Assembly (NCBI GenBank): GCA_008360955.1
Contig: LUCM01006371.1
Location: 63,679 to 127,678, forward strand
Direction: 5' to 3'
Length of the DNA: 64,000 bases
DNA from: Fasciolopsis buskii
Taxonomy: Eukaryota; Platyhelminthes; Trematoda; Plagiorchiida; Fasciolidae
Position numbers and translations under genes: made by a program. Positions 1 through 64,000 of the stretch are shown here, in pieces; position 1 is the stretch's first letter, and every line of letters begins with the position of its first letter. A model generated the notes under the pieces. The model was not told where the DNA came from. It was given only the letters and a program-made list of their open reading frames with translations, and did no database searches.

Positions 1-3000
1 GTCCTTTATCGAAGGACCTTATTTTTGAAATAGGTCATTGTGTTGTCTGATTAATTGGCATGATTGGGAATCATTGAAAACGAGCGTACTTGGTACGGCT
101 GAAGGTCTTTGTTGATGTTGCCCAATAACTAATGCCTATACTTGAGATTTCCAGACCGCTAAACTTTTATATAACTATGTAACTATCAGCTACAATGTGA
201 TTCTTGTACCTCCCTCCTCTCAACTACTTTCTGGCTATGGCTCAGGTCGGTATTCTTTAGCATTTGGCTAACTTTTCTTCGTGCAACACCAGAATAAATT
301 TAGTTGTAAAATTAAATTTCAAAGGAATCTCACAAAATCACCAATTCTAGTGTAGCAATTATCTTCAGTCTCGATTGACTGACGCAATCTATTGGTTTTT
401 CCAGTCGTACTTATCATCCTGTTAAGTCATTTTTCATCCTGCATTGAAGTATTTATAATGCACTTCATGCATCATTATATGGAATGGCTTGCCCCAGCCA
501 AACATGGGTACACAAGACGAGAAAGAAACTCGCCACCATGATCCTGAACACAGATCGGCACAAATCCACTGATATAAGGTAATAAACAATCGCGATGCAA
601 CGATCACTCCAACTGCCATTCAATAAATTCCATCGTTAATGACATTCTGGATAAAATATTTCGTTTTCCAGTGTGTAGTACACAACACCATCGTTCAAGC
701 GTAAATCGCTTTGCTTAAACAACGACATCAGTTATACAAGACGATATTCCGGTTCAATTCGTTCACACCTGCAATTTTTGTCACCGGTACTGCTTCATGG
801 GTGCCTCGTTGCTGATAATGTCTAGCATTGCGACACAGAACTCTGGATTATCTTTCTTCTGGTTCTTCAGTTAACTATACAGGCTTAAACTTAAAGTTGT
901 GTGATGCAGTGTGTTAAACACCATTTAGGTCATGGACCTGACATTTTGTCGCATACTTTCATAATCTTTCCTTCCAAATGAATGACTCAAAGTGATTCAA
1001 TGACCGCAGTTCAAATACTTGCAAATTAGTTTATAATATTCCTCGATAAAGCTGTAAACCCTCGAGATATTTATTAGCAGTTAGATTGTAATGTGGAGTG
1101 GTTTGCCGGACATGAATCCTTGTCAATTGTGTGGTGCATTGACTGATTTTAATTGGAAAAAAATCGTCATTGAATGGATTAGCTAGTGCGGAATGACCAA
1201 ATTTTTGAATTCAGTGAAGTGACTGAAATTCGTATTTTCAGTATGTGAAGCGTATACCATCTTCTGTTGTTCAAATCGTCGACGTACTCCGGTTCTAAAA
1301 TTTGTTTTCTCTGGTAATTGTGAATGATTTCGATATCACCTGTAACCTTTCAAAAGTGACGGATGACAAATTTGAGAATCTGTGAATAATGGCCTTCGTG
1401 AATGGACTATTGTCATACAAAAATGAGATATCCAATAACCACCATTCAGAAAGTGAGGGAATTATTAGTCCTTGAAAGAAGTTTGCATTAAAAACTGCTC
1501 CTATGAGCTGTCGTTATTTCAAAACACTGAGAATTGAACTTAATTTTCATACTGCTATTACTCATCAAATTCATCGTAATATTGTCCACTTACACACACA
1601 GCATGCACTATTTTGCACAGCACTAGAACAGACAAAATCGATGTGCTCTAGCTATGAAAACGGAAGCCATTTTTCACACGCTTTCTGTCACAAAACTTTG
1701 GCCACTTAAAATTTTATTTGCATCTGCGGCACGATTAGTGCCTAGTTGATTACCATTTTATCAGCAAAATGCCAAGGCAAACTATCCACTTACGTCTTCG
1801 TCTTAACTGTCCACTTCAGATATTAATGATTGACCCCGTTCGCACCTAGCACACGTAAATTCATTTCTGCATTTCGAAACAATGGATGCCATTGAAAATG
1901 TCTGGAAAATCAATGGTTTGAGTCGCTAAATTTCTGTTCGTTCACTTCTCCTTATTTTGTATTTATCATGGCGGAGTTATTTCATCTCAGAACTACGAAA
2001 GTAGACATCTGTGAATTTGACTCACCTGTTGGATTCGCGTGTGTTTTATGAATTGAGCTGAGGCTAAGCATTTTAATCGGTTCGGTGGAACTTCGCCCTA
2101 TTCTACCTAACAATTGCGGTATTTCATTCAATCTATATGGTAAGGCTGAAGACAAACGCCAATTATGGCAGCAGCACAGTTCGGTATTTGGCAATTATAT
2201 TGGAAAACATATGATCGAAGTTGGTGAACTTCATTCCAATCATTTGTCCAGGCTTGCTATTTAGCGTGACTAAGTTTCAAAATTGATGAAACGACTGACA
2301 TGGTGCGGAATTTTATAGTTAGGAAGTTGCTTAATAAATTGGATCTTCCATGTCTGGCATGCATTCTCCAAAGTAAATGTGACTTTGGAGTATATCCTGT
2401 CAAGTGCTCTTCATATTGGGCTATCCTAGTAACGAACAGCATCTCTCTCTTTTCAGCGTCTTGACGGCTTTGATTTGAAATTAACATTTCACTACTTACA
2501 AAATGTAGACGTCCTTCCTTTGAACATGCGAACTAGATATCAGCTACGCTCGTGAAAACCATCAAGAAACGTGGGTGAACTGCTGCTGCTGCTGCTGTTT
2601 CTGCTGCTGCTGCTGCTGCTGCAGAAGAACACAAGTTCTTGGGATATCTTGCTTTGGTTCTTGAAATATGAATCTCGTGGCAACAAATCATTTTACTATG
2701 AAACCGATTTGGAGCTCGTCACACAGTCGGGTTCCCATCTGAAAGTAATCCTCGCAGGGACAATAATATTCATTAAGGTGTAAAGTAATTATACACACAA
2801 GACCGAAGTTATAGACATCAGCTGTTTAAAAGCGACCTCTGTTCCATTGTCAAAGAACCAATCTCTTCAGCATTTTGGACGCTCGAGCGAATTGTGTATG
2901 CAGTGTTCGATGCTGCATGTTTAGTACACTGTTTGGCTGATTAACTGGTGTTGGAAAATAATAGGGAAGGGTTCATATCCGGAAATCGTCGGAATTGGAA

Positions 3001-6000
3001 CATAAAGTGAGAAATATAGTAGATCTGAATATGACAATTCCCAGTAACAAATGGGCGAGTAATCCTTGTCAACGCAATCTGCCGATCGAGCATAATCCCT
3101 TGAGGTATGCAACATGCGTTATATAGCCTATGAAACGAGAGCCACTTCGAACAAATCGTCTCGTTTCCAGCTTCATTTGCAAAAGCATTGATCCCTCACC
3201 ACATTCGATTACGTTCATCGTTATGAAAAATGAACTAGGTTAATGCAGATCCAAATTTTTATTTGGAATACATTTTGAATCAGAAATAACCACATTAGCT
3301 ATGTATGATCTGCCATTCGCAATACAAATAATTGCTGACGGGCATTTGGTCTCAGTAACAGTCCTTCCTTCAACATCTCACCTTGCATATGATATTTCAT
3401 GTTCCTCTATCCCATACAAAATTCCCTCATGCATAATATGGATAACTTGTGCACGAAACACAATGGAACGCAATCGTCATATGCTGTGTGTGTGCAAATG
3501 TAGCGTGTCTAGACACGTAAAACGGAATGCTAATGGAACCTAGCAAAATGTAACCCGTAGAGGAAACATAAATAGACAAATTTTACTGCTATGCGGTGAA
3601 TAGAAAACCGCACCGCGCAGACATGAACAAAATGTGTTACGAGATGGTCGTAAAATCCTTGATGTATACAATTTAGAGCGGCACGGTAAATAGACTGTAC
3701 TTTATTGACCAGTGTGATCCCGTTCAACATCTGATTTTTTATTACGACCATGGCACCTTTCTCAATGTGTGATTTGATTTACCCATGTCCCTTATGTATG
3801 CTCGTATCACTATTCATATGGGGTCACCGTCTCTCAGCTAGTCGTGCTCGGTCTAGTATTTACATTTGGCGCTGTCAGCAGGAGTGTGGGAATCGAAGGC
3901 GATTGTCCAAGCGCCCGGAATCGGGTTTGGTGCGCGATATTGTGTTTGACTCAAGTATTTTTCTGTATTATCGCTGAAAGAAGACCTAGTCAATATATAT
4001 ACCACATCACTTATCACTGTATCACTTAGAAATGTTGATACTGCTTTATCGAAGATCACAATTTTCGGTAGTCAGGTCCCGATAACTGCGATCGTATTCA
4101 ACTCAAGAAAGAACGGTTTGCTCCTCACGGAATAATGTCCATTAGCACAGGCGAATTCTTTACTCTTGCCATTATTTTGATGGCACATCTGTGACAAGGT
4201 GCTCTACGTTGTATTCTAAAGACTTTGCATGTAATTGTCTTTAAATATCATTCCAACTTCTCTTCAGACCATTTGTGAACTATAACGTCGTCTGATTTGA
4301 GCGATTTGTATCATAATCAGTTACAAAATCTATTGGTAATTCGCATTCGAATTCTCCTTCGAGTTCGTGGCTTTACCTCATTATTTATTCTGATTTCAGT
4401 CGGCTCAAAATACTTGAGGGGTAATTCATGTGGCACAATTTTTTCCAGATAAGGTTGTATCAATATTTTGGGTGAGGTAGAATTTTGATGCTTAATTTCT
4501 CTGAAATGTTGTTTAAAGGCCATGCCATTGACAGGTATGGTATCCACATGAACATTAGGCTTCCACATATATTTATTGTTATTCAAAATTCATCACAATG
4601 AATGTGATATGGTTACGCTATCGAACAAACGAATTCGTTCATCTAAAAAGAAATACTTCGCTCCATTCGATATGTCTGAACTTCTATCGTGCTCGTAGTT
4701 CATTGAAACTCAAAACTCTCATCATATATTCCGTAGGAATTCCCTAAGAACAAGCAACTACTCATTAGTAACAATGGACAAAGCGCAAATTGTTTTGAAC
4801 CATGACAGGAAAACGGCGGAAACCGCAAAGAAATTGAATGAAAGCAAATAATCTCAGCTTGAATAAACTTGATCTAACACGTCAGCCCCTTTCGGTCAAA
4901 CTAATTCTTTCTTTCCACAATAGCGTTGTCTGATACCATGCGAACCCATGGTGGCAATCTCTTTTGCAAGCTGTTTGAATATTTGTTTTACCAGAAAAAT
5001 CTTAATGTGCCGCAGACGATCTTGAATGGACTAGGATGATTTCAGCCCCTGATTGATTATTCACTGCCAACTGGAAAATGTAGAAAAGAAAAATGGTCCC
5101 GGAAAATTTGCTCTGTTCACGACAAGATGGGCTTTGCATGTCAAAGACATCTGTAAAAGGAAGTCTCCAAATGTAAGAATCCAAATGGATTGTAATCCCA
5201 ATACCAATTGCATATTGTTGCAGTTGTTTATTAGACAAAATTATATTATCAATCGTAACAACAACAAAAGCAACATAAATCAAAGCGACCCTAGGAACGC
5301 ATAACTAATAATCGGTTAAATCAGTAATGTTGTCTTAATTAAGACTGTGTCAAAATCACCCGTGTTTAAAATGGAGTGTTCCTCGGACTGAAATGATAGG
5401 TTCTTCTAACGGTGTCTTCGCCTGGAAGTGCATTGTTATCACGCATGTCCAGAATGCTAAATGAATGTACACATGAAAAATTTGATTACAATGTTTGAAT
5501 TTGAAGTAACACCTAGGTTCAGAGATTTTTAAAATTCCATTATCCGGCAAGGAATCACTGCAGAGTTTGAATGAAGTTAGTCGAGATTGAGGGGGAGGTG
5601 GATGAGCACACTCAGTCAGCGTGCGTCTGCTTAAAATAATGGGAGAAATTAGTGCAATCATGATTAGGTCATAGTCTTTTGTTTGAAATTGCCATTTGCA
5701 AAACTTTCAACTTGCGACATGTCTCCCTGAACAGGTGATTACCACCATCCAAATTCACGGTTTCATGAACATGTTCACGCATCCACCTCATATCCGCAAA
5801 TTAGAGATTTCGGACAAGGGTTGGGTGCTGTCACTAGCCAAACTACTTCGTCAGCAATAACCGCAACCTTAAAACCAACCACAACAACAAACACAAATAA
5901 CATTGACACGTTTAGTATTTACTGAAACGATCATCACCATAGTTTTGTGCAATCTGCGAAGAAAACAAGTATCAAAATAGAATTCCTAATCTTCCTTGCA

Positions 6001-8859
6001 CCTGCACTCTTTCCTGATTTATAAAGAATGAGTTGGAATTCGGGCGATGGTCAATGTGAAATTTTACGAAGTGAGTCAATAATTTGGTAACTTAACTTTG
6101 TTCCATAAAATCCTGTTTAACTTACTTCAAGAAATTTAGGGAATTTTAGGAAATGTTGTGAAAATGGGTCGTTGTTGTCTTCAAATTGAATGATGAATAA
6201 ACTGGATCAGTGACCAAGTAATTGGTATCAAATATATCTATTCACTCCATTCAGAAACTTGCGATGCTCCTTGTTATATTCTCGCCTACTTTTGTTTGAC
6301 TTCTGTTTGAAGTAAAACCATCGTTTGGAGTTTAAATACATTTCCTGCCTCGTGTCCATTAATGATATTTGTCGCAACTTGCGACTGAAGAGTAGTTAGC
6401 AGTCGAAATCAGTAAATCGGAACAAGAACCATCTCACTCTCGACTATCTTTGGTGGCCTGAGCAAGCACACATGCAAAATCAGCATTTCACGCTGAATCG
6501 CACACAAATAAAAAGCGACTCCGGGCTAGCGAACATTCAAAACTACGTCTAATGGTTGAACTACTCGATTACCGATTATATATTCCACACAGCCAAGACT
6601 CCCTACCGGGGCCACTATTCTGATAGCATTGCGTTTTAAGACGGATGCAAAACATTGCTTTGCTCGAGTGTTTCAACGACAACAGAATAGGATAATGCTG
6701 TACCAACGTAAGCCATGGGCAACGGGGACGAAGCTGTGCTTTTAATCAATTTCGATTAAGTCATATGCACATGGGTTATGGAAACAGCAATAATCATACA
6801 GATTTAGACGTCCTGAGTATGGTTAACTGTTTAGACTAAGTGTATTTATCGCACTTCATACATTGTGGATCTAACGATGATACAACATTGGAAAACTGAA
6901 GGCAACAAAGGGTAAAAACAAGTCAGAAAATGCGGCACGAAAATTTCGACTTTCGGAGTAGTGCGATTGCAGTCATCTCAAATATTAATCAATGGTAATG
7001 AAAAAAATGCCCAGCAGTTCAGTCATTTTGGGTTGTCGGTAAATCGGAATCGCGGAGCAAGCGATGAGTACGGGCACGGCATGCGAATAAAGAGGACTCT
7101 CTCGCAGAGCAGGTAACACTGGACACGTCTCAAGCACGTGGATTACAGCGCGCCATTTAACTGAATCCGCTAGAATGCTGTGTCAAAATTATCTGGTTCT
7201 CCACCCGGATTTTTGACTGTATTATAATCTTCGTTCGCCACTTCAATCGTCCGGATCTAATTCTGTTTAGAATTCCGATTGGCAGACACCATCGTTTACG
7301 ATGAGGCACTATCACCCCTTACATTTCTCATAATCCATCCAGATGAAGCACTTGAACTGGCTTTCAAGCAGCTCCTGAATGCACTTCTCCGACCACGATG
7401 CCCATTCCGCCATTGTTCAATACCAACATGTGACCCTTGGTTACGGAGACGGCGCTTCTAGTTTTTGAACTCCAATCACCGATTCTCGTTCACATGTGTC
7501 ATTCACATTCTCGATTGAATCCGAATATTGCAGATTCACTAGTGTCAGTCTGCACATGCAGCATCAAGGTTCCAACAAGAAGACTGAATTTGGTATAAAT
7601 CCATTCATTTCGAGGTTATCTAAACCACCGCAGATGAAACTGACTACACCAGTAACATCCTAGATTTCCCACGTATCTGGATCATCGCAATGAACTTCAA
7701 TATTGCCGATTTTAACTCAAAACAAAGTACCATATAGATCTTGATTTCATTTTGACATTTATGTTCTCATTTCTCGGGAATAGTCGCATATAATTGTAAG
7801 CCGTTTCAGTCACGAATGAATCCGACCACTAACCAATGGCAACCTTTGAAATGTGCGTTGATAATAACGAAAGGACGAGAGTTACGTCAACAGCAGTCGA
7901 AATGGAGAGTGAAAAGTGAGTCACCATCAAGCTCAAATTTGAGCGTGCAATTGGCTCGAGTAATGGTTCTGCCCACCATCGAGCAAATTAATTTAAAAAA
8001 AGATTCTTATGTGTTAATTGATCTGAACACATTTCAAAAAAGCACGAATATTGCATCGTTACATTGTGAAATGAATGGGCACCTCCCACCGGAAATTTAA
8101 GTGGTGTGTACAAAAAGCAAAAACGCCAGTTGCTAAGATGTCAATCGGACAGTTCCTTCAGGCATGCACACGAACGGCCACAGGACAAATAATCCACCGC
8201 GTGATTTGTATTTCTTTAATCAAATGCACGCGTGAAGACATTGATTCTCTTTCCATGTGAAGAAATGTTATATACAGATAAACTCTCTGAATCGATGCGT
8301 ATCCACCGACATGAGTACAGNCTTCGCTGAATTCGGGGTACTATTGTAAAGTTTAATGGCCGGTTTTGACACATTGTATTGCCCTCAAATAAAACATCCC
8401 TAATCACATTGATATATCTTTCATTTCGCCGGGAGATGAACCACTGAAATTAAAATGCTTTGTAAAACTGAATTATAAACAACCATTATTCAAAAATTGC
8501 AAAAACAAAGCATAAAGCTATTGCTGAAAATTAATGTGGATGTGCTCCTTGCGTCCTTGCATACATTTCGGCATCGGAGAGACATGACCATTTGAGACAA
8601 ATCGTGTTTCTAAGGACAGCAGAAAAAATAATTTCTGTCGGGCGTCTCTATGAAACAGGTAGATACGAGTGAAAGGGATTTTCGAAGAAGAGTAAGGTTT
8701 ATGTGCGAATAGTTACGAAGGCGAATTCGGATTTGGTTTGTTTACCTGAAGGAATGGAAAGCTGACCTAGGGTATATATTGAGCCTTAACAGAAGCAGAC
8801 AGTGATTACTACTTGGAATTAGAGCGCGCAGTTTCAGAGAAGATAATTCAAGGTGGTTG
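1..8859. other. No supported gene
   Basis: AT-rich DNA. The frames here are short (at most 101 residues), lack domains and do not chain through splice sites. Apart from the CTG repeat I see nothing recognisable. Confidence 0.6.
2580..2623 (+). repeat. CTG trinucleotide repeat
   Basis: Thirteen CTG units with one TTT interruption, ending CTGCAG. In one frame it encodes a Leu-rich run, but no coding context surrounds it. Confidence 0.95.
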
Positions 8860-9527
8860 CTAATAACTATCTAAAGTGGAACTGCCTCTGGTGGGAGAAG
8901 CGCAGAGGTCAATCAAATCAAACACAGTTAGTGGTAGGGTAGATGCATGATTGAAATCACCTACAATAATATGCAGATTATTCTCAAGAAGAGGAATAAT
9001 AAATACGAGAAAAGTGTTGAAAATATAAGTGATACTGCGTTGCGAGCTAAAATGGGCGATATAAAGATTCGTTATGAACATACTGGTATGGCGAGAAGAC
9101 TTAAGTTGACGCCGTGTCACGAGACAGTCATTTCCGTTCAGCGAGTACGTGTAAATAACTTCGGGCTTGGCAGGCCAGAAGGAATTTAAGTATAATGCCA
9201 CACTGCCTCCAGTCTTCTTCTTGTCCGAATCTCTGTCCTGTCGATGAAATCTGAGTCTGTCCATCGACAGGACTGAATCAAAGACATCCGGGTCAGCCAC
9301 GATTCCTGTATGCAGACGACACAAGTGAGAAAACAAGGATCGGTGAATGAAATGCGAGGGGCAGATCCGACATTTTCGTAAACAGATAGCGGATGTTGGT
9401 ACTCAACAATGGCGAGATGGACATCGTGACCAGAGTGCGCATTTAAGGGTTGCCTGCCAGCCAGCATGAGTGCCTCTTTTAGGTAGATAAGATCTTTGAC
9501 GTGTAGCAATGCGTGATCCCAGTCCAT
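8860..9527 (-). pseudogene. CR1-like non-LTR retrotransposon, endonuclease fragment
   Basis: Two overlapping minus-strand frames together encode the N-terminal part of an APE-type endonuclease. VCIQESWLT is read in the frame from 9,527, then after a frameshift near 9,300 DSVLSMDRLRFHRQDRDSD, GGSVALYLNS, IIVGDFNHA (8,947-8,970) and RGSSTLDSY. GDFN and the S-x-LD end are endonuclease signatures. The reverse transcriptase is absent, so this is a fragment, not a gene. The surrounding sequence to about 9,600 may be its 5' part. Confidence 0.75.
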
Positions 9528-9659
9528 GTTGAGAAAGGATACGGTTTTTAAACAAAAATAATTCCGGTCGACTGTACCGGCGAACGGAGACCATTATCGA
9601 ACCGAATAACAGACAAGAAAATAACGAGATAAGGGTGACAGAATTGTAGCGCAGCCAGT

Positions 9660-12640
9660 CAAAGGGCGCGCAGGTATTTACAAGATCGCTCTCTCCCTGG
9701 CTAGCTTACAATTTGTAGATGTGCTAAAGCACTCTGTTTATATGACAAGTTTTTCAACCCCTTGCTTGCTTTCTGAGCTGTAGTCAATAAACTCTTGTCG
9801 CTCGCCTCGTTTTTCTCAGTCGGGCTAGTCGGGGGTCTAGCTTGGAACCTCGCCTCCTCGTCTGTTGTGTCGATCAACATCAAAATTGTTATTCGACTAC
9901 CAGTGAAAGGTTCTTCAATGCGTCCAGTTTGTACTTCGCTCCCTACTGTAAACGTGGTCCAATGCGTTAACCGTCAGCTAGTGCGAAAATGGTCTCAGAG
10001 GTTTTGGGACACCTGTCTCCTTGCTGACGTCTCGTGTCTCTTGGGTATTTTCTCACAATTGAGGGAGTGCCACATAAAGGTCGTAGGTTCAGACTGTAGC
10101 CCAAAAGAAAGTCAGTCAGGGGGGAAAATAACGTTCCTCAGTCAATCTAGTGTATGAAAAATTACACGTCCGCTATTCCGGTTACTTGTCAAGGTGCACA
10201 TGATCGCCGCTGGTGGAATGGAACTCCTTGGACTGCAAGCTCTCCTCCTGGCTGTGAAAGATGTGTTCAGAAAATCTGGGCTCATGCGGAAACGGTATCA
10301 CGGATTTCTGGGAATTCGCAATCAGATACCTGTCATTTGTATTTTTTTCATTGAACATCACCTTTGGTTATGAAGGTACACAAGCTATGCTCTCGGCTGC
10401 CATGAAATCACCGTTTCCAATTGTGAACAAACATTCTCAGTGTGTTGGATAGACTGTCAAAATCAAAATCAGAATTCAGTACCCATGATGTTTGATTTGT
10501 TTCAGTGTGCCACTTGTTTCCTGTGGTATGACAAGCACAAGTCGGCAGACGATTATCTCGACTTCTGAGTGTACACGAAACGCCCGTTTAGTCTATGACC
10601 GCACCCCGGGGTTTCGAGTCACAAATAATCCACCCTGTAGTGATGTTCATTAAATTATCTTACCATATTTGAGAATTGTAAGAGAGAACTTCAGTATGAT
10701 CGAGTTAATACCCGTTCAATATTTGTGGTAGTAAAATTTCGATCGATTCCGGCTGGTGGTCTCATCGAACCACATACTTACTGTTCAGTATCTGGTGATG
10801 CTCTCACACAGTAGTTACACAAGTTTGCATAGATAATTAGTTACTCCCACATGGATGCATTTCAACAAAACGGTCTGATATTATGCATTTTAATGGCTAT
10901 TGCATGATAACCTCTTTAAATCATATGCACATTTAACACATGGACCAAGATTAGTGTACTTAAATTCTTCATTTTTGTTAATGAATAAAATTAACCAAAA
11001 CTGTGCACGTGTTCAGGGCATGCGCATGACCTTGAACAAATTCAATATGGTTTCTATGCTCTATAAAAATACCTAGTTAGTTGCACTTCTGATGGAAAGA
11101 CATCGCGTAATGGAATATGACAGTTAATCTCGTTCAAACTATTCTGCATTCAAGTGAGTCAACCGTTGATGTGTGAACTAACTAGTATCATTTGTATACT
11201 ATCGACACATTATCATCGTTATACGCAGAAAAACAATTATCATGGGGCCTAATTCATCATAAAGCCTAAAAGCTAGTCTAATCATTAGAAATTGTGAAGA
11301 AACTCTATGAGCTTATAGTTTTAATATTTGTTTGACAGTCAAGTACAACCGAGGGGAGGGGATGGGATTAGTCGGATTCCGGTTGGATCTTGGTTGACAA
11401 ACAATCCGAGTAACTCTTATAGACCAAAGAAAATTCTCCCATAATAATTCATGCATTCTAATTGTATGAAAGAAATGTCAAGATCAACGTTGACATTACG
11501 AAAGATTCGGAAATAAGCCTGCAAGTTTGTGTCAGACATTCGGTCTGAGTCCGCAATGTTCACGTCTAGTGGAAAATATTACAAACGATTCATCTCGTTA
11601 CGTATACCACAGGTCTATGCGGATCTTAGTTGGAACACAGTCGGTTGCTCCTGATTGATCTCATACTATCAGGAAATGTAGACAATTGTGTACGTGAAGG
11701 CTTGATCATTTTTTAGCTTTCCTCCATCTTTCAAGCTCGGGAGTGAATGTGTGTGTGTGAGTGCTTGCGAGGTGTCCCTAAATCGGTTGGATTTGGACGT
11801 CCAAGTTTCCATTCATAGTCAATCATCATTTGTACCTCGCCGAATGCGAATTAGCTTCACACAAGAAAAAGAAGAATCAGAAAAATCAATCATCCCATAT
11901 ATGCAAATATACATGGACGTCATCTTTTTGTATTCGACAGTCTCAATGATGACAAATTCAAGTGCAGCCTCCCGTATTTCGCCGAACAGGACAAAATAGT
12001 GTGGCAAACATTTCGTTGGGTGTATTCACCTGCAATCCAACAAGCGCCAATTACAGGGCATATCGTTATAAAAAGTGACATGAACTGACAATGAATTGTG
12101 AAACATGTGATCACTCTAATCCAGGAGAAATGATTGAGTGTATTTGCATCGATTTGTCAAATCACCAGCTGAACCAATGTTTAACCGATTTGCTATCAAC
12201 TTTTTTGTCGGCTAAATCCTCAGTGCGCCTCTAGGGTAAGCAGTCAATAAGTCTCATATGGGACAAAAGAAGCCCTGGAAATGGTGATGAAAGGCCCCAT
12301 AATTTGACTGAATGCAGTTCAATCTATTGGGCTTGGCAGCGTTAGTGAATTCAGTGGTGGCAGCAAACGAGCTTGTCATTGGATTGTGTCCTATTTTGCG
12401 AACCACATTGTGCAAACGGAGGCCTATTGCTTTCATGCATGTTGTTCGATTCTTTCCTCACGTTCTAGACCACGGATGATCTTATGATTGTGAACGTTTG
12501 TAAAATACTATGAAGATTTGTGAGCGTTTGGAACAACGGCTTTCGTTGTTAGACGGTGAAAACCACCCTTTACGCGTTAGTTCCCCAAAGGACCGCCTAC
12601 TTATAGCAAAACAAAGTAGCTGAGATCCGCAGCTCATGTT
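9660..12640. other. No supported gene; possible old repeat at 9,660-10,160
   Basis: A 120-residue open frame at 9,795-10,157 (SLASFFSVGLVGGLAWNLAS) begins at a GC-richer stretch containing AATAAA-like CAATAAACTC at 9,784 and looks like part of a dispersed repeat, but I cannot name it. The remainder is featureless. Confidence 0.45.
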
Positions 12641-12649
12641 GAAAACTTT

Positions 12650-13005
12650 CGTCTAAGCTAAGCTATCCGCACAGAAATCCCATCAGTGATGGTCGATTGC
12701 TCAGCCCGAGCGCCTCGTGGCCATGAAAATCAGTAACGGATCGATGCCACATCATGTGGTGAGGTCCACCCAACCATTATGATCCCTCCCGGCTAGCGTA
12801 ATGGCTGAGTTGTTCGACTCAAAATCGTTCGTCCCGGATTCGCGCCCCAGTTCGGCCGCGGTGGATATGCACTGTTGATGATTCCTAACAAGCATGAAAC
12901 AGCTGTCTACCATACCTACATAGCTTCTCATTGGTGAGTTGAGCCCTGATACTACATGATGAGTAATTTCGTGAGCCATCAAATCCCTCACTACTAGCAT
13001 ACACA
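12650..13005 (+). mobile_element. Family A SINE (tRNA-like plus hammerhead), degenerate copy
   Basis: The tRNA-like part with GCTAGCGTAATGGCTGAG (A box) and CCGGATTCG (decayed B box) lies at 12,791-12,845. The hammerhead region follows at 12,868-12,925. The core reads TTGATGA instead of CTGATGA, so the C3 position is lost, and stem II has a mutation (AAGCATG). The copy ends with the family tail near 13,000 (CTCACTACTAGCAT). Confidence 0.75.
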
Positions 13006-16000
13006 AAAGGTGGAATTTTTCGAAACCTCAGGGAGAAAAGTTCTAATCATGAAACAATAGAAGAATGAATTTAATGAAGCATAGAATGAGGTGCAGTATT
13101 CAACATAACGAACTGGGATGGGATAATGTTTTCGCAGACAAATAGGCTATCAATTAATACGGGAGAACAGACCATGATCTATGTGTACAAAAACGATCCG
13201 ATCTGAATATTCAACTATCCTGAAAGAGAGAGAAGTTTGTGAGACAAACGTAGGACCATCGAGAACTTGTCATAGGTGGAACAAGTAAACAAATATAGCC
13301 AGTGACCACAGAACTCCAATCCACTTCATCCAACCGACCCTGTATCATTGATCGTTAATTCAGTCAATGAACGATCAGTTGCATAAATTTTACCCACATG
13401 ACTTGTAAGCGCTTGCGTGAGTAGGAATCACGTGATATGATCCTCTTCTTCAAGATGAGCTTTCCTAATATGGTCATAGGATTGTTTGGAATGTAAGCTG
13501 ACTACATGATTCAATTCTTACCTGTACTACGACTTAGTTATAATGACGAACCATTGTAAAGTTTTTATTCATATACTGGCTTTCTATACCTAACTGCCTA
13601 ATTAAGCGCTATGCAAACCATGTTCCATTTGGCCTACATGGGTTGGGTAGCAGTTCATTTTCACCAATATTTAATTGGACTTTCGAAACGGATCGCACTC
13701 GTGACGAAGTCTGAGTCGAAGACTTCCCCGATCGTTTGTAACATGCTACTGCAAGGTCACGGATATGTAGTCGTAAAAGCCTCTATTTTGGCTCCTGTAG
13801 ATCCATGGTTCAATCGATTCATTCTTGCGGAATCGATATGGATGCACTTGTTCGTCTGACAGCGATTAGGGGTTAGGTGACGCATTAATTCCAGGGTAAT
13901 ATTTTACCCAGCTGAGGTTGGCACTGCATCCTAACATCGCTGTCTGGTTGGGGTTCAGAAAAAATCCTACCGGAATAAAAGACTGTAAAGTGAAACTAGG
14001 CAGCTAATTTTGAGTTCGGAAAGAGACATCAGAACCGTTCTAGCTCGTAATTAACACGCCTAAGATGCCAGTAGAGATCGTGCAAGAGTGACCAATGGTC
14101 TGATGTTAAATCGGGACAAGCTTGTTACAAATTCACAAAAACTCATTCGTCGGTTTTTTTTAGGCGCTTTAAATCAGCTGTAGTCGGTCAGACTTATTTC
14201 AATGTTTAGAATTTTAGTTTCTAGATGTGAGAAACGGAGAATTGATCCAACCGTGAACCATCTTCAACTTTGGGAATATTCGAACCCACGCATGGATGGA
14301 GCCTGCTTACTTGTACCGCATGTGCTCTACCAGCTAAGCTGCGAAGCCAATCCTGTGAGTGCTCCGATATTTCACTAACGGATCAATGGTAATTTGTCCA
14401 ACCTACCCAAGCACATGGCACACAGCCACCGACCCTTAAGTGAAATGTGCTCACACCACTCAGTATAATCTCGTAGTTTGGCTGGTAGTACGCACGCTGT
14501 ACAAATACGTGGAGTGTGTGTATGCCTGGGCTTGAATCTAACCGGTATCGATGACGTTTCACTTTTAGGCCAATTCAGTCTGGTTCTTTTTTGAACTCTA
14601 TTTTGACATGGCTTGGTCTCTACTAGACACAATGTCTGTGATGGTCCAGTTATCATAGGACTTGCAACACTCACTCACCACCAAAATGATGCCCGACTGT
14701 CTATCAAAGGCATGCCTCGTATTTGCAACATATCATTTCATAATCCAAGTATGTTCAAACCTACTAAGTAGCATAACGATTGCGAACGAAAATGAACCAA
14801 GAACCTCTCAAGTGGCCAAATTACCTACCACTCAAAAGAAGAGGAATACGAATAACTGAGGTGATTTAAGGTTTGGCTATTTGAGAACAAAATGGACCCC
14901 ATCGAAACTACAGGCAATTCCGGAACAAAATGCATCACTACTATGACAAACATCATCCGGATAACTTAAAAGTGTAAATCGCAGCACCACCCATCGACCA
15001 GACAAATTATGGGACTAGATCAATTGATGGGATAGATGTTCGAGTTCAAATCATGTAGCGTAATAATCTAATTAGACAAACCACGGCTAAAGAAAACGAC
15101 GAATAATTTAATTCGATGGTGGAAACTGGAAAAATAAATCGATACCGAAGACTGGTTAACAGAAATCGAAGAGTAGGAAAAAAAACGAACTAAGTCAACC
15201 AATGGGTCATCATCACCCTCCTACTGGGTCCGGCACATACGATGATCATCTATTTTCACTTGGCCAAGCGAATGAGGTAGATTGTACCGTGTTCACCACT
15301 ACTACTCATGATCCCACAAATAGACTGGTCTCGAGTATCTCGGACGATGTAAGATGAGTTAAAAGTTTCTAATGATTAGGTGAAAAAACTCAAACAGAAA
15401 AATAAGTGATTTTCATTTGCTCATTGTTTCTTGTGGAACTCGGATTAGTCATTTCATGTCCAGGCAAACTTCGCTATGGACCAAAACTGAACTGTTGTGT
15501 GATTGGTAGATTGAAATGCACTGACCTAGCACACAGATCTTAGAACTCTTCGTAAGGAACTGACTGAAATGCGCGGTCTATACACGGCAGCTATAAACGC
15601 CGAAGAAGTTTAATGAATATACCAACTAATAAACGACAATAAAAAATGTGCACGCAATCATTGCTCAAATGACTTTGGTGGAAAGTAACATGAGAGGACT
15701 TACTTTGACTTCGTGTGAATATTTTCCCCATTAGACGGACATTTGTGCACGTGATACTGATTTATATTCATTCGTTGATTGGTAACTTGTAAAGTTCTTA
15801 CCTAATCACACAAGGCTATATAATAAAAGGATCTATAATAGATGAGTAATATTAGCTTTCGTTGTACAGGTAGAAGTAAACGTTAGATTTGCATAGACAG
15901 ATGCAAACAAAATGCGGACAAATTGCGGTGTACCCGTTGGGTAAGGTTAACGAGAATATTCGTATCAGAATTCCCTCATTCTTGTCAGATAAATCCAAAT

Positions 16001-17960
16001 TGTGGCACCTTGCGGATAACACATGACTGCGAATCAGGCCATGATGTAACGACTAAAAGCCAAAATATTCCATTCCTTTTTTCGGTAGACCTGAATCAAA
16101 TAAACATCGTTTGGTTTTTCATCCCCTTTTTTTGCTTGCTCATTATAATCAAAAATTCGAAATGATCTAAAATAATCTCACGTCGTTCGTTAGAATCCCA
16201 TTTTTACCGAAATCAGCAAAATCCGGAGACTATGACTAGTCGTGTCGAGTGCCACTCGGCTGAACTCGTTTGTGCTCCCAAAGGACGTTTGGGGATCATC
16301 ACGAGAGACCCGATCGAAATGAAAATCGCATCGGTCTCTCGGAATCAATTAGGCCTTCATCCGTTTCCACACCATGAAGCAATCGTAACTGAGCTTTGAA
16401 TTTCAATAATGAGTCTCTGTGTGTCTGTGCTCACGCGCGACACGAAAACATGGTCTGATTTTTTGCGTTTTTGTGTTGAGAGTGCGAAATTTAACATTCT
16501 CATTCATCCTCTCTGACAGACCGTTTCCGTTATTTTGGCGCAACGCGTTCAAGACGTCAAAGCAACCTAAGTTCGAATTTATTAAATGAATTTGACTAGT
16601 TTTCAATGTGATCTGAAAAAAGGTTATTTTTGATTCTTGAGTATTTAGTGAACCGTATGATATAATTGTTATTGACGTCTGATCAAAGCACTCATACATC
16701 CGGTCGTGACAAGACCGACGAACGATGCTCACAAAAGAATCTCATTCATATGAAATTTGCACAAATAATTGACGTAATGCTTGTCACGAGCATGCACACA
16801 TCACTTGCATGCCAGACTAAGGGTCATGTCATGTCTACACTCGGTCGAACCTGAAACCAAACTTTCATAATCAAATCAAGTTACTACGATATATTCTCAT
16901 TTCATTTTTATGGCTTCACAAAGTAGTAGTCTTAGGTAAATATCAGAAATTTTTTCGAAAGCAGACACCACTCGTCACTCCCTATCCACAAATTTGGAAG
17001 GGCATAAAAAAGACTAATGTTTTGGAATCCCAATCTCACGGTCGCCATGTTTGACAACATCAGACCGCCTAATCGATCAAGAACAATCACATGACCGATC
17101 AACATCATCATTTTTATTCGCTCTGTTTAGATCAAAGCTAATTGGCCAATTGTCTACAATCGCTTGTCTTCATTTTCACCAATTTGGATTTCATTTTAAA
17201 CATCGTCCTCGCTCGCTTCAGACCGTGTCAGTCACGCGAATCAGATCACGTTCACTTTGACCCGATTAGTGATTCCTAAAGTAAATTCTACAATATGGTA
17301 CAGCAGGAAATGAAAGATAACCATTATAGGACTCCTTGACTTGTAGTTGCGTTTGGTTTAGTGACCATGACAGTTGCAATCTTCACGCGTGGTTCACACG
17401 TGACTCGGTCCGAAATGGAAAACACGTAAATAGACGAACGTGAGCCGAAGCCCAAGTAATTATACTAGCTAGCATAAACACTAACACGGTCCAATCTAAT
17501 TTGATACCGCACAACCTGATCGTTACACAGTACAGCCGGAACCGAAGGTCACCAGTTCACGATCATATGATCGATATCAATGTGCATGAGAAAAACACAG
17601 CATAAGATGTTCAATGATTTAGTTTTATTGAACATCTTTGCGCCATTCCTTCCTCAGATCAGGCAGAAAAGAAAAGAAACCTGGAGAGATGGTAACATTT
17701 CAGTTGGTTTTCGCAAGACAGTATTTTTGTGATTTCTCATTGCATTAGGCGTTCGTTAGATTTGCTTCCCAACGGAATTTTTAAAGCTTTCTGATTGTGT
17801 TTGCATTAACTGTTGACAAGTTTCAACCAAATACTAACATCTGATACATTTAGTATTGATAAAGAGTAAAATTTCGATGCCTTGCCCTGGAATACAGAGG
17901 CAGATTAAATAATTTCCCGAACCACAACTCTGTAATTACATTAGCGAGCATGCGGAGTCA
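13006..17960. other. No supported gene apart from the tRNA-derived sequence at 14,275
   Basis: Frames are short and without domain signs. No long exon or repeat family was recognised. Confidence 0.55.
14275..14350 (-). repeat. tRNA-derived sequence (third type)
   Basis: Minus strand: GCAGCTTAGCTGGTAGAGC (box A; TAGCTGGTAGAGC at 14,336-14,324), then GCATGCGGTACAAG, then TGGGTTCGAATA (box B at 14,287-14,277). The spacing is right for a tRNA, but the acceptor stem does not close and the T-arm is imperfect, so a SINE head or tRNA pseudogene is more likely than a working gene. Confidence 0.5.
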
Positions 17961-17962
17961 AT

Positions 17963-18026
17963 ATGGAGGCTTGGAGTCCTCGTCTAGCAGCAGCACTTCT
18001 CGGAATCATTTTCTGTTCCACAACAG
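17963..18026 (+). CDS. Candidate first coding exon with signal peptide (weak)
   Basis: ATG at 17,963 opens MEAWSPRLAAALLGIIFCST, a typical short signal peptide (n-region with Arg, hydrophobic LAAALLGIIF, small residues), then ACAG followed by GTCAAC as a poor donor. If not spliced, the frame ends after 35 residues. No downstream exon was recognised. It could equally be a chance frame. Confidence 0.25.
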
Positions 18027-18608
18027 GTCAACAACAAAAAACATTTGTCATTAGCAGTCTCCAGACCTGAACGATTGATTTTTCCATGTAAAATGATAAC
18101 ACTATCAATATTACATGTATAGGGGTATGACGGACACCGAGGAACAAAGTATGCATGAGATTAGCGACGTTTAGTAAATGTTCCTGTTTGCTGATCTTTT
18201 TCTATACTTCACATTATGGGAATCCAGCTAGATTTCCGAAGCTGATCAGAATCTTTTCACACCTACGGTTATATTCAACTTTACTGACGGGACTTGGATG
18301 CAGTGTCTAATAACCGATCAATGTGATCTGAGTTGTAAACATTGGGGTCCAACATTTTCGCAACCACATCTCGTGTTAGATCAGAGCGAATATTTGAAAC
18401 TGACATTCGGTCACATAAACAAATTCATAAGACGTTTAGTAGACAAACAAAATAACTGAATGCAACATAAGCCAGTTGGGACTACTCAATAGGTAATTAA
18501 AAGCGAGGGCACCTATTTGAGAATTCCGTCGCAATGAGACTGTATTTTGATGCGATGTGACGGTTTACATGTTTCCATGACTCCACGAGCTATATAAGAT
18601 GACTTTAC

Positions 18609-18985
18609 ATGAAATAATTCACCGTGTGATATCATCGCTCAACTCACCATAAAGAAACCGTGAAAGCACTGCACAGCTGTTTCATCCTTGTTAGGAATCA
18701 TCAGCAGTGCATATCCACCCCACCTGAACTGGGAAGTGAACCCGGGACGAACGATTCTGAGTTGAACGCCTTAACCATTACACTACCGGGCAGGCTCTGC
18801 ACGGTTTGTTGAACTTCACCACATGACGATGTTGCACTTATCCGTCACTGATTTGCGATCGACCCCTACCCCTACTGATAGATGACTTCTCTGCAGGTAA
18901 TAACCTCAGTACGACGAAGGCTTTGGATATGACCTACAGAGTTTGACTGCTTGGTACATGTTAGTAGTAGGAGATTGAATGTTTT
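18609..18985 (-). mobile_element. Family A SINE, near-complete unit
   Basis: Read on the minus strand: head (18,985 down to about 18,800), tRNA-like part with A box TAGTGTAATGG and B box GGGTTC, then hammerhead (18,718-18,660), then the tail GGTGAATTATTTCATG ending at 18,609. The hammerhead core at 18,698-18,704 is CTGATGA, GAAAC is intact and stem I has six pairs (GCACTG/CAGTGC). The cleavage position is GUG instead of GUA or GUC, which should block cleavage. Confidence 0.8.
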
Positions 18986-19047
18986 GATGAAATAATTCAC
19001 CATGTGGTATGGGCCGCTCAGCTTACCATAAAGAAACCATGGGAGCC
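18986..19047 (-). mobile_element. Second, truncated family A unit in tandem
   Basis: Immediately behind the preceding unit the tail sequence starts again (GAAATAATTCACCATG at 18,989, 378 bp from the first). It runs through CATAAAGAAACCATGGGAGC and stops close to where the hammerhead stem I would begin. It is a head-to-tail partial second unit. Confidence 0.65.
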
Positions 19048-19586
19048 TCACCCCCGTTGCCTTGCGGACAGGTTCTTTCTAGAACCAAAGGTTATGGATG
19101 ACAATTGTAACTGTTCTCTCGCTTAATGGCTGGACTCCCTACCAGTATTTGTCCAAAATAAAACAGTGAATAACGCAAACACAGTAAAATCCATATTTCA
19201 TCAGTTGTCGCGCAGCATAATTAGGACCGCGATATTCATTGTTTCGAGCAGGATGGATGGTGGTAAGGATATGCCTGGTCCGAGGTGCCGTGTTGGATAA
19301 AAGGCCCACTGCCTTGTTGGTAAGACCTTTGATTCAAAGGCTCCAGTTACGATTCTCAAATATAATCTTCTGCAGTATGGGCAGCCGTGAATTACCAAAC
19401 GCCCGAACATCTCCAACATTATTTCTGCAGGAAACCTTCCTAATTGCCGTTAGTCTAATTTAGGGACCACACAATGGGTTTATCTGATGGAAGCATTAAG
19501 CGAAGAAGAACCAGCAAGCATTACCTAATCCTAGTTGTTGGCCGTCAATGTGCGCATACTCAACCAAATAGGACAACAAGCTGACC

Positions 19587-20165
19587 TTGCTGGGACTTTT
19601 AAACTTTCCAAAAAATAGTGTGATTGTCTCCGAAACCGGCGTACATGATTCCACTTCCTTGATCACCTTTCGTAGCCCAGATGGGACCTCATTCTCTCGC
19701 TTCACTGTTCGAGTGTCCGGTGACCTGGCTTCGAGCGCTCGTGGTCCGGCTGGTGTTGGGGTCGCTCTGAGAATGCAGGCGGAACCATTCATGTACAGTT
19801 CGTTTGGAAGGTCCTGCACGTGCGAAAATCAGTTGATTGAAGCGCTGTTATTTGTTTGTTGTATCCGTGTATGCACCCACTGATTACAGCTCCAAGTAGG
19901 CGAAAGACCAGTTCTGTGGAGAATCATCTTGGTTAGTCCGCAGTGTGCGTTCAGCAGACGTTGTGCTCATTGCTGATGATTTCAATGCGGAGACGGAACG
20001 ATACATCGGATGCAGATTTTCTGACCTAGTCGATCGGACCGACAATGGAGCTTGCCTCATCCACGTTTGTTCCGACCACAGTCTACTTCTTGTGAACACC
20101 AGTTATCGTCATGAAAAGCAATATCGGCTCACCTGGCTCCCCCTTTCGCCTTCATTACATTGAAC
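19587..20165 (+). pseudogene. RTE-like endonuclease domain, broken
   Basis: Frames at 19,587-19,883 and 19,945-20,163 read VIVSETGVHDSTSLITFRSP, SGDLASSARGPAGVGVALRM, then LIADDFNAETERYIG, VDRTDNGACLIHVCSDHSLL and LTW. The catalytic GDFNA is ADDFNA here. A frame change separates the halves. Further 3' fragments of the linker region run to about 20,700. Confidence 0.8.
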
Positions 20166-20836
20166 TCAGACTGATCACGCTGCCACCGGCCACTGGTGGC
20201 GCGGATCAATTGACGAATGCCAATCATTCTGGTTCACACCTGTGAACTCAAACCATGCCTTTTGTTTGCCCCTGGTCTGTGATCACAGATGCACAAAACC
20301 ACTTGTCCGCCACAGCTGATTGTAGACGACAACCACTGACAACAATTTCAGTCGTAACTCTCACTGGGTTTATCGTCCAAACAAAAGGTTCAAGATCCAC
20401 GCGAACACTGGGAGCAGACCAGAGAAGCTCTGCACTCAGCTGTAACCGCCATACAGGACTCTTTGTCATATATAGCCCAGAAACGATAGATATTCTCAAC
20501 TTCAGTTGCATTGTTAGATGCTCCCACTCCCCCCTCTGCCTCGATGCAACATACAGTCAGCTGCATGGATTCTTGAGAAGTCAACTGACCAAGCGTTTGC
20601 GAAATGACAGTGGTGGATGGGGAGATTTAGAGAAATGGATAAGGCCCCAGCTATCGGAAATAATGTTAATCTTTAGCGACAAATTAGGTACACTAGTCTA
20701 CTGGAGCCGAGGGTAAGTGAGTAGACTAAGAAATCCGAGAGCACACTGATTTACTCTGTAGCTTCCTCTAGTGCGCTAGACAGAACACTTTAGAGAGCAG
20801 TTTAGCTAGCTCTGGGCCACAGTAGACCTCCCAATA

Positions 20837-22195
20837 ATGCCTGCAAGTGAGCCAAAACAAGTGGATGACAGTCCTCCACCTGAAAAGGGGATGATGGGGA
20901 AGATAGGTTTCCTTAAAATGTATAAGGCAGTCGAATCAGATGGACCGTCGACATCCTTCTTTAACGATGGTGGCCAAGTGTTAACATCGGAAATAACAAG
21001 ATTCGTGGGATCACTCTGAGAAAGGAAAAAGATCTCGAAAGGCTCGTCTGAAACGGTGATTTTGCTGATTTACAAGAAAGGTAATAGATCATCATTTGAA
21101 AATCACAGATGGATTGGTTTAGTAAGGATCACATACAAGCTGCTCGCGGGGAACATCCTCCCCCGACCACCCAGTACTTGTGAAAAGTGTATGCGTGGGA
21201 ACCAAGTCGGTTTCTGTCCCAACGGGGTTATATTGACCAAATATTCCCCTTTCGACAGATCTCAAAATAAAGGCATATTCCGGAGAGCCACGACTTTTAC
21301 CTTCCTTAATCTGAAAGTGGCGTTTGATCCAGTCGGCCGTATAGTTCTTTGGCACTGATTGCCCCGAAGAAATTCATCCCAATTTTTCGACCTCTGTCTG
21401 CAAACAGCCGAAGTCAAATTCACACCCACGGCAATATTTCATCCTAGTTCATCACGAGAAGTAGTCGTGTTTGTCAAGATTGCCCTTTTTCATTTTTTCC
21501 TTGTTTTATTTTGTCATTGAAATGATTGTCGAGATAGCCTTGTCGTCATGTGAGATTAGTGGCATTTATATTTGTTCAGACAGAAATCTACCTGAATCGG
21601 AACATGCCGATGATGTTGTACTACTAAGTTATGATTCAAATAATCTGCAGGTTTTTCTCGATCGTTTGAAGGATAGTTTAGGTAAGTTTGGCATGCGTTT
21701 TGCACCTTAGAAGTCCAAAATGTTGTTGCTCGAGCGGGTTCGCTCAAAACCAAACCTTTTCCTTGCAGGGAAATAACTGGGTGAGGTGGAAATATTTAAT
21801 TAATTGGGCAGTCGTATCTCACTCGGTGGTGTCTTCGGGAACACAGAAGGCCCGACTGGTGTTTGCTAATTTGAGACATTTGTGGTATCGACGTGACATC
21901 CAGTTATCAATCAAAGGTCGAGTAAACACGGCACCAATGAGGTCGGTAATGGTCTACGATTCCGAAACATGGCCGTTGAGATCACAAAATATGTGAAAAC
22001 TCGGTGTTTTGGCACAGCTAGTATTGGTAGAATGTGATGGGAGAATTTTGTGAGTAACTCAGATGTTAGGCATAAGATACTGGGTCCAAAGATTTGGTCA
22101 TCGGAGCAGGCATTGAATCAGAAAGACTGCAATGGTTGGAGCATGTCTTGCGCATGCCCACAGAGCGCGGTTCTCCGCGGCAGGTAATAATTAAA
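20837..22195 (+). pseudogene. RTE-like reverse transcriptase, catalytically dead
   Basis: Frames at 20,837-21,019, 21,056-21,358, 21,471-21,710 and 21,800-21,996 cover the pre-RT region, fingers, palm and thumb. Motif A reads FLNLKVAFD where active enzymes have FLDLKAAFD, and the YADD box reads HADD (about 21,603). Both catalytic sites are therefore mutated, besides several frameshifts and stops. The thumb reads LRHLWYRRDIQLSIKGRVNT and YDSETWPLR. Confidence 0.85.
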
Positions 22196-22540
22196 AGATA
22201 GTGTGATATGTGGACTTGTAATTAGTATACGAAATTCAGTTAGTCATGGTGACGAGCGGATATCAGTTACCAGTAGGTACTGAATTGGCCTTGATCCAAG
22301 CTACGCAAATGAAGTCAACAAGAAGACCACAGTAAAAGCTAAGCACGTTCAAACTGCATTTACAGCTCATGGGTTTGCATAAAAGGTTGGAAATATTCCG
22401 ATTGGTGGGATCCATTCCGTCCAGTAACCTCAGCGGAATGTTTGAATCTCAAGACTGCTTGCTGTTGTGGTTCTCATTGTCTGCTTGTAGGCATAGACCA
22501 ATGTGAAGCTGTACCGGGCTGCATCACGTGGCTTGCACGT
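22196..22540. mobile_element. Nested insertion in the RTE-like element
   Basis: The RTE reading is normal up to LRMPTERGSPRQ (22,195) and resumes near 22,555 with GGQ-TW-like sequence. Between them lies about 340 bp with no RTE similarity. The same sequence, diverged, forms both arms of the 300-bp inverted repeat at 38,364 and 39,312 (shared signposts: a CCAGTAGG-T-TGAAT block, and GTGAAG-TGTACCGG at the other end). The second RTE fragment at 53,695-54,240 reads straight through this site and so serves as the empty-site control. Exact ends are uncertain. Confidence 0.6.
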
Positions 22541-22859
22541 AAACTCACCACAGATGGTTCTAGGTAGCCAGTCGATGACATGGGTAAAGAGTATGAAAGC
22601 TCTAACCAGGACTGGCTTGTGTGGGTGCAGTTAGCCTACCAAGTTGGAGTCCACGAATTTCCCGGAGTAACGATTGGAGAGAGCAGGTGATATTGGATCA
22701 TTGCCGCAGTCAGTGGCGTTCTTGCATTTGAAACCTTTCTTCTCCATAGTCGATCTTTCATTACTCCCCTTTATTTCTTGTGTTTGAGCAGATAATATTG
22801 TAAGGTAGCAGACAAAAACGCAGGAGGTTAGAGCAGGATTAACGGTAGTCTAACCTCCA

Positions 22860-23520
22860 CACTGAACCTATTTAGTAATTACGTGGATTGCGTCAGTATC
22901 TGCTTTGAAGTAATTTAAGCAACTCGGGAACCTAATCATACCTGGCGGTGCCGTTCGTGCTGAGATTTTCTCATGAACAGCGGCAGTCAGTGCAACGTTC
23001 ACGGACCTGCGAGATCCATGTGACACCCAAAACATCATGTTTTTCCTCAGCGAAGAGTGCACAATGTCAAGGTTCGCAGCATTCTTCATCGCAGATGTTC
23101 GATGACTTTCTCTGTTCGACCACCAACGCCTCCGAAGCATTGCTCGAGTCTGGTAGGAACACCGGAGGAGCAATGACCAGGTGCGTCTTTGTGTACTGGG
23201 TGATGATAGTCGTTCTCTGGCTGAGGCAATCGCTGTGACTCATCCGCGGTTGCCTGGACACAATTTGGATATCCATACTCACCATTTCCCTTTTGTGCCC
23301 TTACACGTACTGGGATAAGCAACCAGACGGTCAGGATATGACTTGGCGAAAAAGTTAGCCTCGATTTCGATATCGGCTGGTGCTTCCCGTCTTTCTGTTT
23401 GGGGTCCAAAAGATGAGATGTGGCTCAGAATCGAATTCGATGCTGCAAATGCAATGCAACTTGTCTGAAATTCCGTTCTTAAATAAAAACAGCACAGTAC
23501 TTTCAGTGGCAAAGAACCAC
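22860..23520. other. Unassigned stretch with overlapping open frames
   Basis: Several frames of 72-107 residues overlap on both strands, and base composition is richer in GC than the surroundings. It follows directly on the RTE-like element and may be another decayed transposon. No motif could be named. Confidence 0.35.
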
Positions 23521-25190
23521 ATAAGATCTAATTAAGATAGGCTTGGTAAACAGTCAACTGGCACAAAAGTGACTGACTTTTTGGAGAGACTGATACTTGG
23601 TACACTTGACCACGGCCGGGTGAGGTTTGTACACTAGCTATGATGGCCTCCTCGTGTATGTTACTTCAGCGCCATGCTTCATTTCAAGCCGGTAAGTAGT
23701 ATGTGGATGAATTAATAAAATTTCTCTGAGAGCAACCGGTTTCGCGATTTGCAATGCTCTTCATGTAAGTGTGCCTGGCATTTTCATACCTGTAATCTTC
23801 GAGTAGATATGTTATTAGCATCCCATCTGTTTCCTCAGAAATATAGTTCATAATAGTTCACAAACTATCCTGATTGTGATTCGTTGATCATTTTTTGTCA
23901 GCTCAGCTAAGACGACCTTAGAGTATGAGACTGAATGGCCGTAAGATAGGTGTTAAAAGTATTGTTGACATGGATGACAGAATCATCAACAAACACGAAT
24001 TACGGTTCATACATAGACTGTCAAACAAAGAGTATCCATGCTCATTCATAAAGATACACAAATGTGCTAGGAGAAATGAACGTAGGTTCTGAAGTTAATT
24101 CAGATTGAAAACGAACATTTTTGGCAGCAAACTGTTAAACTCCCGCTTGTGTTGGATTATTGGGTGTAGAAATGGCTAAGGATCCTTGGCTCTCAAGGTC
24201 TCCCTCATCGGTGGCTTATCAGTGCACATACACTTGCAGTGACACACGGAGTGGCAGGGTGAACTGACGCGTATTACGCCGGACGATCAAACACATCCCA
24301 AAAGTACAATAAATAACACTGAGACAGAATGTTTTGGCTGCCGATAAGACAGGAACCAAGGGTCATAGTTTTGTTTTCAGCACACGAACAAGCCATGTGT
24401 ACTGGATTAGGTAGCATTTAGAGACACACCATTTCTCGGATCCCGTGATCTGATTTCATGCTCGCAAATCAAGCAAAACCTAACCCACAGGTTCCTTGTG
24501 GTACTAATCCCATTTTTATGATTACGGAATTGTCCCAGTTTCAGCGCATTCCCAGAAAAATCGATATTTGCTAGGTTGTTTATCTTACAAATCATTGTGC
24601 AGTATCAGTGATGTGGTTGTGAACTCAGAATTGTTCGTTCTGATTAAGCTTTTCATTTGAGACGAGGTGGCTGTGATTCCTACCGAGCCGGATGAAGCAC
24701 CTGTCCCGTTATTCCAGTTTATTCCAAGGGTGACTTAAGCTTTGGTTGATCATAATGAATCATTTCCCATGCAGATCAAATTTCCTATACTCAATTTAAT
24801 TTACTAGTCAGGCTTCGTTCATTGCACTAAGTCTTTCTGGTGAGAAGTCATCTGTCATGGAGGTAGACTTCGTTGGGCAGCGGTCTGTAGCTCTGTAGCA
24901 CAATCGGCGACTGATATGTGAGATTTCATATGCTGGTGAACTCCCGTGAACCACGGAGAGCCGATTCGGATGTCCTAATAAGTATGACCGAACCAAATTC
25001 CCTTATCCAGATGTACGTCTTATTTGCAGGTGGATGATCCGAACACTGGCAATAGGAACCAATGGGGAACGATTCTATAGTTTCTAATGACCAACTAAAC
25101 ATTCGTGCTACTTGACGAATTTTTCCGCAAACAAATCCACCGCGCAACTATTCGAATTTGTTGAAGTGGTTTTGTATATAAGACGACATC
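23521..25190. other. No supported gene
   Basis: Nothing recognisable on either strand. Confidence 0.5.
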
Positions 25191-25244
25191 CTTTTATCTT
25201 TTATTCCTTCACTTTCTTTGTTATTGAAACGAAAGTGTACACCT

Positions 25245-25375
25245 TTTTAAGGGAAGGGGGCCGCGGCTAACAGAGGACTGCCAAGTGGGGACGTTGACCA
25301 GTGGTGAGAGGGTTCGAACTCTCGACCCTCACGTCCGATTGCCACGATCTTATCCACCTGAACACCATCATGCCA
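25245..25375 (-). mobile_element. Family B SINE, minus copy of an inverted pair
   Basis: Minus strand: decayed box B region (GAGAGTTCGAACCC), ACTGGTCAACGTCCCCACTTG, GGCAGTC, then GCCGCGGCCCCCTTCCC. The family consensus tail is near 25,190-25,245. A plus-oriented copy starts 160 bp further on. Confidence 0.7.
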
Positions 25376-25535
25376 GATGAAGTATGGATTGGAAAATCCA
25401 GTTAAGCATTCAAAAATCAAAGCCAAGAGCTGGAAATGAACCTGTGTACCACGTGTGCTTTCTTTGGAAAGGGCCCAACGAGGTTAGTGTACTGTGGATA
25501 ACCGGGCCGAAAAGCGTGCTAACCATAGTTCAGCT

Positions 25536-25700
25536 TGGCCGGCGATGGCCAGGCGAATGAAGTCGTGGAGTTTGGACGTGAAGGTTGCGGGTTCGAATCC
25601 TCCCACCGCTGGTCAACTTCCCCACTTGGCAGTCGTTTGTTGGCCGCGGCCCCCTTCCTAAAAAATGATATACATTGTTGTTTCATTGATAAAGGGAGTA
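25536..25700 (+). mobile_element. Family B SINE, plus copy of an inverted pair
   Basis: GGCCGGCGATGGCCAGGCG (box A region), GCGGGTTCGAATCCTCCC (perfect box B), CCGCTGGTCAACTTCCCC, CAGTCGTTTGTTGGCCGCGG, CCCCCTTCCT, then the A-rich tail with TTTCATTGATAAAGG. It is complete and faces away from the minus copy at 25,245. Confidence 0.8.
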
Positions 25701-26251
25701 AAAGATAATATAGAGCACCAGTCCGACGGACGAAAAGTCACCGACTCGATTCTGATTGGTTACACCGACTTTCGGATGCGTAATACCCAAGGGGTTTTCA
25801 TATTCTGCATAATGATCGACTCCTGGAGCTATCTCAAAATAACCCTATAATATCGGGTTACTTTTCAAGTGCGATGGAGAAAAATGTCATAAAATTAGGA
25901 TATCTGGCAAACTTTCTCGTCATTCTTTTTGTTCTGGTGATTTGGAAAACTGTTTTGTGCGTTATTATCATTCATTCCCATTGATCTAAATGGCATAAGA
26001 CATGCTCCATAGGATGCAATTTTTTAGAAATTAGACAACTACTGAACCCATGTTCGTATTTCAAATATCAGAATTTTAAAGATTTTACATTATCATTAAC
26101 ACTTAGATCTTGTCATGAAAGTAATTAAACTACGGATAAGAAAGGTACCACAAAACCATGGTAGAGTAGCCATCCAACGAGTCCGATATCATTTCACTTT
26201 TGTTTTCAGCAATAAAATAGTCACTTGACGAGCAAACAGAAAACCGGTGAG

Positions 26252-27421
26252 ATGCCCATTGTACCTCTGGTCTCAAAATTTATTCCACCATGGGCCGATG
26301 AGTACATCAAACGGTCATGCGAATTAGTGTGGCCAACTACCAATAAAGTGGAGGCCAATTCTGAATCAGAGTCTGATAGCTCACAGGATCTAAGTGCTGA
26401 TGAGAATGACGAGAAAAGTGCATCCACAGACCAGGGTCCCACACAGACGACACTTGTCTCCAGCCTACCACTTATTTTCAGATTCCCTCCACAAAACGGA
26501 CTGCTTTCATGGCCCGGAGATTACGTCGCAAAAGCATACCACCGCGTACGGCCTTTTGTTAAGAACCGCAACAATGATGCTCGTGAAGACGATGAGCATG
26601 ATGTAGACCAGAAGAAAGAAACTGACAAGAAGAATATAACTCTACTAACACAGAACTATTCTGTACGATCAGAAGAAACGGATTACCGCCTTAGATTTAC
26701 TTTGTGGCCCATGGACTATTTGACTATGGTGCGGGATTACGTACGATCATTTTCCGGAAAGCCTGAACTCGAGCCTGCCACAATCACCGCGAAATATTCG
26801 ACAGGGGAAGTACTTCAGGAGCCACGGGACAATTGGGCGAGCATTGACCAGGAGCGACAAGTGAAGATCTTAACTCAAGAAGACTTGGCCTTAGTTCCCA
26901 AATCAACAAAAACAAACTGGTTTGTTTCTCTACCTGGTGAATATGTCTCGTGGATATGTGATCACGTGTGCCAACCTTTCGGGAATAGTACACAGGAGCC
27001 GGAGGATGAACAACAGATTGTTGCGAATGAACCAGTTCAGGAAAAACTAGACAAAGATGTGAATGTAGCATTTCTCACTTTTTTCGCCGGTACCTTTATG
27101 ATAGTTTTTCCAATTGTATTTTGTGCTTCGTTCATGATATTTTTCCTAACTTCTTTCGGTGTGGCTTTCTTGATCACATTTTCGTTCTCGTTAATTTTGG
27201 CGTTGACAAGTGCCATGGCTTTTTCACTAGTTATCCCCGCTTATCAAATTCCTCCCGGACTGTTGGTGTATTTCCATCCTCAATGGTGGCTAGATCATGT
27301 GTGGCAACTTGTCAATGAAATTTCGATCTACTCAATTCTTACTAGCCATCTGATCTACCCAAGATTTCTGCAAAAAAATCCGCTGATTTATGTCTTGCCC
27401 TCTCGCTTTCGACCAGCTTGA
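26252..27421 (+). CDS. Promethin/LDAF1-like hairpin membrane protein with four Y-x8-V motifs
   Basis: An uninterrupted frame of 389 codons from ATG 26252 to TGA 27419-27421, much the longest real ORF in the window. The frame is open a little further 5' without an ATG. A CAG acceptor-like site ends at 26209, but TAA at 26213 blocks one of the frames behind it. Residues 1-270 are hydrophilic with acidic linkers. They carry four copies of a 19-residue motif at about 10-28, 84-102, 149-167 and 225-243: [DE]-Y-[VIL], six residues, then Val at Tyr+8, usually followed by an R/C-x-(P)-F end and preceded by W/L-P-G. Residues 272-332 form one about 60-residue hydrophobic block with an internal Pro, long enough for a membrane hairpin, followed by IPAYQIPPG and a Trp-rich tail. 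The block plus the preceding PGxY motif resemble promethin/LDAF1, the seipin partner at ER sites of lipid-droplet formation. That assignment is inference; reticulon- or oleosin-like hairpins are alternatives. Confidence 0.8.
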   Translation: MPIVPLVSKFIPPWADEYIKRSCELVWPTTNKVEANSESESDSSQDLSADENDEKSASTDQGPTQTTLVSSLPLIFRFPPQNGLLSWPGDYVAKAYHRVRPFVKNRNNDAREDDEHDVDQKKETDKKNITLLTQNYSVRSEETDYRLRFTLWPMDYLTMVRDYVRSFSGKPELEPATITAKYSTGEVLQEPRDNWASIDQERQVKILTQEDLALVPKSTKTNWFVSLPGEYVSWICDHVCQPFGNSTQEPEDEQQIVANEPVQEKLDKDVNVAFLTFFAGTFMIVFPIVFCASFMIFFLTSFGVAFLITFSFSLILALTSAMAFSLVIPAYQIPPGLLVYFHPQWWLDHVWQLVNEISIYSILTSHLIYPRFLQKNPLIYVLPSRFRPA

Positions 27422-28474
27422 AAAAAACGCAACAAAAATTGATTTCTCTATCAACAGGTTCCGGACTAGAAACCATACTTCCGTCAAAGCATATCCCATC
27501 CTCTTCATCTTTTGCCTGTTACATGTAATTTTCACCACGAGATGATCCCAAGAATTTTCGACAATAATTTATTGATTGGTATACACCTGATCAGTGATCT
27601 ATGTGGAGAGTTGGTTAGGAAGAACACGAGTAGATCGTACAAGATGTTTTTATGAACGCACATGGGATTGGGTATGTGAACTAGTATTAGATACATGGAA
27701 TTCGTCAGGCATCACATGTAAGATAGTGCCGGAAAGAGCACAGTCACTAGACTAATCACCATGTGGTTGGCTGACCAACTATGAGGATCACATTGGCGGG
27801 CCATGAAGAGTGTAGTCTTGGTAATGTGAACGTATCTATGTGAATGTACATGTGTCGTTTGACCTTGGTTAGCGGAATCAGGTTGACGGGATCCACTATT
27901 TCAGATTGCTGGTAAAATATCCTGGGCTCGGCTGAACATCTTCGAACCCAGACACACACCGTCACCAACGCTTTACCCCAGCGAAAGCAGTCCCTATGCC
28001 TGGTTTGGCACAAAAGAAACCGGGCCAAACCTACATACAAAACTATGACTATCTTGAGGGCAAAATATTGTGATTTGAATGCCGTCATGTTTCAACGCAA
28101 CCATATAGTGACTCATTCAATGTGAGTCAGGATATGTATGCACTCTGACTAGAATGCGGCCGTACCACAGTGGGCTGAGCTCAACAATACACATGTATAC
28201 CGCCTCACCACTGTGGTTTATTTTGTTTTTTGAGTTTCATATTTGAGCCTGGATCACGTAGGAACCTACGAACTGACTAGAGCAAACGAAATGAATAGAA
28301 AACGACTGTTTGAGCTCTGGTCGCCAGGTCACGCGATACTAGTTGAGGCGCAAAAGACATGACAAGAATGAGAAACTGGATTTAGGAGCCTATTCATCAG
28401 GTGAACCTCAAAACCAAGCCTAACAAACAGATCTGGGTTGATTCAGCATAGAACCGATCGAAATTGCTGGCGAG

Positions 28475-28502
28475 CATGTGTGTGTGTGTGTGTGTGTGTG
28501 TG
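28475..28502 (+). repeat. TG dinucleotide repeat
   Basis: Uninterrupted TG run of about 13 units. Confidence 0.95.
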
Positions 28503-29827
28503 CGTACACTAGGATAGCATCGAAGACGTCTTTACAATGGCTAGCTCGCTTACACGACTATCTGAGTTTATGAATCTGAGGTTTGGAGGTCTGACTTTGC
28601 TGAGCGTTCGGCTTTTTGACCCATTTCCGTTTGCAGTGACCAAGACGACACTCGTTTACACGTGCGCATATGCCGCCAAGATTCTAATCAGCCAGACAGT
28701 GAGCAACATGCCGTATTGACCCGAGCTTCTTATGCGGTCTCCGGTTTGTGGAGCATGCGGCCATCCGTTTTCTGTTCTTATTAGTTAGACTAAGCTGAAA
28801 ACCTATCTGCGGCCATAGCAATGATCCTATGTTTTCAAACTGACACAGACCCATGTCCGACCAAATGGATACTTTCAGGTAAGTGATCTGATCACAAACC
28901 AAACTTATCGAGTGGTTGTTAAAATAGATCGAACAGTATGCATAATACTAAGCAACAAAATCAGATCAAAACAAAATGTAACCTCGTCAGTTCCATCACG
29001 AAAGTCAGACTCGACTCCGAGGTACGGGCCACGTAGGAATCATAGTTTACAAGGTTTGAAGATGAATCTGTCGTCCCATTATGCCTCGTGGGAAGATATG
29101 GATAGAGTGACCTCAGTTGTGGAACACCAGGGGTATGTTAACTTTAGCCGGCCCAAACGGTAAAATGTGTCGCACACATATTTGGCCTGACATCGACGGG
29201 TCTCAGTTACAAAGACAAGCACCAAAAATTGTACGACAGGTAGGTCAAATTAGCCTTGACAACGAGCAATCTACAACGATAGACCTATCAACAAATCGAC
29301 TAAAATGTTCATCATTTTCAGTGGCTTGCTATTACAATCCACGACGAAGTTACGAAATCAGGTACTGTTTCATCCAGAAAGCTCCGTGGACCTTACAATC
29401 CCGACCATAACCGAAGAATGCCAAAGAGTCAGAATTTTCAAGGTAGGTTGTAGTGCAAAGAACGGTCGGACAAGCAGAATTGTAGTTGTTTTCTTGAATT
29501 CTAACGCCATCTCGGTACACGAAAATCAGCAAACCACAAATTTCAACAGTGCAAAAAGTTCCATTTATTTTTTTCACAGCCTTGTTTACACGCTTCCTCC
29601 CACATCTAAAGTCCGTTTATCTCGAGGTAATGAAAGAAACGAAAACTACAACAGTAGCAGGAACAAAACAAAAAGAAAAAAGAAAAACAAAAGTCATTTT
29701 GGTAGGAATCAAAATGTGTAAACAAAACTAAAAACTCGGAGAAATTTTACAATTCTCATTTGGGATGATCGACGGAAATGGTCGAATGGGATGATGTCGC
29801 GATAGCTCTAAACGCACGTCTACATTG

Positions 29828-29877
29828 GCGCGCGCACGCGCGCACGGGTGCGGGCGCACACACACACACGCACACAT
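29828..29877 (+). repeat. Alternating purine-pyrimidine tract (CG/CA)
   Basis: GCGCGCACGCGCGCACGGGT is followed by GCGGGCGCACACACACACAC. The GC/CA alternation is the sequence type most prone to Z-DNA. Confidence 0.9.
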
Positions 29878-30415
29878 CTGACCGAGGGACCCAGAAATCG
29901 ATCAGCCGGACCTGTTGTTCACGCCGAAGTGCTGTGTGCCAGTTTGGGTTTCAGTTCCCGATAGTTGACCTGAAATTTCAATAAAGAAAATAGATAAGTT
30001 GCATGAATCGATCATGAACGGTGGCAATTGTCCAAGAAGTGAAGTACGGTCATTAGATCGCGACCACCCGAGTGCAAAATGGACGGTTATGCTATTAATC
30101 TATTGCCCGAAAAGAACCAACATGTCTGGAAACATCCGAATAGAATGACGTAAGCGATGTTTTTCTATTGTGAACGTTGCTGTACTATTGACATAAAGCT
30201 GCCAGTAGGTATTGTAATTTGCCATCGATTGGCCTGTCGTGGACAGCCTTTCTTGGGGAAAGTTTACAATCAAATTCCTCTGAGGAAATATTCACGCATC
30301 AGTGGGCAGCCTCAACTTTATGGTCAGCTGACCTCGTCACCCATCGGTGCTCATTGGGTGATGGATCACTTATAACTTACCCATCACAAATTCAATGTAG
30401 ACACGCACATAAAAT

Positions 30416-30439
30416 ACACACACACACACACACACACAG
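30416..30439 (+). repeat. CA dinucleotide repeat
   Basis: CA run of about 12 units. Confidence 0.95.
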
Positions 30440-33020
30440 AAGCAGAGTCATACACGGTCACATAAAGCGAACGGACTTTGATATCCGAAATTTCTTTCAG
30501 ATTCTGTTTTGTTTCTTTTCTACAGCCACTAACCCTGTATTAACGCGCTCTGCTTTTGCTTGCTACCCTACATCAACGAATGACAGTAAGGGCAGAAAAA
30601 TCACATCATAAGTCGGATGACCTAACGAGAAGCAGAGTCATGTCGTGGACACTAAAAGCCACTAGCCCTAAAGTCCCCATCCTTCACATTGACGGATTTC
30701 GTGGATTCTATCCCGGTAGTCTAACTCGATCTAGTTCGGGCAGATCACTGATAACGATTTTCACATGCATCAAGCATGGCTTTATTGATCACCTTGACGT
30801 ATCAGAATATTCCATAACACAATCGAAACAATTAGCAAGTTGCGGACTTTTCGAACACCATAGTCGAACAGTTTGTCAAACCAGACCTCCGCCTGGCTAC
30901 TCGTGTGATGGCCATAAACTCGACAACCTACTGCCTATTTCGACTAAGTTGTGCCATTAAACAGTAAACATTCGGGTGTAACATTTCATACGACACATCA
31001 ATTTTCAGTTTCGGCACACTAAACTCGTCCAGAAATTAGTCAGTCAAATCAAAAATGGGCTCTAATTATTCTCCACATCGACGAAATGTTGACAACAAGT
31101 AAGGTGGCGCTTTTTGAGAGATACAAATTGTGGGATTTTTGCACTTTTCATTATACCGAAGTGTATCAAAAAACATCGCATCACCCCATTCGTCGTCCAT
31201 AATTGTTCTAAACATAAAAACCATATGACCTAGAATGTTCATCAGTGGAGATCACAATACTAACAGTAATGATAATACAAAATAATAGTAATAATAATAA
31301 TAGGGGTATTACATCAGTTTGGTTCTTCAAATGTAAGCGTCCTCACTCACCATAGTTTCAGGAATCTGTAAGTGTTCACTCGCTTACAATTAGACTGAGT
31401 ACAGTTGTAGAGTGACAGGGCTGCATCCTAAGCACCCATGTGCATTTTAACCACCGACCCATTTGTGTGTGTACCGAACATCCCCTAGTGGCGAGCATGC
31501 GCATGCTTCTGGCAACCACGTGAGCAAACATAGTCACATGCCCACATTGTCTCGATTAAACTAACCTGCAGCAATGCTTAAAAAATCAGCCCTGGTTACC
31601 TGTGAATTGTGTTGCAACAAACAGTAACCTTGAGTCGTGCTGTGGCATGTTAGATGTTGACTGAATTGGTTCATCCTCATGTGATAAGTCTGAATTTCAA
31701 GCACCTGAGTAGGATGAGTACTAACTGATTCCCGAGTGAGAACTAACGAGATGGGAAACAGTTCAGCGGTTCCACTGGCTTTCGGAAGCGACAAGAAGAG
31801 GACGTGTACGTAAATCACACGTTTAAAGAAATGAATAATTCCCCCGTTATGCCTTCGACCTTGAGCGATGCAGATAACGAAATGAGCCAAGAAAGAGTGT
31901 GACCGTTTCAAATCCGTGTTACGTGACCCTTGGTTGCAGATTTGCCAGTGTTTGCAACTACGACCTATCATTACTTCTACTTAGCAAAGGATTTTACCAT
32001 CTTCGACTGCTTATTTACGGATTAGACCGAGTACATGAAAGGACGATATTTCCAGTCAGTTTGTCACTACAGTGAGGTTCTCGATCATCCGCAAGATGAG
32101 GCATCAGAAGTTCAAATTTGAAACGATGGAAGCCAAGTCACGATTTAAAGACCCTGCCACACCAAACTGCAAACATGTTTGTCCAAGACAAGACACGATA
32201 AACGTGGGTTTTAATGAAAGATTTCTATAAATGAGTTTGCCCAGCCGAGCTCAGTCATCTCCAGGTGGGAACAGAGCCAAAAACTGGTGCGTGGCCTTCG
32301 CTCGTACGCGTAAACAAACGCATAAAGGCCGGAAAATGGTGATTTGTCTAAGCTGATGGCATTCCGTAGTTGGTTTCCAACACGCATAGACTCTTGATCT
32401 TTATTGTTTGCAGACGGAACGTGGCTCACATCCACGTTTCGACCCCAGCTAAGCTTTATTTCAATCTAATTCCAACAGCCATTGCCCTAAAAGTGTTTCG
32501 ATTTCAGTTGCTACCTGATAGCACCTACTACTCCCAAGCAAACTGATTTTAGAATAATGACTAGAAAAACGTATCTGTTTTCCGCTATTTCTTACGGTCC
32601 GAGTAAACAAACACTGATCAGGATCGTCGAAAATCTTCTACACATTGTATCGGTCTGCTTCCCCAAACGATAAGTTACAGCGTTCAACCATTTGTATGAT
32701 CTTATGATTAACAAAACGAGATTCTCGATACACATGTATGACGTTCTAAGCAGAACGCACACAGGTTAACGGGACATAGTGGTGCCATGGGTGATCTTTA
32801 CCTAGTATGACTTAATCCTTGATAATAGTTGGTACAAAAAATGAATGCACATGGTTTTGCTGATGGAATTCGTACTGACAACTGGTTTTCTAATCATGAC
32901 AAAAAAGACTTCTGAGAATTGTCATCTAATGTTCCTTGGCAATGCGAACTTTTCTTGATTCGGTTTATTGTTTCTGCAACCACCACTCAAAGACACGTTC
33001 ACAAGAATTCGTTAGTTTTC

Positions 33021-33370
33021 ATGAAATAATTCACCGTGTGATATCATCGCTCAACTCAGCATAAAGGAACCATGGAAGCACTGTACAGCTGTTTCATCCT
33101 TGTTAGGAATCATCAGCAGTGTATATTCACCCCACCCGAACTGGGACGCGAACCCGGGACGAACGATTCTGAGTTGAACGCCTTGGCCATTAGGCTACCG
33201 GGCAGGCTCTGCACGGTTTGTTGAACTTCACCACATGACGATGTTGCACCTATCCGTCACTGATTTGCGATCGACCCCTACTGATAGATGACTTCTCTGC
33301 AGGTAATAACCTCAGTACGACGAAGACTTTGGATATGATCTACGGAGCTAGTAGGAGATTGAATGTTTTG
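33021..33370 (-). mobile_element. Family A SINE with intact hammerhead core
   Basis: Minus-strand unit: head near 33,370-33,240, tRNA-like part at about 33,140-33,210 (A box decayed), hammerhead at 33,067-33,132, tail ending at 33,021. A second tail begins at 33,373, a period of 350 bp. See the separate ribozyme entry. Confidence 0.82.
33067..33132 (-). ncRNA. Type I hammerhead ribozyme, core intact
   Basis: Minus strand: CTGATGA at 33,116-33,110, stem II TCCT-AACA-AGGA, GAAAC at 33,095-33,091, then AGCT, then GTA and predicted cleavage between 33,084 and 33,083. Stem I pairs CACTG (33,121-33,117) with CAGTG (33,083-33,079). Stem III is only A-U and C-G closing AGCT. All conserved core bases are present. 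Such short stem III ribozymes usually act best as dimers. Confidence 0.75.
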
Positions 33371-33476
33371 ATGAAATAATTCACCATGATTCCTAACAAG
33401 GATGAAACAGCTGTACAGTGCTTCCATGGTTTCTTTACGGTGAGTTGAGCGGTGATACCACATGGTGAATTATTTC
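33371..33476 (+). mobile_element. Rearranged family A fragment, inverted against its neighbour
   Basis: A family tail in minus orientation (GAAATAATTCACC at 33,373) joins at ATGA directly to the plus-orientation ribozyme half (ATTCCTAACAAGG at 33,387 onward, GAAACAGCTGTACAGTGC) and its tail, ending GGTGAATTATTTCA at 33,476. The 5' ribozyme strand and CTG of the core are missing. The join makes a snap-back structure about 100 bp long. Confidence 0.7.
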
Positions 33477-33765
33477 AATTGGTTAGTTGTCGACTGTTCC
33501 ACCAAACCCACATGCACTGACGCATACTTGCATAGTGGCAATCCCAGTCCGCCTCAGCTCTCATCAAATCATGCAGCCAAACTTCAATAAATACGATTGC
33601 AAATCCACGTGACTTTGAGACGGGTTCAGTTGGAATTCACCTTGCTTTGGATCCGCTAGTCTGCTTGTTCACAGGTCCATGGACCGGAGAAATAGTTCTT
33701 TTACAACATTACATCATTAGCCGCCTTAGACAAAGACAATAACAAAGTTGATATCAAACACTTAC

Positions 33766-33860
33766 TCGTTGTAACTTATTCGGTGCTCGAGAGATGATCG
33801 CGAAAGGCGAAGCATCGTAGACTTTGGCATTACGTAGCCGACGTGTAAACCGTTTGGTTG
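33766..33860 (-). CDS. MCTP: MCTP exon: conserved basic C-terminal segment
   Basis: It is 95 nt, acceptor CATTCTGAAAG, donor GTAAGT. The first two bases complete an Ala codon, then TKRFTRRLRNAKVYDASPFA and IISRAPNKLQR. This matches NKFTKKLRxPYxIDNNELLDFLSRVPSD at the end of MCTPs. Only about 20-30 residues should remain, on an exon below 33,766 that I could not identify. Confidence 0.9.
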
Positions 33861-36800
33861 CTTTCAGAATGGGACGAATAAGAGAAGTAGTAAGCCAGGT
33901 TAGTACCCCACAGGTTGGAGTTTCTAAAATGGCGTCTCAAGATAGTTCTCATGGCCATTTCCGACTTGTTTAATCCTCAAAGAGACCTTACTTTTATCGC
34001 ATAATACAACAATTAATTGAATAGTGATGTCTCACCCAACTTTGTAGTCTTGGAATTGTTCACCACAAGTGAGGAAAGGTTAATCAAACCAGTGAATCAG
34101 AAAAATAAGGAAGCTGATAATCGACATGCTGACACGTTCATTTCAAATGTACCCCTAAGTACACAGTAATGTACGCTATTGGTCAGTTGGAGGTCATTTA
34201 AAAAACCAGCACTGGTTAATATCGATCGTTAGCCAAAAGGCTAGTAATTCAAAACAGGGTAACACAAAATCAGTTAATAAAAAAATACCATTGGTTAAAT
34301 TATTGTGCAGCTGCCCTGCAATAAAAGGCGGCTAGTCACAAACTGCAAATTCACAGAGTTGTGTAAAACCGCTTCTAGTTGGGCCCAGACTTTCCAAATA
34401 CACCGTAAACGGAAAATCGATCGATCTGAATTACCTACCGATCACATGATTCTATCAAAATATGTCATCGACGGAATCGTCATTCCAGTGAAGATCGTTT
34501 GGTCATGCGAATCACTTTAAATACATCACTAAAACTACTTGCGAGTAGTATGTGGGGTTGATGTGAATTTCCTTGACTGGTTGCTCTTCAGATTTTCTCT
34601 CTCACTCACCAAACTCAGGTCATTCAGTTAACCTTGCACTCGAAAACATGAGATTCGACTTACACCTTCATGCTGATGGTGCATATCAAGCACTGCACTT
34701 AGGATCGGAACCCGAGCCGTCCATCTGGAAGGAACACGTTATTGTCGTTGCAACACCCAAAACCAATCCAAGCTGATCAGCAATATCGTGTTAAGTCTGT
34801 TCACATTTCGTCCTCAAAAATGGCGTTAAGCCGACCGAAGAACCTGAAATTTGTGCCTGAAAGGAGTCTGGAGGGCATTCAGATAAGTAAATAATCATTC
34901 TGTCTGGTACCCCTAGATTTATCGTCTATGCGCATTACAGCAAGGTTATTGCTGCAGATGAGCAGAAGGTTTTGTCATCGACCGCCGGTATGCACCTGTC
35001 TAGTAGCGCTAATCACAAGCCATATGCATCCGAGTCATGTGCGTTTGATCGAGATTATCGCATGAACATTTGTGCCTAAACAAATCACATGCAGCTTATC
35101 TCATATATTCCCTTGAACCGACCCCGTGATTATGAGCTCGGTTATCGGCCGCGGACATGCATCTATCTGTCTACAGTTGAACGAATGCGTTCACAGTGCA
35201 TGAATTCCACCTTTCGCATTCAGGCTTAACTTTAGTGGATCTGAGAATTCGATCCAGGTAATAATATGATCGTCTGTAGTTATCGACAAATGCTCGACTA
35301 ACTAGTAGCTGGCGGATTAACAAAAAGCATGCAGATATTAGATGGTTGTGGGCAAAAAATGAAGCAATTTTTTTACCTGAGTAAAAGAAAACACAAAATG
35401 ACTCACATATCGATCACGGTGAAATAGATGTTCAAACTGATACATACGGTTAGTTTGGCAAACAGATTGTTAAGTTGGACATTTATCGAGAAATTCGGAT
35501 ACGTTAATGAACAAATACGCCTTTTCACTTCTAACTGCATCCCGAGGTGGCAAAACAATTGACAATGTGCTCGCTTATTCTCATCGAAGTGATTAACTCT
35601 CGAGTTCATTCCATAAAACTTCTGATTGCTGATATTTTTAATTGAGCGACTGCCCCTCGAACTTCGGTCTTAACGCACAAACCTCAGTTCATCCCGTCAA
35701 CTTTATATTCGGGAAGCATTAGGCTCCAGATTCGCTCTCATTAGACCCCATCGGTGATGCCTATCCTCCATCAAATCCGCCTTTCCAACTGGAAGGTGTG
35801 TGTGGTACCACTGTGTCGTGCAGCCCGAATTATCGGGGCACGTTTGTTTAGGTGTCGGCCTCAATGGCATCCACCTGTCCCCGACAGTTTCGAAAGCAGT
35901 CACGGCATTTCCCGAGTGCAACGCTGACCGAATGATCCAAGGTCGACCGTGACAACCGAAGAGCAGCCAAGCAAGCAAAAACTTCTGGTTCGATGAAAGG
36001 AATCACCAATATAAACGATTTGGTGGATGTCGGGTCACGTTGCATGAGACCATATGCTCGAATCGAACGTCACTCGTAGTTAATGCTACCATTTTCTCAG
36101 GCTAGCTATGTATGAATATTACTAGGATCACCAATGTAACAAGTAACAGCGGCTGGTTCAATCAGCTATTTCTACTCCCACGTATGTACACAAACAAACG
36201 AACAGGCACAATTTACTCACGCATCCGGAACGTGTGGACCCGATCACAGGCCTCGTGACAAACGCGTATTGTCATATCGAATAACGGTCATCAATAGACT
36301 CCGCTAAACTACAGTTAAACTCATATGGGTTGTTCCAACCGGTTAACGACCTACTCAGTGGATGAAGCTGCTCAACGTTTCTCTCTATTTGGGGTCACGG
36401 TGGGATTTCCGCTCGGAAAGTTCATGTTTAAATTCGACGAGGATAAAATTTCATTCATGGATGATCCCGCTGGACTGCTTGTTCAATGCGCATCACTGGC
36501 TATGTCCACGGGTTTCCAAAATGAGACTGTTGTCGAGACAGACCCCTCGCGGAATGTTCAACCATGATCAAAAGTGGACAGAGAATTATCCCGGAAACGA
36601 ATATAATGATAGGACCACTTGTATAATTTTAGGGAATTTTCTTCAATCATCCGTAATAGTAATTAATTTCTGAGAATAATTTTCAAATGCTGAATAAATT
36701 CCTTACTATGCTGATCGTTCAGTGTGAAGCACATCAGTACATGTCAAGTCAAGCAATGGATAACCAGTCTTGACTTGCAGCGAAGCCAAAGTGCAAACAC

Positions 36801-39781
36801 TGGAAGCAATTTTCAGGAAGTCAATGGGACTGATTGACCCTACCAAGATAGATCTGCTATTTTGTGCCCTTGTAGGCGAAAAATTGGTTCGGCGATGCTG
36901 TCATTCGGTCAAGTGAATCCCATTTCCGTGGACAAAGGAAAACTTACGGAAAGCGTAGAGGAGTAAGCAGTTACAGGGCCAAAGGCAGCCGTCTGTTTAG
37001 AAATGCCGAGCCAAGCTACAGCTCTGGCACAAGTGACTATGTGGAACGGATTACGTTTGAATCCAGGTGTGGCTCACCTGATCTGATTCCGCTATCTCGG
37101 AGCTCAGCCTACAGTTTCACTGCTGAAATTCTTTGAAGTTTTTTCGATGGGGAATACATTCTAAATCAATCCTAATCGTTTTATTCCCCCACTTTAGTGT
37201 GATAATTTGCCGCCCATGCTGTTCAGCTGTCGGTGACTTCAACCACTCCCCTCCGGTACACAACTAACCATTCCCAAGACCCAATTCACTCAGTTAGACG
37301 GCCCGTCCTCAGACACTATGATTGGTCTCCGTTGTCCGCACAACCATCAACCGTGATTACTTCATCAATAGGCTATTCATCGTCACGGTAACCACTCCCT
37401 GAGACCAGTGGGTATTCATTTCAAGACGGACTGATCCCAGTTCGATGTCTGCTCTCATTTGTGTTCAGCTAATTGCTTTATTTCCAGTGTCATCAGGTTA
37501 TTCACTTTTCTTCTCATGTTGTCACATCTATGATCTGTTTTCCACAAATTGCTAACTCACAAGAGAATGGATCGAAGATTGAGAAATGCCATGGAAGCAT
37601 ATTCTGTTCGGTGAAATTTTGATTTCACAGGCAAACAATAGTACAGTCTAATTTCAGCCAATTTGGCAACACAAGATGTCATCCAGTACAAACCAAGGGG
37701 TCCATGCCGTGTCGTTGAGGGTTGGAATTCCTTCACTCCCGATCAACCATCCCATTTGGCAATCTTCAAATGGCCTCGGCTCGATTCGGGGAAACAATAA
37801 CAGTTTGCAGTAAACGATTTAATAAGATTTTCAAATGATTAATCATACAGTATCCGTATCCAACTGACCGGTGAGAAATCGTGGAAGCATTGTATGGCTG
37901 TTTCACTCGGCTCTTTAAGAATCATTAGCAGTGCATATCCATCACGTCCCAAGCTGGGTCGATCACCTGGTGAGCATAATTCTGTGGTTTAAAAAATCCA
38001 ATGACGGATAAGGCTACTGAATTGTGTGGTATCAATAAATATTCGATAACTTATAAGAAGAGACCCCGATTCAACTAGCGTACAGGGGATTCGACTGACG
38101 AGTGTACATTCCGAGTCCGAGTCTCAATTTGCGCAGGCAAGATATGCACTACCAGTAATTCCCAACAAAGCGGATGAAATGTATGTATAGAGCTTTCACG
38201 GTTTCCCAACGGCGAATCCGGCACCAACGGAAAGTGACCAAAAAATCATTAAAAACTGCGGTAAGGCCAATGGAAGTGACAAGATAGGAGGAGAAAAGGA
38301 AACGGACAAAAAGCAAGAAGTCACTTGAGATTATCCAACGAAGTTCTCGCAGTATTCGGACCCCAAATTCGTATGCGGAATTCGGTCAGCCACAGTAACG
38401 AAAGAATACGCCTCACCAGTAGGCATTGAATCGGCTCCGATTAAAGCTACCCACACCAAGACAACGAGATCATAAAAAAGGGAAACAAGCTCGAGTTGTA
38501 CTTGCAACTGATGGGTTGTATGCGAAATTGGAGATATCCAGATTAGTAGAATACGTTCTTTCCAATCGTCTTCGAGGACTGTTCGGATTACACGACTTCT
38601 TTTCATCAGAGTTTTCATTGGAATCTCATTTACGCAGGCCAGCGTGAAGTTGTACCGGATTGTNNNNNNNNNNNNNNNNNNNNNNNNNNNNNNNNNNNNN
38701 NNNNNNNNNNNNNNNNNNNNNNNNNNNNNNNNNNNNNNNNNNNNNNNNNNNNNNNNNNNNNNNNNNNNNNNNNNNNNNNNNNNNNNNNNNNNNNNNNNNN
38801 NNNNNNNNNNNNNNNNNNNNNNNNNNNNNNNNNNNNNNNNNNNNNNNNNNNNNNNNNNNNNNNNNNNNNNNNNNNNNNNNNNNNNNNNNNNNNNNNNNNN
38901 NNNNNNNNNNNNNNNNNNNNNNNNNNNNNNNNNNNNNNNNNNNNNNNNNNNNNNNNNNNNNNNNNNNNNNNNNNNNNNNNNNNNNNNNNNNNNNNNNNNN
39001 NNNNNNNNNNNNNNNNNNNNNNNNNNNNNNNNNNNNNNNNNNNNNNNNNNNNNNNNNNNNNNNNNNNNNNNNNNNNNNNNNNNNNNNNNNNNNNNNNNNN
39101 NNNNNNNNGGTGTCCGTGAGCTCTTCACATAACACTGCATCTAAAGCGGGTTTACAAGAAGCAACTGGAGAGGAAGACGAGTGATAAACTCCCTCGAGTC
39201 AAGTTAGCGGAATTCCCCAGTCAGAGCATTCTGTGCTTATCAACGGCAATTTAAGTCATACTGATCGAATTCGATTTCACTGAAATCAAACAACAGAACT
39301 TCGGTGGCAATACAATCCGGTACAACTTCACGCTGGCCTGCGTAAATGAGATTCCAATGAAAACTCTGATGAAAAGAAGTCGTGTAATCCGAACAGTCCT
39401 CGAAGACGATTGGAAAGAACGTATTCTCCTAATCTGGATATCTCCAATTTCGCATACAACCCATCAGTTGCAAGTACAACTCAAGCTTGTTTCCCTTTTT
39501 TATGATCTCGTTGTCTTGGTGTGGGTAGCTTTAATCGGAGCCGATTCAATGCCTACTGGTGAGGCGTATTCTTTCGTTACTGTGGCTGACCGAATTCCGC
39601 ATACGAATTTGTAGTCCAAATAATAGATTTTATCTTTTGCTTCCTTTATTAATGAAATAACAATGTGCATCAGTTTCCAGGAAGGGGGCCGCGGCCAACA
39701 GAAGGCTGCCAAGTGGGAAAGTTGACCGGCGATGGGAGGATTCGAACCCGTGACATTCTCGTCCAAACGCCATGACCTTGT

Positions 39782-39816
<35 letters not shown>

Positions 39817-39817
39817 G

Positions 39818-39867
<50 letters not shown>

Positions 39868-42800
39868 TCAAGTAACTTCCAAAAGGACTGGTGAAGGGAA
39901 TATAGCTCTACGTACAATTTGGCTTTCAAAGAGAGCCCAGAATTTGAGCCTCTGACTGGGAGCTTTGGTGGGACAAACTTCACGAACGTTCCCTGGTGCT
40001 TCTTCACGTGCAAGCTTCACTCGCCTCATCTCGTTTCTGTTCATATCTGCCCCGCTGTATAGTTTGAACGACAAGATAGTTTTCTTCGTGCATAAAAGGA
40101 CGCAAGCCTGTTTGTTTGCTAATCGGAGATAAATGGTGGACTTAGAATCCCCGAAGCACGCTGTTAAATCAGCGGCCCGGTTCGTGCAGCACCATTTAGA
40201 CTATCAGATTGGTGTACACGAGATATCTCCAACTGATGGTCGGAGACAATAGGCGACATGGGTCGATATCGCATTCAGTGACGATTTTGCATTCTGTATA
40301 GCTGTTCACTTTATTACCTTGAGACTAATCTAGCATTATTCCTTATATTCTTTTACTCTTGGACTAGACGGTCCTATGAGATCGGAGTAAAAACCAGGAC
40401 AGATTGGGACAAAGTTAATGGTTGCAAACGCTGGTCTGAACTGAATGCCGTGAAAGATGAGTGTTTTAAAGTGGTCAAAAGTTTCCAACCCAGCGGACGA
40501 AAAACAACCCGACAAAGGCAGTTAGCAAAGGCTGAATTCGTGACAACTTCGTATCATAGTCTAGTCTGCCCTTGGGTTTGTGAAAATTATTTGTAAATTC
40601 CAGCTCCATCACTAACGAGCAAACAGTCTGCCTGCATGTGACCTTGTAACCTTCAAGGACATGGACAAGTTTGACTGGGTTGATATCCAGATTTGTTTTG
40701 TGATGTACTCCAAGCATGAGTGTAACGGAAGGGACAGGCCCCATATTCACTACAGCCCGCTACGTGGACGGCGGGGAAGCGCAGGCGATCGTGATACTGA
40801 GACCTGGAGTGGTATAGAACCACATAAAGTCCGTCTAGATCAAGTGTGGTACTGATTCGGACGACAATGAGCGGACGACTACCACCAAAGTGACCAGTGG
40901 ATCTGAGACTCGAACCTTTGAAACCTAATCTACCTGACTACTCTAGGTAGAATATTATTCCTACGGGATTAAAAGGGACACGGCAAAAATGCTCGAAGCT
41001 AAAAAGATTATGCGCTTTGATTTCCACTAGTCACTTGCATTTTTCCCCTTTCGCCGAGGTGCATGACGACGGCTCAGATACTAACCAAGCATAACACTGG
41101 TTAGGTTCTATTTGCGCAAAATGAAAGATTTTTCGTTTTCACCATTCAGGCAGTTTCCAAATGACCACCGATTTGTGACAGTCGGTAAACTAAAGCAGTC
41201 TACGGACCTGAAGCACGCTGACTTAATTGCCAGTGCAGGAATCGGATACGGTGTGCTCCCTACTGTCGTTCTCAAGCTGTTTGGCCCGGCACGCTGGACG
41301 TGAACGTGGCAAGTTGGATGTAGCGTTCGCAACATTATCTGCTCTAGGCCAACCTGTCACGGCGCAAACGGACGAGACACGTGCTCCTTATGTTTACCCT
41401 AACTAACCGGCCACTCCATCGATCGGTTGTCTTGATAGCCCTAAGACATCCAGGATCAGCAGCAAATCGCGAGAGGTATGTTCTCGCGCTTGCATCGCAC
41501 GCACGCACAAACACGCACACACACACACACACACGTGTTTGTGTGTGTGTGTTCATGAACTCGGACACAAAAGCCGCAGAAAATCCAGCGGGTGAAACAA
41601 CAATACGGCAAACACCCCGGGGGTTAGGACGCGACGATTCAGTCATGTGAACCAATTCTACTCACCGTAAATGATTAGGAGATATCGCAGCGGTATAAAG
41701 TAGGTCAGCAACGTGAAGAAGACAAGAAATAGGAAAAATAGCATAGTGAGCCAGGGAACTTGCCACCTGATCAGACTGAAATAGTGTAGAATACAAAGAA
41801 TTTGTTGCGTTGGTTTCACATTTGTGATTGTGCACTAGGCATGGTAATATTACCAGATAAACAAGTACTCAGCTCATAAAATACTTCAAATACGAAATAA
41901 GGTTATGTCTGTTTTTAGAACCCATGTCCACGCGCGTCATTGTCAACTTCAGTTTATTGATTTTGGACCGATCAGGTACAGAGAACAGAATTACTGATGC
42001 CGAAATCCGTATCGTCCCCATACCCAAAAGGGTTGGAGTTATGGTACTAATTGGAAAATAGTCAGGGGACCAAATCCTGATTAAACCAAATAACTTTTCT
42101 CACTGGAATCTCATTTGAATCGTTAGGATACATACTACTGAGAAGAAAAGCCAGTACTTTCGGGCCTTGTGTCCCCTTTCTCAACATTAACCTTGTCTGA
42201 TCCACAAAAATCCTCCGACGAATCACCATGTGGTTCTTGAACGGACTTATCATCCATTCACTCTCCTAACGATTCAAATAAGATTCTAGTGAGAAACTAA
42301 GAAAGGAGCACATTAAAATAGCATGGTTGGATAGACGATTACCGGTACCCATACCTGAAGAGCTGCAATAACCGCAAAACCGGTCGTGTGCTTCCGGGGC
42401 GATTTTGTTGACCCATCGTATACGAAACATACTACTGAGAACAAGTAACGTTTCGTTGATCAGTTAGATGTCAATGCCCGTTTTCTTGACAAATGGTGAC
42501 CAACCTATATGACAGTCTTGTTTGGGGGAGGGGGGGGTTCGAACTTTGCCGTCTTCGGTCACCGGAGATGAACAGTCATGACTTCTCGGCCCCTCCTCGC
42601 CGCACCGCACCGTCGTCTATTTGTCAAATCAAACCTTTTGGGCAGTCAAATGATTCGCTATTCCGATTCTCGATGTTACGTTTGCATCCCAAGTATGGTG
42701 CGTATTTGAATTCTCATTTCATCGTGACTGATGGAAAAGCATGGAATGCAAAATGATACATAAAACTCATGCGTTCCTAGATATGCGGCACAGCTCATAC

Positions 42801-45800
42801 GTCATTTGACTAGACAGGAGTTGGGCTTTCGATCTGAATAAGCCTTGTTGTCCGGATATTTTTCCGACATCTCTACACTGCCCCCATGTCATTCATTCGC
42901 TCACTATTTCCAGCTGTAATTTGGTCGAATATAAGTAATCCCATGTGAAACACTGATTGGTTTCTAAAATTTATAATGACTACCATCATGGTATGGATTC
43001 ATTGAATCTCTGACATCTGACGGAACCACTTGCTATTGGCTGATTGATCGCTTCACCACCTAACTGACCACTGGCTGTCCCAAAGGCATCTCACTACATA
43101 TGTCGCGGATGCGAGAACTAATGTTTCCATGGCTTCCAAGGCACATCCATGCTTACATACCTCGTATCATGCACGGTATGCTCAGATGAATCCGTGCCCA
43201 TGCATTTGATTACTTCTAATAATCGAAACATTCATTCACCGTGTTTGCCCTCTACAGCTATCGATTTAACGGTGACCGATTTTTCCTTTCCTGCTAGGGG
43301 AAGTAACCATTTATATCGAATCATCTTTCATGTAATGTCTCAATCGATTTGGAGAAATACCTCTCAGTATTTTATTCTGTAATTCAGAGTTAAAAACTAG
43401 ACGTAAATTGTTCTGTAGCTAAAGTACATCAATGTCATCGAACAGCACGTGACCGGTCGGTCTTTTTGTCGATCATGATTGAACCACTCAAATGGGTGAC
43501 TTTATCGATCTGTTTATCTACCACATTTGTAAGGCCAGTTGGCACAGTTACAGTTTGATCGATGCAGTTCAGTAGATTGTATACTCATACTTACCGCCAA
43601 TAATTATATCAGAATTTCGGTGTTATAACATTATTTCCTACTTCCTGTGGTCTGACACTGGAAATCGGAGTACATTTTCAAATGGAAATTTTTTATCGTT
43701 TCCCAATTTGCTACTTATATCTTCTAGATACAACCTATCCCTTAACAGCAACATATGGTGCAAGGCCAACGTTTCTGGATAGTTGGAAATCATCACGAGC
43801 GATCACGTTCGATAGACTGTTCTTACTTTGCTCTGTGTCGAGTGAATGAAGACGACTATTTTTTAACCAACCGTTTTTATATGTCCTCCCTTCAGTCCTA
43901 ATAATGGAAGAGGTTCCTGGACACGCTGACAGCCACGTTGAATCTGGCCCGTCAAATTCATCCCGTTGTACTCCAATTTGTCTATCAGTCACATCCAACC
44001 AGTTGCAATTTCCATTCCATTTCCCACATTGCTTCGGAATTATGCCAAAATTATCCGAAATTATGTCGAAATTATTAGAAAATATCTTCAATTGACTTCC
44101 TTGGATCTTGTTTGCATAGGCCAGAAACGTCACCCATCTTACATGGGAACATCTGAATGCACGCACTGGAAGGTTCATTGTTGATCGCCGAGGCTTTGCT
44201 CTACAATTTGCGGGCAGATGTATTTTTGAGAGGTCGTATAAAAAAGTGTCATGTTTATAGGCACTTCCGAATATTTTTGAAACAACTCCGAGTGACTCTG
44301 ACATACTTCCAAAATAATGCGGGAACTAATACAGTTTTTGATGCTTTGTCTCGCCCAGATAGGAAAAAGCGTTGCCACGGTGTTCCTCTTGCCCCGTCCT
44401 TATAGTTCCACTCACTTTCGACCTTGCATATTCAGTTATCCTATCGAAAAGAGTAACTCGGTAAGAAAAGAAGCGACCAGTGGGACTCGCCTATTCACCT
44501 TTATGAGAGCCTCACTGTGTCCCAATTACGTCGGACACTGGCATTCACTGAGCACGTAACGACCGTAATGTGTTGTGAACTTTTAAGCCCAGGGTGGCTC
44601 TGCTCTTAACTCTCACATACACTGTTTATGCATCTTCAGTCCACCTCCGCCTGTTTTCCCTCGCTTTCTTCTTCTAGGTAAATAACCAGAAATGAGTCGA
44701 TCAAAGCTCCCAGAGCATAGATGCATTTCGCAGTTTGCTGTTTCCCTCAAACTGTCAACGGTACTTTAAAATTACGGCGCCTTCCTCTCGAAGTCTTTCC
44801 TAGACTGTTGAAAAGCGTTTGTAAACTGATTCAATGAAGCTACCCTTTTGACTAATTACGCTTTTTCCTTGGCGTTTACAAACCTGACTAGTGTCACCGG
44901 GATCTTGCACATAAACGTTTGCGGAAGATATCCCCCAATTTCAATGGAATTATCTCTTCAAATACCTATTCTGTTTCCAGAACAAGGTCAATCTTCCCTA
45001 TCGGCTTCTCGCGAATAATCGTCTAAGGAAATTGTCCTGTGCTCGACCTCCGTTAACTACTGGCGATCAAAGATCCTCGCGTTAACATTCTCTGATTTGC
45101 ATCGTATATTTTACTACACTATTACCATCGTTGTTTATGAGTCTATACGCTTAGTCCCAGGCAAAATTTAACAATCCAATATGATAAACTAATCTACTCT
45201 TTTTCTGTTCGTTATCATTGTGTACAGCTGTTCACTCTTATGCAAAGTAATTATCTTATTCGCTGTGCACACGTATCGGAATTGGAATGTGAACTCACCA
45301 ATCGATTTTTTCAAGCATAGACGCCACCGATTCCATGACCGATTGTAATGTCCCTAAAACTTCACGTGCTTTGGCCAGTTTGGCTTTTAGTGGCTTTTTC
45401 CGCGAGTGCTATACAAATACGCGAAACGAAATGGACCATGGAGTGCAAATGATTAACAGTAAGCGAAATATGTAACTAAGAACGGCCATAACTCAAAAAA
45501 GTATGAAGTATGTTTTGTACCACCAAAAAGAAAAAGACCGCTACCCACAATTTGTCCCGTAATTCTTTAATCGATCTTATCGCCCGACCGCTCTGGCCCG
45601 TTCCCACTGACCCCAGTAAGAGAAACCAAATCCAGCAAACACTAGATATTTCATTATTAATCAAAATCAAATAAGTTGTACTGATTTTCTACGACTAACA
45701 CCCATTGATGGATTATTGGAGTAATTAATTTCCCCAAATATTATTAAGTAACTTCCATTTGCGGCTTTTTTGTTCAGCTTATCGACTGGCCTATTCAGCG

Positions 45801-48800
45801 CGACGTCACCTCCGTTGTGTTGATCTTTGACTGGCATAATAGTCACATCGATGAAATATCGACTGCCCCCGACAGAGTCTTATGATAAAAGCGGGATAGC
45901 ATTCAGAGAAATAAAGAGTTACAAAAAAGAATACAACTCGGTGTTGGCGGATTCCATTTTCAGTGGCAAATCGTAGCTAGAATAGAAATCAGATGAGCAA
46001 TTGTTTTCAAAATGTCTCAACTAACCAACTTTTTGTAGAATCGAGCAGGACAATGAATGGCGGACGATTTGTAAGCGTTAATGGGAACAAATAGAACCCG
46101 GTGCGAGAGGTAGAAATTCTCGTGATTAGGTCATCACGAGGCGAATACATTGGGTCAGAAAAATATTTTTCTGAAATAATTTATTACATGCACCGGAGTT
46201 TTGGGACTCAGGCATGCTGTGCAACACATGGGCAAAACAAAGCATTTGCATTGTAGGATCTGGAAATAAGCTTACAAACCGCACATTCGGGAACTATGAA
46301 AGTCAAACAAAAGATGAGCAAAGGGAATAAATCAATTGATGCCCACATTAATGGCACTAGCAACAAGCACACAATGGATTAATGCAACCTAGGAAGACAT
46401 TATGGGCACACACACGCACACACAAACCTAGAGATTATTGTGCGTACGACCTATCCAATAAGGGGTTTGGATGCGTGCACATCGAAGACATGTTGAATTT
46501 ATTTCCTCTCGCTAAAAAACCTAATTGGTTTTTCCATTGCCATTGGCATTGATCAATCCTTATATACAGTAATAAAATAAATTTTGTGCTACGATATTTA
46601 TTCTTTACTGAACAAACTAAATGGGGGATGAGATACTGTCGATAGCCCGGAGGCAGAGACTGTGATCAGATTGTAATTGAGACTGTGAAGCAGAAATTTC
46701 TGCTCGTATATCAGATTGTAACTTGTCAGTCGAGATCGGCATTGTTAATTCCTACTAGCCCTAGCAAGAATATCATAAATTAGATTGACACGGCATTTAT
46801 TCGTTCAGTTCGAAACAAATCTTTTACATCGATCTACCATGGTCAGCACTCAGCCAACGAATATCGTACTGATGCAAAGTTCACGCTCTGTCTGCCGGTA
46901 AATTTAACTGGTATAGTGTAGCCGTAATTGTATCGATCTTTGGCTATTGGATATGGGTCATTCTTACCCGATCATCGTCGTGTACGGTAAGAAGAATATA
47001 AAGTAAAGCAAAATTAAAACATATAGAACCAGTCGATTACCTTGCGTTTGGGTTCCAATTCGTCCAGTTCCGAATCGCTGTCATCGTCCAAAAAGTCCTG
47101 CAAAGAATTGACAAATCCCCGTTCAAACAAAGAAGTAATCATAATTGACAAATCAACACAACGGGTGGTAGTTCCGGTATTCGATTACGTGAACACCGCA
47201 ATATATCACTTGGTACGCTGAGTGATTACTCACCTCGGTGTTTAGATACTCCTCGTAATCGTCCTAGAGTTCAAGTTGAGGGGAGAAAATCAGTGAAGAG
47301 TTCGGATGCAAAAGGGCAGTAATATTGACGGTAAAATAGAATAAACGATGTAAAAGCAAAAAAGGAAACAATCCTACTTCCTGTGTCGTGCATATATATA
47401 TATAGTGTTCCTCGAATAAGCAAGAGATGTTGGTGCGCACGCGTGCCCAGCTGCACTATGTCCATGTGACGTGCATACACTAGCTTGTGCTCTGCGTTGA
47501 CCTATCCGATCACGTGTCCGAACAGTCAGATGATCTGTCCTTGAGGTTTTGTTAGTACATCAATTTTCAGGAAAGGGGCCGCGGCCAACAGAAGGCTGCC
47601 AAGTGGGGGAAGCTGACCGGCGGTGGGAGGATTCGAACCCGCGACCTTGTCGTCCAAATGCTGCGACCCTATCCGTTTGGCCACCGCCGGCTGGATCTCA
47701 GCTTCGGGTCTTGGTAGTGGAATACGTTTGTTGTCACAACGCCTGTGTTTTGTTCCGAACTCAACAAAACTCATCGACAGTGATAAAGTAACATTGGCAG
47801 TATGATTTTCATTTTCCTCAATTGCTGTTTAGCTGTTTTGTTAGTGTTACGAATGCCCGGTAGTGCACATCTACTGAAAGCCGTGTACGATTTTTACTGG
47901 GGACAACGGATTGTCGGACGAAAACGGAATCACGAAGTTGGAAATGTTGAAAACGAACGACAACTTATCTGTTTCTAACTCTGTACTATTAGCATGCTCA
48001 TTCGTTACTGCTTTTTATGAAGACAAAATCAGGCCTCGACAACCATGTAAAATCAAACGGTATGGGTATGCAGTGGCGAACAAATATGGGTCTGATGTAA
48101 TGGAGTGGACCGTATCAAAAGGACAACAGTTAACGTACTACTGATAGCGGTACACGATGCACCAATACTCCTGTATTGCCAGTAATTTACACAAGCCAAG
48201 GTACACCCCACGTCGTGTGCATCCCAAGTTCAGCTCATATTCTACTTAGTCCACAACCTGCCTTATCCGGTTACCCGATCCGCGTGAGGAGCAGAGAGTG
48301 CTTGTTTTCGTGGTAATAATCAAATCCGAACAGAATATATTTTCAAAGAACTTTCGGGAAACAGCGGCCATTGCTCTAATCAAGCAACTGTTGCACACAC
48401 ACACACACACTTGTAAATGGGATTTTTTCTGGCCCTACCTCTTCACTTTCCGGGGGTGATGGGATAGACGGTCGATGACGTGTTCGGCTCTTGAACCAGT
48501 CCATTGTTAGTAGACAACAACCGGCCAATCCAAACATCATTCCTCCCACAATCATGTAAGGTTGGACGAACAGGATCGCGAGCCATATTCCGACCAGGAA
48601 CAGCGAGGAATAGATCTTATTTTCCCAGTTGTACAATTGCATGAACACTTTGTGTCCCTTTTTAATGTACGTGGCATACGGCGAGATCCGGTCAATTTTG
48701 TGTTGAAGATCCTGTAAGTGTAAGAATGACACGGTGGACGAGGGTGAAACAATAAAACATATGCATTATGATAATAATAATGATTAGTTTGATTAGTCGG

Positions 48801-48957
48801 CTCGATTCGCTTTGATTCATTTCATCGGTAATGTTTCAAACATATACATTCCAAAGTGGACATTAGAGGTTGAGAATTAGCAGATGTTTCCCTGTTTGAT
48901 GGCACTTCCTTTTTTACAGTCAAATGCAGTTTGAATGTGGCAGCAGTCCTGTGTACG

Positions 48958-48990
<33 letters not shown>

Positions 48991-51900
48991 TAAACCATTC
49001 ATCGAACGGTGGCCTTTCCGTATTTCAGAACGCTCTGTGGTGCTTTTATGCACAAGCAACATACTCATTACTGGAAAATCAATTGATTATAAACAGTTAG
49101 CCAACCCGTTTCAGCGGTGACTGAGTTAACAAGATATACCTTGTACACTATCAGTCTAAAGGTGGAAACTTACTATTCTCGAACATAGCAGCAAGATGAA
49201 GATGGGATGAATAAAGCATCATACTATTCAACAAGCAAGAAGCAAGGGACAAATTACCCAAATTATATCAGGTGCACGATGTTGAACGGACGGAAAAACA
49301 AGAACGTGATTAACCTCATGAATCACTCAACAGTTCACCGGGGTGAATGAGTCAAATCGATTTGGTTGCAATCAATCGACTAACCGATCGATAAGGACTT
49401 GGGATCCAATGTCGAACCCCGATTGGCCTAGTCAGCAAGAGCATAACTATACGCACAGTTCATTGGTGTGGGCACGTGTGCGATGGGCGAGATAGAACGA
49501 CCGACAGGAGGATAAAGACTAAGACCACGTCCCATTGAATTTTGAAGCAATGGCACAGACATCAAAAAGCAGTCTTAACTTTTTCTTTTATACCTGACTG
49601 ACGGCTCGTCGGACGCCTCTTTTCATGCACAAATCTTGGGTCATCCGCTCAATCTCACATGAGGGATGTACCAGACTCGAGTTTCGTTCACATTAGAGCT
49701 CATCAGTGGCGCATATCCTCTCTCGTATCCAGTACTTGAACCCCAGCTGTCCCACTGAAAAGTGTGCGTATGTGTGTGGACGTCTGTGCATGGGTGTGTT
49801 ACCGGCTCCCATCCATGCTAATGAGAATTACTGGAGTCAATTTAGTTTGCAGGACATCTTGAATGATCATCAATACTGACCGACAGCTTTCACGGAAGAC
49901 ACGGAAAGTGTCCTGATGCAATCAACTTCTTTTGGAGATAGACTGGCCTAATTGTAGCACTTCAAAATTTAGTCACTTCGAAATTAATTTCAGCAACAAC
50001 TATACTGAGGTCGGAAAGCATAAAACGGGCGCGGAAAAAATGGAGCTTGACCTCCAAAAGAGTGATTGCACTTGGCTTTGGTTGCATCTGTCCTCAGTAA
50101 AATCGATTAACAATCGCTCGCTCTTAGGCCATGGAATCACTGGGATTACAAATGAAATACAAAATTGGGTTAAGATTTTCCTAGTCCTAGCTCATTTGAA
50201 ATGTAGACGTGATTCATGTTTCCGGTAGGAACTGAGAAAACATGACCTTGAAGCAATCGTCATTATGATCTTTTAGAGGATGAGATGCGCCAACTACAAA
50301 GTAAGTCAGTTGTAATGTCACTTCCTGAAATTATCTTCATATTTTGGTCTAATATCCTTGCATGTGTGTAAACTTTTGTGTAGTGATCTGTAGCATTCTC
50401 TCCGGTGTCAGCCCGAGATCGATATGTTATATCCATAAAAATCAATCCTATCAAGGTCAATCATTGTCCGAGGCATTAGCACAGTAGTTTATTGTTGTCG
50501 AATAACGATCGATCACCATTCCGATATTAATTGACCGGCCAGTCAATTCGGTTTCGAGATCAGAGTCGTCCATTCGCGAGAAAAACGAAGTCAAACAGAA
50601 ACTAGATTTCCCGGTTATTAGACCATTTATGTTGCTTTCTATAGTCAGCACTCACTGACTGATTGGCGCGCCGACTAATTCAGTCCACTGATATTAACTG
50701 ACTTTCTCGTGCGGTTATTTCACTCGATCAATCGACTGACATAAACCGGAAGACGTATCTCCATTTGTGCTGATCTTTACCTAGAGTAATGGATACGATG
50801 AGTCGACAATTGAATAACTTGAAAATAACCGCGTTACCTCGATTTGTCCCAAGCATACTTGTGGATCCTGCCAACGATTTACTATCTTTTATCTTTTGTT
50901 TCCATTAGTAATGGAAAAATGGTATGCAGAATGTTCACGGACACGATCGCGGTGAGTAGATTGGTATCAAATGGAGAAATTGACCGGCCGTCGGAGGTTT
51001 CGAACCGTCGACTTTCAGATTGACCAACTGGGCGCCGATGTTTCACAACACGCTCAGTATTGTTGAACTCGTTCGTTTCAAGTTTACCGGCACACTAAAT
51101 GAGCTTACAAAAGCATAAGCATCTGTCATGTGAACCTGTTCTATCAAGTTTGATCACGCTCAAAGTTGTGAACAATTCATCATTCGTTTAGCCACGCAAG
51201 CTAAACTCTTAATACAGTTTCAATATCAAATACATGTACTCGTATGATCGGGTTTAATGATGTCCATCACGTGCATATCTGTCTGTGTAAAATGGCATCA
51301 GGACCCACTAAATAGCTTCACATTTCCAGAATGATCGTGGACTCTAAATGCGGAAGAATGGGAAAGAAAATCAATATGAGTTGTCCAGTTCCGTAGATTT
51401 CGAATAGACAATCTGATCATATTTTGCAATCGATCAGGATTCTCCCAGGTTACTGATTCCGAGTATTGTAACTCGCAGATCATATTAAGTATTTCATTTG
51501 AACAATACTATCTCTGGACAGCATTGGTGGCCGACCGTGACCAGCTGGTCAAAATCATCGTACCTCAACCCGATGGTTGTTAGTTCGAATCCAATGTAAG
51601 CCGGTCAAATTCGTCATTTGGTGGAATTCAATTCAGTCCGTTCGCCAGAATAGCTGGCAAACAAAATAGATGACATGGAGAAGAGCTACCGGGAAGGTGA
51701 AAACCACTTGACAGGAGAAGGTCTTCTTACGAATTGCTCATAAGGACTTACCGGAACATATTTTTTGATCAATTCCTACAAGATAGATAGTAGATGAGGG
51801 GGGGGAGTGAAAGTGGTAAACAGAATTAACAAATGTGTTTTCAACAGTTCTGTCCAATTTCATGAAAAGCGCGTATGATGAAATTCTCAATACGATCACT

Positions 51901-54900
51901 GGTTGAGCGTTGTGGAACAAAACAGGAAAGGGGAAAAGAGGACGTAAATATTGGCAAATTTTTCCACCTAATTCGAAGATTTATAGTGCACTCCAAACAA
52001 ACCACGATGGGAAATTCATCCTCGACCACTGATAGTACTACGCTAAGCACTAATTTGCTTTCTTGAACAGTGAAGAACTGGAGCAGTGGAAACAAGCGCC
52101 CTTCCCAGACCACCGATGACCCTGTGACGGGTGCATTACATCGCCCTGTTCTTTACTCGGTTGTAAGTTATCTCAAACGGTGCGAGACAACATTCTTTTA
52201 TTCCGTGTAAGTCTCATATGGAATAAAAACCGACTGTTTATTTCTAACTCTATCTGTTTTAAGTCTGCGATGGGAGAAGGGAAATCGGGTTGTCAAATTC
52301 CAACTGGTAGCCGCTGTCTTCATTACAGATCCTTATTCTCAAAAGCGAAATATTGACGATTCATGAGAACGCTTTTTCCAATGGCTATCAAGCACGCTGT
52401 CCTCGTCCCCAAGGTTCACTCGGCCAAACTGACAAAGAATTATTAACGAATCATAGTTGTGCTTCTATCGTGTACTTTTCAACGAACAGCTTCCATGTGC
52501 ACTCCTGATGCTGTGAATTTGATTCTGATGAGGCGTACCAATTCGGAGTGCACAAGTATAGAGATGTTTGAACGAGAGGAGCGCCGGGTACGCATACCTG
52601 ACGAGCGGCGATAACCGCGAAACCGGTCGTGTGCTTCCGGGGAAATTTTGTTCCCTCATCCAGATACTATTTGCAATTTGGATATATACAAATATATCAC
52701 TCTGAAATAAACTTGGAAGGTTAACAGAACTGATCTTGACAACTACCGAATTTAGTACTAAGAAGCATGACGAAGTCATGTTAATTTACGGTCTTTTCTG
52801 AAGGACTTATTAAACTGCACCCAGCTAGTTGCAGTGCAGTTTGATTCCGGTGCAACAGGAGTGGAAGAGTCATCAACAATGGGCACTGAAGGTTAGCCTA
52901 GTGAATCAGTTGTACGACTAAGCATAGAAGGTCGAAATTCTACACAAATCGAAAGTCTACGGACCATCCCGGTGACGTTTGGAGCCGGACTGAGAAACCA
53001 AACAACTAATTCTTGATTGCTCAACCAACACTGCAGCGAAGATGACATTATCACGAAAAGAGAACTCTAGCGATTTTAGCCGGGACTATCTGAAAGTGCT
53101 TGATGAATTCAAGCGAAAAACTCACCGCGAAATGTCAGTCATCTGGAATGTATTCAGAGGCACTTAGTGTGACGTGAAGCCACACAAATCTGAGGATACC
53201 GGCAGCTGAAGGAATCAGTCAGCCAGGTGCCCGATGAAGAGATCCAAGTATAATGAACTCCATAGACTGTCAGACAGTCAACCAATGGGATTTTGTCCTT
53301 TTGCTTGCAACTACGAGTGTTATTGTCCACTAAACTTGAATTTACTATAATGCCTCATCTAAACAGTTCTCTGAACTGACAAGGTCTGCGCTGAAGGCGG
53401 GGCAATATCTCCGACTCGGCTGACTAACTGACACAGAAAATCAATTGATAGGCAGATCGATAGATTCAGACTGAAATGAGGCCTGTGAATTTGCTGAATG
53501 CTTTTTCTTGCAAAATGAAAGTGACTTGCACAAATTTCGAAGTAGAGTGGACGTCCCAACCATTTTTTCTGTTTCAGAACCAACGAAAAGACTGCTAATC
53601 GTGCACCGACTATATTTTTGGTAGCTATGCAATACCTGGGTGGTAGTACGTCGAATGAACTCGATTAGCACTCACCAATTCGAAGTTTATGTAGTGTCTG
53701 TGTGAGATCCGGTTATCAATCAAAGATAAAGTGCACACAGGAAGAGTGACATCGGTCCTGATATACAGCTGAGAAACGTGGCCGCTAAGGGCAGGAGAAA
53801 TACGAAGACTTTCAGTGTTTGAACACCGTTGTCTTCAAGCCAGTTATGAAGTGTAACGAAGGAATTTTTTAAGTAACTCACAGGTTATGTCTAAAGTACT
53901 CGATTCTAGAGTCCTGTCTTTAGAACAGGCACTGAATCGGAATAGACGAGGTTGGTTAACACATGTTTTCCGCATGCCCACAGAATGACCATCTCGTTGT
54001 TAACTATTCTGATAGGCACGTATTGATTGAAAAATGGTTAGAGGTGGCCACTCGATAACATGGTAAAGAGATATGAAAATTTAACTAGTGAATTGGCTCG
54101 TGTAGGTCAAGTTAGACTTTCGCGTTGGGGTTCACGAGGTCGCCCAAAGCGACGGTTGCTGACAGTGAGTGATATGGATCAGTGCGAAAGAGAGTGACAT
54201 TAGTTTCATTCGAAATCTTTCCTTTTCTAAATAGTCGTTGATCTCATATTATCTTGAGGGAAATCGCTCAGCATTGTTTGTTCTTTTTTCTCCTTTCACT
54301 AAGCGGTTCTGTACAGTAGCAACCAAAAACAGTGCAAACTGACCGTACAAAAGCTGTATTATCGTGTTATTTATGTAATTTGTGAAAATAAGATTGAATG
54401 CTACCACCATAAAAACGTCGGCACTGCCAGGCCGACGAATGTGGCCCAGAACTTCGGAGGATACAGTCATTCAATTCCCAACCATCTTGGAACCTGTTTC
54501 ACATGGTACTTTACAACTAGTCTTTCTAGGTTTTTTATATTTCATACTGCACTGTTTCACACTATCACTTACTCGGAGATGAACACGTCTAGTGGTGAAA
54601 ACCCAAGGCGTTTCCCGTGGATACGCGACACGCAGCGCTGCACGGATCTGAAATCCAGGACAGGATTGAGAATAATCCATTACATATGAAGTGCTTTTGG
54701 GAATAATGAAAAGACCGGCGAAGTTATACGACTACAACATGGTTGGGCATCGTGCAAAATCGTTTGTGCAAAAGTGCAAAAACATTTAGCTATTTGATTA
54801 ATCATGTTACGCTTCTGTACAACCTCATCACTCGTTAATGCAAACAAACGTGTTGTTATCCCAGCAATAATAAATACGATTCTGTGTTGACTGGTATGAG

Positions 54901-57900
54901 GACTTACCGAGTTGTATTCAATATAGGATTCCAAAAGAATCGCTCCCTTGGAACGTTTCGCTAGCTTCTTATCCTTCAACGTGTACCACTTACATCGGCG
55001 ATTCGCAATCTGCCGGAAAAAGTTAGAAAGTGCTTTTGTGTGCTTAGCAGGTAATGAGTGGCAAAATAAGCTTTCATATTTTCTCCGAACGAGATTCGGA
55101 GCGTATCGAAAAGTCGATTAGCCATGGGATGAATGTGCGAGTACAGTTGTTCAGTAACATCGCTGTTGGTAGGATGCCTTACTGACTTTTGGACAATTGC
55201 ATACATGAGATTTACTTTCGTTTTTAATCACACAGATGTTTTTGACCGGTTCCGAATCGGATCGCTCAAGCGATTAAAAGACACTGTGTCCTGATCATTA
55301 GAATCTGTATTTCTCCAGAGAGGTAGGTCTGTTCACTGATTTATCAATTTTCTGTCTTCCGATATTTCATCAGTGTTGGGCACATTTAGTTGGATGAAAA
55401 TCGACACGAATCAAAAACTGTCGGCCTAACCTCCGTCTGAAACACTGTGCGAGCACCATGGTTTTCGATACCGGCAGGTCTTGCGAGTATTTGGCCCAAA
55501 GTTTTAGCGACAGACTAAACCCGGCAAGGGATAAACCAAAATCTTGAGCGAAAATCATTCATGAGCATCTCATTGTGATACAAGGTTCACCGCCTATGTA
55601 TGGCAAATTGACGTGAGAGGAAAGGGTTAAAATTGTGCGACCTTGGACGAGACTCACCTGAATGACCGGAAAACATACTTTTCCGAGAAAATCTGCGCAT
55701 CGTTTATCCTCCTCTTGGACGACAATCTCCAATACGTCATAAATATCGCTTATTGGACTGCCGCGGACGAGAAAACAAAAAAATGACCTCAAAACATGCT
55801 TCGAAAAATCTCGATGAAAATAATCAAAATAATCTCAACATTTGATTCAATTTTATTCCGGTGTTTCAGTCAATTCGCAGGATGCGTAGATACGGAATTC
55901 TGGTGTACACATGACAACGGCCGCGCCGTCAGGGAACGGAAGAAAGCTAGTTGTGTCCCGGTTAGGGACTCTAAATTTTAGGTTAAAAATCAGTAGTATG
56001 ATTCACATGGTAACCTCCGAGTAAATTTTGTGTGTTGAATTGGAACTCTGGAAATGTTTGTTGTCACTTTGGTTTAATTTTCTAATCTAACCAGACTAGT
56101 AATTTTCCCAGGCAAATGTCTCCCAGCCTTTCTTGTTTCTAAGTAACGATATAAAATATGGAAATGCTGAAGACAATTTGTCGAGTTAATCAAGTGAAAC
56201 TACTTTACCACTTGTCTTGGAGTCAATCGGGCTGAATATCGCCAACGTTCTAGAGATTCATAGATATCTAATCATCGAAATGTCTCGTGTGACATGGAAA
56301 GAGTGACATATTTTGGTAGGACCAACTGCCAGTTTTTCCATTTGATTATGGTCCTAGGTGATATAATTCTAGTATCTAATGGAACTATAACGGGGTGTGT
56401 AACCATGTCCAACTTAATTTGGAGAGTAAAAAGCATGATCTATTTCACGAGATTTCTCGTTCCTTTGAACCCAGTAGTCTCAATCGATCGATTCAGTTCA
56501 CCACGAGCAGAGCAAGAAAGCAACAGAAAAACTCACATTACGAAAGCTTGATTCCACACGGGATTGTTTGTTTTGTACACGGTCGACGTGTAGACGCATC
56601 GATTCACCAATCGAATCAAGCAATACGAATCGCATCGACCACTGCGGTCCTTCGGAGACAAATCGCGGGCACCACGAACTGAACGTATCGGGCAAAGGGA
56701 ATGCAGCGGTTGTGATAGAATGTAAGCATAGCAAATATTACTACATGGAACATATTTCTACAAATTCAAAGCATGTTTTTGATCGATTACGCTTTTTATA
56801 ACCAATCGAATCAATCGTGTAGGGAATGAGCATGTGTTCACCACTATCCGCCGATAGCCCCCGGTACGGTTGTGCTGTGAAAAAATATGAGAGGGAGTAT
56901 ATTTAAGACTGTGGGGCTAATTAAATTCTCTCATAAGTTACAATGCTAGTTGCCGTCTTACAACCGTCTCCAGCCGCACGTGACCGAGTTTCAAACGGAC
57001 AGGGGCAGTGCACGACGTCAATAGTTTCACTCACCGGTGACGTATCCAGGTTTGGTATTTGGGCTGTTTTTTTTCAGACAAAACCAGATTTTGCGTATTT
57101 GTTTTTATCAGTGCGTTTCATGTGCGAATGGAAAACCAAAAAGGGGCCCGAAGAACCATGTGATTCTTAGATGGATTCATCATCCATCCTCGTTCCTATT
57201 CATTCAAATGAGATTCTTGTGCCAATCTAACAACGAGGTGTACAAGTATGGAGGATAGTGAACAGGGGAGTCCCGGGCACGGATAACTAACAGAAGACAA
57301 CAATCGTGAAACCAGCAGGACCATTCCGAGAACATTTATCCATTGATCCATACCTGAAACATACTACTTATAAGAAAAACACTTTCGGAATTAATGTATT
57401 GTTTATTGAGTTTTCTCCAGCCTAGCAGGCAAAACTCTACTACTAATCCTCTTGAGACGCATGTGTAAACTCATCGCCCATATGACGCGTGACCGGAGTG
57501 AGATACTAGCGCCAGCCAAAACTTAGCAAGTACAACCTGATGCGAGAATTGATTAGGGCGGCAAACCTAGCGTAAGACCTGTCGGGTATCAGAGTTTCTG
57601 TTTTCGATTACTGCTCTTCACTGGGTCGATCGTCCGTCTCCACTTTCTCAGGTGAAAACAACCAGGGTCAACCGACAAGCGGAGATTCTCACCTACTAAG
57701 TAAGCTCATCACACATTTATAGGTTGCTTTGTTTGCATTATTGCGCCCGTGCGACTGCCATCATTTCATTAGTTGTCCGGATCGTACTTCGATTGGTCCA
57801 TCGTGTTTGATGCATTTCGCGTGACTCGGTTCATAGCGTTTTTCTTCTAATCCAGAGCGCTCAACCTGATTAGTTGGCCTAGCTGGTGATATGGCATTTT

Positions 57901-60900
57901 TTCCTATATTTTCACACTTGCCTTCGACCCACGCGTAGTTTGTATATTGATCGCCATTTGTCCGTCACGGTCCATCATTGCGCAAGCACCGGTAACCATT
58001 GAAATAGCTGCTACACTCGGACGCAATACCCATTACTATACCATCCTTTGACAGGGCCCAAGTAACAAATCCGATTAAATGAAACTAGCACTCAAGTTGG
58101 TCAGACGGGGCGTGGTATGTAGTTATGGTATACATATAAAGGGATGCGCGAAACCGTATCCATCCGATGATGTTAAGCGTCAGCTAGCAAGCGGGCCCGA
58201 CGTGATGGCAGTCAACCCTAGTCGTGCATTCAGAGCGTTGGCAAGGCTCAGAGCGTGTGCGTTCGACGGTAGGTTAATCTGCGAGACAGATTATCAAGGT
58301 CAACGTCAAGTGTTCTCGGCTTGGACGGGATTGAGAGCAGACCTGTTCGCTCTCAAACGGCAAGGCGTGTGGGAAGTGTGATCCGATTTGTCTGTCGCGT
58401 CAGCGGTCAGGGTTGGGCAGGGATAAATGTACAATGTGCTGTTAGGTCCTTCACTAGGGCCCAAACGGGTGAGAACTGAGTGCAACGTGCCTTAAATTGA
58501 CCAAGTTTCGCTCACACCTGGTACACCTTTAGGTGGGAAAAATTTTGTATTTCGACTGTTTATCTTCAACTGTGACACGGGTGCCGCTGGGTCCGGAAGA
58601 TCAGATTCAACGATGACAGCTACAAGTAACCTACGTTCTACATTTTAGGCTATGCCTATAAGATTATAGAGAGATACGATTAATACGTTGTTCAATCCAT
58701 CCATTTACGAAATTAGCAAGAACAAATTAAATCACAAAACGGCATACTGTAAAACAAGAGGCACATTGGAGGAGAAACCGCATTCTCACGTCATCATAAA
58801 GGCCGCGTCGCCAAGACTCGATGCCCCAGTGAGTCAGCCTAGCAACTGTTAAGATGACGTTTCGTGGTAGCGTAAAAATAAATGAGTTATGGTATCTCAA
58901 AAACTCGTCCCAGAGTTCGGTGCATTTGCAAGGGTTTCGAAAACACAACCCTTTCTACCGTGCGAAGTGTGAGTGCCAACTTACCAATAAGAAAAAGCCA
59001 CCCTACATCTTTCCGGTTCTGCAGTGACCGCCGGAGACTCTAATAAAAGAAAAAGTAAAGAAACGCTGATTAACAAATACTTCTTAGGCATGATTAAGCT
59101 TAATCGCATAAAAGACAACAGTAGTGCGTGCTGTTTAGAACAAATAGCGGCAGATGTCAGTCAATCAACGATTACGAAGTCTTAACTTGAAGGTCGCAGA
59201 TCCAAACCTTTTCATCGGCTGTCACTTCCGTCACTGGAAGACTGAAACCGGTCGGAACACCTGTCTCCGAAATACGGATCACTGTTATATGGTTGATAAA
59301 CGGGGTGAATATATGGGACATTTGTGATGGACCCGACTTATAGTGTGCTACAGAGATTGCAAAGCAAGGTCAACCTAGCCCATCCAAAAGTCCCTAGTAC
59401 TTGGTGTAGAGAGTTCACGTCATCCCCTTCGCATCGGGTAGCCGAAGTATGGTCGCCTTGGCGACCGCAGGTTGAAGACTATGCATCATTCCAGTGTTTT
59501 TCCTAACTAACATATACTATTCAATTGTATGCTTCCGTTTCTAGTACGAATGCATCATCGTCATGGTTAACTGACCACCTCAGCTTGTAAAGAATCACAT
59601 TTTCCACTTAGGTACTCAACAAATGCTTCTTTGTTATGGCCCAGATTAGTCTGCAGTTGTAAGAGCAGGCACAGTGATGCTGTCCCAAACGAAACTCTAC
59701 TAATCGGTCCCGTTTCAGTCCGAAATCGATCCCAAATGTTACCGTCCAGTTGCTAATTATTTCACCACGTGACTGAGGCCATGTACACTATTTTGTCTGA
59801 CTTTCAAAACTACCGAGTACTAGTTTTGACAACCGAAACGTGTTTCGACTCATCTGTTCCGCTTCGAGATGACAGCTATAATTAAAAAGTAGGGACCTGC
59901 ATAAATTCCTCACCGAAAGCTGGCATGGAGAAAACTATCACGTCGGGTCGGGGTGTCTCAGGCTCTGAGCCGGCTACTCGCCCTCAGAGCCTCTTGAAAT
60001 GTGCCCAAGTGACCAGCGTTTCAAATAGCCTCCCACTGAAGTGCCAGGACGAAGGTAAACGTCCGGCGCTCTTCACTGAGTTGACGGATCACAAATAATC
60101 AGTGTAAGGGAGTTGGTTGAATCCTGATTTTAAATCAACCACAGCCAGCGTGCGAAACGCACGGCTGTGCTTGCCGCTGTCCGTGGTGAAGAGGAGTACT
60201 GGACACCCAGGATGTCCAGCCCCATCAGGAACTGAACAATCAGACACCGTCCCCCAGTGAGGGTTACTTGACCCTCAGATCATCCCGGTGCCTTGCGGAT
60301 TAAGACATTTAATCAAAGTTTCAGGCTAGAGTCCCCGAAATCAATCCTCTACTTCGGTTTGGGCAACCGGGTAGTACGAAGCCCACGGAGGACTGATGGA
60401 TCCTGATGGATGGCCGGTAATTTGGAAATGGGGGGGAATAGAGAAACCAGCATGTGTTGTGAACTCTACACAATGTTTCTTATCCCTTCTCGTCTTTCAC
60501 TAATTTGTTTCGTCCTTCGTCATGATCCCGATGGTACACTACTTGTATGCAGATTTGTGCGAAAAATATAATCATGTGCATAAAACATCTCAATTTTCGC
60601 CTCGTTTTGATCTTCCAAGCATACGGAACCTTCGACTTCTTATACTCCAAGGTTTTATTTTTTTTATCCGGATGCGGTTGATTAAAATGCAAAATACATA
60701 AACGACCAACCAGTTGATGGATGTTAGAAGGCCACTTTTCCATAAGTTTTCAATTGGTGAAGAATTCATCAATATTTAAGCAATTTCAAGTCGTCTTTGA
60801 CAACCAAAATGGCGCTGGACACTGAGATACACGGGCAGTCTGCTGTACCGTTTAAATAAAAATCAATCTAATAATTCACCATGTGATATCATCGCTCAAC

Positions 60901-61975
60901 TGACCATTAAGAAACCATGGAAGCACTGTACGGATGCTTTATCTTTGTTAGGAATCATCAGCAATCCAACATCAAGTTCGAAAAATCCAACAGCTTCCTG
61001 CCCGGTAGCGTAATGGCTAAGGCGTTCGACTCAGAATCGTTCGTTCTGGGTTCGAGTCCCAGCTCCCTGTGAGATGGATATGCACTGGTGATCATTCCTA
61101 ACAAGGATGAAACGGTTATACAGTGCTGCCATCGTTTCTTAATGGTCAGTCGAGCGATGATATCACATGGTGAATTATTTCATGTAAACATTCAATCTCC
61201 TACTACTAAAATGCATCAAGTAATCAAACTCTGTAGGTCATATCCAAAGCCTTGGTCGTACTTAGGCTACCTGCAGAGAAGTCATCTATCAGTAGGGGTC
61301 GATCTCTCTGAGCTAGCGGACAGTAACCATGCAAATCAGTGGCGGATAGGTGCAACATCGTCATGTGGTGAACTTCAACAAACAGTTCAGATCCTGCCCG
61401 GTAACGTAATGGCTAAGGCGTTCGACTCAGAATCGTTCGTCCCGGGTTCGTGTCACAGTTCAGGTGGAGTGAATATACACTGCTGATGATTCCTAACAAG
61501 GACGAAACGGCCGTACAGTGCTTTCATGGTTTCTTTATGGTGAATTGAGCGATGATATCACATGGTGAATTATTTCATGAAAACATTCTACTTTCTGCTA
61601 CTAGCATTTTCCAAAAAAATTAAGAATTCCGAAATCCAAAATTACCCGGGCACGTTCACTTTCCCAAGACTAACGTCTACCACGTAAACGCAACTTTCAG
61701 CGGTCACAGGAAGCGGAAAACTATAATCGTTTTTGACGGTCATTTGATACCCCTTTCCTTAAATTCATTTATCCGAAATGTTTGCAAAAGCCAATGGATT
61801 CTACGATAGATTTCCCCAACATTTCCAAAAAAGCACACGCACACAATCATGTTCTTGAACGCACACACATTGTACAGGCCGTGTTGGATTGCGACTGCAG
61901 TTGCGAATGGCATGAATTCACAAGTGTTCACCATTGATCTCTTTTTTAATCATTTACCTACTTCCTGTGTCGTGC

Positions 61976-62015
<40 letters not shown>

Positions 62016-63607
62016 GTGTCGGTAGTGTTTCTCGAATAAGCAAGAGATGTTGGTGCGCACGCGTGTCCAGCTGCACTATGTCCATGTGACGTGCATACGC
62101 TAGCTTGTGCTCTGCGTTGACCTATCCGATCACGTGTCCGAACAGTCAGATGATCTGTCCTTGAGGTTTTGTTAGTCTTTTATCTTTTACTTCCTTTTAT
62201 TAATGAAACAACAATTTGTACATCATTTTTCAGGAAGGAGGCCGCCGCCAACAGAGGGCTGCCAAGTGATGAAGCTGACCGGCGGTGGGAGGATTCGAAC
62301 CCGCGACCTCCACGTCCAAACGCCGCAACCACCGCCGTTTTGTTTGTCCTTACGTGCGTTTATCTATCGCATCGCGATTCGCTAGCTTGATTACGAAGAT
62401 GATGGCTGTCTCGTACTTATTGTCTTTCTGAATGTCATCCGTATCACAGGCGCACACTCTTTTGGTTCTTTGATTGTTTGAGATTTCACCCAGTGTTGCC
62501 TGCTCCATTGTCAGAGCGCCTGATTTATTCGCAAGCTCTGAAACGGCACCGCAACCGATAACAGCGCGTTAATACAGTTTACCAGCGGTAGTTTACCATT
62601 GTCCCACGATGTTCCAGATGCTAGCATCGTGTCACTTCACGGGACTGTTTGTTGTATTCGAACCATTCTTGCGCTACAGTCATACGGACAATCGGAGGTC
62701 CGAATTCAGAGGGACAATAGCACAGAAGTAAACTTACCCTCAGACTGATACTTTCTTCAGTCTACGGATTTGACACCCGGTCGAACTGACCGTAGTGCAT
62801 GCCGTCTGTCAAAACTTCCATGGCTGTTCTTGTACTAGTTCCTGTTTCTGTCCCCAACTGATTTCCTTGTTTCTTCCCGATTTTATTTGGTAGTTGACTT
62901 GATTGGAACTATGATTCTTTTGTTTTATAAATAATACATTGTTCTTTCAAGCCAGGGCATATGATACACGTCCACGGTGATTCAGTCTGTATTTAACCGC
63001 TTGTTATCAATTTTTACAATTAGCCGATCGCTCCGATGCCTAAAATGGGCTGATTCCCCGATCTCCAACGCAGTACTTAAAGGATAAATCACCTACCTCC
63101 CAGTTGTGTTCCCATCGCAGGGGATTCTGAAACCAAGCTACTTCAGTTTCCATAGGTTTGGATTCACAGGGTTCGTAATAAGACATACCACTCTTATTGT
63201 CTAGAATAAATGTTATTTTTAAAATGTAACCGTCATGCTATAGCTTTGAACTGATCACTACCTCTTTCTTACAAATCCCTTACTTACGCATATATCATTA
63301 ATAAAGGGAAGCAAACAAGATTAGTAAACTCACGTAGTGTGACTCGACCATACTGAGTAGTTCTTTGGAGGGTACAATCGAACTGGCCGAGGGTGGGGGG
63401 GTTATTTCGATCGGTTGATCTACGGGCAATCGCTCCGCCTCCGCACTGGGCGACCCACCCGGATTTACGGTCGGGGATTCGATTTGTGATGTCAAACCGG
63501 TCAAGGTGACTAGCAAAATCACGTGGCCACGGAAACCATCCAAATTGTTTTTCAGGGTGAAACAACTGGTCCAGTCAGGAACTTGACGTTCAAAGTCCAA
63601 ATGTCCC
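33766..63607 (-). CDS. MCTP: MCTP (multiple C2 and transmembrane domain protein), C-terminal 15 exons, partial
   Basis: Spliced gene on the minus strand. Exons in transcript order: 63607-63334, 63126-63097, 59018-58985, 58007-57922, 57063-57035, 55757-55658, 55009-54908, 51775-51752, 49653-49594, 48711-48439, 47263-47234, 47097-47041, 45408-45299, 41766-41666, 33860-33766. Splice phases agree at every junction and give about 468 codons without a stop. The product reads in MCTP order: end of C2B, linker, third C2, first transmembrane pair, acidic linker, amphipathic segment, second transmembrane pair with FIPLRY, then a basic TKRFTRRLRN segment. MCTPs are ER-membrane C2 proteins linked to calcium signalling and membrane contact; in Drosophila MCTP acts in presynaptic homeostasis. 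The first two C2 domains mostly lie beyond 64,000 and the final short exon with the stop was not located below 33,766. Identification rests on remembered family features, not a search. Confidence 0.85.
37850..38225. mobile_element. Family A remnants in two orientations
   Basis: A minus-oriented remnant (37,870-37,990) has the ribozyme core as CTAATGA (G5 lost) with an expanded stem II, and a decayed tRNA-like part. A plus-oriented remnant (38,140-38,215) keeps ATATGCACTA, CCCAACAAAG, GGATGAAAT and TTTCACGGTTTC. Both are old and inactive. Confidence 0.55.
38364..38663. repeat. Left arm of 300-bp inverted repeat
   Basis: Every base from 38,364 to 38,663 pairs in register with 39,611 down to 39,312; I see one difference (CTCGAG against CTTGAG). 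The arm runs straight into the gap. It is homologous to the insertion at 22,196-22,540. Confidence 0.9.
38664..39108. other. Assembly gap
   Basis: A run of about 445 N between the two arms of the inverted repeat. Long ORFs reported across it are artefacts. A single N also occurs at 8,331. Confidence 0.99.
39312..39611. repeat. Right arm of 300-bp inverted repeat
   Basis: Reverse complement of 38,364-38,663. Its inner flank (39,109-39,311) has no counterpart on the left because the left arm ends at the gap. The open frame inside it (85 residues) is shared by both arms because they are copies and shows no recognisable domain. Confidence 0.9.
39628..39780 (-). mobile_element. Family B SINE, 5' part replaced by a TA repeat
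   Basis: Minus strand: GTCACGGGTTCGAATCCTCC (box B), CATCGCCGGTCAACTTTCCC, GGCAGCCTTCTGTTGGCCGC, and the tail with TTTCATTAATAAAGGAAGC. The box A end meets the TA microsatellite at 39,781. Confidence 0.75.
39780..39865 (+). repeat. TA microsatellite
   Basis: About 85 bp of TA with one interruption (CTCGT near 39,813). It directly abuts a family B SINE at the box A side. Confidence 0.95.
41500..41555 (+). repeat. CA run followed by GT run (palindrome)
   Basis: A CA-rich tract with CG interruptions is followed at once by TTTGTGTGTGTGTGTT, so the two halves are complementary and can fold on themselves around ACGTG. Confidence 0.9.
41666..41766 (-). CDS. MCTP: MCTP exon: second transmembrane hairpin with FIPLRY
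   Basis: It is 101 nt, acceptor CTGATCAG, donor GTGAGT. It reads WQVPWLTMLFFLFLVFFTLL, then TYFIPLRYLLIIY. The FIPLRY motif at the turn of the second hairpin is a hallmark of animal MCTPs. Introns on both sides are large (3.5 kb and 7.8 kb). Confidence 0.93.
42340..42450 (+). repeat. Repeat D, copy 1
   Basis: It shares ATACCTGA, then ATAACCGC, AAACCGGTCGTGTGCTTCCG and GGG with 52,590-52,650, and GAAACATACTACT with 57,355. All three copies lie on the plus strand in MCTP introns. The repeat type is unknown; it is possibly the 3' part of a SINE. Confidence 0.6.
45299..45408 (-). CDS. MCTP: MCTP exon: amphipathic segment before second hairpin
   Basis: It is 110 nt, acceptor TTTGTATAG and donor GTGAGT, ending two bases into a codon completed as Trp by the next exon. 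It reads HSRKKPLKAKLAKAREVLG, then TLQSVMESVASMLEKID. It aligns with the KKGFINKIYAIQEV then [21 protein letters not shown] stretch of MCTPs. Confidence 0.87.
47041..47097 (-). CDS. MCTP: MCTP exon: acidic linker, part 2
   Basis: Nineteen codons, DFLDDDSDSELDELEPKRK, phase 0, acceptor TTCTTTGCAG and donor GTAATC. The acidic run ending in a basic KRK corresponds to the DEEEED then SEKKG region of vertebrate MCTPs. Confidence 0.77.
47234..47263 (-). CDS. MCTP: MCTP micro-exon: acidic linker, part 1
   Basis: Ten codons, DDYEEYLNTE, phase 0, between acceptor GAACTCTAG and donor GTGAGT. MCTPs carry an Asp/Glu-rich linker at this place between the two membrane hairpins, and this exon with the next reproduces it. 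Confidence 0.72.
47373..47556 (+). repeat. Repeat C, copy 1
   Basis: Direct repeat of 61,957-62,176: CCTACTTCCTGTGTCGTGC, a TA tract, then a nearly identical stretch of about 145 bp from GTGTTCCTCGAATAAG to GAGGTTTTGTTAGT. It lies in the MCTP intron between the first-hairpin exon and the first acidic micro-exon, and a family B copy abuts its 3' end. Confidence 0.8.
47557..47700 (-). mobile_element. Family B SINE with complete tRNA-like cloverleaf
   Basis: Minus strand 47,688-47,619: acceptor stem GGCGGTG/CACCGCC is a perfect 7 bp, box A region GTGGCCAAACGGATAGG, box B GGGTTCGAATCCT. The SINE body follows to 47,571. Despite the cloverleaf it has no CCA-ready end or standard anticodon arm and continues into the SINE body, so it is a tRNA-derived promoter rather than a tRNA gene. 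Confidence 0.8.
48395..48411 (+). repeat. CA dinucleotide repeat in MCTP intron
   Basis: Short CA run about 30 bp inside the intron after the first-hairpin exon. Reading through the donor would enter it. Confidence 0.9.
48439..48711 (-). CDS. MCTP: MCTP exon: first transmembrane hairpin
   Basis: The acceptor CTTACACTTACAG precedes 48711 and the donor is GTAGGG after 48439. It has 91 codons in phase 0. It starts DLQHKIDRISPYATYIKKGH, then VFMQLYNWENKIYSS, then two hydrophobic stretches split by a Pro (SLFLVGIWLAILFVQP and YMIVGGMMFGLAGCCLL), then DWFKSRTRHR and a Pro/Ser/Glu tail. The pattern NWE, hydrophobic stretch, WxxxxxxxP, hydrophobic stretch is that of the first MCTP membrane hairpin (PRT_C region). 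Open reading continues through the donor into a CA repeat, which I treat as intron. Confidence 0.87.
48957..48991 (+). repeat. GT dinucleotide repeat
   Basis: GT run of about 16 units, one GC interruption, in an MCTP intron. Confidence 0.95.
49594..49653 (-). CDS. MCTP: MCTP exon: charged juxtamembrane segment
   Basis: Twenty codons in phase 0, IERMTQDLCMKRGVRRAVSQ, with donor GTATAA and acceptor CATGTGAG. The sequence is basic and probably helical, as expected for the segment before the first transmembrane pair. Both splice sites are weaker than elsewhere in the gene. Confidence 0.6.
50880..51045 (-). mobile_element. Family B SINE, degenerate
   Basis: The tail (ACCATTTTTCCATTACTAATGG on minus, shared TATCTTTTATCTTTTG on plus at 50,883), TTGACCGGCCGTCGGAGG and TTTCGAACCG mark a decayed minus-oriented copy. 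Confidence 0.55.
51752..51775 (-). CDS. MCTP: MCTP micro-exon of 24 nt (tentative)
   Basis: Eight codons, ELIKKYVP, lie between a pyrimidine-rich acceptor (CTATCTATCTTGTAG) and a perfect GTAAGT donor, phase 0 to 0. MCTPs have a comparable charged stretch between the last C2 strand and the first transmembrane segment (about 56 residues from the strand-ending Asn to the Trp before TM1). The chain here gives nearly the same length only if this exon is included. Confidence 0.5.
52470..52690 (+). repeat. Repeat D, copy 2
   Basis: It includes TGCACAAGTATAGAGATG, GCGCCGGGTACGCATACCTG, ATAACCGCGAAACCGGTCG and TGCTTCCGGGG. It shares its 5' part with 57,190-57,300 (GTGTACAAGTATGGAGGATA, then CCCGGGCACGGATA) and its 3' part with 42,340-42,450. 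Confidence 0.6.
53695..54240 (+). mobile_element. RTE-like element, 3' fragment
   Basis: The region carries the same thumb-to-3'-end sequence as 21,890-22,760: GGTTATCAATCAAAG, GAAACGTGGCCGCTAAGG, CGCATGCCCACAGA, and GGTGGCCA then GATAACATGG. It is degenerate and truncated 5'. It lies in an MCTP intron on the strand opposite to the gene. Confidence 0.75.
54908..55009 (-). CDS. MCTP: MCTP exon: end of third C2
   Basis: The acceptor CCGGCAG precedes 55009 and the donor is GTAAGT after 54908. Exactly 34 codons, phase 0 to 0. It reads CKWYTLKDKKLAKRSKGAIL, then LESYIEYNS, closely matching the MCTP stretch Y-V-L-K-N-K then KGVIYLEIDVIFN. This is one of the two most diagnostic exons. Confidence 0.92.
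55658..55757 (-). CDS. MCTP: MCTP exon: third C2, DVLEI / DFLGK region
   Basis: The acceptor GCGGCAG precedes 55757 and the donor is GTGAGT after 55658. It is 100 nt (one base plus 33 codons). It reads PISDIYDVLEIVVQEEDKR, then ADFLGKVCFPVIQ. This is the C2C signature of MCTPs (SVLEVTVYDED, then ADFLGKVAIPLL). The family DED loop-3 motif is EED here and one residue shorter, which weakens calcium coordination. Confidence 0.9.
57035..57063 (-). CDS. MCTP: MCTP micro-exon: third C2, NPxW region (tentative)
   Basis: This 29-nt segment lies between AAACAG and GTGAGT. It begins in phase 0 and ends with two bases, exactly the phases required by its neighbours. It reads PKYQTWIRHR, which would stand for the family's NPxWNxxFxF stretch before DVLEI. 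The acceptor is preceded by A-rich rather than T-rich sequence and the match is short, so it is the weakest exon of the chain together with the 24-nt one. Confidence 0.4.
57190..57390 (+). repeat. Repeat D, copy 3
   Basis: TACAAGTATGGAGGATAGTG, CCCGGGCACGGATAAC, CAACAATCGTGAAACC and GAAACATACTACTTATAAG place it in the same family as 52,470 and 42,340, more diverged in the middle. Confidence 0.55.
57922..58007 (-). CDS. MCTP: MCTP exon: third C2, calcium loop 1 region, GC donor
   Basis: The acceptor GTAGCAG precedes 58007. The exon is 86 nt and ends AAG followed by GCAAGT, the textbook context of a GC-AG intron. It supplies the two bases needed to complete the codon left by the preceding exon and ends in phase 0. 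It reads ISMVTGACAMMDRDGQMAIN and onward, placed like the family segment AEGLMAADVTGKSDPF. The first Asp is kept (MMDRDG) but the SDP triad is replaced by MAIN, so loop 1 would be a poor calcium site. The polypyrimidine tract is weak, so confidence is moderate. Confidence 0.5.
58985..59018 (-). CDS. MCTP: MCTP exon: first beta strand of third C2
   Basis: The acceptor TCACTGCAG precedes 59018 and the donor is GTAAGT. It is 34 nt, eleven codons plus one base, reading NRKDVGWLFLI. This matches the NLKDVGFLQV motif that opens C2C in animal MCTPs. It is small, but both splice sites are good and the motif is specific. Confidence 0.75.
59940..60440 (+). repeat. Probable 5' leader fragment of an RTE-like element
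   Basis: GC-rich non-coding stretch beginning with a 10-bp perfect inverted repeat (AGGCTCTGAG at 59,968 and CTCAGAGCCT at 59,991), later GTGCCTTGCGGATTAAGAC and TTGGGCAACCGGGTAGTACG. The latter parts resemble the leader of the element at 19,288-19,410 (GTAAGACCTTTGATTCAAAG, then GGGCAGCCG). No endonuclease or RT follows. I infer a 5' leader without its body; it could instead be an unrelated repeat. Confidence 0.45.
61391..61455 (+). promoter_or_regulatory. tRNA-like pol III promoter of the active family A unit
   Basis: Box A-like TAACGTAATGGCTAAGG lies at about 61,403 and box B GGGTTCGTGTC at 61,443-61,453, with an anticodon-arm-like hairpin CGACTCAGAATCG between them. The sister unit at 60,998-61,060 has the better matches TAGCGTAATGG and GGGTTCGAGTCC. 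These are internal pol III promoter elements in a tRNA-derived SINE head, not a functional tRNA. Confidence 0.65.
61463..61530 (+). ncRNA. Type I hammerhead ribozyme, core intact, GUA site
   Basis: CTGATGA at 61,483-61,489, stem II TTCCT-AACA-AGGA(C), GAAA at 61,504-61,507, C508 pairing G513, A507 pairing T514, H17 = A515, predicted cleavage after 61,515. Stem I pairs CACTG (61,478-61,482) with CAGTG (61,516-61,520). An outer stem I extension (GGTGG with CCAT/TCATGG) across an internal loop is plausible, as in native hammerheads with loop contacts. The stem III hairpin has two base pairs and loop GGCC. Confidence 0.8.
61957..62176 (+). repeat. Repeat C, copy 2
   Basis: Same sequence as 47,373-47,556 with a longer TA tract (61,976-62,016) and a few substitutions (ACGCGTGTCC for ACGCGTGCCC). 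It too is followed directly by a family B SINE in the same orientation, so the pair behaves as one composite unit. Confidence 0.8.
62177..62340 (-). mobile_element. Family B SINE with D-arm deletion
   Basis: Minus strand: acceptor halves GGCGGTG (62,336-62,330) and CACCGCC (62,287-62,281), perfect box B, but about 14 nt covering the box A half are missing compared with 47,619-47,688. The tail with TTTCATTAATAAAAGGAAG is complete to 62,177. Confidence 0.75.
63097..63126 (-). CDS. MCTP: MCTP exon: linker just before third C2
   Basis: The acceptor GGTTTCAG precedes 63126 and the donor is GTAGGT after 63097. Ten codons, phase 0 to 0, read NPLRWEHNWE, which aligns with the SPLRIFHNL-type stretch that precedes C2C in MCTP1/2. 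The same frame stays open upstream, so the exon may start at 63192 (acceptor AATAAG, also phase 0, 32 codons). The shorter form has the better polypyrimidine context. The stretch between this exon and the next is a 4-kb intron containing family A, family B and repeat C copies. Confidence 0.65.
63334..63607 (-). CDS. MCTP: MCTP exon: end of second C2 domain and linker
   Basis: The acceptor CACCAG precedes 63607 and the donor is GTGAGT after 63334. The exon is 274 nt: one base completing a codon, then 91 codons ending in phase 0. It reads GHLDFERQVPDW, then FRGHVILLVTLTGL, the last beta strand of C2B in MCTPs (family pattern GHLVLLVTLT). A Pro/Ser-rich linker follows (PTVNPGGSP, PPPSASSIVPS). 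It is the most 5' exon visible. No acceptable upstream exon was found between 63,607 and 64,000. Confidence 0.8.
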
Positions 63608-64000
63608 CTGGTGTGACAGATTAGTATCAAACAGAATATCGATCAAGCATGCTTCTTTACCGTAAGTATGATGAATTTTGTCAAGATCTATGTATTACAT
63701 GAACCATGTTCGGAAAAGACTCTAATGCCGAAATACAGAAGCAACAGTTCGACGTGTAATAAGATGAAATGTGTCATAAACGAAAAAATGATGTTAGGCT
63801 ACGATGTTCTAAACTGTTTAAGTAAAAATATCAACAGTGACCAATCTGAAGAACTCAGTAATTTTTGTTCCGCTACAAAGACGACTTCGGTATCTCGACA
63901 AACCGATCTAAATGATTATTGATCGGAACCTATCGGGTGTCGGACGAGCACACATGCACATTTCATATGCGCTACAACTGGGATAGTTTAGGGTTGCCAA

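Follow-up and report, generated by a model that had tools for sequence, protein, structure and literature searches.

Head-to-head and one-tailed insertions of a hammerhead retrozyme/SINE in Fasciolopsis buskii suggest probable insertion by Penelope-like enzymes in trans

The element at positions 60866-61607 of the window, by which we mean the whole analyzed stretch of 64,000 nucleotides of contig LUCM01006371.1, is best read as a Smalpha-like retrozyme/SINE with predicted self-cleavage. We consider it probable that this locus (locus E) is one copy of a high-copy family whose members lie mostly head-to-head, often carry a tail on only one arm, and were likely inserted by Penelope-like enzymes in trans, as the pairs and the one-arm tails resemble those described for Penelope-like retrotransposons. 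On balance, we also favor the view that these hammerhead retrozymes are SINEs of Penelope, small RNAs with a tRNA-type promoter, with an RT/endonuclease supplied in trans, priming on two strands, two alternative RT start sites about 26-38 nt apart, and what would, as a rough extrapolation, be tens of thousands of insertions, over half of which are head-to-head.

Two tRNA-like/hammerhead units form the forward arm of locus E (60997-61607, plus strand; 611 bp, about 1.55 units), and their hammerhead positions, 61088 and 61483, are 395 bp apart, as a preliminary description of this DNA had recognized. The supposed beginning of a third unit in that description corresponds to the element's 3' tail, which ends at 61607 near unit position 92 ("tail" end). 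It had left unnamed an inverted copy at 60866-60968 (minus strand), which comprises the hammerhead region and the 3' end and belongs to the element in head-to-head orientation. The outer end of this inverted arm lies near unit position 63 ("short" end), and its hammerhead core is broken, with AAAGC in place of GAAAC. The arms are joined by 28 bp of filler, a target-site duplication was not recognizable at the flanks, and no frame of at least 150 aa lies within the element. Reading the locus simply as a head-to-tail array is not supported; head-to-head pairs make up over half of the copies of the family that were sampled.

A- and B-box-like sequences precede each hammerhead, as had been proposed. 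In the first unit (E1), the tRNA-like promoter spans 61006-61059 (plus strand; A-box 61006-61016, TAGCGTAATGG; B-box 61049-61059, GGTTCGAGTCC), and in the second (E2), it spans 61402-61455 (plus strand; A-box 61402-61412, TAACGTAATGG; B-box 61445-61455, GGTTCGTGTCA). The boxes were named by the A- and B-box consensus, from which E2 deviates by one mismatch in the A-box and two in the B-box. E1 matched the Rfam tRNA model with 31.2 bits (cut-off 29) and was the sole match above the cut-off; none was obtained in the tandem array L044 at E <= 0.1 or in six further loci at gathering level, and ARAGORN with the bacterial code reported no tRNA genes in the window and 25 loci. The first TTTT past the E1 A-box, at 61607-61610 (plus strand), lies at the 3' junction and is a candidate terminator for Pol III. 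Across sense units, TTTT occurs 1.65 times per kb versus 6.28 expected from base composition, with AAAA at 4.31 versus 4.58; this TTTT depletion is expected for Pol III and supports Pol III transcription.

The E2 hammerhead (61469-61527, plus strand) has an intact core, a palindromic stem III (ACGGCCGT) and a predicted cleavage site between 61515 and 61516. The core bases are indeed all kept, as previously stated, but at pair 10.1-11.1 the ribozyme has U.C in place of G-C; across nearly all of the family, this pair is U.U. The covariance search with the Rfam model Hammerhead_1, which the preliminary description had suggested, returned a match of 25.1 bits at 61477-61521 (E 0.0022), which is below the gathering score of 34, and E2 is therefore absent from a gathering-level search. 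The same holds for the family, whose type I hammerheads with a conserved core and U.Y at this pair score 25.1-26.7 bits, all below this gathering score.

The E1 hammerhead (61074-61132, plus strand; predicted cleavage between 61120 and 61121) has a stem III weakened by a C.A mismatch and a core in which C3 and G8 are reciprocally swapped (C3G/G8C). It had been called dead, but this is not established, as published mutants with C3G/G8C are reported to regain part of their cleavage. The idea that C3G/G8C is a propagating alternative core was dropped, as only two copies genome-wide, E1 included, carry it in an otherwise exact 26-mer, and about one such double is expected by chance from the variant frequencies: among 100 listed of the 308 C3 variants in total, C3G occurs in 25 and G8C in none, and G8C was found in 2 of 139 mapped arms, E1 counted.

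A strict type I descriptor found three hammerheads in the window, at 61483 (plus) and 33116 (minus), which belong to the family, and at 52598 (plus), which belongs to another, versus 0.005 per dinucleotide-shuffled window (200 shuffles). Of the hammerheads bearing the family's stem II, 58 of 98 keep the core, stems and cleavage base altogether, and two intact predicted ribozymes in tandem occur only in L044 (among 80 loci and the window). In 56 arms that either lack the exact core or come from the window, the catalytic columns are hardly better conserved than the rest of the unit (core 1, 0.88; GAAA and stem II, 0.92; rest, 0.89), and stem covariation was not above shuffles in an alignment of five sequences in which one stem II pair was placed on gap columns. 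The 5' ends of arms were not enriched at the cleavage site, with 2 of 137 in unit positions 1-20 and one in 381-392, and there is thus no sign that cleavage shaped the inserted RNA. The start of one window copy (locus B) 4 nt past the cleavage site is accordingly ascribed to chance, as the family's 5' ends do not pile up there. An unusually stable circle was also rejected, as the 395-nt monomer of locus E (GC 45.8%) has a z of -0.24 and 58.7% paired bases versus 60.5% in 100 shuffles.

Besides locus E, the window contains four further loci of the family. Locus A (12626-13003, plus strand) is an old single arm with C3U and a lost stem I, and locus B (18604-19046, minus strand) is a single arm whose hammerhead has G at the cleavage position and is predicted to be uncleavable. 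Locus C combines a main arm with the intact hammerhead at 33116 (33015-33388, minus strand) and an inverted arm (33386-33475, plus strand); its ends are short plus short, contrary to the one-tail rule described below. It is flanked by a 12-bp target-site duplication (33477-33488 and 33006-33017; AACTAACCAATT, read on the minus strand) that is identical at 11 of 12 positions, a score equaled by 0.9% of random pairs and the best among the five loci tested. Locus D consists of an old main arm with G5A (37804-37984, minus strand) and an inverted arm (38090-38212, plus strand) about 105 bp away and thus not abutting.

In the 703-Mb genome, the 26-nt core has 2,334 exact copies. The unit is about 392 bp long (395 bp in locus E, 392 bp in L044), and some genomic copies have cores in tandem, 392 and 397 bp apart. 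A lack of tandem spacing, like the lack of a covariance-model match, had been named as an observation that would speak against the element type, and neither was observed. Arms extend across the cleavage site, to a length of up to 3.5 units. Tandem units, considered as possible proof of a circular template, gave a mixed picture: L044, an array of 1,390 bp, and L024 have sister-like tandem units (0.93-0.99 versus 0.87-0.89 to other loci, leaving out the outermost partial unit of L044 with 0.75-0.80), and no clear sister relation is seen in those of locus E (0.84-0.85), L035, L045, L060, and locus B. No match to the element was found in the viral contigs, genome contigs and plasmids searched, and Pfam gave no match to reading frames in the part of the window that was covered.

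The insert structure was read at 80 loci. A head-to-head inverted partner was present at 47 of them and abutted within 30 bp in 46, whereas none had a tail-to-tail abutting pair and a single such pair lay 67 bp apart. Single arms accounted for 35 copies, and hidden short partners were found for two of these. The 3' ends of arms cluster, with 19 of 137 at unit position 66 and a second pile-up at about 88-104. With class limits that were fixed after the distribution had been seen, a short end lies near position 66 and a tail adds 26-38 bp on one arm; the 46 abutting pairs then comprised 27 short plus tail, 0 short plus short, 5 tail plus tail, and 14 with an end outside both classes. Shuffling gave means of 14.7, 4.5, and 11.4 for the first three combinations, and none of 20,000 shuffles reached at least 27 short-plus-tail pairs. 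Direct repeats around the whole pair, mostly 9-15 bp, scored at least 8 in 21 of 47 cases versus 3.6% of mismatched flanks, and single arms reached this score in 5 of 32 testable cases (null 2.4%). At the junctions of the abutting pairs, 30 showed an overlap of at least 1 nt, 4 were blunt, and 12 contained inserts of 1-14 nt.

An ordinary tRNA-derived SINE moved by a LINE, with inverted arms arising by twin priming (5' inversion of one RNA), would share the tRNA-like promoter, the TTTT depletion, direct repeats of mostly 9-15 bp, and the single state of 35 of the 80 sampled copies, and the window contains a frame at 8860-9402 with a LINE-endonuclease-like motif and no Pfam match. Under twin priming, however, the inverted arm should end on its outer side at an internal position of the RNA, yet among the 92 outer ends of abutting pairs, 75 are 3' ends of the short or tail class. 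As it also does not predict the excess of pairs with one tail, we regard this origin as unlikely.

Self-priming by snap-back of a single cDNA or antisense RNA, instead of two independent primings, has already been proposed for Penelope (PMC3846280), and priming on an antisense template would fit the head-to-head orientation. The inner ends of paired arms, however, mostly differ in unit position (e.g., 361 and 71) and overlap by only a few nt, and paired arms are barely more similar to each other than copies from different loci (0.884 versus 0.868; higher in 26 of 40 pairs). As the one-tail excess would in addition require two different start sites, this route appears rather improbable. A satellite-like array spread by DNA-level recombination, in which the inverted arms are palindromic rearrangements or assembly or amplification chimeras, would account for tandem arrays such as L044, but enclosure of the whole pair by direct repeats (21/47 versus 3.6%) and the clustering of the outer ends are at odds with it. 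A control SINE from the same assembly, which had no abutting pair in a small local sample of 17 copies, also speaks against it. We therefore see very little chance that the pairs arose in this way.

Penelope-type insertion in trans is the preferred explanation. Points against it are the single arms with few duplications, the 14 abutting pairs with an end outside both classes, the short-plus-short ends of locus C, the filler and unrecognizable duplication at locus E, and one head-to-head-oriented pair in the control SINE, with a distance of 196 bp. Penelope-type candidates numbered 4,538 at first look, and all of the 150 that were scored matched the query P0003 (E <= 5.4e-34). An open frame of 813 aa contains RVT_1 and the P0003 match at its end. 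The GIY-YIG domain of Pfam scored 28.6 bits in L090, which exceeds the cut-off, and 19.4 bits in P0003, which does not, and was not reported in the 813-aa frame; the label Penelope-like presumes an RT and GIY-YIG in one frame. In the one Penelope-type locus read, no hammerhead was found, and homology to the retrozyme was no better than chance. As the unit of about 392 bp has no room for an RT and GIY-YIG and carries neither gene, the retrozyme is at most a passenger of Penelope-like elements and not a member. Penelope-like elements (Penelope/Poseidon and the Pen families of Adineta vaga) are likewise described with a head-to-head inverted partner, a tail of about 30 bp that one arm may carry, partial tandems, and, in many copies, target duplications (PMC3846280; PMC11167929). 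This architecture is found in part of the family (pairs at 47/80 loci, one tail in 27/46, duplications in 21/47). A purified Penelope protein is reported to cleave as well as extend both strands and to initiate RT at two internal positions by which the tail is defined (PMC11167929).

We propose the following course of events. Given the scarcity of TTTT in sense units, Pol III transcription would begin from the A/B boxes and continue through a single unit or several. Some of the transcripts would be cleaved by their hammerheads, and the resulting monomers could be circularized by ligation. Next, an RT/endonuclease of the Penelope type would attach to the RNA on the 3' side of the hammerhead, cleave the target on both strands, and use each of them for priming; RT would initiate at one or the other of two sites about 26-38 nt apart. 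Joining of the two cDNAs, both 5'-truncated, would follow, often via microhomology. The template RNA may be a circle or a multimer, as arms cross the cleavage site and reach up to 3.5 units.

The element type as such is already known, and its earlier assignment to the Sm-alpha/retrozyme type is supported by the tRNA-like promoter, the type I hammerhead, and dispersed, in part tandem, units of about 392-395 bp. The Smalpha hammerhead is cleaved at GUC, whereas the family has GUA and U.Y at pair 10.1-11.1; the likeness is one by description. Like the Smalpha/Sjalpha SINEs of Schistosoma, the family consists of short units, dispersed as well as in tandem, that have a type I hammerhead and a putative tRNA-related part. 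Smalpha are described as tRNA-Gln-related SINEs with more than 38,000 hammerhead candidates in S. mansoni (PMC2770079; PMC8490949), in passages that say nothing of Penelope-type pairing. Metazoan non-LTR retrozymes (Cervera and de la Pena 2020, PMC7229834) have type I hammerheads with a short stem III, repeats of 150-450 bp, low GC (<45% in the legend, <50% in the text), and target duplications of >4 bp when present. The family has corresponding repeats (392-395 bp, some in tandem; monomer GC 45.8%) and such duplications (21/47 pairs; 12 bp in locus C), and in the axolotl HHR_Amex2, the base of helix II likewise contains a U.U mismatch. Cleavage and circles are demonstrated for metazoan retrozymes, whereas they are predicted from sequence here, and retrozyme circles are described as highly self-paired, whereas the locus E monomer folds no better than shuffles. 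Plant LTR retrozymes, with type III hammerheads inside LTRs (PMC7229834), are not matched by the type I topology.

What mobilizes animal hammerhead retrozymes is an open conjecture, with Penelope-like elements, called "a strong candidate", LINEs, or others under discussion (PMC7229834). Targeted full-text literature searches, within the text they covered, yielded no report of this insertion signature in hammerhead SINEs, although reports may exist, and one in vitro study of full-length Penelope protein, the only one found in that text (PMC11167929). As the inserts record priming on both strands, two start sites, and microhomology joins, the conjecture becomes directly testable on thousands of copies, and the family constitutes a large natural data set on Penelope-type insertion.

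The locus at 60866-61607 of the window is a single two-armed element. Its right arm (60997-61607, + strand) comprises two units, E1 and E2, and its left arm (60866-60968) repeats the hammerhead and the 3' region in inverted orientation, placed head to head with the right arm at a distance of 28 bp. The tandem arrangement recognized in the preliminary description was confirmed, as a tRNA-like segment containing A- and B-box-like sequence, followed by a type I hammerhead, is present twice, with the ribozymes 395 bp apart. E1 reached 31.2 bits with the Rfam tRNA model (cut-off 29). The covariance check with Hammerhead_1 did match E2, but at 25.1 bits the hit stayed below the gathering threshold of 34. 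With a strict descriptor, three hammerheads were found in the window, two of them belonging to this family, compared with 0.005 per shuffled window (200 shuffles).

In the 703-Mb assembly (6,974 contigs), there are 2,334 exact matches to the 26-nt core and none to the reversed core, used as a control. The assembly size, the SINEs, and the Penelope-type frames indicate an animal host, probably a flatworm by analogy with Smalpha. The 100 places listed among these 2,334 correspond to 93 loci, of which 80 were read; this sample thus contains exact-core loci only, taken in contig order. Since about 15 additional copies were present in the flanks of the sampled loci (200,727 bp), a rough extrapolation suggests about 50,000 copies genome-wide.

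A head-to-head partner on the opposite strand lay within 300 bp at 47 of the 80 loci, abutting (at most 30 bp away) in 46 of them. No tail-to-tail pair abutted among the 80 loci, and one was found at 67 bp. Single sampled copies numbered 35; at L010 and L070, the pair belongs to a neighboring copy and the sampled copy itself is single. As a control, we used a second tRNA-like SINE family of the window (62178-62330, 25199-25362, 25559-25712, 39623-39780, and 47549-47695), in which GGTTCGAATCC, fitting the B-box consensus, is present in four of the five window copies. Its 17 copies included no abutting pair and one head-to-head-oriented pair, 196 bp apart.

Direct repeats with a score of at least 8 enclosed the whole pair in 21 of 47 cases, compared with 3.6% for mismatched flanks, and therefore many head-to-head pairs are single insertion events. 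No such enclosing repeat was found for the remaining 26 pairs, and single arms had a duplication in 5 of 32 testable cases. The arms overlapped by at least 1 nt at 30 of 46 junctions, and the arms of a pair resembled each other (0.884) scarcely more than copies of different loci did (0.868; higher in 26 of 40). The outer ends are mainly 3' ends. Of the 137 arm ends, 19 coincided with unit position 66, and another cluster lay at about 88-104. With short (50-78) and tail (79-112) classes, whose limits were chosen after the distribution had been seen, the 46 abutting pairs comprised 27 short+tail, 5 tail+tail, and no short+short combinations, plus 14 with an end elsewhere; the shuffled means were 14.7, 11.4, and 4.5, respectively, and 27 short+tail pairs were reached in none of 20,000 shuffles. 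The element at 60866-61607 is a short+tail pair with no recognizable flanking duplication, and another window locus of the family, at 33015-33475, is a short+short pair with a 12-bp duplication (11/12 identical).

As family arms extend across the cleavage site and 14 of the sampled arms exceeded 392 bp (the longest having 1,390 bp), the templates are uncut at this site, ligated circles, or multimers. A pile-up of 5' ends at the cleavage site was not seen among the 137 arm ends. Sister-like units favor a single-source template in L044 and L024, two loci elsewhere in the genome; for E1/E2 and the other long arms, unit similarity does not discriminate the template source. TTTT is rare on the sense strand (1.65/kb versus 6.28 expected from composition), whereas AAAA is near expectation (4.31 versus 4.58), a pattern consistent with selection against internal Pol III stops; both occur at 10-11/kb in the flanks. 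The earliest TTTT past the E1 A-box is at 61607, the 3' junction of the element.

Among 98 hammerheads with a stem II pattern, taken from the 80 loci and five window loci, 58 were intact in core, stem I (at least 4/5), stem III, and cleavage base, most of these having been sampled by the exact core. Two predicted ribozymes, both intact, stand in tandem in L044 at a spacing of 392 bp. Among 56 arms that either lack the exact core or lie in the window, conservation of the catalytic columns was hardly above that of the other columns, as expected from decay after insertion.

The E2 hammerhead retains CUGAUGA, GAAA, and the GUA cleavage site, with a CACUG/CAGUG stem I and a stem III of two pairs with a palindromic loop. 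Its pair 10.1-11.1 is U.C, compared with U.U in the family, where the alignment has T at column 367 in 137/140 and at column 380 in 135/141. U.U is also described for the axolotl HHR_Amex2, whose weak cleavage as a monomer improves in the dimeric form (PMC7229834). In E1, C3G is combined with G8C (61088-61094), and the predicted cleavage site is intact. Each single mutation is reported to abolish activity, and the double mutant to restore it partially (PMC11167929). Copies with both positions exchanged number two genome-wide, about the chance expectation. An extended stem III could form between E1 and E2 (7/8 pairs, two of them G.U), resembling dimeric newt hammerheads (PMC6155905). In view of the partial rescue in the published mutants, the intact E1 site, and this putative stem, the earlier claims that the first ribozyme is dead and that excision of a monomer is impossible are not established. 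In a fold of the whole array, the E2 ribozyme was paired with the inverted arm, which would be absent from any transcript initiated at the E1 promoter.

The window contains further features. At 52579-52651 (+; Rfam HH9 37 bits, gathering 52) lies a second type of hammerhead, which combines a minimal stem III with a GUC site; sequences at 42344-42417 (+) and 23694-23779 (-) are weakly related to it. Minimal type I hammerheads have been described for Penelope-like elements. Downstream, over about 5 kb of the + strand (52600-57502 and 42400-47202), Pfam found neither RT nor endonuclease. A third hammerhead-like sequence with imperfect stem II (49651-49724, -; relative at 35675-35768) scored 27.1 bits with HH9, below gathering. 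A 311-bp inverted repeat (38353-38663/39312-39622, 98.4% identical) flanks an N run and probably represents a palindrome or a feature of the assembly. For a 401-aa open frame (26216-27421, +), Pfam gave no match at E 0.001, and 5.8 billion proteins yielded a single relative apart from the frame itself.

Judged by sequence similarity, the host genome contains Penelope-type sequences. The Pfam GIY-YIG search gave two matches, among them locus L090 (28.6 bits, cut-off 22.6); its relative P0003, our Penelope-type query, scored 19.4 bits, below the cut-off. Of 4,538 first-look candidates, 150 were scored, and all of these matched P0003; some of them lie in long open frames. Locus L091 has an open 813-aa Penelope-type frame (559-3000, +) with an RVT_1 match, a YVDD motif, and (TA)n tracts near both ends. 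Its terminal part is GIY-YIG-like by similarity to P0003, and Pfam found no GIY-YIG match in this frame. The designation Penelope-like is our interpretation of an RT and GIY-YIG combined in one frame. Among the P0003 matches listed, endonuclease pairs less than 3 kb apart were in minus-then-plus order on contigs C6338, C1979, C4434, and C3827, and one pair was in plus-then-minus order (C4953).

The element is not itself a Penelope element, as it carries no gene; by analogy, it would function like a retrozyme or Smalpha-type SINE. Penelope-like elements have been proposed by Cervera and de la Pena as a strong candidate mobilizer of animal retrozymes (PMC7229834), and purified Penelope protein is reported to cut and extend both strands and to begin reverse transcription at two neighboring internal sites, by which the tail is defined (PMC11167929). 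The insertion mode of the family appears to resemble that of a Penelope element.
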